42,666 nucleotides of DNA from a virus. A program made the position numbers and the translations under genes. Position 1 is the first letter of the stretch. Each line of letters begins with the position of its first letter. The stretch is taken from IMG/VR virus record IMGVR_UViG_3300025508_000043, positions 1 to 42,666 of that record; one strand, 5' to 3'. The notes below the pieces were generated by a model that worked only from the letters and a program-made list of their open reading frames with translations, ran no database searches and was not told where the DNA came from. Of this stretch, positions 1-42,666 are shown piece by piece.

Positions 1-207
1 AAACTTATCTAGTTTATCTGGTTCTAATATACAAGTATGGAAATATCCACCGACTAAAAACGCTGGTGATGGCTTGCTTGGTTTAAAGACGTTTAACGGG
101 TCTTTTAATAATCTACCAACATGAGAGTTGGATAAAAACTGATTACCAAATTCACCGTAGTAGTCTTCGTCTATTTTAAGCCTTTGTAATATCTTTTCTT
201 TGTTCAT
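1..207 (-). CDS. RecE/YqaJ-like PD-(D/E)XK exonuclease, N-terminal part (partial)
   Basis: An open frame starts with ATG at 205-207 on the minus strand and runs off the left window edge, giving 69 visible residues. The stretch FLVGGYFHTCILEPDKL near residues 46-63 matches the conserved 'AxxxGxxxHxxxLEP' helix of putative exodeoxyribonuclease VIII and PDDEXK phage nucleases, and SNSHVGRLLKDP before it also fits. These enzymes resect double-stranded ends to give 3' single strands. The first 32 bases overlap the end of the ERF annealing-protein gene, so exonuclease and annealing protein form the usual phage recombination pair. The catalytic D/ExK residues lie outside the window, so activity cannot be judged. 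Confidence 0.7.
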   Translation of the reverse strand, partial: MNKEKILQRLKIDEDYYGEFGNQFLSNSHVGRLLKDPLNVFKPSKPSPAFLVGGYFHTCILEPDKLDKF

Positions 208-727
208 CTGTTATTTTATATTTAGATTCAATTGCTTCAACTTTACCTCCCGCTGCTACATATTCTTTTGCTTTCTTTAGTTGTGCTGCTGTAATCTTAG
301 GTTTTGCTGCTTGTTTAATTTTATCTACAGCGCCTGTAGGTTTTTTACCTGAGTCAGCATCTTCTGTATCATCAATAAGCAATAGATTACCTAAAGCATA
401 TTTCTTGCCATAAGTCGACGCCGCGCCGAACTGCTGAGCTGTCTGCATACCTTTTTGATTAAGGTCTACACCGACTAGTGCTGTTGCGTGTATAGCATCT
501 TTGCCATCTGAAAATGTTGCTGTTGATTGCATTGTTGGAACAGGTTCAGTTGATATCATTTCTTCATTGATCGTAACTGTAACGCCGTGTTTAACTAAGA
601 AAGGCTTTATAGCCTCTAGGATGTCTTCTGATTTACGGAAGTAATACTTACCGAACGAATTGTACGAAGACTTTTTCGCTTTTAGCTCTGTCTGTACGAC
701 GGCTAATTTTTGGTTTAATTCTTTCAT
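176..727 (-). CDS. erf: ERF-family single-strand annealing protein
   Basis: 183 residues. The N-terminal part (MKELNQKLAVVQTELKAKKS, then YYFRKSEDILEAIKPFL, and further on QQFGAASTYGKKYAL with LLIDDTEDAD) has the pattern of ERF proteins: an N-terminal helix, an 'R..eDi..a..P.L' segment, and a 'Ga..TYa.RY.L...f.i..d.D.D' segment at about residues 100-125. ERF proteins bind single-stranded DNA, form rings and promote annealing in phage recombination and genome circularisation. The lysine-rich tail (residues 128-183) is typical of the variable C-terminus. The gene overlaps the downstream exonuclease gene. A 71-base A/T-rich gap (728-798) separates it from the sigma factor gene, and the 34-bp promoter-like element used elsewhere is absent from that gap. 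Confidence 0.85.
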   Translation of the reverse strand: MKELNQKLAVVQTELKAKKSSYNSFGKYYFRKSEDILEAIKPFLVKHGVTVTINEEMISTEPVPTMQSTATFSDGKDAIHATALVGVDLNQKGMQTAQQFGAASTYGKKYALGNLLLIDDTEDADSGKKPTGAVDKIKQAAKPKITAAQLKKAKEYVAAGGKVEAIESKYKITDEQRKDITKA

Positions 728-798
728 CTTTTTGGTATTTGGTGTATATATATAATTACACGTTATTGTTTAAATTTACATTTGTCACTTAACTTAAC

Positions 799-1557
799 TT
801 ACAGGTAGTCAAGCACTTGTGAGTGGTCTACGTTAGCAATTAATTTATCAACTGCTTGCTTTTTTAGCTGTGAAACTCTAACATAAGCACCACTACCTTC
901 GATACCTAATTTCTCTGCAATTTGCTTGGCAGACTGTTTATCACAGTCAAGACCATAACTAAGCCTTAGTACTTCATATTCTCTATCTACTAAGTGTTGT
1001 TTTAACAAACTTGTTAAGTACATGTTTAAAAATACCTGGTTGTATGGCTCTGACTTGTCTTCAATCTGTAAAAACAGATCGTCATCATCTCTGGTACCAG
1101 CATCAATACTTAGGAATATAGAGTTAAAGAACATAGCTACAGCTTTTTTATCTTTACCAAAGTTCTTACGTATACTATTAGTAACGTGTTCTGGTAATCT
1201 CATTTGACCTCTGTTTTTATCTATCTCTCTACGTATACCGCCTTTAATACGTTTGGCTAAAAAACTTTTTAAAGTTTTCTCAGCATCTTCTGATTCGTTT
1301 ATTCTATCCCAATCAATGCGATCAACTGCTTTAATTAAGTTCAAATGACCTTCTTGTATCATATCAGTTATAGCCATAACGCCTGATGCTTGTTGTGATG
1401 TAGCAAATTTACGTGCTAAGTTTTCTACAAGAGGCATAAACTTAATAATAAGTTCATCTCTAGTATATTCGTCCCACATTTTACCCTCTAGTCTAGCTAA
1501 AGTTGATTCAAGATCTTTCTTGTATCTTATATAGTTCTGTATATTATAGTGTTTCAT
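799..1557 (-). CDS. Sigma-70-like RNA polymerase sigma factor
   Basis: 252 residues. Region 2 is visible at about residues 40-125: LVENLARKFATSQQASGVM, then TDMIQEGHLNLIKAVDRIDW (the D-x-x-Q-E-G-x-x-x-L core-binding helix), followed by FLAKRIKGGIRREIDKNRG and RLPEHV, which resemble region 2.4 and the 2/3 junction. Region 4 lies at about 185-243: LVDREYEVLRLSYGLD, then SAKQIAEKLGI and VRVSQLKKQAVDKL, a helix-turn-helix for -35 recognition. A phage sigma factor can redirect host RNA polymerase to phage promoters. The start codon overlaps the stop of the downstream nucleotidase gene by one base (TAATG). The cognate promoters are unknown; the repeated 34-bp element or the divergent region are candidates. 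Confidence 0.85.
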   Translation of the reverse strand: MKHYNIQNYIRYKKDLESTLARLEGKMWDEYTRDELIIKFMPLVENLARKFATSQQASGVMAITDMIQEGHLNLIKAVDRIDWDRINESEDAEKTLKSFLAKRIKGGIRREIDKNRGQMRLPEHVTNSIRKNFGKDKKAVAMFFNSIFLSIDAGTRDDDDLFLQIEDKSEPYNQVFLNMYLTSLLKQHLVDREYEVLRLSYGLDCDKQSAKQIAEKLGIEGSGAYVRVSQLKKQAVDKLIANVDHSQVLDYL

Positions 1558-1988
1558 TATGCATATCTTTTATAGATCAATTCTAACGTTGATGGCCAAT
1601 CTAAAACTCTTTGAGATGTGCCAAACCAAAGCCAATCGCCTTGAAAGTCTGGTTGACCTCGCCATCTACTATCGTCAATTAAAATATCACCGATTAATAA
1701 ATCTTTTCTGTGTGTTAGTATTAACTTGCGTTTAAGCCAAGGGAAGTGCTCTGCAATCCACTCTCTCTTTGCACCCCACATATCAGGTCTATCCCATGGT
1801 GGGGTTGATGCAATAAATATATCGAAGTCATGGTTTAACCTCATCAAAGCCTCTTTAGCTCCGGGCATTACTTCTAGATTTCTATAGTCTACATGCTTGT
1901 CAGGTCTATGTTTCCATCCACCTTCGTCCGCTGCTTTTTTAAAGTTAGCTATAACTCCGTCCATATCTATGTATATTATTTTCTTCAT
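1557..1988 (-). CDS. 5'(3')-deoxyribonucleotidase (HAD superfamily, NT5C-like)
   Basis: 143 residues. HAD motif I is DMDGVIANF at residues 8-16 (nucleophile and acid/base aspartates D8 and D10). Motif II is the ASTPPW stretch near 60-65, a lysine follows near the LILTHRKDLL segment, and motif IV is DILIDDS near 106-112. The family dephosphorylates deoxyribonucleoside monophosphates, and in phages it is thought to adjust nucleotide pools during DNA synthesis. It sits between a short membrane peptide gene (ATGA overlap) and the sigma factor gene (TAATG overlap), so translation is probably coupled. Length is shorter than mammalian NT5C (about 200) but normal for phage members. Confidence 0.85.
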   Translation of the reverse strand: MKKIIYIDMDGVIANFKKAADEGGWKHRPDKHVDYRNLEVMPGAKEALMRLNHDFDIFIASTPPWDRPDMWGAKREWIAEHFPWLKRKLILTHRKDLLIGDILIDDSRWRGQPDFQGDWLWFGTSQRVLDWPSTLELIYKRYA

Positions 1989-2080
1989 TTCTTTTTATTT
2001 TTTTCTATTTCTTGTCCTTTTCTAATAGCGTATCCACCTAGTAGAAACGTACCTATTATTATTATTATTAGTGTTATCAT
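1985..2080 (-). CDS. Small single-pass membrane peptide (31 aa)
   Basis: 31 residues, read by hand from ATG at 2078-2080. Residues 2-15 are almost wholly hydrophobic (ITLIIIIIGTFLLGG), followed by a basic and acidic tail ending KNKKK. Its start overlaps the stop of the upstream helix-turn-helix gene by 4 bases and its stop overlaps the nucleotidase ATG (ATGA), the same coupling used by proven neighbours. This supports real translation. A single transmembrane segment with a cytosolic charged tail is expected. Function unknown. Confidence 0.6.
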   Translation of the reverse strand: MITLIIIIIGTFLLGGYAIRKGQEIEKNKKK

Positions 2081-2697
2081 AATTGTTGGTTTAATAATTC
2101 TTTTTCTCGTTTTAATTGTTCACCCATGTTTCTATGTATAGTTCTAGTAGAACATTCTAAATACAATGCTAACTGGGTTATGGTAATCTTTTTACCTAAG
2201 TCGTTTATATCTAACATACACTGGTATATATCATCTTCATGTATACGTTTTGATCTACCTATTAATTCACCTACTATAGATAGTTTTTGTTCTTTAGTTA
2301 AACCACAGCCATACTTAAATATAACTTTACGTAGTTTGTTTTTAGGTGGTTCATCTAAGTCTAACATGCTAACCTCATACACCATCTTTCTAAGAAGATC
2401 GATGTGTATTGTAAACGAAGTGAAACCTTGTTCTTTGACTGATATGATCTCTGCTATCTGCATAAACTCATCTTGATCAAGATCTGGGTTAAGATACCAT
2501 AACGTTAACAAATGCCATTTAAGGCTCTTATAAGTCGTGATCTTAGCTTTAGACGCGAACAGTGTATAACATTCATAAGTACCTTGTTCGAAGAACATAT
2601 ACTTATCGGTTTGATGAGTTGGTACATCATCAACAGGATCTCTCTTATATACGATGCGCCTATCATTTAATAGTTTTATATTTCTTTCGTGTGACAT
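2077..2697 (-). CDS. Protein with C-terminal helix-turn-helix, probable DNA-binding protein
   Basis: 206 residues. The C-terminal part (about 165-200) reads as a helix-turn-helix: ITITQLALYLECSTRTIHRN followed by a basic helix. The first 160 residues are not recognised; they are mixed helical with conserved-looking aromatic and acidic positions (NPDLDQDEFMQIAEIIS). It may be a replication-initiation or regulatory protein acting on phage DNA, but only the DNA-binding motif is visible. It lies upstream of the membrane peptide and nucleotidase genes in the same operon. Confidence 0.75.
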   Translation of the reverse strand: MSHERNIKLLNDRRIVYKRDPVDDVPTHQTDKYMFFEQGTYECYTLFASKAKITTYKSLKWHLLTLWYLNPDLDQDEFMQIAEIISVKEQGFTSFTIHIDLLRKMVYEVSMLDLDEPPKNKLRKVIFKYGCGLTKEQKLSIVGELIGRSKRIHEDDIYQCMLDINDLGKKITITQLALYLECSTRTIHRNMGEQLKREKELLNQQL

Positions 2698-2710
2698 TAG
2701 CCTATTACTC

Positions 2711-2839
2711 TTATACTTTAGGGGCTGTTGTCACAGTCCCCTCAGGTTTTAATGTTGCAATAATAATTCTTGTCTCATTATCATTAGGGTATTTAATATC
2801 GTTCCATTGGTTTATTCTATCTTTTAGGTCTTCGTTCAT
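2711..2839 (-). CDS. Hypothetical 42-aa protein
   Basis: Open frame from ATG at 2837-2839 to TAA at 2711-2713, beginning MNEDLKDRINQWNDIKYP. It fills the gap between the DenV-type gene, whose last 23 bases it overlaps, and the helix-turn-helix gene. It is soluble and charged with no recognisable domain. Support comes only from position and the tight gene packing of this region. Confidence 0.5.
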   Translation of the reverse strand: MNEDLKDRINQWNDIKYPNDNETRIIIATLKPEGTVTTAPKV

Positions 2840-3179
2840 CTATTCTTTTCTTTATTATTATTATATCGTTTGGTTCTACTTTGTAATCATTCATCAGTTC
2901 TTGTGGTACGTTATCCCACGCACCTATGTAGTTTTGTACATTAAACCCTCGTTTAATACACTCATTATACAGGCTAGTATATCTGTTCTTAAGGTATAAC
3001 AGTTTGTTATAGAAGAACTTAACGTGACCTGTACCCAGCTTGAACTTATCAGGTATACCTTCCATATTGTATTTACCTTTAGCAATACAGTTTGGTATTC
3101 GTTTTATTTCTCTGTGTTCAGCTATTAAATGCTGATTAACAAGGTCGGCTGGCGGTATACCTACATTTATTCTTGTCAT
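2817..3179 (-). CDS. denV: Pyrimidine-dimer DNA glycosylase / AP lyase, T4 endonuclease V type
   Basis: 120 residues. The N-terminus MTRINV...NQHLIAEHREIKR aligns with T4 DenV (MTRINL...DQHLMAEYRELPR) with a one-residue insertion. Thr2 (the N-terminal nucleophile after Met removal), Arg3, the QH pair, Arg23 and catalytic Glu24 (Glu23 in T4) are all present. LGTGHVKFFYNKLLYLKNR and CIKRGFN further match the T4 sequence as remembered (LGAGHVTFFYDKL, CLKRGFN). The enzyme excises cyclobutane pyrimidine dimers and nicks the DNA. It ends about 18 residues short of T4 DenV (138), so the aromatic C-terminal tail (WYKYYGKAIY in T4) is missing. It is coupled by ATGA to the preceding small gene and lies next to the DNA ligase. 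Confidence 0.9.
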   Translation of the reverse strand: MTRINVGIPPADLVNQHLIAEHREIKRIPNCIAKGKYNMEGIPDKFKLGTGHVKFFYNKLLYLKNRYTSLYNECIKRGFNVQNYIGAWDNVPQELMNDYKVEPNDIIIIKKRIDERRPKR

Positions 3180-3295
3180 GCGTTATCTTTTATTACTTTT
3201 GTTAATAACTTTGCTAATTTTTCTAGTGCTACGGCTATTCTTTTTAAGTCGTTAGCTTTTTCTTGTTCATATCTATTCATTACCTTGCTATTCAT
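3176..3295 (-). CDS. Hypothetical 39-aa basic helical protein
   Basis: Read from ATG at 3293-3295 to TGA at 3176-3178. It begins MNSKVMNRYEQEKANDLKRI and continues as one amphipathic helix (VALEKLAKLLTKVIKD). Both ends overlap neighbours by 4 bases (ligase stop and DenV start, ATGA style), which is strong evidence for translation. Function unknown. Confidence 0.65.
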   Translation of the reverse strand: MNSKVMNRYEQEKANDLKRIAVALEKLAKLLTKVIKDNA

Positions 3296-4134
3296 TCATA
3301 ATTACGTACACACTTAAACAATGGATGTCTATAGCTATTAGCTTTAGTACGTTCGAAGTACGTAAACGTAGCCTCTTGACCTACAAAGCCTTGCATTGCA
3401 ACAAAATTGTCTTGTAAATACTTAAATTTATCCATTACAGGCATACCGAACTCATTACCATCACTGTCAACAGCTAGGAATTTACCGATAGTACCGATAC
3501 GTTTACCTTTACCTTCAACCCAACCGGTTATAGTAGCTTCGGCATCGTGAAAATCTTTGATTTTTCTAAGACTATGTGATCTCTTGCACTGGTAAACCTC
3601 GTTAGTACGCATAATAGAGCCTTCGAAACCACTGTCCATATTAATCTCGTGCATTTCATCAGCTTCATACTTATTAGGGATTGGTGTAGTAACAACGGTT
3701 CTAACAGAATAAGAGTCTCTTAAGTTATCAAATACAAAATTATAACGATCTTCAAATGTCATAGTCTCATCTATGATATCGTAACAATGAAATTGTACGT
3801 TCTCAGCTGATTCTGCACGTGCCTCGTCAGTTGGTTTTGTTTTTCTGACCATAGATATGATCTGTTCAAAGTTGTCTTTAAAATCGTGATTATACAACTC
3901 ACCATCTAATATAACATTAGGGTATTTTTCAAAGAAAGGGACTAGTTGCTCTAATATGTGTTGTATGTTTTTCCATTCTTTACCCGTGCGTGAGTATGCG
4001 GTGATTCCTCCCCAATCATCACACTGTATTACACAGCGAACACCGTCAAGTTTTGGTTGCATAAATACTGGTTTGTCGTAGTCTATTGGTTTTTTGTTAA
4101 CAGGATATGCTAACATTGGTTTTTTTCTCATCAT
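3292..4134 (-). CDS. ATP-dependent DNA ligase
   Basis: 280 residues, a minimal ligase. Nucleotidyltransferase motifs in order: motif I QPKLDGVR with the adenylated lysine at residue 28; motif III VILDGELYNHDF near 95-106; motif IIIa FHCYDIIDE; motif IV EGSIMRT; motif V LRKIKDFHD, where the second lysine contacts phosphate. A short C-terminal OB-like domain follows (TGWVEGKGKRIGTIGKFLA and onward). It seals nicks during replication, recombination and repair, which fits its place beside the dimer glycosylase. It starts MM, and the first ATG adjoins the stop of the upstream gene (TAATG). Confidence 0.92.
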   Translation of the reverse strand: MMRKKPMLAYPVNKKPIDYDKPVFMQPKLDGVRCVIQCDDWGGITAYSRTGKEWKNIQHILEQLVPFFEKYPNVILDGELYNHDFKDNFEQIISMVRKTKPTDEARAESAENVQFHCYDIIDETMTFEDRYNFVFDNLRDSYSVRTVVTTPIPNKYEADEMHEINMDSGFEGSIMRTNEVYQCKRSHSLRKIKDFHDAEATITGWVEGKGKRIGTIGKFLAVDSDGNEFGMPVMDKFKYLQDNFVAMQGFVGQEATFTYFERTKANSYRHPLFKCVRNYE

Positions 4135-4502
4135 TATTTTTTTCCTTTTCTTAATATTTTATTTACTTGTGCCATTCTCCCCTTGATAATAGCACACTTC
4201 TCATATTCCTCTTCTTCTTGAAATAGATTCATTAATGTCATTAGCTTTGCAGCTTCACCTAATGCTTCTTCTTCTTCGGTTAGATCAAGATCTTGATAAG
4301 CAACAGAACCAGCTATATCAGATCTGTTTACGTGATCAAACCAGTCCTCCATAGACTTAAGTTTAACCATTCTACTTACTATCTTGATAGCTAAAGCATT
4401 AAGCTCTGTTTCAGTCATTGGATCGACCTCTACATTCACTACTTTTAGATTATTAATCTCATCTAATATTTGTTTGTTTGTTACACGTTTATTATCCGTC
4501 AT
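4134..4502 (-). CDS. Hypothetical acidic protein, UVR-like C-terminus
   Basis: 122 residues, strongly acidic in the middle (LTEEEEALGEAAK). The C-terminal helix pair, EEEEYEKCAIIKGRMAQVNK, resembles the UVR motif of UvrB and UvrC and related proteins, but this is a short match and could be coincidence. It overlaps the upstream gene by 11 bases and abuts the ligase start. Function unknown. Confidence 0.7.
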   Translation of the reverse strand: MTDNKRVTNKQILDEINNLKVVNVEVDPMTETELNALAIKIVSRMVKLKSMEDWFDHVNRSDIAGSVAYQDLDLTEEEEALGEAAKLMTLMNLFQEEEEYEKCAIIKGRMAQVNKILRKGKK

Positions 4503-4884
4503 TGTTCGTATTTAGTTTGTAATATGATTCTTCTAATTGAGAACCATATTTAGTTAATAATTTTTCTGCCGTACCTACAAAAACACATTCACCATAAAAA
4601 TCTATAAATGGTTTTACTTCAAATATACTTATCCAAGTACTTTTATCATAGTCAGACCATATATAGTATATGTATTCTAGATCACTATGCTGGGTTTGTA
4701 CGTGTTCTATTTCCCAACCATTAATAGGGTCGTTCTTTAATATAGACATAGCTATATCTAGTCCTAACCCTTCAGGATAACCATCACTGTGTTTGTAAAA
4801 CTGCGCGTGTATTTTATCTGGGTGCTCACTGAATGATACACCATCTTCTCTTGTTGCGAATCTAACTTGCGCTCTCGTACTCAT
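4492..4884 (-). CDS. Conserved-type phage protein, 130 aa, STRAQVRF N-terminus
   Basis: 130 residues starting MSTRAQVRFATREDGVSF, with a central YKHSDGYPEGLGLDIA segment. I recognise the combination of an N-terminal 'sTRA.v.f' and a 'y.H.DGYP' element from phage proteins of unknown function. It is acidic and soluble, with no catalytic motif I can defend. The start lies inside the end of the preceding gene (23-base overlap). Confidence 0.75.
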   Translation of the reverse strand: MSTRAQVRFATREDGVSFSEHPDKIHAQFYKHSDGYPEGLGLDIAMSILKNDPINGWEIEHVQTQHSDLEYIYYIWSDYDKSTWISIFEVKPFIDFYGECVFVGTAEKLLTKYGSQLEESYYKLNTNNDG

Positions 4885-5122
4885 AATATTTGTGTTGTAA
4901 ATTGTTAATAATTTCTCTTCCGTTTGAGGTGTGAAAGCCGTAGCTATGCGTGTATAGCACGTCGATCGGTCTATTCTCTAGTAATAGATACATCAACTCA
5001 CACTCGTCGTGATCTAGTTCTTTGGCCATATCTGTTATAGCATCTGCTAGCGCATAGCAATCGTGTCTTGGAATCATACCAAGATCTCTCATAATGTATT
5101 TTTCTACTTGTTTTCCTGTCAT
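4862..5122 (-). CDS. Hypothetical protein, 86 aa
   Basis: 86 residues beginning MTGKQVEKYIMRDLGMIPRH. Rich in Asp, Glu, Tyr and His, with no recognised motif. The start overlaps the glutaredoxin stop by 4 bases (ATGA), so it is probably translated together with it. Confidence 0.7.
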   Translation of the reverse strand: MTGKQVEKYIMRDLGMIPRHDCYALADAITDMAKELDHDECELMYLLLENRPIDVLYTHSYGFHTSNGREIINNLQHKYYEYESAS

Positions 5123-5490
5123 TTTATTTTATCTTCTATTTGTTTTAATAATTTGTCTAAGTTTTGAAACGCTTGACCTATATTGTAATTTAATGTTTTA
5201 ACTTTTTCTAAAGTTCTTCTAGTATAATCATAATTGTAATCTCTATAGTTCTCAATTATATTAATTAAATGAGCTGGGTTACTAAAGTCTCTACCCGGAA
5301 CAAGGAATTCATCTCCACACTCTACAGTTGGTACCGTAGGTATACCTGTTAAATTCATAATATCTTGCCACGCAACCTTGTGCTCCGTAGTATCCATGTT
5401 TATAAATTTAATATCTTTTTTCTCTAACTCTTCTTTTATTGATTTGCAATAAGGACAAGTTTCATTTGTATATATTCTTATTCTATCCAT
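5119..5490 (-). CDS. Glutaredoxin with C-terminal helical extension
   Basis: 123 residues. The first 80 form a glutaredoxin: beta strand MDRIRIYTNETCPYC with the redox-active CPYC at residues 12-15, then the cis-proline loop GIPTVPTVECGDEFLVPG near 57-74. The extra 40 residues (YTRRTLEKVKTLNYN, then QAFQNLDKLLKQIEDKIK) look like a coiled-coil extension. In phages such proteins supply reducing power to ribonucleotide reductase or act in redox control; no reductase gene is in this window. It lies within a run of overlapping small genes. Confidence 0.85.
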   Translation of the reverse strand: MDRIRIYTNETCPYCKSIKEELEKKDIKFINMDTTEHKVAWQDIMNLTGIPTVPTVECGDEFLVPGRDFSNPAHLINIIENYRDYNYDYTRRTLEKVKTLNYNIGQAFQNLDKLLKQIEDKIK

Positions 5491-5492
5491 AG

Positions 5493-5744
5493 TTAATCTA
5501 GTAATATCATATATGCTTCTGCGTTATTCTTTCTAAACCAACTAAGACCTTTTCTTAATTCGTTTATATTGCAAGGCATACCCATTTCCATACACATGGT
5601 TGCACCCATAACAAAGTCATACATACTTAATTCTACATTATTTAGCTGGCATTTCTCACCGCTAAACCTATTTTGCACTTCGGCACCTTCATCATACAGT
5701 TCACCATTGAACCATTTAGGTAATTTTTGTTTTGTTTCTGTCAT
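5493..5744 (-). CDS. Hypothetical protein, 83 aa
   Basis: 83 residues starting MTETKQKLPKWFNGELYDEG. The segment FVMGATMCMEMGMPCNINEL is rich in Met and Cys. No domain recognised. Overlaps the upstream gene by 4 bases. Confidence 0.7.
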   Translation of the reverse strand: MTETKQKLPKWFNGELYDEGAEVQNRFSGEKCQLNNVELSMYDFVMGATMCMEMGMPCNINELRKGLSWFRKNNAEAYMILLD

Positions 5745-5980
5745 AATCTATGTTTTTTATCAAGTATATTATCACCGTACATCCAACCTATTGGTGAATG
5801 AGGTTTTAAATCTTGTGGTAAATACGCTGTTATTAGGTTAAGTTGATCTACTGTTAGATCTCTGTATTCGCTTATTTGGTTTAGAGTTGCAAATATTCGT
5901 CTATGGCTAGCGCTGTATTGAATTTTAGCATCATCTAGCGCTTCTATTACCTCTGGTTTTAATTTGTCTATTAATTTCAT
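5741..5980 (-). CDS. Hypothetical protein, 79 aa
   Basis: 79 residues starting MKLIDKLKPEVIEALDDAKI. Helical in its first half, ending in a short basic tail (DKKHRL). No recognised domain. The ATG sits one base beyond the upstream stop, and the stop overlaps the downstream start, so it belongs to the same operon. Confidence 0.7.
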   Translation of the reverse strand: MKLIDKLKPEVIEALDDAKIQYSASHRRIFATLNQISEYRDLTVDQLNLITAYLPQDLKPHSPIGWMYGDNILDKKHRL

Positions 5981-5981
5981 A

Positions 5982-6350
5982 TTACTCTTGTTCTTCAGAT
6001 GGACACTCAGCTTCAGTAAATAGCTTGTAAACTTCTTTTACAATATTTTCTACTAACTCATGGGTACAAGTTAAGTCTATACTTTCAAGGTATACTTTAC
6101 CATCATACTCCATGCCAAACTCTTTTTCATAGTTATCTTGTTCGTTAAAGCTAAAGTTACCTACACCTTCTTCAATAGCTTCTTGTATCTTGTCAAACTG
6201 TAAAGGAGTCAACTCTGGTTTGTTAATGTCTTCTAGTTTCTTTTCAGTGTCTTGCACTTGCTGTTTAAAGTTTTCATGTTTGATACCTGTTTCAGCTTCT
6301 AGCAACTTTAATGCAGCTAGATTTACTTCTAATTCTTCTTTTGTTTTCAT
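5982..6350 (-). CDS. Hypothetical coiled-coil protein, first gene after promoter element P1
   Basis: 122 residues. Residues 1-50 (MKTKEELEVNLAALKLLEAE and on) are a heptad-like coiled coil; the rest is acidic (FSFNEQDNYEKEFGMEYDG). No function recognised. Its start lies 27 bases downstream of the 9-base box of the first 34-bp promoter-like element, so it is probably the first gene of a leftward transcript reaching toward the recombination genes. Confidence 0.75.
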   Translation of the reverse strand: MKTKEELEVNLAALKLLEAETGIKHENFKQQVQDTEKKLEDINKPELTPLQFDKIQEAIEEGVGNFSFNEQDNYEKEFGMEYDGKVYLESIDLTCTHELVENIVKEVYKLFTEAECPSEEQE

Positions 6351-6377
6351 ACTATTTAATTTAATTTATTTATATTC

Positions 6378-6411
6378 ATATTATCCGACTGTTGTCGTAT
6401 TTAGTTTGTAA
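6378..6411 (-). promoter_or_regulatory. 34-bp promoter-like element, copy P1
   Basis: Minus strand: 17-base box TTACAAACTAAATACGA (6395-6411), 8 variable bases, then GGATAATAT (6378-6386). It is one of seven copies with identical internal spacing. GGATAATAT resembles a -10 box. The start of the next gene is 27 bases downstream. The upstream end touches the acceptor strand of the tRNA-like element. Confidence 0.75.
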
Positions 6412-6490
6412 CTAGAAAAGGATTCGAACCTTTTAATCCGTCGATCAGCACACTTGTGTTGTTTACCACCTTGGTGAGCCAGCTCTAGTT
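6410..6490 (-). tRNA. tRNA-like element with 7-bp acceptor stem and T-arm, anticodon arm not resolved
   Basis: On the minus strand the 5' heptamer AACTAGA pairs perfectly with the 3' heptamer TCTAGTT, 81 nt end to end. Before the 3' heptamer lies a perfect 5-bp T-stem with a canonical loop (AAAGG TTCGAAT CCTTT). A GGTGGTAAA segment could belong to a D-loop. I could not place a 5-bp anticodon stem with a 7-base loop: the middle is about 9 bases longer than usual and no register pairs. It may be an unusual or decayed tRNA, or a tRNA mimic ending the upstream transcript. No CCA is encoded. Confidence 0.4.
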
Positions 6491-6498
6491 TTATAAAA

Positions 6499-6668
6499 CG
6501 AGGTGTGCAGGTGTGGTTCACCGATTGCGGTTGGATTCAGTGGAGGGCTAAGAACCTCATACACTTACTGTTACCGATTTTCGGTTGCTTTATCCTGACT
6601 TTAACAAGTTGACCGCGACTTTCATTATATTACTAATCTCTCGCCTACTTGATTTACCACTCACCTCG
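6499..6668 (-). ncRNA. Candidate structured RNA closed by a 7-bp terminal stem
   Basis: This stretch begins and ends with exact complements: CGAGGTG on the minus strand at 6668-6662 and CACCTCG at 6505-6499. Inside are more pairings: a hairpin ACCGA/TCGGT around a 3-base loop, GAGG/CCTC around an 8-base loop, GGTG/CACC around a 5-base loop, and a long-range GCGGTT/GACCGC match. No open frame longer than a few codons crosses it and it is markedly more GC-rich than its surroundings. Strand is assumed from gene direction. It is not recognisable as RNase P, 6S or tmRNA from its conserved bases. Confidence 0.35.
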
Positions 6669-6706
6669 TATATTATTTATACCATACAGCGTACACTTTA
6701 CATCCG

Positions 6707-6853
6707 CTAGGAGTTGTACACGCGTGTACTCTTTTCTTTTCTACCTTGTTGTTTAACAGGCTTTTGTCCATGTATTTTGGATTCTTGCTGTTTAGCTTTC
6801 TTTTCTTCATATTTCTCTAAGTTCTTTATTAATTTTTTATTCTGTCTACCCAT
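6707..6853 (-). CDS. Hypothetical 48-aa highly basic protein
   Basis: Read from ATG at 6851-6853 to TAG at 6707-6709. It starts MGRQNKKLIKNLEKYEEKKA and stays Lys/Gln/Arg-rich throughout. The start overlaps the upstream stop by one base (TAATG), the common arrangement here. A small basic protein of this kind may bind nucleic acid, but no domain is recognised. Confidence 0.6.
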   Translation of the reverse strand: MGRQNKKLIKNLEKYEEKKAKQQESKIHGQKPVKQQGRKEKSTRVYNS

Positions 6854-7386
6854 TATTCTGATATTCTATTTATTGTTGCTAATTTGTTTTGTAAATCATA
6901 TAGTTTTTCTTCTAGTTTTACTGAATACTTGTTTGAGCTAGCTTTTTCTAACTCCCACTCGTGTTGCCACTTAGATATAAATTTACCACCTGCTACTTCA
7001 TTAGCTCGTTTGATGTAATAGTTTTTGAGACAATAGCTTATTAAATACTCTAGTCTATCGATCTCGATAGGTATTAGTACACACGATCTAGTGCTAAATC
7101 TTCTGTAATCACCATTAGGTAATTCAAAATATTCTGGTTCACCTTGACATCTTTTGTTTAGTTGATAGTTACTGTAACCACTGTTTTGATTTCTTACGTA
7201 ACCAGTTTTAAAACTAGCTACTTCGATCAGTTTACCATTCTTCCAATTATTCTTGATCGGTAATTTCCATACTATTGTACCATTTTTGTGCTGTCTCATT
7301 GTGGTGACATCCATTATTCCTAACAAATCCATATTGTGAAGTACTTTTTCGTATCTAGTGTCGCTGTTGTATTTTGCTCTATTCAT
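6853..7386 (-). CDS. Hypothetical protein, 177 aa
   Basis: 177 residues starting MNRAKYNSDTRYEKVLHNMD. The centre is beta-rich and polar (GTIVWKLPIKNNWKNGKLI) and the C-terminus is a basic coiled coil. Its substantial length and normal composition argue that it is real. No family recognised. It is followed after one base by the next gene of the operon. Confidence 0.75.
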   Translation of the reverse strand: MNRAKYNSDTRYEKVLHNMDLLGIMDVTTMRQHKNGTIVWKLPIKNNWKNGKLIEVASFKTGYVRNQNSGYSNYQLNKRCQGEPEYFELPNGDYRRFSTRSCVLIPIEIDRLEYLISYCLKNYYIKRANEVAGGKFISKWQHEWELEKASSNKYSVKLEEKLYDLQNKLATINRISE

Positions 7387-7387
7387 C

Positions 7388-7690
7388 TTATCTATATTTT
7401 ATTGATTCTATTTTACTTGTTCCTGAGTTTATCATAGCGAAAACTTCATCCCAATCGCCTTCATCAGCGATCCACTCGATATCGTCTTTACGCCACTCTG
7501 TTTGAAAGTTACTATAAGCTTGACCGTGACAGTTTATTTTGTAATCACCATCCTCGTTTTCTTTGATTGTCCACCTAGACCTGTTATCACACGTTGCACT
7601 TACTAGATCGATCTTCATCTCTCTAGGCTTTACTCCAAAGTCTATATCTAACATTGGTGGTTTTCTTAATAATTCTCCGTATTTGCTCAT
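7388..7690 (-). CDS. Hypothetical protein, 100 aa
   Basis: 100 residues starting MSKYGELLRKPPMLDIDFGV. Rich in Asp, Glu and Trp (the C-terminal third reads EWRKDDIEWIADEGDWDEVF), hence strongly acidic. Small acidic early phage proteins are sometimes inhibitors or DNA mimics, but nothing here proves that. Tightly spaced between neighbours. Confidence 0.7.
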   Translation of the reverse strand: MSKYGELLRKPPMLDIDFGVKPREMKIDLVSATCDNRSRWTIKENEDGDYKINCHGQAYSNFQTEWRKDDIEWIADEGDWDEVFAMINSGTSKIESIKYR

Positions 7691-7691
7691 A

Positions 7692-7904
7692 TTATCTATA
7701 TTTTTTACTGTGACTTAATGCTTTTTTAGTTGTAAAGTCATCTAATTTATTTTGTACTTGTTCTATCATTTGTAACCAGTACTCTCTAGTAATGATCGGT
7801 CTCTTGTCCATTAATTCTGCATCGTCTTGATTCTTATGCATTTCTGCTGTGAAAGTGTCTACCATCTCGTCTAGCACTATTCTATCTTGTATATTAAATT
7901 TCAT
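7692..7904 (-). CDS. Hypothetical protein, 70 aa
   Basis: I start this gene at the ATG at 7902-7904 (MKFNIQDRIVLDEMVDTF) because it overlaps the upstream stop by one base (TAATG), the arrangement used by its neighbours. A start 14 codons earlier at 7946 is possible but would overlap the upstream gene by 43 bases. The protein is helical with a basic C-terminus (KKALSHSKKYR). Function unknown. Confidence 0.65.
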   Translation of the reverse strand: MKFNIQDRIVLDEMVDTFTAEMHKNQDDAELMDKRPIITREYWLQMIEQVQNKLDDFTTKKALSHSKKYR

Positions 7905-8095
7905 TAGTTGTCGTAGATATAAGTTAAACCTTTGTAATTGAACCAACTACTGATACCTTCTTTGTTGTTAAATTCTAGACAACCGAAGTTAGCAGGTAAG
8001 TCACATATTGTATATGGCTTATAAGTTATGCCGTTAAGCTTAATTTTTTGTTTACCAGTACTTTGATCTGGTTTTAGGAATTTGATTGTTTGCAT
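7904..8095 (-). CDS. Hypothetical 63-aa protein, possible relative of the 11766-11996 product
   Basis: 63 residues starting MQTIKFLKPDQSTGKQKIKL, then LNGITYKPYTICDLPANFG. The pattern 'K(I/L)KLN..Y.PY.I.(D/N)LP..F' recurs in the product of 11766-11996, suggesting two diverged copies of one small early protein. It is the first gene after promoter element P2, 20 bases from its 9-base box. Beta-rich, function unknown. Confidence 0.65.
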   Translation of the reverse strand: MQTIKFLKPDQSTGKQKIKLNGITYKPYTICDLPANFGCLEFNNKEGISSWFNYKGLTYIYDN

Positions 8096-8115
8096 ATTAT
8101 TTATTTTATTTAATT

Positions 8116-8149
8116 ATATTATCCGTTAGTATTCGTATTTAATTTGTAA
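8116..8149 (-). promoter_or_regulatory. 34-bp promoter-like element, copy P2
   Basis: Minus strand: TTACAAATTAAATACGA (8133-8149), 8 variable bases, GGATAATAT (8116-8124). One base differs from the consensus in the long box. Its upstream end adjoins the stop codon of the 8150-8395 gene (TAA followed by TTACAA), so the element starts right at a gene end. Confidence 0.75.
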
Positions 8150-8395
8150 TTACTTTATTATTAGTTTATATTCACCTGATTTATACTCTTCACGATCGAG
8201 AGCATACTCCATTGGAAACTCTTGATGAGTTTTAAATGAAGAATAACCGTCTTTAGTATCTCTAGTTATCTCTATTGTACCATATCCTGGCCAATGAGGG
8301 TTTTTATCTACTTCAACTACTATTACCTTATAATCTTTCTTGTTCTCATCTCTTGGAATTGAAAACCATAGTCTTTTTAGTTCTTCTCTATTCAT
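8150..8395 (-). CDS. Hypothetical protein, 81 aa
   Basis: 81 residues starting MNREELKRLWFSIPRDENKK. Alternating strands rich in Lys, Glu and Tyr (YKVIVVEVDKNPHWPGYGTI) suggest a small beta domain. No family recognised. It overlaps the upstream small gene by 8 bases and is the last gene before element P2. Confidence 0.65.
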   Translation of the reverse strand: MNREELKRLWFSIPRDENKKDYKVIVVEVDKNPHWPGYGTIEITRDTKDGYSSFKTHQEFPMEYALDREEYKSGEYKLIIK

Positions 8396-8525
8396 TTTTC
8401 TTATGTTTTATTTTTCTTGTATATATTTTCTTACTAACAAATACTCTAGTACCTGGTGTACTAACACCTTGCTCGAGTTGTACTCGTCTTTTGACACTTC
8501 GTTTTTGTTTATTAGTTAATTTCAT
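8388..8525 (-). CDS. Hypothetical 45-aa very basic protein
   Basis: Read from ATG at 8523-8525 to TAG at 8388-8390. It starts MKLTNKQKRSVKRRVQLEQG and ends KIYTRKIKHKKNE. About a third of residues are Lys or Arg. TAATG coupling to the upstream gene and an overlap with the downstream gene support translation. It resembles a ribosomal-protein-like or nucleic-acid-binding peptide, but no specific family is claimed. Confidence 0.6.
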   Translation of the reverse strand: MKLTNKQKRSVKRRVQLEQGVSTPGTRVFVSKKIYTRKIKHKKNE

Positions 8526-8734
8526 TAGCCTAGCATAGTACCATAACCTTTACGACGAGTTAGTTTTGCTATTTTTTTAGCATCTTCACTTGACATAATT
8601 TGTATGGAATTACCTGTTTTGTGATTAATTACTGGTGCACAACCATACGCTTCGACTGAAGAGCAGTTGACACAGACTTTGAAGCCGAGACGTAGTCGAC
8701 CTTCTGGTATTATATTTTTACATTTGCATTTCAT
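8525..8734 (-). CDS. Putative zinc-ribbon protein, 69 aa
   Basis: I choose ATG at 8732-8734 (MKCKCKNIIPEGRLRLGFKV). A longer frame exists only by using TTG inside promoter element P3. Cysteine pairs C-x-C at residues 3-5 and C-x-x-C at about 21-24 (CVNC) suggest one zinc site. The rest is GRLRLGFKVCVNCS, HKTGN and a basic C-terminus (KLTRRKGYGTMLG), a combination I recall from uncharacterised phage proteins. The start codon lies only 4 bases after the -10-like box of P3, so the message may have almost no leader. Confidence 0.65.
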   Translation of the reverse strand: MKCKCKNIIPEGRLRLGFKVCVNCSSVEAYGCAPVINHKTGNSIQIMSSEDAKKIAKLTRRKGYGTMLG

Positions 8735-8738
8735 ATAT

Positions 8739-8772
8739 ATATTATCCAACAGTGTTCGTATTTAATTTGTAT
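8739..8772 (-). promoter_or_regulatory. 34-bp promoter-like element, copy P3
   Basis: Minus strand: ATACAAATTAAATACGA (8756-8772), 8 variable bases, GGATAATAT (8739-8747). The downstream ATG at 8734 follows after only 4 bases, the shortest distance of the seven copies (others 20-53). Confidence 0.75.
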
Positions 8773-8836
8773 ATTCATCTAGTAAATGACTACCAATCAT
8801 AGCGGTAATCAGTATAAGTATTATCCACGCTCCCAT
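8762..8836 (-). CDS. Possible 24-aa membrane peptide
   Basis: ATG at 8834-8836 overlaps the upstream stop by one base (TAATG). The frame reads MGAWIILILITAMIGSHLLD then EYTN and stop: one hydrophobic segment and a short polar tail. The stop codon lies within promoter element P3. The overlap favours translation, but at this length chance is not excluded. Confidence 0.35.
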   Translation of the reverse strand: MGAWIILILITAMIGSHLLDEYTN

Positions 8837-9222
8837 TATAATTTGATCGCTAATCTTGGTTTACCAACTGATACTTTTGTTGTACCTTGAGGTGTGTAGT
8901 AAACTTTATGGTTACTATCTAGTATATCTTGTCTAGTAGTTCCATCGAAGAAAGTTGTTATAACTTTTCTTACTCTTTTCTTATCGTCACTCAAATCTAA
9001 ACATAGTGTATTACCATATTCAATTGGTATTTCATAAAATTTACCTATATTCTCTACTTGAAGCTCACCACCTGATTTAAAGTCTACTACATATAAAATA
9101 GTATCCATTTGGTAATTAAATTCAAATACATCTTTTCCTTTAAAATACGTACAAGTCGTATCTTGTGCTTTAGCTGACAGAATTGCTGCCACTAAACCAA
9201 TGCTTAATGTTAATTTCTTCAT
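8836..9222 (-). CDS. Exported protein with N-terminal signal peptide, 128 aa
   Basis: 128 residues. MKKLTLSIGLVAAILSAKAQ is a typical signal peptide with a probable AKA-Q cleavage site after about residue 19. The mature part (about 109 aa) is beta-rich, with YQMDTILYVVDFKSGGEL and DGTTRQDILDSNHKVYYTP. It would be periplasmic or released from the cell. Its first seven residues are identical to those of the other exported protein at 10000-10275. It belongs to a cluster of exported proteins. Function unknown. Confidence 0.7.
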   Translation of the reverse strand: MKKLTLSIGLVAAILSAKAQDTTCTYFKGKDVFEFNYQMDTILYVVDFKSGGELQVENIGKFYEIPIEYGNTLCLDLSDDKKRVRKVITTFFDGTTRQDILDSNHKVYYTPQGTTKVSVGKPRLAIKL

Positions 9223-9242
9223 ATTTTATTTATTTATTTAGT

Positions 9243-9713
9243 TTATAACCAAGTTAATGGCTTTAATTTCATTCCTAAAGTACTGTCTCCATCTAAATAT
9301 TTATCTAAAAACATTTGTACTCCTTCATCACCATTTTCATGGTATAATTCTTTTAGTTCATCTATATAGTCCCAACCCCACACTTCAGACATACTATTTA
9401 TTGAGTGAGGAAATAACATGTATTCAGCTTTTAATGAAGGTGGCGATTTATCATCTTCAACTCCACTCAAATCATATAATATTGGTGATAAGAATATCGG
9501 TTTACTCGGGTCATAAGAGTCAAATCCCTTAATTTTTCTGATACACTCGGCATCACTCATTCCTTCAGACCAACTAATATTTCCACCTAACTGAATATCA
9601 GTCGGGTTGTCAGCATACACTGGTTGACCATAGTTTCTTGCCCAATTAGGCTCTTTTGTACACGAGCTAAATAATATACTTAGCGCTAATACACTTCTTG
9701 TTATTTTCTTCAT
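9243..9713 (-). CDS. Predicted lipoprotein, 156 aa
   Basis: 156 residues. MKKITRSVLALSILFSSCTK carries a lipobox-like F-S-S-C with the lipidated cysteine at residue 18. The mature part is acidic and Asp/Ser/Pro-rich with no recognised domain (GGNISWSEGMSDAECIRKI, then WGWDYIDELKELYHENGDEG). In Bacteroidetes such proteins are anchored to the inner or outer membrane. Phage lipoproteins made early sometimes block superinfection by other phages, which is a possibility here but not shown. Confidence 0.75.
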   Translation of the reverse strand: MKKITRSVLALSILFSSCTKEPNWARNYGQPVYADNPTDIQLGGNISWSEGMSDAECIRKIKGFDSYDPSKPIFLSPILYDLSGVEDDKSPPSLKAEYMLFPHSINSMSEVWGWDYIDELKELYHENGDEGVQMFLDKYLDGDSTLGMKLKPLTWL

Positions 9714-9729
9714 AATTTTATATTTTTAG

Positions 9730-9778
9730 TGATAGTGCAGGACTCGAACCTGCTCGATTATTCGGCCGCCTTTCTATC
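9730..9778 (-). other. tRNA T-arm and acceptor-like element overlapping a lipoprotein gene end
   Basis: On the minus strand, GCAGG TTCGAGT CCTGC (9737-9753) is a perfect T-stem with a canonical T-loop, followed by an acceptor-like ACTATCA. The only upstream complement in reach is GATAG at 9774-9778, which contains the stop codon of the small lipoprotein gene. That leaves about 20 bases for D and anticodon arms, far too few for a normal tRNA. It is either a tRNA fragment or a short tRNA mimic at a transcript end. Confidence 0.4.
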
Positions 9779-9884
9779 TGTATGCTGGACAGTTTGAACT
9801 CCAAGCATTTCTTTGATTACAACTTGTAGTTGCACAACTTGATAACAGTAATATTACCGCTATAATTCCAATTAATTTTTTCAT
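9774..9884 (-). CDS. Small lipoprotein, 36 aa
   Basis: Read from ATG at 9882-9884 to TAG at 9774-9776. MKKLIGIIAVILLLSSCATT is a clear lipoprotein signal with lipobox L-S-S-C, the cysteine at residue 17. The mature peptide would be only about 20 residues with two more cysteines. This matches the size class of lysis-type or superinfection-exclusion lipoproteins of other phages, a comparison by size only. ATGA overlap with the upstream membrane protein gene. Confidence 0.65.
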   Translation of the reverse strand: MKKLIGIIAVILLLSSCATTSCNQRNAWSSNCPAYR

Positions 9885-9997
9885 AGTCTATTTATTACTG
9901 TTATTAACGCGAACACTATTGCTCCCGCTGTTCCTACTCCAAGGCTATATGTAAATGTTAGCATTACGTAGTGTACAAATTTTTGCTTATTACTCAT
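9881..9997 (-). CDS. Small membrane protein, 38 aa
   Basis: Read from ATG at 9995-9997 to TGA at 9881-9883. MSNKQKFVHYVMLTFTYSLG is followed by a hydrophobic stretch (VGTAGAIVFALITVIN), giving one or two membrane passes. Its stop overlaps the lipoprotein ATG (ATGA), so the two are probably co-translated. Function unknown. Confidence 0.6.
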   Translation of the reverse strand: MSNKQKFVHYVMLTFTYSLGVGTAGAIVFALITVINRL

Positions 9998-9999
9998 AA

Positions 10000-10275
10000 T
10001 TAATCTTTTTTAGGTGTGTGTAAATAACACAATTGGTTAGTATTTTTAGTTTTATTCTTACAGTTTCTACCTGATTTAGTAGTTCCAGTACATATTTTTG
10101 CTGGTACTTTTACCTCATCTTTATAGAATGGATTATGTAAATAACACAAACTATTTTTAGCTTTAGTATTATTCTTACATTGAACACTATCTGTAGTCAA
10201 TTCTTTACATTGAGTTTGACCATAACTCATCATTGCAATTGTTAGTGCTGCGACACTTAAAGTTAATTTCTTCAT
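10000..10275 (-). CDS. Exported cysteine-rich protein with two Cys/His repeats (DUF5763-like)
   Basis: 91 residues. MKKLTLSVAALTIAMMSYGQ is a signal peptide with probable cleavage before Q20. The mature part has two tandem copies of a Cys3-His pattern: C-K-E-L-T-T-x-S-V-Q-C-K-N-x-T-K-x6-C-Y-L-H and C-T-G-T-T-K-S-G-R-N-C-K-N-K-T-K-x6-C-Y-L-H. I recognise this as the small zinc-binding-type repeat of the DUF5763 kind found in Bacteroidetes, from memory. Export of such a unit suggests an envelope or periplasmic role. Confidence 0.75.
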   Translation of the reverse strand: MKKLTLSVAALTIAMMSYGQTQCKELTTDSVQCKNNTKAKNSLCYLHNPFYKDEVKVPAKICTGTTKSGRNCKNKTKNTNQLCYLHTPKKD

Positions 10276-10276
10276 T

Positions 10277-10537
10277 TTACATTATTTTAGTTATATTATT
10301 TTTTTCATCTATTTTCTTACAATCTTGGATTGCTCTGTACAATAATTCTTGTGAGTCAACTGAGTTAAACCAGTCTTCTTTTAACCACACATAGTAAATC
10401 CACTCGTTCGCTTCGCTCGCAGTTTCAAAATAGTTCTGATATTTGTTACCATAACTATCTACTACTCGAGTATCATACCACTCACCTTTTTTTCTTGTTA
10501 TACTATAATCTCTCATATTAATACTTTGTTGTACCAT
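10277..10537 (-). CDS. Hypothetical protein, 86 aa (or 79 aa)
   Basis: 86 residues from ATG at 10537. A second ATG at 10514-10516 (MRDYSITRKKGEWYDTR) would avoid the 20-base overlap with the upstream gene and is equally plausible. Aromatic-rich, with a WIYYVWLKEDWFN segment and an acidic/basic C-terminal helix. No family recognised. Confidence 0.65.
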   Translation of the reverse strand: MVQQSINMRDYSITRKKGEWYDTRVVDSYGNKYQNYFETASEANEWIYYVWLKEDWFNSVDSQELLYRAIQDCKKIDEKNNITKIM

Positions 10538-10730
10538 TTTTATTTATTAGTTTATTCAACCACTCATCAATTTCTTTATACTTATTATTTGTGTGATTTT
10601 CTAATAGTAATTCATATTTAGTTAATTCTATCTCACTTTTATCTTGTAAACCAAATTTATTTGACATTTCTTTTACTAGTCTCAAGTTTGAAATCATTTC
10701 TCTTAATTCTATCTCACTATATTCTATCAT
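10518..10730 (-). CDS. Hypothetical helical protein, 70 aa
   Basis: 70 residues starting MIEYSEIELREMISNLRLVK. Predicted nearly all helical with heptad-like leucines (EIELTKYELLLENHTN). Its ATG overlaps the stop of the preceding 27-codon frame (ATGA). Function unknown. Confidence 0.65.
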   Translation of the reverse strand: MIEYSEIELREMISNLRLVKEMSNKFGLQDKSEIELTKYELLLENHTNNKYKEIDEWLNKLINKNGTTKY

Positions 10731-10810
10731 AATTCTAATTTTAATTGATTAGGATTTACTTTTTCTTTTTCTTTTTTATACTGTTTCCAGTGTTCTAATG
10801 TTTCATACAT
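10727..10810 (-). CDS. Possible 27-aa peptide
   Basis: Frame from ATG at 10808-10810 to TGA at 10727-10729, starting MYETLEHWKQYKKEKEKVNP. The ATGA overlap with the next gene is the main support. Charged and helical. Confidence 0.4.
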   Translation of the reverse strand: MYETLEHWKQYKKEKEKVNPNQLKLEL

Positions 10811-10815
10811 AGTTT

Positions 10816-10947
10816 TTAATTTTTTAATAAATAAGTTAAGTCATCAACAGTTGTTTCTAACCATTTTTCTTGACATTCATTTTGATTATACTTAAAAATA
10901 TTATTTAATAATAGTTTTAATAATTTAATTTTAATTGTTTCTAACAT
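10816..10947 (-). CDS. Hypothetical 43-aa protein after element P4
   Basis: Frame from ATG at 10945-10947 to TAA at 10816-10818, starting MLETIKIKLLKLLLNNIFKY and ending in an acidic helix. It is the first frame after promoter element P4, whose 9-base box ends 36 bases upstream. The very AT-rich sequence makes Leu/Ile/Asn/Lys dominate. Confidence 0.5.
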   Translation of the reverse strand: MLETIKIKLLKLLLNNIFKYNQNECQEKWLETTVDDLTYLLKN

Positions 10948-10983
10948 ACTTTATTTATTTATATTTATAATTTATTTTCAGTT

Positions 10984-11017
10984 ATATTATCCAATACTAG
11001 TCGTATTTAGTTTGTAT
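10984..11017 (-). promoter_or_regulatory. 34-bp promoter-like element, copy P4
   Basis: Minus strand: ATACAAACTAAATACGA (11001-11017), 8 variable bases, GGATAATAT (10984-10992). It lies just downstream of the tRNA-like element at 11024, the same juxtaposition as P1. Confidence 0.75.
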
Positions 11018-11023
11018 AATTTG

Positions 11024-11132
11024 TTGTAGAGTGAGAATCGAACTCACAAAAACCATTACTACAGTGTACTCCAAATACTTGGTCATTCATATTTTATAGT
11101 GGGAAATGTACTCAACTACCACTTTTGTACAT
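11024..11132 (-). other. tRNA T-arm and acceptor-like element upstream of P4
   Basis: On the minus strand a perfect T-stem and loop GTGAG TTCGATT CTCAC (11031-11047) is followed by TCTACAA (11024-11030). No perfect 5' partner exists; ATGTACA at 11126-11132 pairs 5 of 7, giving 109 nt, which is long for a tRNA. Between them are other hairpins: AGTGG/CCACT with a bulge, and CCAA/TTGG around four bases. It is gene-free and sits between a gene stop (11148) and promoter P4. Confidence 0.4.
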
Positions 11133-11147
11133 GAAAATTACTTACTA

Positions 11148-11399
11148 TTATTCAGTAATTGTTTGTAATTCTCTACAGAATTTTGGTACACAATTTGTAT
11201 TTGTATAACTTTTATACTTTTCAAAACAATTCATACTTTCAAATTTCTCTTTATGAGTATTATATACTTCATCATGATTATAAGAAACAATTTCTTGTTT
11301 TTTGTTAGTAAATGTAATTACTACATTTTTACCAATTAATGACTTTCTGATTACGAATCTTTTAGTTTTAAGTTCTTCAACTTTGTTTAATTTTGACAT
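11148..11399 (-). CDS. Hypothetical basic protein, 83 aa
   Basis: 83 residues starting MSKLNKVEELKTKRFVIRKS, with NVVITFTNKKQEIVSYNHDE and three cysteines in the second half. No domain recognised. It is the first gene after promoter element P5 (53 bases from the 9-base box) and is followed by the tRNA-like element. Confidence 0.65.
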   Translation of the reverse strand: MSKLNKVEELKTKRFVIRKSLIGKNVVITFTNKKQEIVSYNHDEVYNTHKEKFESMNCFEKYKSYTNTNCVPKFCRELQTITE

Positions 11400-11452
11400 A
11401 ATTTATTTATTTTAAGTTATTTATTAATTTATTATTTATTTGTTTTACATTT

Positions 11453-11486
11453 ATATTATCCATTTACATTCGTATTTACATTGTAA
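11453..11486 (-). promoter_or_regulatory. 34-bp promoter-like element, copy P5
   Basis: Minus strand: TTACAATGTAAATACGA (11470-11486), 8 variable bases, GGATAATAT (11453-11461). Two positions of the long box differ from the consensus, the ACGA end and the 9-base box do not. Upstream lies a short C-rich patch (11520-11555) with GTTCAC occurring twice, the only GC-rich spot nearby. Confidence 0.7.
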
Positions 11487-11560
11487 AAGTATATATTTTA
11501 TTTATTTGATATTTATAGTGTTCACCCACTACCCCGACTCTCACTGTTCACAGTTGTAAT

Positions 11561-11701
11561 TTAATTTACATTTGTAACTTTTGTTATACTTATTACATTT
11601 GATAATTCAGTGAATATTGAAATTTCATGTAGTATTGTTTGTATATCAGTATTTGTATAAACTTTGTCTGAGAAATATTTTATTTTTACTTTGTAATTCA
11701 T
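11561..11701 (-). CDS. Hypothetical 46-aa protein after element P6
   Basis: Frame from ATG at 11699-11701 to TAA at 11561-11563, starting MNYKVKIKYFSDKVYTNTDI. Predicted beta strand then helix. It follows promoter element P6 by 26 bases. No family recognised; very AT-rich. Confidence 0.5.
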   Translation of the reverse strand: MNYKVKIKYFSDKVYTNTDIQTILHEISIFTELSNVISITKVTNVN

Positions 11702-11727
11702 ATTATTTTTATTTATTTGTTTCATAT

Positions 11728-11761
11728 ATATTATCCAATATACTTTGTATTTAGTTTGTAA
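11728..11761 (-). promoter_or_regulatory. 34-bp promoter-like element, copy P6
   Basis: Minus strand: TTACAAACTAAATACAA (11745-11761), 8 variable bases, GGATAATAT (11728-11736). It differs from the consensus only in ACGA being ACAA. Confidence 0.75.
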
Positions 11762-11765
11762 TTTA

Positions 11766-11996
11766 TTATTTAATATTATTAGAATTTATATTTGAATAAT
11801 TTAAAGTTTGAATATAATTTGTTTGATATTTTTTATTAAAGTTATTTGAATTAATATATATTATTGTATTTATTTTTATTATTGAATTGATTGGAAATGT
11901 TTCAAATTTATTTGGAAGATTATGAATTAAATAAGGAAAATATATTTGATTATTTAATTTTAATATTTGATTTGATTTGAATTTTAATTTGTTCAT
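11766..11996 (-). CDS. Hypothetical 76-aa protein, first leftward gene
   Basis: 76 residues starting MNKLKFKSNQILKLNNQIYF, then PYLIHNLPNKFETFPINS. Extreme AT content makes it almost wholly Asn, Ile, Lys, Leu and Tyr. The N-terminal half keeps the pattern of the 7904-8095 product (LKLNxxxYxPYxIxxLPxxF), which supports a real protein. The second half is low-complexity. It follows element P7 by 44 bases and is therefore probably the first leftward gene expressed. Confidence 0.55.
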   Translation of the reverse strand: MNKLKFKSNQILKLNNQIYFPYLIHNLPNKFETFPINSIIKINTIIYINSNNFNKKYQTNYIQTLNYSNINSNNIK

Positions 11997-12040
11997 AATT
12001 TTATTATTTTATTTATTATTATTATTTTGTATTTCTATAT

Positions 12041-12074
12041 ATATTATCCAATGTAAGTCGTATTAAGTTTGTAA
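12041..12074 (-). promoter_or_regulatory. 34-bp promoter-like element, copy P7
   Basis: Minus strand: TTACAAACTTAATACGA (12058-12074), 8 variable bases, GGATAATAT (12041-12049). One base differs from the consensus in the long box. It is the outermost copy and faces the leftward genes. Confidence 0.75.
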
Positions 12075-12087
12075 TGTAATGTAAAAT

Positions 12088-12096
12088 GGATAATAT
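12088..12096 (+). promoter_or_regulatory. Rightward GGATAATAT box, candidate late or divergent promoter
   Basis: The same 9-base -10-like box occurs once on the plus strand, 13 bases beyond the end of P7. The 17-base upstream box is not found at the matching distance; that space is occupied by P7 itself. It could serve as a -10 for rightward genes with a different upstream contact. The first rightward start codon is about 250 bases away. Confidence 0.35.
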
Positions 12097-12177
12097 TGGC
12101 GGAAAGCAAAAGGTGAAAACTTGCGGGGATTTACGATTGTGCGAGGGCCCGTGGGCTAAATAGATTTGGTTTTAGTA

Positions 12178-12205
12178 GGAAGGGGGGAGTGTAGGGGGAG
12201 GGGGG
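12178..12205 (+). other. G-tract cluster with G-quadruplex potential
   Basis: Runs of 2, 6, 5 and 6 G (12178-12179, 12182-12187, 12194-12198, 12200-12205) occur within 28 bases in an otherwise A/T-rich genome. Four tracts allow a two-layer G-quadruplex in single-stranded form. It lies in the divergent control region. Confidence 0.5.
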
Positions 12206-12240
12206 CAACACAGTACCTATATATTTATAACATTTTTTTA

Positions 12241-12286
12241 TGTGACATTAGGTAGCTAAGTATTAGAGTAGCAGGCTAGTGTCACA
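12241..12286. repeat. Imperfect inverted repeat, 11-base arms
   Basis: TGTGACATTAG (12241-12251) and CTAGTGTCACA (12276-12286) are complementary at 10 of 11 positions with a 24-base spacer. Several T follow the right arm. It could be an operator pair or a transcript hairpin between the control region and the first rightward gene. Confidence 0.5.
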
Positions 12287-12347
12287 CTTTTGATAAATAT
12301 ACATGTGGTTTTGTAAATTACTTATTTACCATGTAATCATACTTAGT

Positions 12348-12578
12348 ATGAGAAATAACCCACTACCGGGACTTTGTAAGAAGTCACCAATAAGAAAAAA
12401 CGAAGACATTGATACAACTTGGGCTGACAAAGTTTATGACCCACAGAAAGTAGATGAACATTTGATAAAAAAGGGTTATCACACTGAAGGAAATTTAAGA
12501 GGAAAAAAAGACACAACTCCTACTGCTGGAAATAACGTAAATTTGGGTAGTCAAATGATAAACACAGAACTTACCTAG
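12348..12578 (+). CDS. Small basic late protein, 76 aa
   Basis: I start at ATG 12348 (MRNNPLPGLCKKSPIRKNED). A frame open from 12303 adds 15 hydrophobic residues unlike its relatives. The product is polar, Lys/Asp/Asn-rich and probably unstructured. The N-terminus 'NPLPG....SPIRK' loosely recalls the short basic N-termini of other late proteins here. First rightward gene; followed after 3 bases by the next gene. Confidence 0.6.
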   Translation: MRNNPLPGLCKKSPIRKNEDIDTTWADKVYDPQKVDEHLIKKGYHTEGNLRGKKDTTPTAGNNVNLGSQMINTELT

Positions 12579-12581
12579 TAC

Positions 12582-12827
12582 ATGCAAAAGCTCACACCAA
12601 CAGCTAGACGTATGAAGGCTATTCGTGATAAACGGGCAGCTATGACAGCAAGTAGACGTAAGAAGAAGGCTGAGAATCAAAGAAAGAGAAGAGCTGCTAT
12701 AAAAGCAGGTAAAAATATAGAAGGAAAAGATTATGATCACAAGGATCGTAAATTTAAAACAATTAAAGCTAATCGCGGAAACGACGGTAAAGGAACCAAA
12801 AGAGAGGCATCGGCTAAATATCAATAA
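12582..12827 (+). CDS. Highly basic conserved-type phage protein, 81 aa
   Basis: 81 residues starting MQKLTPTARRMKAIRDKRAA, then a run of Lys/Arg (SRRKKKAENQRKRRAAIKAG), the segment GKDYDHKDRKF and a C-terminal NRGNDGKGTKRE. I recall this 'LTPTARRMKAIRDKxA ... GxDYDH ... NRGNxGxGTKxE' layout from uncultured marine phages, without known function. Its charge suggests binding to DNA or RNA, perhaps packaged DNA. Located at the start of the late cluster. Confidence 0.75.
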   Translation: MQKLTPTARRMKAIRDKRAAMTASRRKKKAENQRKRRAAIKAGKNIEGKDYDHKDRKFKTIKANRGNDGKGTKREASAKYQ

Positions 12828-12842
12828 TAAAAACATAAAATT

Positions 12843-13262
12843 ATGTCAAGACCATTTAAAATGAAAAACTCAGCACTTAGAATGAGTGTTAAATCAGGAT
12901 CTCCAATGCAATCAAATTACGCTTCGCCAGTAAAAGCGATGCCATCATACGTAGATAATAAGTTGGTGTCGGATAGTGATGCTGATTTGCAGGAAGAAAA
13001 GAACGAAATGATCAATACGGGAAAAATTAAAGGTGAAACAAAGGAAGTAACAAGAAAAGGCCCGTCTGCAAGAAAGAAAATTCTAAAGGATGTAAAAAAG
13101 AAAGGAGGTCCAAATGCAAAACCTGATGCTATTGACAACTTGATGCTTAAGGAAGCGGACGAATATACTAGTAACCCAGAAAATAGAGATGAACTAACAA
13201 AAGCTTGGTATTTGAACAATCCGGGTTACAAATTAGTAGATGGAAAGAAAGTGAAAAAATAG
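12843..13262 (+). CDS. Late protein with PFKMK N-terminus, 139 aa
   Basis: 139 residues starting MSRPFKMKNSALRMSVKSGS, followed by several SP motifs (SPMQ, SPVK) and a lysine-rich middle (KEVTRKGPSARKKILKDVKK). The C-terminal half may be helical, including the segment AWYLNNPGYKLVDGKKVKK. The opening is nearly the same as that of the 17610-17954 product and similar to others in the late region. Probably a minor virion or assembly protein; function unknown. Confidence 0.7.
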   Translation: MSRPFKMKNSALRMSVKSGSPMQSNYASPVKAMPSYVDNKLVSDSDADLQEEKNEMINTGKIKGETKEVTRKGPSARKKILKDVKKKGGPNAKPDAIDNLMLKEADEYTSNPENRDELTKAWYLNNPGYKLVDGKKVKK

Positions 13263-13308
13263 GGAAACACCCTAAACCAAGTCAATATTAACCAAAAAAA
13301 CCAAAAAA

Positions 13309-13599
13309 ATGACTTATTTATACTATAAGACCAGTTCAACTGGCACAATTAAACCGAATGAAACAACAATTAAACATTGGAAACACCTCTCTGAGAAGAA
13401 AAACTGGAGAATAACCCAATTACCTAACGGATTTTACCAAACAGAATGCAAAAACCCTGATAAAGAGGATGAATGGCAAGATGTTACGCGTAGAGAAACA
13501 ATAGAAGGTGCGGAAACCGCCATAAATGGTAGTGTTAAGCACTTTACAGACAAACTAGAAGCAACAAAGGGACCAAAAGTAGTTAAAACCTTTGAATAA
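13309..13599 (+). CDS. Hypothetical late protein, 96 aa
   Basis: 96 residues starting MTYLYYKTSSTGTIKPNETT. Tryptophan- and threonine-rich with a central NWRITQLPNGFYQTECKNPD. No domain recognised and no shared N-terminal tag. Preceded by an A-rich leader without Shine-Dalgarno. Confidence 0.7.
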   Translation: MTYLYYKTSSTGTIKPNETTIKHWKHLSEKKNWRITQLPNGFYQTECKNPDKEDEWQDVTRRETIEGAETAINGSVKHFTDKLEATKGPKVVKTFE

Positions 13600-13616
13600 T
13601 TAATAAAAATAAAAAA

Positions 13617-14087
13617 ATGGCATTTAAAATGAAGGGGTTTCCTAAACACGAAGGTATATCCCCAATGAAAGCAACACTAGATAAGGGTGGAGGTCAAGGT
13701 GGTAAGAAGACTAAATACAAGAACACTACCACTTATAAAAACGATGACAACACTACAGCTGAAACAAATACATCTAAAAAGAGTTTAGTTCAGAAGATTT
13801 TTGGAGGTAAAACTAATAAAACAACAACTACCTCACGTGGTGCGGAAGATGTTGACTTTACTAGATCATCAGAGAAAACTAGAGAAGATAAAAAAGGTAG
13901 AACTAGAAAGAAAGTAACAGTGGATTCAGAAGGTAAAAAGACTGTAACTAGATATAAAAAAGACGGCTCAGTAAAAAGTACTAAAGTTAAAAAAGGAAAG
14001 CACAAAGTGAAGGGCAATCGTGGTGCTGAGAAAGATGCTATTAGAACTGCTGACGCAAAAAGTAACAACGTTTACACGGGTGACTAA
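13617..14087 (+). CDS. Lys/Thr-rich late protein with FKMKGFP N-terminus, 156 aa
   Basis: 156 residues starting MAFKMKGFPKHEGISPMKAT. The rest is low-complexity Lys/Thr/Asp/Gly: KKTKYKNTTTYKNDDNTT, then repeated short beta-like units (TVDSEGKKTVTRYKKDGSVK). It is highly basic and probably disordered. The N-terminal tag resembles those of 12843, 17363 and 17610 products. A role with nucleic acid or inside the capsid is a guess. Confidence 0.7.
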   Translation: MAFKMKGFPKHEGISPMKATLDKGGGQGGKKTKYKNTTTYKNDDNTTAETNTSKKSLVQKIFGGKTNKTTTTSRGAEDVDFTRSSEKTREDKKGRTRKKVTVDSEGKKTVTRYKKDGSVKSTKVKKGKHKVKGNRGAEKDAIRTADAKSNNVYTGD

Positions 14088-14127
14088 AGAAGTAAGAAGC
14101 ACAATCTAATCAAATTTAATTTAATAC

Positions 14128-15696
14128 ATGGAATACAATCAACCAAGCGAGATTGTCAAAGACGTAAACTTTGGCGATAACGCAAATAGTAAAATAGTAG
14201 CTGGTGTTGAAAAACTAGCTAAAGCAGTAAAATCAACCCTTGGAGCATCTGGAAAGTGCGTTATATACGAAGACGCCAGAGGACTTCCGGTCATAACAAA
14301 AGACGGAGTAACAGTAGCAGAATCTGTTGTCTTATTTGACCCGGTTGAAAATATGGGTGCAACCCTTATTAAAGAAGCTGCTAGAAATACAGTGAGAGAA
14401 GCAGGTGACGGTACTACTACAGCTACCGTCCTTGCTGAATCACTATTAAAAGAAGTTAGCAAGAGTGAAGCTAACACAAGAGAAATTAAAGACGGGATTA
14501 AATCCGGTCTTAAGAAGGTAAACGATTACCTAGATAAGATTTCTGTCAAGATCGAAGGCGATATGCTCGAATCTGTTAGTTCAATAAGTTGCAATAATGA
14601 TGCGGAACTAGGTGAGATTATAGCGGAAGCTTATACTAAAGTAGGTAAAGATGGTGTGGTATTAATGGAAGAGTCTCCAACTGAAGAGACATACGTCGAG
14701 GTAGTTGACGGTGTTCAAATCGACTCAGGACTCACATCCCCACATTTCGTTACTGATAAGGACAAGCAGATAGCTGAGCTTGATAACCCATTAGTATTAA
14801 TAGTATCTTCAGAAATACCTAACATAAGAAAAATACAAACAGTATTAGAGCATGTTATAAAAACTAAACGTTCTTTACTGATCGTCGCCCCTGTAGAACA
14901 ACAGGTTAAAGCTGCACTTCTTATGAATAAGGTAAAAGGTAATATTAAAGTAAACATCGTTGACTTACCAGGCTTTGGTCCTACTAAAGATGATACTGTT
15001 GCGGATCTTGCTTTTTTAGTTGGGGCAACCGTCATAAATGAGCAGTTGGGTGATGATTTAGATCTTATAGATATAAATTGCTTAGGTGAAGCTTACTCAG
15101 CAATAACTGACGATAAGAATACAGTTCTTACTATAGAAACTCCAGAAGACGAATTAGAAGAAAGAATTAAAAGTATACAGAAGTTAATAGATAAAGAGGA
15201 CAAAAACCCGTTTATACAAAAGAAACACAGACAAAGACTAGCTATGCTGTCAGGATCTGTTGGAATGGTTAAAGTAGGTGCTGATTCAAAGGTAGAGCTT
15301 AAAGAAAAGAAAGATAGGATAGAAGATGCTATTTACGCTACAAAAGCTGCTCTGAAAGAAGGTATTGTACCAGGTGGTGGAGTTGCACTGTTAAACGCAT
15401 CTCAAAAAATCCCCGCTAAAGCGGTAGGTGAAAAGATACTACTAAAAGCTATTCAAGCTCCTTTCTATACTGTACTTGATAATGCTGGCATCCATTTAAT
15501 GGAAGGCACTGAAGATCACGAAGGTTACGGTATAGATGTGGTAACTGGTGAAAGAGCTACAATGATATCAGCTGGTATTATAGATCCAGTACTTGTAACC
15601 AAGTCCGCACTTAAAAATGCAGTGAGTGTAGTATCAACAATTATATCTGCAGATTGTGTAATTTCAAATATGAGAATGAATGAAAGCAATCAATAG
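14128..15696 (+). CDS. groEL: Phage-encoded chaperonin GroEL (Cpn60)
   Basis: 522 residues. Conserved GroEL elements in order: ITKDGVTVAESV near 52, GDGTTTATVLAES near 88-100 (nucleotide binding), apical-domain segment VDGVQIDSGLTSPHFVTD near 190, LPGFGPTKDD near 275, KEKKDRIEDAIYATKAALKE near 393 (catalytic Asp), GIVPGGGVALL near 414, GIDVVTGE and IIDPVLVTKSALKNAVSV near the end. The equatorial, intermediate and apical domains are all present. It is about 25 residues shorter than E. coli GroEL and lacks the Gly-Gly-Met tail. It probably folds capsid or tail proteins together with the adjacent GroES, whose gene it overlaps by 17 bases. Confidence 0.93.
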   Translation: MEYNQPSEIVKDVNFGDNANSKIVAGVEKLAKAVKSTLGASGKCVIYEDARGLPVITKDGVTVAESVVLFDPVENMGATLIKEAARNTVREAGDGTTTATVLAESLLKEVSKSEANTREIKDGIKSGLKKVNDYLDKISVKIEGDMLESVSSISCNNDAELGEIIAEAYTKVGKDGVVLMEESPTEETYVEVVDGVQIDSGLTSPHFVTDKDKQIAELDNPLVLIVSSEIPNIRKIQTVLEHVIKTKRSLLIVAPVEQQVKAALLMNKVKGNIKVNIVDLPGFGPTKDDTVADLAFLVGATVINEQLGDDLDLIDINCLGEAYSAITDDKNTVLTIETPEDELEERIKSIQKLIDKEDKNPFIQKKHRQRLAMLSGSVGMVKVGADSKVELKEKKDRIEDAIYATKAALKEGIVPGGGVALLNASQKIPAKAVGEKILLKAIQAPFYTVLDNAGIHLMEGTEDHEGYGIDVVTGERATMISAGIIDPVLVTKSALKNAVSVVSTIISADCVISNMRMNESNQ

Positions 15697-15937
15697 ATAT
15701 ATTATAGTAGACAGAATAAAGACAGAGCCTAAAAAGGTTGCTGGTCTTATAATGACGGATGATACAGATGTAGACAACCGTTATATAAAAGCAAAAATAA
15801 TATCGTGTGGTAATCTTGTAGAAGGTTTAAAAGATGGTGATACGATATATTATGATAAACATGCTGGACACGACATATCATGGAAAGATGTACTTTACCG
15901 GGTCATTCGTGATGGTGACGTAGTTCTAGTAGATTAA
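15680..15937 (+). CDS. groES: Phage-encoded co-chaperonin GroES (Cpn10)
   Basis: 85 residues, starting MKAINRYIIVDRIKTEPKKV. The mobile-loop region at about residues 15-33 keeps a hydrophobic AGLIM like the GGIVL of E. coli GroES, the part that docks to GroEL. IISCGNLVEGLKDGDTIYYDKH matches the 'v...G.......vk.GD.V.y....g' barrel strand pattern, and YRVIRDGDVVLVD matches the C-terminal 'y.i....ilai'. It is slightly shorter than host GroES (97). The roof loop is reduced. Translationally coupled to the GroEL gene. Confidence 0.85.
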   Translation: MKAINRYIIVDRIKTEPKKVAGLIMTDDTDVDNRYIKAKIISCGNLVEGLKDGDTIYYDKHAGHDISWKDVLYRVIRDGDVVLVD

Positions 15938-15972
15938 CCTAAACCTTAAACCTAAAACCTAAAACTTAAAAC
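15937..15972 (+). repeat. Short tandem repeat (CCTAAAA-type) in a gene leader
   Basis: Five imperfect 6-7-base units (CCTAAA, CCTTAAA, CCTAAAA, CCTAAAA, CTTAAAA) follow the GroES stop codon directly and are followed by a purine-rich leader to the next ATG. No terminator hairpin is seen here. Confidence 0.5.
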
Positions 15973-16007
15973 AACAAACAAATTAATAATTAAAAAAAAC
16001 AAAAAAA

Positions 16008-16445
16008 ATGAAAAAATTTTTAGTATTTCACGCTTCAGCTGTAGACGGTTCTACAGTCAGTGAGCATGCTTCTGGTACAAATGTAGATATGGGTGTTTTT
16101 TTAGCTGATGACGTAAAGTCTATAATGGCTAAAAATGGCGGTATTGAAATATGTATAGAAGAAACAGGTAAGTTTAATCAAAACGCTACTAGTGCCAATA
16201 CTGCTGGCGCAGGTGGTAATGACGAAGTAAATACTCTAGCTAACGTTCTTGTTACTTTAGCTGTTGTAAACGCTAGCGTTCCGACTGTTATGAAAGATAT
16301 TTGTAGAGCTATAAATACAGGACCGCACACTGATGGTGTTATTTTGTTTGACGCTGTAAACAGCGTTTTTCCAGGAGACGTAGCTAATGTAACTGGAATA
16401 ACTATAGCTAGACCAACATTTAACGTTGTACTTGGTACATCATAA
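16008..16445 (+). CDS. Hypothetical late protein, possibly structural, 145 aa
   Basis: 145 residues starting MKKFLVFHASAVDGSTVSEH. Rich in Ala, Val, Thr and Asn with beta-like strands (VNTLANVLVTLAVVNASVPT, then VTGITIARPTFNVVLG). No charged clusters, no signal peptide. Composition like that of capsid-surface or spike proteins, but no family is recognised. Well expressed context: strong A-rich leader directly before ATG. Confidence 0.7.
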   Translation: MKKFLVFHASAVDGSTVSEHASGTNVDMGVFLADDVKSIMAKNGGIEICIEETGKFNQNATSANTAGAGGNDEVNTLANVLVTLAVVNASVPTVMKDICRAINTGPHTDGVILFDAVNSVFPGDVANVTGITIARPTFNVVLGTS

Positions 16446-16448
16446 TAG

Positions 16449-16889
16449 TTGAGACTAACCGCGCAGGATCTGCGTGACATGAATATCCTTAAGTATTACA
16501 GGCTCACTAGAAAGTGGGTCTGTAAAACTTACGGGTTAAAAGATGCAGATTTAGAATTATTAATTTATTTAGATTGTAAAGGAAGATTTACACGAAACGA
16601 TTTTATCAACGGGGTTTATACATACTCATGGGATAAAAACAGATGGGAGAGATTAAAACGAGAAGGTTGGATCGAAACCTGGAGACACAGGAATAGAACT
16701 ACAATTAAGTACTCAGTATTTAAAACTTCATGGAAATGCTCTCAAATGATTAGTAGGATATATAGAATCCTATTAGGTGAGGAAGACTTACCCACTTCAG
16801 AGAGAAGTGTATTTTATAAGAATAAATCATATACAGATAAAGTTTACAATAAAGCTATAGATGATATGATTAAAGATAAAGATAGATAA
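16449..16889 (+). CDS. MarR-like winged-helix protein, 146 aa
   Basis: 146 residues from TTG at 16449; ATG at 16480 lies in another frame, so TTG is the best in-frame start near the previous stop. The layout YGLKDADLELLIYLDCKGRF, then NRWERLKREGWIETWRHRNR and TTIKYSVFKTS resembles a MarR winged helix: helix, recognition helix, and a beta wing ending in basic residues. MarR-like proteins occur in structural regions of marine phages, so it may regulate late genes or be a packaging-associated protein. Its stop overlaps the next ATG. Confidence 0.65.
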   Translation: MRLTAQDLRDMNILKYYRLTRKWVCKTYGLKDADLELLIYLDCKGRFTRNDFINGVYTYSWDKNRWERLKREGWIETWRHRNRTTIKYSVFKTSWKCSQMISRIYRILLGEEDLPTSERSVFYKNKSYTDKVYNKAIDDMIKDKDR

Positions 16890-17344
16890 TGCCAAACTTC
16901 AAAAAAAGCGGTGGATTCAAATTAGGAGCAGAGAGGGGAAATTATGCTATTAAGGGTGAGGTTAAAACAAAAATGCGTTTTGGTAAGAACTCTGGAGGTG
17001 AAGGTTCTGTACCTGGAACCCCGGTTATTAGAGTACCATTAGCAGAAGGTATAATGGGTGAAGCTAATATGGATGGAAGTATTTTCGTTAACGAGTTACT
17101 TGATCCTAATAGTGAGGAGTACAGAAAAGTTATAAATCACGAAATGAGGCACGCTACTGATATGAGGATTGGTAAACTAGCTTACGCTGACGATCACATC
17201 ATGTATAACGGTGAGAGGTTTGAAAGAGCTAACATAAATGGTGTTGACGCTATAAAGGTGGATGGAGAATGGAAAGAAGCCGGTAGTCATGGCTTTCCAT
17301 GGGAGGTAGACGCAAATAATGGTAACAAAAACGGAGAAGGATAA
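16889..17344 (+). CDS. Small HExxH-type metallopeptidase-like late protein, 151 aa
   Basis: 151 residues. The N-terminus MPNFKKSGGFKLGAERGNYA is basic. At about residues 88-92 VINHEMRHATDMRIGKLAY contains H-E-M-R-H, a match to the zinc-binding HExxH motif, with a downstream GFPWEVDAN whose Glu could be a third ligand as in gluzincins. A 50-residue insert with conserved-looking YGDD-like segments lies between. The protein is far shorter than typical peptidases, so it may be a minimal catalytic unit. Possible targets, such as capsid proteins or cell wall, are not indicated by sequence. Confidence 0.6.
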   Translation: MPNFKKSGGFKLGAERGNYAIKGEVKTKMRFGKNSGGEGSVPGTPVIRVPLAEGIMGEANMDGSIFVNELLDPNSEEYRKVINHEMRHATDMRIGKLAYADDHIMYNGERFERANINGVDAIKVDGEWKEAGSHGFPWEVDANNGNKNGEG

Positions 17345-17362
17345 TTAAAAAAAAATAACAAT

Positions 17363-17608
17363 ATGGCATTTAAAATGAGGGGCTTCAGCCCATTTACAAA
17401 AAAACAAGATACAGACCCAAGAAAATCTCCAGAAGCAAGGAAAAAAGCTGCAAAAGAGATCAAGGAGTTAGAAAATAGACCTGATTATAAAAGAAATGAA
17501 CTCTTAGGAACCATAAGTGACATTAAGTTTGGTGCTGAAGGTAGATCATTAACAGATAGCGAGAAGAAGCAAATAGCAAATCTTCAGGCTCAAATTGCTG
17601 CATTATAG
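17363..17608 (+). CDS. Late protein with FKMRGF N-terminus, 81 aa
   Basis: 81 residues starting MAFKMRGFSPFTKKQDTDPR. After the tag it forms a charged helical hairpin (SPEARKKAAKEIKELENR, then SDSEKKQIANLQAQIAAL as coiled coil). Probably a small coiled-coil virion or assembly protein. Followed closely by another gene with the same kind of N-terminus. Confidence 0.7.
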   Translation: MAFKMRGFSPFTKKQDTDPRKSPEARKKAAKEIKELENRPDYKRNELLGTISDIKFGAEGRSLTDSEKKQIANLQAQIAAL

Positions 17609-17609
17609 T

Positions 17610-17954
17610 ATGAGTAGACCATTTAAACTAAAAAAAGGTAAAGATTTAAAAGATTTTTTTAAATCAGCAACTAAAACACCTAATCCAACAACGAAGGCTG
17701 TTAGGAAGAAACTTGATAAAAAAGAAGATCAAGTGATAGAAAGTATGTCTAACGCTAGAGATAATAACTTTGATGGTCACATGGAAATGGAGATCAATAA
17801 AAGTAAAAATTACGAAAAATACAGCGATTTAGAAAAGCACGACGATGATCGTCTACGCCTAAAACCATCTTTTCCCGCAACGCCTGAGGGTAGTAGACAA
17901 AGAAGTGATGCCGAAAAAGCTCAAGAAGCGAAAGAAGACGCAGAAGGTAAATAA
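17610..17954 (+). CDS. Late protein with PFKLK N-terminus, 114 aa
   Basis: I start at ATG 17610 (MSRPFKLKKGKDLKDFFKSA), one base after the preceding stop. A start five codons earlier at 17595 would hide the shared N-terminal motif. The remainder is charged and helical (KAVRKKLDKKEDQVIESM) with an acidic C-terminus. Very similar in its first eight residues to the 12843-13262 product. The stop overlaps the holin start (TAATG). Confidence 0.7.
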   Translation: MSRPFKLKKGKDLKDFFKSATKTPNPTTKAVRKKLDKKEDQVIESMSNARDNNFDGHMEMEINKSKNYEKYSDLEKHDDDRLRLKPSFPATPEGSRQRSDAEKAQEAKEDAEGK

Positions 17955-18346
17955 TGAGTATTCTAACTAAAATATTTTCTAGTGGCGCAACTGAACTTGT
18001 TAAGGGTGTTGGTGGTATTATAGACAACTTGCATACGTCCAAAGAAGAAAAACTTGCTGCTGAGCTTAAAATCAAGCAACTTATAAGTGACTATGAAATA
18101 GAGATGGAGAAGAATATAACTTCTCGTTGGGAGGCAGATTTAAAATCAGATTCATGGCTTAGTAAAAATGTGAGGCCAATGGTCTTAATATTTTTAATAG
18201 TATGCACCATGCTATTGATATTTATTGATGCTGGTGCAATAAAATTTAATGTAAAAGATTCTTATGTAGATCTTTTACAATTAGTATTAATAACTGTGAT
18301 CGGCGCTTATTTTGGTGGACGATCATTAGAAAAAGTAAAAAAATAA
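17954..18346 (+). CDS. Holin, 3TM/GTA-type family
   Basis: 130 residues. An amphipathic N-terminal half (residues 1-65) is followed by SDSWLSKNVRPMVLIFLIVC, the hallmark 'D..S...l.r..RP.l' entry to the membrane segments of the 3TM holin family (GTA_holin_3TM type). Two hydrophobic spans are evident at about 74-95 and 104-122, and a basic tail follows (GGRSLEKVKK). Holins permeabilise the inner membrane for lysis. No endolysin gene is recognisable next to it in this window, which leaves the partner elsewhere. Confidence 0.75.
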   Translation: MSILTKIFSSGATELVKGVGGIIDNLHTSKEEKLAAELKIKQLISDYEIEMEKNITSRWEADLKSDSWLSKNVRPMVLIFLIVCTMLLIFIDAGAIKFNVKDSYVDLLQLVLITVIGAYFGGRSLEKVKK

Positions 18347-18350
18347 AATT

Positions 18351-18779
18351 ATGGGAATAAATTCAACAGATGTAGCGTATGGCTTTGGACAAATGGGTAG
18401 TGGACATATAAAAGCTGCCGCTACAGATTTAATGCCTCCAGCAGGTTCGGTTATAGTAGCTATTACAATGCTTGATGATGTTTCGTTTGCGGTTTTAACA
18501 GCAGACACACATCTTAATGGCGCTAACGTAGCAGCTAAACAAGGTGGTGATGGTACTGCTTATTTTGGAACTGGAGCACAAGTGTTAGCCAATGGTATTG
18601 ACGCTGATAATACAGACACTGCAGAAAGTGTTGCTGTAGCTACTGGTGTTGTATTTCCTAAAGGATTAACTATATATGGTAGATGGACTAGTGTTTCGCT
18701 AAACGCTGATTCAACGCACGGGGTTATTTGTTATTACGGACCAGCGCACGTAGGAGCTGCTGTACCAGCCATATCATAA
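18351..18779 (+). CDS. Hypothetical late structural-type protein, 142 aa
   Basis: 142 residues starting MGINSTDVAYGFGQMGSGHI. Gly/Ala/Thr/Val-rich beta protein (AVATGVVFPKGLTIYGRWTS) with a hydrophobic neutral profile typical of tail or decoration proteins. No family recognised. Its stop overlaps the next start by one base (TAATG). Confidence 0.7.
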   Translation: MGINSTDVAYGFGQMGSGHIKAAATDLMPPAGSVIVAITMLDDVSFAVLTADTHLNGANVAAKQGGDGTAYFGTGAQVLANGIDADNTDTAESVAVATGVVFPKGLTIYGRWTSVSLNADSTHGVICYYGPAHVGAAVPAIS

Positions 18780-19474
18780 TGTTAGGATTAGGAAATAGCG
18801 TAAGTGCGAGTCAATATCCAGGAGGGGAGTGGTTACCATCTAACGAAGGCACTTTAGAAGCTTGGTATAGATTTGATACGGGTGTTACTATAACAGAATC
18901 TGATGGTGTTTCAACTTGGGCTGATAGTTCTTCTAATAGTTTTGCTATGCGACAAGGTGATACTGGAGAGCAACCGACTTTTGCAAGTGGGGTGTTAACT
19001 TTCGACCCTACTTCAGATACTCAAAACTTACAGTCTAGTTCTTCTATAGAGCTTGATGGAACGTTTGTTTTAGCTTTTAGAATAGATCCAGCGGCAAACA
19101 GTGTTGTTGTGATGGGGTCTAACAGCGCTGCTAACGAAATGATTAAGCTTCAATCAGCATCTGTAATTAGAGTAAAAAACGATAGCACAGCAAGTGACTA
19201 CACTCTTGAAACCGGGCACGATACTAAAGATAATGCTTATTGGGTTATATCAAGAAATAGCAGCAACGAGATGTCTGTGCATAAAGACGGAGTTCTTCAA
19301 GATGCTGCAAAAACAAATTCTGGAACGTTTGATATAAACTCTTTAGGTGTTAGAAGAACAGATTTAAACCCATACAGTGGTACAATGAAAGAGGTGGTTA
19401 TTTTTAAAGGCGTAGCAGATGCAAAAATAGAGGCTTTAAGATTAAACTTACAAGATAGATTATCTGGATTATAA
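18779..19474 (+). CDS. LamG/concanavalin A-like domain protein, 231 aa
   Basis: I start at ATG 18779 (MLGLGNSVSASQYPGGEWLP). An open frame reaching to 18728 lies over the end of the previous gene and looks unlike it. The body reads as a LamG or concanavalin-type jelly roll: TLEAWYRFDTGVTITESDGV, then STWADSS, FVLAFRIDP, VMGSNSAANEMIKLQSASV and a C-terminal MKEVVIFKGV. Such domains bind carbohydrate, so a host-surface or virion-surface role is likely. Not secreted. Confidence 0.7.
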   Translation: MLGLGNSVSASQYPGGEWLPSNEGTLEAWYRFDTGVTITESDGVSTWADSSSNSFAMRQGDTGEQPTFASGVLTFDPTSDTQNLQSSSSIELDGTFVLAFRIDPAANSVVVMGSNSAANEMIKLQSASVIRVKNDSTASDYTLETGHDTKDNAYWVISRNSSNEMSVHKDGVLQDAAKTNSGTFDINSLGVRRTDLNPYSGTMKEVVIFKGVADAKIEALRLNLQDRLSGL

Positions 19475-19503
19475 AACAATTAAATTAACTTAAATTAAAT
19501 AAA

Positions 19504-19806
19504 ATGGCGAAAGCAAAAACAAAGGGCACTAATGCAAAAATTAAAGAATTAAAAGGTATCAAACCTGAAAAAATAACCGCAGAGCAGTTAGAAAAAATTC
19601 AAAAAACGATTAACAATATAAATAAAACTCAATTTGAGTTGGGTACTATGGAGCTTAAAAAACACGAGATGATGCACAATATAGCTGGTTCAAGAGACGA
19701 GCTAACGTTAATGCAAAGCGAATTTGAAAAAGAGTATGGTACTTTTGATATTAATATCCAAGATGGTACAATAAACTACGGAGACGATGTCAAAGCTAAT
19801 TCGTAA
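19504..19806 (+). CDS. Hypothetical coiled-coil protein, 100 aa
   Basis: 100 residues starting MAKAKTKGTNAKIKELKGIK. Residues 20-80 are strongly heptad-like (ITAEQLEKIQKTINNINKTQ and ELKKHEMMHNIAGSRDELTL). Likely dimeric coiled coil, acidic C-terminus. Overlaps the next gene by 20 bases. Function unknown. Confidence 0.7.
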   Translation: MAKAKTKGTNAKIKELKGIKPEKITAEQLEKIQKTINNINKTQFELGTMELKKHEMMHNIAGSRDELTLMQSEFEKEYGTFDINIQDGTINYGDDVKANS

Positions 19807-20008
19807 AATAAGTATCGGTAAAGATTATAAGAATGACGCTATGCACTATGCCGTGGGGCAAGAAGTGTATGGTGGTCACACTATCTGCGATATTATAGAG
19901 GAAGACGATAAGTTCTCTGTCTATATCAAAAAAAATAAAGACGTATTACCTTGGAAGGACTTTAACAAAAACATGGCTGTATCGGTAGAATACAACTTAC
20001 AATATTAA
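19787..20008 (+). CDS. Conserved-type phage protein, 73 aa
   Basis: 73 residues starting MSKLIRKISIGKDYKNDAMH, then YAVGQEVYGGHTICDIIEED. I recall this 'SKLIRKISIGxDYKxAMHYxVGQ' form from uncultured marine phages, without a known role. Beta-rich, no catalytic motif. Start overlaps the upstream gene by 20 bases. Confidence 0.7.
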   Translation: MSKLIRKISIGKDYKNDAMHYAVGQEVYGGHTICDIIEEDDKFSVYIKKNKDVLPWKDFNKNMAVSVEYNLQY

Positions 20009-20011
20009 CCC

Positions 20012-20743
20012 ATGGCTTATAAACAAAAAAACAATCCTTTCAAGAAAACTACCGAGCCAACTACAGGTGGTAATTCCAATTCAAACGATATTGAGCTAGC
20101 TAAAAGGTTAAACAAACTTAGGTTTGATATGGGTCATATTTACCCTATTACATCTGAAGAAGAGGTGATGCAGGAAAGACAAGAAACATTTACAGGACGA
20201 GGTAAAGCATTTTGGGAAGAAAACCCAAATTTAAAAGAAAAAAGCATTAAAGGGAGTTTGGACAGGACAGCTCAATCGGAAAAAGAAAGAAACGAGTTGT
20301 ATAAGTTGGATCCCTCTGGTAGAGGAACAACACAAGCGGGTGACAAGTACACGTATGACAAAGATTTGCAATTTATAAAAACAGCTAGAGAAGCTGGTGG
20401 TGATGTTTTTAACAAAGTCATGAATATGCCAGAACAAGATATTGTTCGTCTTGAGCAAGATATAATTGCTATAGCACAACCCTTTAGAGGTAAAAATCTT
20501 GGTAAAAATCCAACGGCTACATTAATAGAGTTAAAGGATTTAGATTTAACTAAGTTTAAACCATACTTACAAAAGAGTGGTTTAACAGTAGAAGATATAA
20601 GCAAAGTTATAACCTCTCAATTAAACAATCAACCTGACTTAAACAAAGATGGAACTCCAGACGCGTTTGAAGGAATAAAGGGCAAGATACTTAAAAAAGG
20701 TGTAGATTATTTAATTTCTAGCAAATTAGATCAGTTAAGATAA
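20012..20743 (+). CDS. Late protein with NPFKK N-terminus and calcium-loop-like motif, 243 aa
   Basis: 243 residues starting MAYKQKNNPFKKTTEPTTGG. The middle is helical (VMQERQETFTGRGKAFWEEN). Near residues 212-222 NKDGTPDAFEGI has the D/N-x-D-G-x-x-D spacing of a calcium-binding loop (dockerin or thrombospondin-3 type). The basic N-terminus loosely belongs to the shared-tag group. Its stop overlaps the next start (TAATG). Function unknown; probably structural. Confidence 0.65.
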   Translation: MAYKQKNNPFKKTTEPTTGGNSNSNDIELAKRLNKLRFDMGHIYPITSEEEVMQERQETFTGRGKAFWEENPNLKEKSIKGSLDRTAQSEKERNELYKLDPSGRGTTQAGDKYTYDKDLQFIKTAREAGGDVFNKVMNMPEQDIVRLEQDIIAIAQPFRGKNLGKNPTATLIELKDLDLTKFKPYLQKSGLTVEDISKVITSQLNNQPDLNKDGTPDAFEGIKGKILKKGVDYLISSKLDQLR

Positions 20744-21333
20744 TGAAAAGCGTTTACAATTTTGTTGTAAAACCAAAAGGACAAAGATATAACAATACTA
20801 AAAAGTTTGATGGTGGAGAATTAATCCTTAACACGGATATATTTCAACACCAGTATGTTAACAGGGAAGCTATTGTAATATCAACACCTATAATTGGTGA
20901 TACAGATATAAAACCAGGAGATACAGTTATAGTACACCACAATGTTTTTAGAAGATGGAATGACGTTAAAGGTGTAGAAAGAAACAGTAAGTCTTATTTT
21001 AACGAAGATACTTACTTTATAAACCACGAACAAATCTTTTTGTATAAACAAGAAGACAAGTGGATAGCTCCAAAAGGATATTGCTTTGTAATACCTTTAA
21101 AAGCTACAGATCAGTTTAACACTGAATCTGAAAAACCTTTACAAGGTATTGTCAAATATTCTGACGGTACAGTTAAAGTTAACGAGCTAGTTGGTTTTAG
21201 GCCAAATAGTGAATATGAGTTTATCGTTGATGGCGAGAGACTATTTCGAGTTTTATCTAATTTTATTACAATCAAATATGAACATCAAGGAAACGAAGAA
21301 GAGTATAATCCAAGCTGGGCACAAAGCAGTTGA
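20743..21333 (+). CDS. GroES-like beta-barrel candidate, 196 aa
   Basis: 196 residues starting MKSVYNFVVKPKGQRYNNTK. The run GGELILNTDI, then NREAIVISTPIIGDTDIKPG and DTVIVHHNVFRRW mirrors GroES: an 'xLIL' flexible segment, a 'v.s.p......kpGD.V....' strand pair, and a later 'YFINHEQIFLY' in place of 'i....ilai'. I recall similar phage proteins left uncharacterised. It lacks the short mobile-loop sequence of the true GroES here. An alternative is an unrelated beta barrel. It sits just before the terminase genes. Confidence 0.55.
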   Translation: MKSVYNFVVKPKGQRYNNTKKFDGGELILNTDIFQHQYVNREAIVISTPIIGDTDIKPGDTVIVHHNVFRRWNDVKGVERNSKSYFNEDTYFINHEQIFLYKQEDKWIAPKGYCFVIPLKATDQFNTESEKPLQGIVKYSDGTVKVNELVGFRPNSEYEFIVDGERLFRVLSNFITIKYEHQGNEEEYNPSWAQSS

Positions 21334-21553
21334 AGAGCTGATTAAAGTAGCGAAGGAAGCAATCGTTGATTCAGACGATGATATATCAGCAGATAGACTT
21401 AAGAATGCCGCAGCTACTAAAAAACTAGCTATATTTGACGCATTTGAGATACTTAACAGAATTGAACAAGAGGAAAACTTGCTTGAGGGTAAAACACCTG
21501 AAGAGACAAAGGAAAAAACTTTTAAAGGATTCGCAGAAAGTAGATCTAAATAA
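21278..21553 (+). CDS. Possible terminase small subunit, 91 aa (by position)
   Basis: I start at ATG 21278 (MNIKETKKSIIQAGHKAVEE); a frame extending upstream to 21191 duplicates sequence of the previous gene in another frame and looks spurious. The product is all helical (ELIKVAKEAIVDSDDDIS, then ATKKLAIFDAFEILNRIEQE) with charged heptads. Its position, ending one base inside the TerL ATG, fits a small terminase, but no DNA-binding motif is identified. It overlaps the upstream gene by 56 bases. Confidence 0.45.
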   Translation: MNIKETKKSIIQAGHKAVEELIKVAKEAIVDSDDDISADRLKNAAATKKLAIFDAFEILNRIEQEENLLEGKTPEETKEKTFKGFAESRSK

Positions 21554-23766
21554 TGTACGAGCAAAGTTTAGTTAAGACAGTCGAGCCAGTTAAGAAGACT
21601 ACTATCAGTAGACTTAACAAGGGTAAGAAGTGGAAATACGGTTACGATAAAGAACACGATATTATAGTGTTATCTCACAGCGGACAAATAGGTGAGATAA
21701 TAGAAATACAAGGACTAGTTATTGCGCTACCAAAGGCTCCTAAAGAAGTATATAAAAATCCAAAGAACAAATGGGTGAAATTCGAGTATCCCAAGGAGTT
21801 GCAGAGAATTAAAAATATATTCGATTGGAGAAACTATCCGGAAAGCAGTAAAGAAAAATGGTACGATTATATAGATGAAGAATTCAAAAGAAGGGAAGAA
21901 GGATTCTGGTTCACAAATAATGGTAAACCAACCTGGATAACAGGTACGCAGTACATGTACTTGCAATGGAGTAAAATTGATGTAGGTGCTCCAGACTTTA
22001 GAGAAGCAAACAGATTATTTTATATATTCTGGGAAGCTTGCAAAGCAGATAAAAGATGTTACGGAATGTGCTACCTTAAAAATAGACGTTCTGGATTTTC
22101 TTTTATGTCATCAGCAGAAACAGTTAATTTAGCTACTCTTGCAAGTGATAGTAGATATGGAATATTATCTAAAACAGGAGCTGATGCTAAAAAAATGTTT
22201 ACCGACAAAGTTGTCCCTATATCAATTAATTACCCTTTCTTTTTTAAACCTGTACAAGATGGTATGGATCGCCCTAAATCCGAACTTGCTTATCGTGTAC
22301 CTGCTAGCAAGTTTACAAGAAAAAAGATTACAGCTAATGAAAAGCTGGAAGACATACAAGGATTAGATACGACGATTGACTGGAAGAATACTGGGGATAA
22401 TAGTTATGATGGTGAAAAACTAAACCTATTAGTACATGATGAGTCAGGTAAATGGGAAAGACCCGATAATATTTTAAATAACTGGAGGGTTACAAAAACA
22501 TGTTTACGATTAGGTAGCAGGATTATTGGTAAATGTATGATGGGCTCAACTTCAAATGCTTTAGACAAAGGTGGAGAAAACTTTAAAAAATTATACAATG
22601 CCTCAGATGTCACGAAACGAAATAGAAATGGTCAGACAAAGTCTGGCTTATACTCTTTGTTTATCCCAATGGAATGGAACTATGAAGGATTTATTGATGA
22701 GTATGGAGTTCCAGTCTTTACTACTCCTGATATCGATAGACTCGCACCAGACGGTGAATTAATAGATGTAGGTGTAATAGATAACTGGCAAAATGAAGTA
22801 GATGGTCTAAAAGATGATCACGACGGTTTAAATGAATTTTACCGTCAATTTCCAAGAACTACAGAACATGCGTTCAGAGACGAGGCAAAAGGAAGTATAT
22901 TTAACTTAGTTAAAATATACGAGCAGATAGATTACAACGAAGAGCTATCTAGAACCTTAGGGGTTACAACAGGTAATTTTCAATGGGTCAATGGAATTAA
23001 AGATTCTCAGGTTATATTTTACCCAGACCCAAAAGGAAGATTCAAAGTTAGTTGGGTTCCGCCTTCTGGAATACAAAACAAGGTGATACTTAAAAATGGT
23101 ATCAAATATCCCGGTAACGAACACATGGGAGCCTTTGGTTGTGATAGTTACGATATATCAGGAACAGTGGATGGGGTTGGATCAAAAGGAGCTTTACACG
23201 GCTTAACTAGATTTAGCATGGAAGATGCTCCGGCAAACAGTTTCTTTTTAGAATACTTATCAAGACCACCAACAGCCGAGATGTTCTTTGAAGACGTTCT
23301 AATGGCTTTAGTATTTTACGGGATGCCTATACTTGCGGAGAACAATAAACCTCGTCTCTTGTATTATCTGAGACGTAGAGGGTATAGAGGGTTTAGCATG
23401 AATAGACCAGATAAAGTTTGGAACAAACTATCTGTTGCAGAAAAAGAAGTAGGTGGTATACCCAACTCTTCAGAAGATATTAAACAAGCTCATGCCGCGG
23501 CAATCGAGATGTATATACAAGATCACGTTGGCATACAACAAGACGGTTCTCATGGTGATTTATATTTCAATGAATTACTGAGCGACTGGGCTAGGTTTGA
23601 TATAAACAAAAGAACAAAGCATGATGCATCTATAAGTTCTGGTTTAGCTATCATGGCTAATAATAGACATTTATACGCGCCAAACGCTAAGGTTGAAAAA
23701 CAACCACTAAATATAAATATTTCCAAGTATAGTAATACTGGAAGCAATTCACAAATAATCAAATAA
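21553..23766 (+). CDS. terL: Terminase large subunit
   Basis: 737 residues. ATPase domain: a Walker-A-like KNRRSGFSF at about 177-185 (the usual G-x4-GK[ST] is replaced by K-N-R-R-S-G, a deviant loop known in some terminases), Walker B NLLVHDE at 291-297, coupling motif MGSTSN at 330-335. FYRQFPRTTEHAFRDE near 429-444 matches the conserved 'P.t.eeAF' segment. The C-terminal nuclease domain starts near 525 with GCDSYDISGTVDG, supplying acidic metal ligands D531 and D534. The enzyme cuts and pumps DNA into proheads, docking on the portal encoded next. Confidence 0.93.
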   Translation: MYEQSLVKTVEPVKKTTISRLNKGKKWKYGYDKEHDIIVLSHSGQIGEIIEIQGLVIALPKAPKEVYKNPKNKWVKFEYPKELQRIKNIFDWRNYPESSKEKWYDYIDEEFKRREEGFWFTNNGKPTWITGTQYMYLQWSKIDVGAPDFREANRLFYIFWEACKADKRCYGMCYLKNRRSGFSFMSSAETVNLATLASDSRYGILSKTGADAKKMFTDKVVPISINYPFFFKPVQDGMDRPKSELAYRVPASKFTRKKITANEKLEDIQGLDTTIDWKNTGDNSYDGEKLNLLVHDESGKWERPDNILNNWRVTKTCLRLGSRIIGKCMMGSTSNALDKGGENFKKLYNASDVTKRNRNGQTKSGLYSLFIPMEWNYEGFIDEYGVPVFTTPDIDRLAPDGELIDVGVIDNWQNEVDGLKDDHDGLNEFYRQFPRTTEHAFRDEAKGSIFNLVKIYEQIDYNEELSRTLGVTTGNFQWVNGIKDSQVIFYPDPKGRFKVSWVPPSGIQNKVILKNGIKYPGNEHMGAFGCDSYDISGTVDGVGSKGALHGLTRFSMEDAPANSFFLEYLSRPPTAEMFFEDVLMALVFYGMPILAENNKPRLLYYLRRRGYRGFSMNRPDKVWNKLSVAEKEVGGIPNSSEDIKQAHAAAIEMYIQDHVGIQQDGSHGDLYFNELLSDWARFDINKRTKHDASISSGLAIMANNRHLYAPNAKVEKQPLNINISKYSNTGSNSQIIK

Positions 23767-23771
23767 TAAAT

Positions 23772-26189
23772 ATGGCAGAGTCTGGCATGAAAAATTATTT
23801 CCCGAGTCAAACAGTTAGTGATGCTGAAAAGCTAAGCTATGATTATGGTTTGAAAGTAGGTAAAGCAATAGAGCAGGAGTGGTTTAACAATGATAGGGGT
23901 TCTAATAGGCATAGGGCTAATCATAATGATTTTCATAATTTAAGATTGTACGCTAGAGGCGAGCAGTCTATACAAAAATATAAGGATGAGTTATCTATAA
24001 ATGGTGATTTGTCCTATTTAAACTTAGACTGGAAACCAGTACCAATTATATCTAAGTTTGTTGATATAGTTGTTAATGGAATGTCTGACAGATTATATGA
24101 TATAAAAGCTTACTCGCAAGATCCCTTTGGTTTAAAAGAGAGAACGGAATACGGTAGAGCTATAATGTCTGATATCAAGATGAAAGGTTTTAACGAATTT
24201 GCAGCTCAATTTGGGATGGATTTGACGGAGAGTAATATTGACACGTTACCAGAGACAGTTGAAGAAGGAGAGCTCTATATGCAGTTGACCTACAAGCAAG
24301 CTGTAGAAATCGCTGAAGAACAAGCATTAAATGTTTTGTTTGATGGTAATAATTATGACTTAATAAAAAAGAGGTTTTACTATGATTTAACGGTTTTGGG
24401 GATGGGTGCTGTAAAAACTTCATTTAATACTTCTGAAGGTGTTGTTATAGATTACGTTGATCCAGCTAACTTAGTCTACTCTCATACTGACTCTCCTTAT
24501 TTTGATGATATTTATTATGTTGGTGAAGTAAAGACTATTCCTGTAAACGAACTAGCAAAACAATTTCCTCATTTATCAGAAGATGATCTTGAGGATGTAA
24601 TGAAGAACAAATCTTACAATAGATCTAATTACAACTCTAGGCATAACCACGACAAAGAAGACAATAACACTATTCAAGTTTTATATTTTAACTACAAAAC
24701 CTATATGAATGAGGTTTACAAAGTTAAACAAATGGCAACTGGAGCTGAAAAAATTATACCTAAAGACGATTCGTTTAACCCGCCAGAAGAAAAAGAAGGG
24801 GTATACAGTAGAATGTTAAGATCAATAGAATGTCTATATGAGGGAGCTATGATTTTAGGTACGGAAAAACTACTCAAATGGGAAATGGCAAGCAACATGA
24901 TGCGTCCTAAAAGTGATTTTACCAAAGTTAAAATGAACTACGCTATTGTTGCTCCTAGAATGTATAACGGTAAAATTGATTCACTAGTAAAGCGTATAAC
25001 AGGTTTTGCTGACATGATTCAGTTGACACATTTAAAGCTTCAACAAGTGATGTCAAGAATGGTTCCTGATGGTGTTTATTTAGATGCTGATGGTTTAGCT
25101 GAGGTAGATTTAGGTAATGGAACAAACTATAACCCACAAGAAGCTCTAAATATGTTCTTCCAGACAGGATCTGTGATAGGGAGGAGCTTCACGTCGGAGG
25201 GTGATATGAATCCAGGAAAAATACCTATTCAAGAAATTACGTCTGGTTCTGGTGGAAATAAAATGCAAGCTCTTATAGGTAACTACAATTATTACCTACA
25301 AATGATAAGAGATGTGACCGGTCTTAACGAGGCTAGAGATGGTAGTACTCCGGATGCGAACGCTTTGGTTGGGGTTCAAAAGCTAGCTGCAGCAAATTCT
25401 AATACAGCTACTAAACACATACTACAAGCTGGATTATTCTTAACCGCTGAAACAGCGGAATGTTTATCCCTTAGAATATCTGATATTATAGAATATTCTC
25501 CAACTAAAGATGCTTTTATACAAGCTATAGGCACGCACAATGTAGCGACATTAGAGGAAATAAAGAGCTTACATTTATATGATTTCGGTATATTTATTGA
25601 CTTAACACCTGATGAAGAAGAAAAGGCTAAGTTAGAGAATAATATTCAAATGGCTTTACAGCAAAAACTTATAAATCTTGAAGACGCAATAGATCTTAGA
25701 GAGATTAAGAATATAAAGCTAGCAAACCAACTATTAAAGATAAGGAGAAGTAAGAAAGAAGAGAGAGACAGGGAGATGCAACTAGAAAACATAGAAGCCC
25801 AAACACAATCTAACACTCAAGCTGCTCAAGCAGCTGCTCAAGCTGAGATACAAAAAAACAAAGCTATGCTTGACAATCAGAGTGAACTAGAGCAACTAAA
25901 AGCTCAAATCGCGTCTCAAAAAATGCAACATGAAATGGAACTCAAAAAAGAGTTAATGGCTCTAGAGTTCCAATACAACATGCAATTAAAAGGAGTTGAG
26001 GTTGATGGTGTTAAAAACAGAGAAAAGCAGAAAGAAGATAGAAAAGACGAAAGAACAAAAATACAAGCCACTCAACAAAGTGAGCTTATAGATCAAAGAA
26101 ACAATCAAAAACCACCTAAAAACTTTGAGTCATCAGGTAATGATATACTAAGTGGAGGTTTTGATTTAGGTTCTTTTGATCCTAGTTAG
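23772..26189 (+). CDS. Portal protein
   Basis: 805 residues immediately after TerL, the standard place and size for portals of short-tailed, crAss-like phages. The N-terminal half contains the long helices and mixed beta segment of a portal (residues 60-500: DIVVNGMSDRLYDI, TVLGMGAVKTSF, IDYVDPANLVYSHTDSPYFD). The C-terminus (about 620-790) is a Gln/Lys-rich coiled coil (QAAQAAAQAEIQKNKAML) probably forming the barrel. It forms the dodecameric ring at one capsid vertex through which DNA enters and leaves. Family assignment rests on position, size and overall form. Confidence 0.85.
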   Translation: MAESGMKNYFPSQTVSDAEKLSYDYGLKVGKAIEQEWFNNDRGSNRHRANHNDFHNLRLYARGEQSIQKYKDELSINGDLSYLNLDWKPVPIISKFVDIVVNGMSDRLYDIKAYSQDPFGLKERTEYGRAIMSDIKMKGFNEFAAQFGMDLTESNIDTLPETVEEGELYMQLTYKQAVEIAEEQALNVLFDGNNYDLIKKRFYYDLTVLGMGAVKTSFNTSEGVVIDYVDPANLVYSHTDSPYFDDIYYVGEVKTIPVNELAKQFPHLSEDDLEDVMKNKSYNRSNYNSRHNHDKEDNNTIQVLYFNYKTYMNEVYKVKQMATGAEKIIPKDDSFNPPEEKEGVYSRMLRSIECLYEGAMILGTEKLLKWEMASNMMRPKSDFTKVKMNYAIVAPRMYNGKIDSLVKRITGFADMIQLTHLKLQQVMSRMVPDGVYLDADGLAEVDLGNGTNYNPQEALNMFFQTGSVIGRSFTSEGDMNPGKIPIQEITSGSGGNKMQALIGNYNYYLQMIRDVTGLNEARDGSTPDANALVGVQKLAAANSNTATKHILQAGLFLTAETAECLSLRISDIIEYSPTKDAFIQAIGTHNVATLEEIKSLHLYDFGIFIDLTPDEEEKAKLENNIQMALQQKLINLEDAIDLREIKNIKLANQLLKIRRSKKEERDREMQLENIEAQTQSNTQAAQAAAQAEIQKNKAMLDNQSELEQLKAQIASQKMQHEMELKKELMALEFQYNMQLKGVEVDGVKNREKQKEDRKDERTKIQATQQSELIDQRNNQKPPKNFESSGNDILSGGFDLGSFDPS

Positions 26190-26217
26190 AATTTATTAAT
26201 TATTATTATATTATATC

Positions 26218-27390
26218 ATGGCAGAAAAAGAAGAGCCAATCGCTAATAGCGAAACTGGCAAAATTAAAGTAAAAGCAAAAGAAGCAAAACAACCAGATGG
26301 TAACGAAACAAAAGGTAACGTTACTAAGGTTGCGGCGAAAATGAAGAAACCAACTGAAACTGTTGAGCCAACAGTTACGAAGGTTGATTTAAACAATACA
26401 CCAGAAGAAAAACCAGTTGAAGAGGTTAAACCTGAAGCTGAGGTACAAGAGGTGGAGAAGCAAGAAACACCCGCTTTAGAGGATATTACCAATGAAGTTG
26501 CAGAGCAACCAGAAGAAATAGTTGCCGAAGCTATAGAGGAATCAATAGGAACCGGCGAACCGTTGCCAGAGAATATCCAAAAGTTAATGGAATTCATGGA
26601 TGATACTGGTGGGGATTTAAATGACTATGTTAAGCTTAATCAAGATTATAGTAAAATGGATAATCAAGATTTACTATATGAATACTATAAGCAAACAAAA
26701 CCTCATTTAAACAACGAAGAAATTAACTTCCTTATGGAAGACAACTTCTCATTCGACGAAGATATAGACGACGACAGAGAAATACGAAGAAAAAAATTAG
26801 CGCTTAAAGAGCAAGTTGCCAGCGCTAAAAGCCACTTAGACGGGCAAAAGTCTAAATACTATGACGAGATCAAAGCTGGAAGCAAACTTACGGGCGAGCA
26901 ACAAAAGGCAATTGATTTCTTTAATAGATACAACAAAGAGTCAGAAGCAACTCAAAAAACAGTTAAAACGAACTCTGATATTTTTACACAGAAAACAAAT
27001 AACGTTTTCAACGACAAGTTCAAAGGTTTTGAATATAACGTCGGTGACAAGAAATACAGGTTTAATGTAAATAATGCTGAAGAAATTAGAGACACTCAGA
27101 GCGATATAGGCAATTTCACTAAAAAGTTTTTAGACGAAAATTCTGCTTTAAAAGATGCTGAAGGTTATCATAAATCTCTATATACAGCAATGAATGCAGA
27201 CGCTGTTGCGAAACACTTTTACGAACAAGGAAAAGCAGATGCTATGAAAAATAGTATTGCTAAAGCCAAAAACGTGGATATGAACCCAAGACAAAGTCAT
27301 GGAAGAATTGAAGCAGATGGTATGACAGTAAAAGTATTAGGTGATAGTTCTTCTGATTTTAAGTTTAAAATTAGAAACAAAAATAAATAA
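26218..27390 (+). CDS. Scaffolding-like protein, 390 aa
   Basis: 390 residues between portal and major capsid protein. The N-terminal 120 are disordered and low-complexity Glu/Lys/Pro/Val (TEETVEPTVTKV, EEKPVEEVKPEAEVQEVEKQ); the rest is helical with charged coils (DEDIDDDREIRRKKLALKEQ). Both position and composition fit a scaffold that shapes the prohead and is lost on maturation. No protease motif is seen, so proteolytic removal, if any, is by another protein. Confidence 0.7.
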   Translation: MAEKEEPIANSETGKIKVKAKEAKQPDGNETKGNVTKVAAKMKKPTETVEPTVTKVDLNNTPEEKPVEEVKPEAEVQEVEKQETPALEDITNEVAEQPEEIVAEAIEESIGTGEPLPENIQKLMEFMDDTGGDLNDYVKLNQDYSKMDNQDLLYEYYKQTKPHLNNEEINFLMEDNFSFDEDIDDDREIRRKKLALKEQVASAKSHLDGQKSKYYDEIKAGSKLTGEQQKAIDFFNRYNKESEATQKTVKTNSDIFTQKTNNVFNDKFKGFEYNVGDKKYRFNVNNAEEIRDTQSDIGNFTKKFLDENSALKDAEGYHKSLYTAMNADAVAKHFYEQGKADAMKNSIAKAKNVDMNPRQSHGRIEADGMTVKVLGDSSSDFKFKIRNKNK

Positions 27391-27410
27391 AAATTTAAAA
27401 TTTAAAAATT

Positions 27411-28901
27411 ATGGCAATATCAAACCCTGGTGGTTTGTTAAATAGTACACCTGCTCATAGACAGCAAACACTATCAACAAACTACCTAGACTTTACGTCC
27501 GGCAACAATGACTGGGCGCAACAATATTTACCAGATCTTATGGAAAAAGAAGCTGAAGTTTTCGGACCGAGAACTATTTCAGGTTTCTTATCACAAGTAG
27601 GAGCTGAAGAAGCGATGTCTGCTGACCAAGTTGTTTGGTCTGAGCAAGGTCGTTTACATTTATCTTACACTGCAACAATGACTGACAATAACGGTAACGT
27701 TGCTGGTTCGACTAATGTTGGGAAAATTACTATTACTGATCATATTGATACTGGAGCTACTTATACTGCAGGGTCTCATGGAATTAGAGTTAATGACACT
27801 GTTATTATATCTAACCCAGAAGCAGTTATCAAAGCTTTAGTAACTGGAATTTCAGCTGATGTTGTAGAATGTACTCCTTATGGAGCTGCTGACTGTTCTG
27901 CAATTACAGATGCAAAAACTGATTTAGTTGTATTAGTTTATGGTTCTGAATATGCAAAAGGAAAAAGCTATCTTACTGACGCTTTAGCTGAGACAGAATC
28001 AAGAGGTGCTAACGAACCACAATTCAAGTCTTACACTAACAAACCAATTATAATGAAAGACTACTACGAAGTATCAGGTTCTGATACAGCTAGAATCGGT
28101 TGGGTTGAAGTAGCTGCTGAAGATGGTCAAGCTGGTTACTTATGGTACTTAAAAGCTGAAGCTGATACAAGAGCTCGTTTCAATGATTACGTTGAGATGG
28201 CTATGCTAGAAGGTGAGCTTAGTGTACATGGTACAGATGTAGTTGACGATTTCTTGAATAGTAACGGTGATGCTGTTGGTACTCAAGGTTTATTCGCTGC
28301 TATTGAATCAAGAGGTAATATTACTACTGGTGTTACTGGTGTTAATGCTGCTACTGATTTAGCTGAATTTGACGCTATCTTAGCTGAGTTTGACAAGCAA
28401 GGTGCTATTGAAGAAAACATGATGTTTGTAAACAGAGCTACTTCGTTAGCAATGGATGACATGTTAGCTTCTATGAATTCTTATGGAGCTGGTGGTACTT
28501 CTTACGGAGTATTTGATAACTCTGAAGATATGGCGTTGAACTTAGGTTTCTCTGGTTTCAGAAGAGGTTCTTATGACTTCTACAAGTCTGACATGAGATA
28601 CTTAAACGATAAAGCTACAAGAGGTGGTATTAATGACGCTGCTGGTGCAAATGCTATCAGAGGGGTTGTTGTTCCAGCTGGTACTTCTACGGTTTATGAC
28701 CAAATGTTAGGTAAAAACTTAAAGAGACCATTCTTACACGTTCGTTACAGAGCTTCACAAACTGACGATAGAAGAATGAAATCTTGGGTTACTGGTTCTG
28801 TTGGAGCTGCTACATCCGCTTTAGATGCGATGCAAATCCACATGTTAACTGAAAGATGTTTAGTTACACAAGGTGCTAACAATTTCATGTTAATGAAATA
28901 A
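27411..28901 (+). CDS. Major capsid protein
   Basis: 496 residues after the scaffold-like gene, starting MAISNPGGLLNSTPAHRQQT. Size and position match the major capsid protein of crAss-like and marine short-tailed phages; the HK97 fold is expected for the family but cannot be shown by reading. The coding is more regular than its neighbours, with preferred codons such as GCT, GGT and ACT, which fits high expression. An internal polar segment (TGISADVVECTPYGAADCSA) may be an insertion domain. Followed by a strong terminator, consistent with an abundant product. Confidence 0.85.
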   Translation: MAISNPGGLLNSTPAHRQQTLSTNYLDFTSGNNDWAQQYLPDLMEKEAEVFGPRTISGFLSQVGAEEAMSADQVVWSEQGRLHLSYTATMTDNNGNVAGSTNVGKITITDHIDTGATYTAGSHGIRVNDTVIISNPEAVIKALVTGISADVVECTPYGAADCSAITDAKTDLVVLVYGSEYAKGKSYLTDALAETESRGANEPQFKSYTNKPIIMKDYYEVSGSDTARIGWVEVAAEDGQAGYLWYLKAEADTRARFNDYVEMAMLEGELSVHGTDVVDDFLNSNGDAVGTQGLFAAIESRGNITTGVTGVNAATDLAEFDAILAEFDKQGAIEENMMFVNRATSLAMDDMLASMNSYGAGGTSYGVFDNSEDMALNLGFSGFRRGSYDFYKSDMRYLNDKATRGGINDAAGANAIRGVVVPAGTSTVYDQMLGKNLKRPFLHVRYRASQTDDRRMKSWVTGSVGAATSALDAMQIHMLTERCLVTQGANNFMLMK

Positions 28902-28920
28902 GCACTTATTATATTAAAGA

Positions 28921-28946
28921 CCGGGGCTTCGGCCTCGGCCTTTTAT
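28921..28946 (+). terminator. Rho-independent terminator after the major capsid gene
   Basis: CCGGGGC TTCG GCCTCGG forms a 7-bp stem (one G-T) closed by a stable TTCG tetraloop and followed by CCTTTTATTTT. It ends 20-45 bases after the capsid stop codon, so it probably stops or attenuates rightward transcription and sets the high capsid-to-downstream ratio. Confidence 0.85.
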
Positions 28947-28972
28947 TTTATTAATTTATATTATATTATATT

Positions 28973-29824
28973 ATGGCAAAGAAAACAAAGAAGGTTGAGG
29001 TAGAACCTCAAATTGAAACAATGGAAGAAGTAGTTACAGAGTTTTTTGAAGAAACTGTAGTTGAAGAACCAAAAGCAAGAGAAAGATTAAAACCTACAAA
29101 TGAGTGGGAAATTAAAGATAGACTTTATCTATTAAAAGGCAACAAAAAGCCACTTTCTAGATCAATTAAATCAGCGGGTATATATTATTTTGACGAGGAA
29201 AAAGGTTATGAAAGAGAACTTAAATACTGTCAAAACCAAAAAACACCGTTTGTTGATGAAATGAAAGGTGATCAAAGATTAGAGCATATTGTCTTTAGAG
29301 GTGGAGCGCTACATGTTCCTAGGAATAAAGTAACGCTGCAAAAGTTATTATCTCTATACCACCCGAATAAAGATATTATTTACGAAGAGTACAAACCAGC
29401 GGCAATAGCAGCTGATGAGATTGAAATTTTAGATATGCAAGTTGACGCTTTAATTGCTGCTAGAAATATCGATATAGATATGGCTGAAGCTATTATGCGT
29501 GTAGAGAAAGGTTCTGATGTATCTAAGTTAAGTTCTAAGGAGCTTAAAAGAGATTTACTTATATTTGCACGAAACAACCCTAAACTATTCTTAGAGTTAG
29601 CGGATGATGAAAATGTAATGCTAAGAAACTTTGGTATTAAAGCTGTCGAAAGTGGAATACTAAGATTATCTTCTGATCAAAGAAACTTCTTATGGGGTTC
29701 TAACGGAAGAAAGTTAATGGTTATACCATTTGACGAACACCCATACACTGCATTAGCACATTGGTTTAAAACCGATGAAGGTATGGAAATTTTTTCTAAC
29801 ATAGAAAAAAGATTAAATAATTAA
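28973..29824 (+). CDS. Head-completion or capsid-associated protein candidate, 283 aa
   Basis: 283 residues starting MAKKTKKVEVEPQIETMEEV, with an acidic N-terminus, then RERLKPTNEWEIKDRLYLLK and RGGALHVPRNKVTLQKLLSL. The second half is helical and ends with FDEHPYTALAHWFKTDEGM. It lies behind the terminator and before the neck-type genes, where crAss-like phages carry auxiliary head proteins. No family recognised. Confidence 0.65.
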   Translation: MAKKTKKVEVEPQIETMEEVVTEFFEETVVEEPKARERLKPTNEWEIKDRLYLLKGNKKPLSRSIKSAGIYYFDEEKGYERELKYCQNQKTPFVDEMKGDQRLEHIVFRGGALHVPRNKVTLQKLLSLYHPNKDIIYEEYKPAAIAADEIEILDMQVDALIAARNIDIDMAEAIMRVEKGSDVSKLSSKELKRDLLIFARNNPKLFLELADDENVMLRNFGIKAVESGILRLSSDQRNFLWGSNGRKLMVIPFDEHPYTALAHWFKTDEGMEIFSNIEKRLNN

Positions 29825-29830
29825 TCAAAC

Positions 29831-29868
29831 TGTAGAGCGGTCGCCCTACGGGGCGATCGTAAACTACA
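29831..29868 (+). other. Long hairpin in the gap before the small CGCG-motif gene
   Basis: CGGTCGCCC TACG GGGCGATCG (29838-29859) pairs over 9 bp around a tetraloop, extended by TGTAG (29831-29835) with CTACA (29864-29868). No T-run follows, so it is not a standard terminator; it may be an RNA processing or stability hairpin protecting the downstream message. Confidence 0.55.
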
Positions 29869-29880
29869 AAATTAAATTAT

Positions 29881-30042
29881 ATGGAAAAGAAATCAAAAGG
29901 ATTAGGCGACTCAATAGAAAAAATTACAAAAGCAACAGGGATAAAAAAAGTTGTAGACACGGTTAGTAAGGTTGTTAAAAAAGATTGTGGCTGTGGAAAA
30001 AGAAAAGACACTTTAAATAGATTATTCCCTTATAATAAATAA
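29881..30042 (+). CDS. Small 53-aa protein with CGCGKRK motif
   Basis: ATG at 29881, stop ending at 30042. MEKKSKGLGDSIEKITKATG leads into a basic helix, then VVKKDCGCGKRKDTLNRLFP with C-x-C and a terminal Phe-Pro-Tyr. I recall 'CGCGKRxDxLNxxFPY' C-termini in many uncharacterised phage proteins of marine Bacteroidetes phages, so it is probably a real conserved minor protein. The two cysteines alone cannot hold a zinc. Confidence 0.65.
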   Translation: MEKKSKGLGDSIEKITKATGIKKVVDTVSKVVKKDCGCGKRKDTLNRLFPYNK

Positions 30043-30050
30043 AAGAAATT

Positions 30051-30731
30051 ATGGTTAGTATAGATACGGTATATCAAAAGGTTTTAGCGTTAGCCAACAA
30101 AGAGCAAAGAGGCTATATAACTCCTCAAGAATTTAATCTATTTGCTGACCAAGCACAGAAGGATATTTTTGAACAATACTTCTACGATTTAAATCAATTT
30201 TTACGTAGACCGAGTAACTCAGACGAGTACTCTGATATAATAGATAATTTAAGAGAAAAAATAGCTATATTTGAAAATACAGGCACTATAACTAATGGAA
30301 TTATCTCAGCGCCAAACGGTTTGTACAGATTAGGTACCGTTATAGATAATGATTACAATTGTGAAATAGAAGAAGTACAGCAAAATGAAATATTATACAT
30401 AAATAAAGGGCCTCTAACCAAGCCAACGGTTACTCGCCCGGTGTATGTTAGAACTGGAGAGTTAACAATAGAGATACACCCATCAAGTGTCGTGTTAGCT
30501 AGCTGCACTTATATATCAACGCCATTAACGCCGGGTTGGGGATATGTGGTTGTGCAGGGAAAAGCTATGTACGATGTTACTAATACGACTCACTTTCAAC
30601 TACACTCCTCAGAGGAGGGTGAATTAGTTAACAAAATATTGATGTATGCTGGAGTGGCTATAAAAGCTCAAGATATTTCTCAGGCAGCTGGAGGATTGGA
30701 GATGGCTAAACAACAACAAGAAAAACAATAA
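30051..30731 (+). CDS. Neck/ring-type virion protein, 226 aa
   Basis: 226 residues starting MVSIDTVYQKVLALANKEQR, then GYITPQEFNLFADQAQKDIF and EQYFYDLNQF. I recognise this opening from crAss-like and related Bacteroidetes phage proteins placed between capsid and tail genes, where they form rings of the neck. The middle is beta-rich and the end is a Gln/Lys-rich tail. The role is taken from gene order, not from a catalytic motif. Confidence 0.7.
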   Translation: MVSIDTVYQKVLALANKEQRGYITPQEFNLFADQAQKDIFEQYFYDLNQFLRRPSNSDEYSDIIDNLREKIAIFENTGTITNGIISAPNGLYRLGTVIDNDYNCEIEEVQQNEILYINKGPLTKPTVTRPVYVRTGELTIEIHPSSVVLASCTYISTPLTPGWGYVVVQGKAMYDVTNTTHFQLHSSEEGELVNKILMYAGVAIKAQDISQAAGGLEMAKQQQEKQ

Positions 30732-30735
30732 ATAA

Positions 30736-31611
30736 ATGGGATTACTAGACAATCAAACAGGACAAGCGTATTATAACGGTAGTGATCACGGTAGTTACCA
30801 GTTCGTGTCATTAGAAGATATTATAAGTCAATTTATTGTAGCTTACGTCGGGGATGACAAGCTCTTATCAAAAGTAAAAAGAACAGATGTCGCTTTTCAT
30901 GCTCAAAGAGCTTTACAAGAGTTGTCTTTTGATACATTTAAATCTTTCAAAGCACAAGAGATTACAGTACCTGCTTCACTTCAAATGACACTTCCACAAG
31001 ATTATGTTAATTACACTAAAATTAGTTGGGTTGATTCTGCCGGTATAAAACATTTGTTATATCCTGCTTCAAAAACATCAAACCCTACAAAGCCAACACA
31101 GGCTAGCGATGGTTCTTACACTTTTGATGCAAGCGGTAATTTACTCACAGACAGCGAATCCACAACGTGGTCAAACTACAAGTCAGGGACACCATCTGAA
31201 AATCAAGATGACTATCAAGACGACACTTACTGGCCGATGGAGGGATCAAGATATGGTTTAGACCCACAGCACGCACAGGCAAACGGATCTTTTTACATAG
31301 ACATTCAGTCCGGAAAAATACATTTTAGCTCTAATATTAGTGGAAAAACTGTGATCTTAGATTATATAAGCGATAGTCTTGGCACGGATGCTGAGATGCA
31401 GGTTCATAAGCTTGCTGAAGAAGCTATATACAAGCACGTAATGTATGCGATCATATCTACATCATCAAACCCACTACATCAACAATTAACACCTAGATTT
31501 AAAAAAGAAAGGTTTGCTGAAACTAGAAAAGCGAAATTAAGACTATCAAACATTAAATTAGAAGAATTAACTCAAATTTTAAGAGGTAAGTCGAAACAAA
31601 TAAAACACTAG
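30736..31611 (+). CDS. Neck/tail-tube-type virion protein, 291 aa
   Basis: 291 residues starting MGLLDNQTGQAYYNGSDHGS, then YQFVSLEDIISQFIVAYVGD and DVAFHAQRALQELSFDTFKS. A beta-rich middle (SFYIDIQSGKIHFSSNISGK) and a helical C-terminus with a basic end. The AQRALQELSFD helix resembles gp4-type tail-tube and head-to-tail adaptor proteins of podoviruses, seen between ring protein and tail hub in crAss-like phages. Assigned by sequence feel and context. Confidence 0.65.
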   Translation: MGLLDNQTGQAYYNGSDHGSYQFVSLEDIISQFIVAYVGDDKLLSKVKRTDVAFHAQRALQELSFDTFKSFKAQEITVPASLQMTLPQDYVNYTKISWVDSAGIKHLLYPASKTSNPTKPTQASDGSYTFDASGNLLTDSESTTWSNYKSGTPSENQDDYQDDTYWPMEGSRYGLDPQHAQANGSFYIDIQSGKIHFSSNISGKTVILDYISDSLGTDAEMQVHKLAEEAIYKHVMYAIISTSSNPLHQQLTPRFKKERFAETRKAKLRLSNIKLEELTQILRGKSKQIKH

Positions 31612-31614
31612 TAC

Positions 31615-34600
31615 ATGCCAGAAATTAAGCATACTTTTACCGGTGGTAAAATGAATAAGGATCATGACGAGAGACTTATTAAAAGCGGAGAATACAGAGA
31701 CGCGATGAACATACAAGTAACAACTTCAGAGGGATCTGATGTTGGTACTATGCAAAACGTTTTGGGTAATGCTGGGGTTTGTACAAATCTCGGTTGTATT
31801 CCTGATAACTCATACACAGTTGGTTCTATTTCTGACGAAAAAAATGACACTTTATACTGGCTTGTAGCTGGTGGTGCTTTTTCTGACCTTCAACAGCATT
31901 TATACGATGCTTACTCAAATACATATAGCGCATCAACAGCCGTTGGTGACGTTCTCTACTCTAAAGATCTTATAATGCGTAAAACTCCAAATGGATGCGA
32001 GCCGGTGTTCGTTGATATTTACGGTTTTGCCCTTGCTAATAGTGAAAGCGTTTTAGGTGATGGAAATGCTGCTGAAGGAGTAACCAACACTTTAGTAATC
32101 CCAATAGAGTACGATAATGGTAAACCACTATTATCACAGATAGAAGTTGGTATGACAGTGCATGGCCTCGATGATACGCTAACTCCAAACACTAGCACGG
32201 CTAACGTAATAAGCGTTGGGGCTCTCAAAAAAATCGACACAGTATATACTCCAAACACTTACACTTGTCAAGGCGCTGTGCTCACTCCAGGAGGAGGTGT
32301 AGATTTCGATGGTGATTATAGTGGTAGTGGTGGGTTCGAAATTGATTATAGTGTAGCTGGGTCTGCAGGTACTTGGGCAGTAGGAGATGCTATCCCTATA
32401 ACCGGAAGACTTATTGTTAATGCGAGCGCGTTCGATCAAATATCAAATTACCTTCTCAGCACGTATGGCGCTGAACAAGTTCCTACCCCTACCACTCCAC
32501 AAGTTGGGGATAGAATTAGTGTTACCAACCCAGCTGTTGGTGGGACTAATATTGTTGTTTCACACGCTCTTATTACTGACATTGAAGATGTTAATTTTGG
32601 TGGATCGGTAGGAGGTGATTATAAAATAATTACAGTCGATCAACCTGTTAGTAATTGGGCGGGTGCCGCATCATTTTCCGCGAACGGTCAAGGTATGATA
32701 AATGGAGAAGCTAATGCTTATAATTTCGATATAAATCTGGTAGCGGATGGGAATGTGACACCTATGCCACCACTTGACACTATGGCTTTTACATCAGGAA
32801 CAATGCTCACTGTTGATAGATCCGGAACATGTTTTCGTCCTTACATAGATCTACCAAGTAATTCGCCTTGGTTGGACGAGATTTATAATGTGTTTTTTAA
32901 TAACAATACTAGTTATATCCAAGGTTCTGAGATAAAAATAAAAGTCAACCCCGCTTGGCCTGACGCTAGTGGTTTTGGTGATGGTTGGGCGGGTTGTATT
33001 GATTGGGAGACTACTTACGATGCGGGTAGTGGGTTCGCTCTAAATGGGCCAACCACAAATAGACTTCACATGGCTCAATGCGACGATTTTAGCATCGAGG
33101 TAACACCAACGTCTACTTACAACTATTTAAGCTTAGTTGCTTCAGGTGATTTGGGGCAAGATGTTGTTTTGCTAGACAAAGAAATAGACCTCGGAACAAA
33201 TACAGCATATTTTAATTTTCAAAGAGATAGAGTTTTAAACTTTAGAGCTGATAGACTTATAACGGGTATAAATGTTATAGATGACATGTTGTTCTGGACA
33301 GACGGGCACACTGAACCTAAAAAAATAAATATACAACGTAGTATTGATGGTACGATTCCAGACGGTAGCGCGCACACTCGTGTGGTGACAGATGTTACAA
33401 CAACTACTATTCCAGTAATGGAAGAACATATAACCGTGATTAAACAACCTCCAACTCACCCACTAAGTATGGAATTGAGTACTGGTAGAAAAGAGGAGCA
33501 CACCCACACTGGTGTTATGATGATCTCAACAGAGGGAAGTCAACCATCTTCTTCTTTTATTGGTGGTGATGGTACTTCAGAAACAACGGATCATTACGAT
33601 TTTTCTAGCATGAACGTAGGCGACTTCTTTAACGTTGAGATAGCTTCAGATATTTATGGTGGTGAAGAGTTCACTTTAAGAAACGTAGACGGGAAACCAT
33701 GGGGACCCAATACTAAAGTGGTGTTTAAAGAGTTTACCGAAGATAGCGCGCCAGATATTCCTGTTTTGCAGTATACCATTAAAGCAACTGTTGGTGGTTG
33801 GTCAGGGAATAAAATGGAGGCTACAGCTGGCGATCCAGCAAAAGTTTCTTTTAGAGTTGATTTTATAGAAGGAAGTGTTCCGTCTACGGACAGTGTATTG
33901 AAATTTGCTATTGACGTTTTTGATGAGTCAGAAAAATTATTTGAATTTAAGTTTCCTAGATTTTCTTATAGATACAAATACGCAGATGGAGAGTACTCTA
34001 CGTTCGCACCATTTACTGAAGTAGCATTTGTTCCTGGAGGTTTTAGTTACCACCCTAAAAAGGGTTATAATCTAGGTATGACCAATAGAATAAAAACAGT
34101 AACAATTAAGGACTTTGTTACCCCACTAACACCGTCAGATGTCATTGCTATTGATATACTCTATAAAGATGACCAATCACCAAACATATATGTAGTAGAC
34201 ACCGTCGCGTCTAATGATGAAACGGTAAATGGTCATAACGAGTGGCAGGCTAACGAGTATATAATAAGTAGTGATATTATCCACTCAATACTTCCCGCTA
34301 ACCAACTATTAAGACCGTGGGATAACGTGCCTAGAAAAGCTGTTGCTCAAGAGATAACAAAAAACAGACTAGTATATGCCAACTACACGCAGGGGTATGA
34401 CTTAACCGTGGGTGGTAAAAACATCAAGCCACAATTTAAACACTCTTTAGTAAACAATAAAAACAGTATAAAGTCGATAAAATCCTTAAGAGAATATCAA
34501 TTAGGAGTTGTTTTTATAGATAAATACGGTAGAGAGACCCCGGTGATAACCAACAGGTCAGGTGGTTTCAAGATAAGTAAAAGTGAATCTTCAAACAAAA

Positions 34601-37600
34601 ATCAACTAAAAGTTGGTTTAAGCGAAATGACCATACCAAGTGATATGGAATACTTTAAGTTTTTCGTAAAAGAAACTTCCGGCGAATACTATAATATGGC
34701 TATGGATCGTTGGTATGATGCGGATGATGGTTCTGTTTGGTTAGCATTCCCATCTTCAGATAGAAATAAAATTGATGAAGATACGTTTTTAATACTAAAA
34801 AAAGGTGTCGAGTCTAGCAGCTTGGTTAAGGAACCGGCTAAGTACAAAATCATATCTATTGAAAACCAAGCCCCAGACTTTATAAAAACAACTAAATACA
34901 ACATCGGAGACGTACAGCAGGATGGCGGTGTCGGAAACGACTCCTTGTTATACGGAGCGAGTATGGATAACGCTCCTAAAAGAGGTAGGAATAACTTTTC
35001 TTGTCTAGCGTCAAGGTTTAACGGGACTAGTTTGAGTCAAGTAGAAGAAATTAAAGAGGAACTTTATGTTGAGTTTTACATACAGGGAAAACCTAATGTT
35101 TCTCATAGATATAAAATTAATTCTGCCTCTAGAGATAAGATGGATGACGGTACTTTAGGTGAAGATTTTAACTTTACAATTGATGGCTTTTTTGGTGACG
35201 ACATTAATTTTATACTTAATGGGACAACTACTTCACCATCTAGTGTTTTATCAACCGCTAAAACTCGTTTCTACAAAGGTGTTTTAGAGAACGCGGCTAA
35301 GTTTGATGGTAAATTTTTTGTAAAAATATACGCTGACGAGTACTTCAATAAATATATAGCAAACCCTCCGGTGACAGATGACGATAGGGTTGAGTATGGT
35401 GGTATTGATTTTAAAAAAATATATTATTGCTCACCAGACCACCACGCTGTTCACGATGGTGATTACGGTGATGGTGCTATAGCTTTTGGTAATAATAATT
35501 TTATTCAAGATGCTTTTGAGTCCGTTTACGACAACATGCCCTCCTTTGCTGTAGCCGGTAATTCCTTGCTCAACTCTAGCCATAGGAACAACGATTTGTA
35601 TTTTACCATTTTAACGAGGCACCTCAAACTTATGAGCGGGATGGTATGGTGGCAAGGGGGAATACCCGATCCAGCCAACAGTACAAAACCCGCTTACCAA
35701 CCTGGTTCAGTTACTGCTAATAGAGCTTTTTTCAAAAACAATTTAGTTTCCATGTGGGATTATAAGGGTCATTCGGTTAATGATGAAGATGGTTGGTTCG
35801 ATTATTCAATTGGTCAGTCCGATTCGTATGGGTTAAAGCTTCTGTGGGGGCTACAAAATGATCTTAATGCTCGTGGAATTGCAGAGGGTGATCATGGATA
35901 TGAGGATGTTTTCTTTATTGACGGTGGACCTATCGCTGGTAATAACAGCGGCATGAACGGGGCGTTGAATCACATTAGTTACGAAGGTGAGGACTATAAC
36001 CATGGTAACCCCAGGACAAATTTTGGTATAAGAAACAGCGGGACTTATGGTGAAATAGACCTTGGTTTTGGCCCTATAATGCCAGATAAAACCTACCCAA
36101 ATAGGGGATCAGGAGGTTGGAGTTGGGAAAGCGTGTGGGGTGGTGATAAAAAGGATATTTTAAATTGGCACCATGGGGATGAAAAGATATTTGATTTAAA
36201 TAGAGACGGTTCTAGGTATGAAGATGCTGGAAAATATCTCGATAGACTTGCTTCTGGTAAAAAATTCCACTGGTTAGAGGATCCTACTAAAACTATTTAT
36301 ACACTATCTACAGCTACCAAAAGAAATAATAGAACAAGAATCACTGGGGAGGGCGACATCAATACTTATGCATATTCTTTTAGATATGAGGATTGGATGA
36401 CAAATGATAATAATGATTTTTGGAGCAGCAGATATGCGGATCGAAATCTTATCGCTAGAATTGCTCATCCTCATTTTTACACTGGAGAGAATTTTAGCAA
36501 AAGCAATATTGGAACGTTTAAACCAGCGATGACAAACTGGGAGCCAACAAACTATGAGAACGGCGGGGTTGGACCTATTCCCGGAGGTAGAACTATACAG
36601 TTTCACGCAAGTCTAGCGACAGCTCTTAGTGCAACGCCAACAGAAACTATAAAGTCTATAGCGAATAGTTGGACTAACAATTCTTTTAAAGTATCAAAAC
36701 AACACATCAACCAAGCCTGGGATAGTAACAACGGTACAACTCTTGACGTTGACGGTGATGATATAGCGGGTGAGTTTACTAGTGTTGTAGAAGGCATGAT
36801 ACTAACTCACATTGGTTCTTCTTCAATAACAAATATAACTACTAATGGAGAATTTATAAAAACCCCTCTTTTAATAGATTCTATTGTAGGAAGTGGTGAT
36901 GATTATATAATAAATATAGTTGGTTACAAAAACGTAAGATCTACTAGTAGTAACGCGGTTGGTTTATATAGTTTGAACTCCCAAGGTACCGGAAGTGATG
37001 GAGTGTTTGATTTAACTTTTAGACAGCCAGCAATGAATGGTTTAAGTGTTAATTCTATTAAAAATCTTAATAGAGAAAGTTTTAGCACAGAAGCAAACTG
37101 GATTGGTATTGGTGCTGTGGGTTATACTTTGGAGTTTTTAGAACCAGTAGAGCGTGAAACGCTGTTACCTAAAAATCCATCGGTTTGGGAAACAGAACCC
37201 AAGGAGTCTACAGATTTGGATATATACTATGAGATAAGTGGTAAAAATCCAGTGCACTTAAACAAAGACACTATTAAATTAGCCGCGCCGATAGGATCCA
37301 CAATTTCTGTTAACAACCAGATCAAAACAGCTATCATCCCTACTGTTATTGGTTATACTACTGTTCCTAACAAAACGCTTGTCCTTGAACCACCCGTGTG
37401 TATTGGCGCGCTTAGCAATTGCCCAGAGGGTGCTATGCCTATTGATATTGGGAATGACGATGTTACCATAACTAGACCTGACGGCTCTGAAATAACAGCG
37501 CGTGTTGAGGATTTTGTAGAGGTGGCTGGTACCCCAGGTTTAGCTAACAAAATCGTGTTAAACGAAAATATATCTAACAGTTCTTATACTTTAAGTTGGC

Positions 37601-40600
37601 ACAATTGTTATTCTTTTGGTAATGGAGTTGAATCTAATAGAATTAGAGACTCTTTTAATCTACCTTATATAACTAGCGGTGTTAAAGCTTCAACAACACT
37701 AGAGGGAGAATACAAGGAAGAACATAGAAAATATGGTCTAATATATTCTGGTATATACAACTCTACGTCTGGTATTAATAATTTAAACCAATTTATACAG
37801 GCTGAAAAAATAACAAAAGACGTAAATCCAGTATACGGTAGCATACAAAAACTACACACTAGAGATAGTAACTTAATAGCACTCTGTGAGGATAAGATAT
37901 TAAAGATATTAGCTCACAAAGACGCTTTGTATAACGCCGATGGTAACCCTCAGTTAATAGCAACAGACAAAGTTCTTGGACAAACAACACCTTTTGTTGG
38001 TGAATACGGTATATCTACTAATCCAGAATCATTTGCATCGGAATCCTATAGGGCTTACTTTACAGATAAGGTTAGAGGATCCGTGATGAGATTGTCAAAA
38101 GATGGTTTAACATCAATATCTGATGCTGGTATGAAAGATTGGTTTAGAGATAATTTAAAGTTAAGTAGCAAGTTAGTTGGTAGTTATGATGATCATAAAG
38201 GTGAGTACAATATCACTTTAAATCAAACGGCTGATCCAGACAACGCTAAGTCAGTAACATATAGAGAAGACGTGAGAGGTTGGGTTAGTTTTAAATCTTT
38301 TGTACCTGAAAACGGATTAAGCTGCGCTAACCAATACTACACGTTTAAGGAAGGTGATATATACCAACACCACCTTGAAAAAGACGTGTTCGACAACCCA
38401 GTTAATAGAAATACCTTCTATAATGTGCATGCTCCATCAAGTTTTAACGTTATATTTAACGACCAACCAGGTGTTGTAAAATCGTTTAAAACGTTAAACT
38501 ATGAGGGTAGTCAATCTAAAATAGATGAAAACTTACAAGACGGACAGTACTATAATTTACAAGATAAAGAAGGTTGGTACGTTTCAAATATAGAAACTGA
38601 TTTAGAAAAAGGTAGTTTAAATGAATTTATAAGAAAAGAAGGTAAGTGGTTTAATTATATAAAGGGAAAAGAAGGAGTTGTAACAAATAGTGGTGTTGTT
38701 GTTGGTGGTTTTGACAATAGTGATACTTCTTTCCAAGGAATAGGTAGAGTAGATGGAAATCCAACTGCAAGTATGGCGGGTGGATGTACAGATCCTACCG
38801 CGTTTAATTATAACCCATCGGCTGTTGTAGACGCTGGTAACTGCATATCTGCGGTTTTAGGGTGTACAGATTCGCAATCTGAAACCTATGACAGTACGGC
38901 TAATACAGATGATGGTTCATGTAATTATCCGGGATGTACGAATCCTAGTGCGTTTAATTATGATTCAAGCGCCAACAGTAACGACGGATCTTGCGTTGGT
39001 GTTATTAACGGCTGTACTGATAATAGCATGTTTAATTACGACGGGGCCGCAAATACAGATGATGGAAGCTGCATTGCGATTATAACTGGTTGTATTGATC
39101 CAACTGCTGACAATTATAACGATACGGCTAACACGGACGATGGTAACTGTATGTATACTGTTTATGGGTGTATTGATGTAAACGCTTGTAATTATGATAC
39201 CGCTGCTAACACGGATGATGGCTCTTGTGGGTATTGTGGTGATAGCGCTGCTGATAATTATAGTGCTAATGTTGAAGATACTTGTACTAATGGTTGTGTG
39301 TACTGCGCTTTTAATGACAATTCACTTCAATCTTTAACGACTAGTAGTAATTCTATTATTGTTAACGACTCGGCTACGTCTATAGATATAGCTTGGAGCA
39401 GTATCGCTGCTAATCCTGGAACTGCTCCTATTGTTAGTTACGACGTTAGATATAGTGTGTCAGGGCTAGACACTTGGACCGTGATAAACAACGTACCCAA
39501 CAACACCAACATATGGTACCAAACTTACACGATACAAGGCTTAACGCATAGTACTGCTTATGATATTCAAGTAAGAAAGATCTGTAATAACACGGCTTCT
39601 GGTTGGTCTCCTATTCTCACTTTGTCAACACAATTTGCGGAGATTTGGGGATGTACAGATGCTACTGCTTGTAATTATGATCCTCTTGCAAATATGCCGG
39701 ACATCTATAATGTTTTATGTAATTATACTTCTTGTGCTGGTTGTATGGATGCAACAGCCTCTAATTATGATGCTACTGCAACTATAGACGATGGTAGTTG
39801 TATTCCTGTTGTGAACGGTTGCACGGATAACAGTGCCTTTAACTATGATGTTAATGCAAATGCAGACGATGGTTCTTGTATTCCGTTTATATATGGGTGT
39901 ACGGATGCAGATTCATGTAACTTTGACCCGACTGTGAATACGGATGATGGTTCTTGTATAGGTGCTTGTAGTAGTTTTATTGACTCTGTCAACATATCAG
40001 GTAATTTTGTTAATGACGTTACGCTTGGAGTTTATAATACCGAAGTAACTGTTGCTTGGGACACTTTAACCGACCCTGACGCATCTACAGGTCACAGAAT
40101 AAAATACAAGAAAAGTAGTGACTCTGGTTGGGTTTTAGTAGCGGGTTTAAGTGCTGGGAGCGGTAGTACGGTTATAAGTGCTATTTTTGAAGAGAATGAA
40201 GACTACGACTTTAGGGTGAAAGCTATTTGCTCGGGAAGTGGGTGTAACGAAAGTTGGTCAAGCATAACAACTGTTAATATTGGCGCTTTTTATGGCTGTA
40301 CTGATCCTAACGCAACTAACTATGTGAATGGCGCAACTACAGATGATAACTCTTGTTTGTATCTTACTGAAGGTTGTATGTACGGGCTCGCGGATAATTA
40401 TGATCCTAACGCTAGTGCAAACAATTTAAGTTTATGTACATTTACCACAACAGCAGGTCCTGGATGCATGGATAGCACACAATTTAACTATGATCCTAAC
40501 GCTACGTCTGACGATGGAGATTGCCAGCCGTTTACTTATGGATGTATAAATTCAACTGCTTCTAACTACAATTCTACCGTGAACACTAGTGATGGTTCTT

Positions 40601-40683
40601 GTATTTGGTTAGGTTGTACTGATGCAACTGCAAACAACTATGACCCAACAGCTACTACAGATGATGGTTCTTGTATGTATTAA
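31615..40683 (+). CDS. Giant tail hub/stem protein with C-terminal Cys-repeat and FN3-like domains
   Basis: 3022 residues in one frame. The start MPEIKHTFTGGKMNKDHDER, then LIKSGEYRDAMNIQVTTSEG, resembles P22 gp10-like tail-stabilisation proteins of crAss-like and marine phages, read from memory. Residues 1-2370 are beta-rich, with long Gly/Asn/Asp-rich loops. From residue 2390 on it has cysteine repeats of the form GC(T/I/M)DxxAxNYDxxAxxDDGSC, interrupted by two fibronectin-III-like domains (about 2570-2675 and 2785-2890). It ends with a repeat plus Met-Tyr. Probably the tail stem and distal adhesion region, where repeats contact the cell surface. Immediately follows the neck genes. Confidence 0.8.
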   Translation: MPEIKHTFTGGKMNKDHDERLIKSGEYRDAMNIQVTTSEGSDVGTMQNVLGNAGVCTNLGCIPDNSYTVGSISDEKNDTLYWLVAGGAFSDLQQHLYDAYSNTYSASTAVGDVLYSKDLIMRKTPNGCEPVFVDIYGFALANSESVLGDGNAAEGVTNTLVIPIEYDNGKPLLSQIEVGMTVHGLDDTLTPNTSTANVISVGALKKIDTVYTPNTYTCQGAVLTPGGGVDFDGDYSGSGGFEIDYSVAGSAGTWAVGDAIPITGRLIVNASAFDQISNYLLSTYGAEQVPTPTTPQVGDRISVTNPAVGGTNIVVSHALITDIEDVNFGGSVGGDYKIITVDQPVSNWAGAASFSANGQGMINGEANAYNFDINLVADGNVTPMPPLDTMAFTSGTMLTVDRSGTCFRPYIDLPSNSPWLDEIYNVFFNNNTSYIQGSEIKIKVNPAWPDASGFGDGWAGCIDWETTYDAGSGFALNGPTTNRLHMAQCDDFSIEVTPTSTYNYLSLVASGDLGQDVVLLDKEIDLGTNTAYFNFQRDRVLNFRADRLITGINVIDDMLFWTDGHTEPKKINIQRSIDGTIPDGSAHTRVVTDVTTTTIPVMEEHITVIKQPPTHPLSMELSTGRKEEHTHTGVMMISTEGSQPSSSFIGGDGTSETTDHYDFSSMNVGDFFNVEIASDIYGGEEFTLRNVDGKPWGPNTKVVFKEFTEDSAPDIPVLQYTIKATVGGWSGNKMEATAGDPAKVSFRVDFIEGSVPSTDSVLKFAIDVFDESEKLFEFKFPRFSYRYKYADGEYSTFAPFTEVAFVPGGFSYHPKKGYNLGMTNRIKTVTIKDFVTPLTPSDVIAIDILYKDDQSPNIYVVDTVASNDETVNGHNEWQANEYIISSDIIHSILPANQLLRPWDNVPRKAVAQEITKNRLVYANYTQGYDLTVGGKNIKPQFKHSLVNNKNSIKSIKSLREYQLGVVFIDKYGRETPVITNRSGGFKISKSESSNKNQLKVGLSEMTIPSDMEYFKFFVKETSGEYYNMAMDRWYDADDGSVWLAFPSSDRNKIDEDTFLILKKGVESSSLVKEPAKYKIISIENQAPDFIKTTKYNIGDVQQDGGVGNDSLLYGASMDNAPKRGRNNFSCLASRFNGTSLSQVEEIKEELYVEFYIQGKPNVSHRYKINSASRDKMDDGTLGEDFNFTIDGFFGDDINFILNGTTTSPSSVLSTAKTRFYKGVLENAAKFDGKFFVKIYADEYFNKYIANPPVTDDDRVEYGGIDFKKIYYCSPDHHAVHDGDYGDGAIAFGNNNFIQDAFESVYDNMPSFAVAGNSLLNSSHRNNDLYFTILTRHLKLMSGMVWWQGGIPDPANSTKPAYQPGSVTANRAFFKNNLVSMWDYKGHSVNDEDGWFDYSIGQSDSYGLKLLWGLQNDLNARGIAEGDHGYEDVFFIDGGPIAGNNSGMNGALNHISYEGEDYNHGNPRTNFGIRNSGTYGEIDLGFGPIMPDKTYPNRGSGGWSWESVWGGDKKDILNWHHGDEKIFDLNRDGSRYEDAGKYLDRLASGKKFHWLEDPTKTIYTLSTATKRNNRTRITGEGDINTYAYSFRYEDWMTNDNNDFWSSRYADRNLIARIAHPHFYTGENFSKSNIGTFKPAMTNWEPTNYENGGVGPIPGGRTIQFHASLATALSATPTETIKSIANSWTNNSFKVSKQHINQAWDSNNGTTLDVDGDDIAGEFTSVVEGMILTHIGSSSITNITTNGEFIKTPLLIDSIVGSGDDYIINIVGYKNVRSTSSNAVGLYSLNSQGTGSDGVFDLTFRQPAMNGLSVNSIKNLNRESFSTEANWIGIGAVGYTLEFLEPVERETLLPKNPSVWETEPKESTDLDIYYEISGKNPVHLNKDTIKLAAPIGSTISVNNQIKTAIIPTVIGYTTVPNKTLVLEPPVCIGALSNCPEGAMPIDIGNDDVTITRPDGSEITARVEDFVEVAGTPGLANKIVLNENISNSSYTLSWHNCYSFGNGVESNRIRDSFNLPYITSGVKASTTLEGEYKEEHRKYGLIYSGIYNSTSGINNLNQFIQAEKITKDVNPVYGSIQKLHTRDSNLIALCEDKILKILAHKDALYNADGNPQLIATDKVLGQTTPFVGEYGISTNPESFASESYRAYFTDKVRGSVMRLSKDGLTSISDAGMKDWFRDNLKLSSKLVGSYDDHKGEYNITLNQTADPDNAKSVTYREDVRGWVSFKSFVPENGLSCANQYYTFKEGDIYQHHLEKDVFDNPVNRNTFYNVHAPSSFNVIFNDQPGVVKSFKTLNYEGSQSKIDENLQDGQYYNLQDKEGWYVSNIETDLEKGSLNEFIRKEGKWFNYIKGKEGVVTNSGVVVGGFDNSDTSFQGIGRVDGNPTASMAGGCTDPTAFNYNPSAVVDAGNCISAVLGCTDSQSETYDSTANTDDGSCNYPGCTNPSAFNYDSSANSNDGSCVGVINGCTDNSMFNYDGAANTDDGSCIAIITGCIDPTADNYNDTANTDDGNCMYTVYGCIDVNACNYDTAANTDDGSCGYCGDSAADNYSANVEDTCTNGCVYCAFNDNSLQSLTTSSNSIIVNDSATSIDIAWSSIAANPGTAPIVSYDVRYSVSGLDTWTVINNVPNNTNIWYQTYTIQGLTHSTAYDIQVRKICNNTASGWSPILTLSTQFAEIWGCTDATACNYDPLANMPDIYNVLCNYTSCAGCMDATASNYDATATIDDGSCIPVVNGCTDNSAFNYDVNANADDGSCIPFIYGCTDADSCNFDPTVNTDDGSCIGACSSFIDSVNISGNFVNDVTLGVYNTEVTVAWDTLTDPDASTGHRIKYKKSSDSGWVLVAGLSAGSGSTVISAIFEENEDYDFRVKAICSGSGCNESWSSITTVNIGAFYGCTDPNATNYVNGATTDDNSCLYLTEGCMYGLADNYDPNASANNLSLCTFTTTAGPGCMDSTQFNYDPNATSDDGDCQPFTYGCINSTASNYNSTVNTSDGSCIWLGCTDATANNYDPTATTDDGSCMY
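38782..40674 (+). repeat. Cysteine repeat array inside the tail protein (15 clear units plus one degenerate)
   Basis: Units average 21-24 residues: six clear ones and a degenerate seventh (38782-39300), an FN3-like domain, four units (39648-39965), a second FN3-like domain, then five units to the end. Each has a Cys near its start and a Cys at its end with a DDGSC close. Some encode close DNA repeats (GATGATGGTTCTTGT). Disulfide or calcium binding is plausible by analogy with similar Bacteroidetes surface proteins. Confidence 0.8.
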
Positions 40684-40695
40684 TAAATAATAATT

Positions 40696-41067
40696 ATGCA
40701 AATATTAACATTAAATATTGACGGTGATATAAATGCTAGTCTTCAGGTTGGAGACATAGCATACTACTCTTCACCTGGAACAGTGGCTACCAGTGGCTTT
40801 GCAACCGTTAACACTGGTGGTATATTATTAATTGGAGAAGTAACAGAGATAGATAGTGCTTTATCGCAAATAAAAGTATTATACAATAACTGCGACACTT
40901 GCCCAGCACCTCCCACTGCTAACGACTATATTATGTTTGCTAAAAACAAAGTGGTTAACTCCTCTAGTTTAGCTGGTTATTATGCGGATGTAAAGTTTAA
41001 AAATTATTCTACAGATAAAATTGAAATGTTTTCAGTTGGTTCGGAAATATCAGAAAGTAGTAAATAA
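40696..41067 (+). CDS. Hypothetical tail-associated protein, 123 aa
   Basis: 123 residues starting MQILTLNIDGDINASLQVGD. Beta-rich, with a Cys pair in NNCDTCPAPP and the C-terminus FSVGSEISESSK, which I recall in marine phage proteins encoded after tail genes. No known function. Located between the giant tail protein and the fibre-like gene. Confidence 0.65.
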   Translation: MQILTLNIDGDINASLQVGDIAYYSSPGTVATSGFATVNTGGILLIGEVTEIDSALSQIKVLYNNCDTCPAPPTANDYIMFAKNKVVNSSSLAGYYADVKFKNYSTDKIEMFSVGSEISESSK

Positions 41068-41081
41068 ATAAATATATAATT

Positions 41082-42666
41082 ATGCCACACGGATATCCAC
41101 ATACTTCTAGCACAACATCTACTCAAAGTAGAACAAACGCTCAAGGACTAGTAGCACCTCCTGGCTTTCACTACATGCCAGATGGTACTTTAATGTCAGA
41201 TGCCGCTCACGCTAAACTTTATGATACAAAGATTATACAAGCTTTTGATTTAGATTTATCAGATATAAATGCATCTGGTGAGGTTCGATCGTTTACTGTA
41301 AAGGGGTCTAACAATAGTGAGTTTAGGTTAGAAATTAAAAACGAAGATAATTACTATTATAACTTTACTACAAACTCCTTTCAAGTCGCCCAAAGCACTC
41401 TTAAAGAGAAAGCGGTTGGTGGTAGTTACAATGGTAGAATAAAATTCCCAACAGTAACAGACGACGATCAATACGACATATTTTTATATGCCATGCCCGG
41501 AACAAAGCACGCTCTATATAATGAAGTTAGATTTGGTGATGGTAGTATAGATATAAATAGTTCAACGGGCTCTAGTTCTTTAATCATGCAAAAAGTTGTA
41601 CACCAATACACTGATGTGACGTTGACAATATCAAACTATTCTCCAAGTGGAACTATTGAGCTTGGAAGTTTATCTACAAAGCAAATCGCTTTGTCAAGAG
41701 GGAAAAGTTTAAGTAAAACTCCATTTGAAATATCCTGCTCTGTAACCACGGCTGCAAAGTCATATAGAATTATAAAACAACCATCAGCAAATGACGTTAT
41801 AGCTTTTATAGAGCCGGTGATTGGATCTGCGCCAGTTGATTTACCAGGAGAAAAAATATATCCGGTTGTTAGTAACACAGACACTGTAGATGGTACTGGT
41901 TTTGCTGCTGGTACTGCGGTTAAGATTGTTATGGATACTAACGTTGCTGACAAAATGGTTGTAGGAGATAAAATAACTATAGCAACAACCGCCTTAACAG
42001 ATACGGTAGATGGCGCTGTTTCTAGTGGCGTAAAAGTTGTTATGGACAACAATGTTGCTACAAAAATGGCTGTTGGTGATAGAATTACAGCTACTTTATC
42101 TGGTGTTCCACATGTTCTTTTAAACCAAACAAATCCTACAATAGTAACTGTTGCCGCTTTAAATCCAGACGGTGACAATGCTAAAGAGTTTTCAATGTCA
42201 CAAGCAGTAGGTTTGGCCGATGGTGAAACGTTAACTTTTACTCCAAAATGCAATAGAGAGTTATTTACAGTTGCGGCTTTAAACCCAGATGAAGATAACG
42301 CAAAAGAGTTTTCTTATGTAGATTCAGCAGGTGGTACAAGTTCTAGATTTGGTGTTCGTGATGGAGCTACGTTGAGCTTTAGCAATCAAAAGAATTTTAG
42401 TTGGCCTATAACTAAAGCTAACTTAGTTAAAGAGGGTATGATAGTTGTGCCGGGCACTAATGTTACAGCGGGCACTATGGTTGGTGTATATGAAGATAAG
42501 ACAACAATATTTGAGGGCACTAAAGACGAGAGGGTAATCATTAAAAACACAAGACCAGCTATAAGTACAGTTGGTAAAACCCCAACAATAGCAAAAGGAC
42601 TAATCACGGCTCAAGACGGTGATGTTGTTTTTGACAAACAGCAAGTGTTAGCTTTAGCTGGTGACA
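41082..42666 (+). CDS. Fibre-like protein, N-terminal part (partial)
   Basis: ATG at 41082 opens a frame with no stop for 528 codons, to the right window edge. It starts MPHGYPHTSSTTSTQSRTNA and is beta-rich with Gly/Thr/Val repeats. Two internal repeat pairs are visible: TDTVDG...VKIVMD with TDTVDG...VKVVMD (about residues 266-314), and TVAALNPDGDNAKEFS with TVAALNPDEDNAKEFS (about 355-410). The pattern fits a tail fibre or spike body. The receptor-binding end would be outside the window. Confidence 0.7.
   Translation, partial: MPHGYPHTSSTTSTQSRTNAQGLVAPPGFHYMPDGTLMSDAAHAKLYDTKIIQAFDLDLSDINASGEVRSFTVKGSNNSEFRLEIKNEDNYYYNFTTNSFQVAQSTLKEKAVGGSYNGRIKFPTVTDDDQYDIFLYAMPGTKHALYNEVRFGDGSIDINSSTGSSSLIMQKVVHQYTDVTLTISNYSPSGTIELGSLSTKQIALSRGKSLSKTPFEISCSVTTAAKSYRIIKQPSANDVIAFIEPVIGSAPVDLPGEKIYPVVSNTDTVDGTGFAAGTAVKIVMDTNVADKMVVGDKITIATTALTDTVDGAVSSGVKVVMDNNVATKMAVGDRITATLSGVPHVLLNQTNPTIVTVAALNPDGDNAKEFSMSQAVGLADGETLTFTPKCNRELFTVAALNPDEDNAKEFSYVDSAGGTSSRFGVRDGATLSFSNQKNFSWPITKANLVKEGMIVVPGTNVTAGTMVGVYEDKTTIFEGTKDERVIIKNTRPAISTVGKTPTIAKGLITAQDGDVVFDKQQVLALAGD

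Follow-up and report, generated by a model that had tools for sequence, protein, structure and literature searches.

The 34-bp element repeated on the minus strand of the analysed DNA is very probably a promoter recognized by a phage-encoded factor of the sigma-70 family, which would work with the RNA polymerase core of the host. This reading was drawn from the sequence, namely from the element, its spacing, a start-site signature, the sigma gene and the co-occurrence of this gene with the element. In the proposed mechanism, GGATAATAT would be the −10 region read by sigma region 2, with a contact reaching −5, and RNA would start at the purine located 5 nt past this box. A −35 element would be replaced by the 17-bp upstream box (−38 to −22), which is probably bound by sigma region 4 plus a phage partner, or by the partner instead, and the candidate for this role is an adjacent helix-turn-helix protein. 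Eight such promoters would drive a block of leftward genes situated ahead of those for sigma and replication, and a start codon coinciding with +1 would make the mRNA leaderless. Binding, the role of the partner, leaderless translation and the timing of expression are predicted steps of this mechanism.

The window, i.e. the whole stretch of DNA analysed, corresponds to an IMG/VR record with a length of 42,666 bases. This is probably only part of the genome of a podophage of about 65 kb, since relatives with the same gene order measure 65–69 kb. The terminase shares 63% identity with that of MW202828 (a circular phage genome of 60.9 kb) and 45% with those of Flavobacterium phages of the genus Elemovirus. 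The relatives of the window phage are chiefly uncultured marine contigs, no cultured phage carrying the element was found, and the phage group with the element probably infects marine flavobacteria, that is, Bacteroidetes hosts. The window also has a phage-encoded GroEL of 522 aa (14128–15937, plus strand), followed by a small ORF that is the counterpart of the GroES annotated in MW202828, and a second GroES-like PHROG match (20743–21333) adjoins the terminase gene. Finally, a protein of 3022 aa (31615–40683, plus strand) with fibronectin III and crAss muzzle C-terminal domains provides a link to the tails of crAss-like phages.

Scanning of the window with up to 3 mismatches identified eight copies of TTACAAACTAAATACGA-N8-GGATAATAT, all on the minus strand, while the number expected by chance was 0 (100 dinucleotide shuffles). 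The putative promoters and associated features of this region are the following:

4489–4522, minus strand: eighth copy of the element, with GGATAATAA replacing GGATAATAT; predicted +1 at 4484 (G)
6378–6411, minus strand: putative promoter with the exact consensus; predicted +1 at 6373 (A), gene at 5982–6350
8116–8149, minus strand: putative promoter; predicted +1 at 8111 (A), gene at 7904–8095
8525–8734, minus strand: Cys-rich ORF of 69 aa (MKCKCKNII...) with its ATG at the predicted +1
8739–8772, minus strand: putative promoter of the leaderless class; predicted +1 at 8734, the A of the ATG
10984–11017, minus strand: putative promoter; predicted +1 at 10979 (G), gene at 10816–10947
11453–11486, minus strand: putative promoter; predicted +1 at 11448 (GTAA start), gene at 11148–11399
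11728–11761, minus strand: putative promoter; predicted +1 at 11723 (G), gene at 11561–11701
12041–12074, minus strand: putative promoter, the most upstream of the leftward region; predicted +1 at 12036 (A), gene at 11766–11996
12088–12096, plus strand: perfect GGATAATAT 9-mer without a matching upstream box, facing the rightward genes

A previous sequence-only reading had listed seven of these copies, and their coordinates, strand and 17-8-9 layout were all borne out; the total had to be raised to eight by the copy at 4489–4522, in which the first ATG of an ORF of at least 30 codons lies 70 nt past the box. The gap of 20–53 bases between element and gene which that reading had proposed applies to six of its seven copies, the other being that at 8739–8772, where the ATG is found 4 nt past the box. 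In addition, the 9-base box had been considered invariant, and this is true for its GATAATA core; the first and last bases of the 9-mer vary in the wider family, so the invariant core is GATAATA. The search of the rest of the genome and of relatives for the same layout, which had been suggested there, yielded the eighth window copy and, among the matches listed, more than 100 IMG/VR viral contig stretches with the element. Divergent copies on the other strand occur in about 9 of 56 related loci, mostly 66–108 nt from the first leftward element, and some relatives bear a full divergent element where the window has the bare GGATAATAT at 12088–12096.

Sequences like the T-arm of tRNAs were also observed on the minus strand at about 6460–6412, 9760–9720 and 11047–11031 (TTCGAATCC, TTCGAGTCC and GTGAGTTCGATTCTCAC), two of them immediately or shortly ahead of the copies at 6378 and 10984. 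One such stretch of 17 nt gave a weak match to the tmRNA T-arm (E 0.077), and no tRNA or structured RNA was detected by ARAGORN or by Rfam at the gathering threshold.

The layout of the element is fixed. Over 721 distinct copies, the upstream box occupies −38 to −22, followed by 8 bp and by GGATAATAT at −13 to −5. When both boxes were searched in 1.65 Mb of related phage DNA, 313 occurrences were found at a spacing of 8 and none at spacings of 3–7 or 9–14. As several copies lie within one region, iterons or packaging signals could be thought of instead of promoters. However, the irregular distances between copies, their single orientation tied to the direction of the genes and the start-site signature described below make this interpretation hardly credible. 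A search of 84,980 bacterial and archaeal genomes for the exact pattern gave only six matching stretches, two of which (L222 and L226) encode proteins of these phages. L224 and L225 belong to chromosomes of flavobacterial MAGs and carry an orthologous copy of the element ahead of a gene starting MKTKITIATLL. This single chromosomal copy in two flavobacterial MAGs counts against the interpretation as a promoter of the phage sigma factor.

The set of 721 copies had been selected on the TAATACGA half and GATAATA alone, with no condition on the downstream bases. After GGATAATAT, 4 nt are followed by a purine in 713 of the 721 copies (395 A and 318 G) and, once near-copies had been removed, +1 was a purine in 581 of 586. 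T is nearly excluded from this position, though common on both sides of it, and G accounts for 46% at +1 and for only a few percent at the neighbouring positions. Moreover, position −1 is mostly T in the whole set and is T or C in 464 of the 586 non-redundant copies, and the purine signature holds also in copies without an ATG at +1. In the window, each of the eight copies combines a purine at +1 with T at −1. Counted from the purine, GATAAT occupies −12 to −7, where a −10 element is canonically found, giving a −10 hexamer with A-11 and T-7 and a purine start 7 nt after T-7. The boxes of flavobacterial sigma-A also extend from −12 to −5 and transcription starts 4–5 nt later (PMC6847099; PMC9723704). 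GGATAATAT and the purine would hence be a −10 box and a transcription start arranged as in host sigma-A promoters, though the box has another sequence. The signature is placed just after the 9-base box, exactly 5 nt on, where the sequence-only reading had expected transcripts to begin.

These data bear on the strongest rival explanation, which owes this place to the AATACGA core of the upstream box. According to it, a T7-like single-subunit phage polymerase would read TAATACGA and start at the GG of GGATAATAT, which would be the initially transcribed sequence; the upstream box resembles the core of the T7 promoter, AATACGAC, and the copy at 12041 reads TAATACGACTTACATTGG. However, a start at GG leaves both the purine peak 5 nt past the box and the ATG found there unaccounted for, and TACGA is replaced in some lineages in which GATAATA is kept. 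In addition, no member of the RNA_pol family (PF00940) was found in eight related contigs or in MW202828, which are possibly incomplete records, whereas the phage T7 control was detected at about 1e-109. Such a polymerase, which had been considered on account of the likeness of TAATACGACTCACTATAGG, was rejected by this T7-controlled search and by the position of the start, and we regard it as very unlikely. As for a giant virion RNA polymerase of the N4 or crAss type, no polymerase family was found with Pfam and PHROGs in those late proteins of about 2,300–3,900 residues that were scanned.

The position of the start codons defines a further class of putative promoters. Considering ORFs of at least 40 codons, the ATG lies at +1 in 134 of the 721 copies, one base upstream in 1 and one base downstream in 7, and the leaderless share amounts to 87 of 586 non-redundant copies (15%, about one in seven). 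Leaderless mRNAs are predicted at these promoters because the start codon sits exactly at +1, and from this coincidence we infer leaderless translation. In the window, this class is represented by the Cys-rich ORF at 8525–8734, which has homologues in 6 of the 7 genomes compared. In three loci (L228, L243 and L271) it is the sigma gene itself which begins exactly at +1 behind an element, and its start codon is secure since the N-terminus MK-YN is conserved among homologues. About a third of the leadered promoters start their predicted RNA with GTAA, and leaders elsewhere are A/T-rich and mostly short. In related loci, the GTAA starts often follow AAAT, which produces ATGTAA in the DNA at the junction. 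A start codon directly followed by a stop was considered for the boxes with ATGTAA behind them and was discarded, GTAA being taken as the RNA start.

The gene encoding the candidate reader of the −10 box is located in the same window:

799–1557, minus strand: phage sigma factor of the sigma-70 family, 252 aa, with region 2 at residues 38–116 and region 4 at 188–239

Both sigma regions were detected by Pfam with scores at or just below the cut-off, the ORF was linked to a PHROG sigma family through its homologue, and it matched sigma factors of the PDB (SigA) by sequence and by fold. The Trp-Trp pair of SigA (region 2.3–2.4) aligns with K102-R103 of the phage protein, and the residues that we take to read position −12 align with G106 and R109. 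All four residues are invariant among 42 sigma homologues and would fit, as we infer, the replacement of T by G at −12.

The element was present in 57 of 59 sigma loci, each with at least 6 kb of upstream sequence, the other two (L239 and L259) having recognisable variants of it, and 406 of 416 copies lie on the sigma strand. Neither MW202828 nor Flavobacterium phage elemoA has a copy of the element, and neither was among the tblastn matches listed for this sigma in the phage collection. This co-occurrence may partly reflect descent, because the phages that lack both sigma and element are also less closely related. Together with the start-site signature, it points to the phage-specific sigma contact which had been suggested from the sequence. 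No element is found directly ahead of the sigma gene of the window, and a search for host-type promoters in the window gave four loose matches only, none of them convincing as the start of a cascade.

A variant promoter read by host sigma-A, or by an alternative host sigma, would explain the host-like geometry of the −12 to −5 box and of its distance to +1. However, the element travels with the phage sigma, its six matches among bacterial and archaeal genomes contrast with the more than 100 among the viral contigs listed, and TTTG/TAHHTTTG is missing. The TAHHTTTG box is in no window copy, each of them having GATAATAT or GATAATAA, and in this respect the layout differs from the host Bacteroidetes promoter just as had been noticed. 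We consider reading by a host sigma very improbable, and the promoter of a phage sigma factor remains our preferred interpretation.

The upstream box differs by lineage while GATAATA and the sigma recognition helix persist. Most of the boxes are of the ACAAAC...TACGA type, and TCGAAA...TAATACGA, ATAAGTTTGACACGA, CACGGACTTAT and CCCCTAACTAAATAC were also found. The recognition stretch of region 4 is SASYVRISELKKQAV in both L314 and L312 and their boxes are unlike (ACAAAC and TCGAAA, respectively), an indication that the recognition helix of sigma region 4 does not read this part of the box. In addition, the conserved box extends to −22, downstream of the usual limit of contacts by sigma region 4. 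A possible reader of this box is encoded beside sigma:

2077–2697, minus strand: protein of 206 aa with a C-terminal helix-turn-helix, conserved beside sigma; candidate reader of the upstream box

Of 86 sigma loci, 82 encode this protein (AlphaFold pLDDT 90), and in 54 its gene overlaps that of sigma. The TCGAA box is carried by seven of the eight loci that lack the protein and by none of the loci listed as having it; the exception is L314, whose 52-kb contig lacks the gene and yet has the ACAAAC box. The association with box type represents few events, since the loci without the protein are neighbours in the sigma tree. No MotA-like match was obtained for it in PHROGs, nor any PDB match with Foldseek at E 0.001, and a gene confined to the TCGAA-box phages was sought with no clear candidate. 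As the box changes between lineages and both the −10 box and the sigma helix are constant, a partner may read it, and it is plausible that this partner is the helix-turn-helix protein. The full division of labour, with sigma reading the −10 box only, the adjacent DNA-binding protein reading an upstream box that switches between lineages, and a sizeable leaderless share, is proposed tentatively.

The upstream box might also be an operator for a phage repressor or activator, overlapping otherwise ordinary promoters, as the sequence-only reading had admitted. The 17-bp box is long, lies partly inside the spacer and varies among lineages independently of the sigma recognition helix. However, it is not palindromic, its spacing is rigid, and the −10 box is equally invariant and not host-type. 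An operator would cover the upstream half at most, and only for this box is the proposal possible; as an account of the whole element it is improbable.

If the phage sigma promoter is accepted, base-resolved promoters, start sites and a cognate sigma become available for a large and mostly uncultured phage group, whose transcription would thus be readable from sequence. The promoter and sigma variants would form a natural series for studying how sigma and a partner split promoter recognition, and the leaderless class would provide a set of predicted leaderless messages in hosts which do not use Shine-Dalgarno signals.

Promoters of phage-encoded sigma factors are known from T4 (gp55, late) and SPO1 (gp28, middle). 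As in those systems, the phage sigma would redirect the host core polymerase to phage-specific promoters. Unlike gp55 and gp28, the sigma described here retains regions 2 and 4, its promoter has a long and strongly conserved upstream box, and the hosts are probably Bacteroidetes, with another −10 geometry and no Shine-Dalgarno. The AATACGA core is shared with the T7 class promoters, by chance or convergence; unlike in these, the start lies 5 nt past GGATAATAT and not directly after the recognition box, and no single-subunit polymerase was found. The architecture is similar in T4 middle promoters, which depend on sigma appropriation by MotA and AsiA (PMC2988021): a strict −10 box and, centred near −30, a phage-specific box in place of the −35 element, a role which the upstream box would play here. 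However, the distance from box to −10 is 12 ± 1 bp there and a fixed 9 bp here, the sigma itself is phage-coded here, and the helix-turn-helix protein has no MotA match in PHROGs. Finally, the element resembles the Bacteroidetes sigma-A promoter (TTTG / TAHHTTTG) in its 8-bp box at −12 to −5 and its start 4–5 nt on (PMC6847099; PMC9723704), but differs in the box itself (GATAATAT, with only A-11 and T-7 in common), in its unrelated upstream box and in a predicted leaderless share of 15% of non-redundant copies, against the 5.5% of mRNAs measured as leaderless in F. psychrophilum (PMC9723704).
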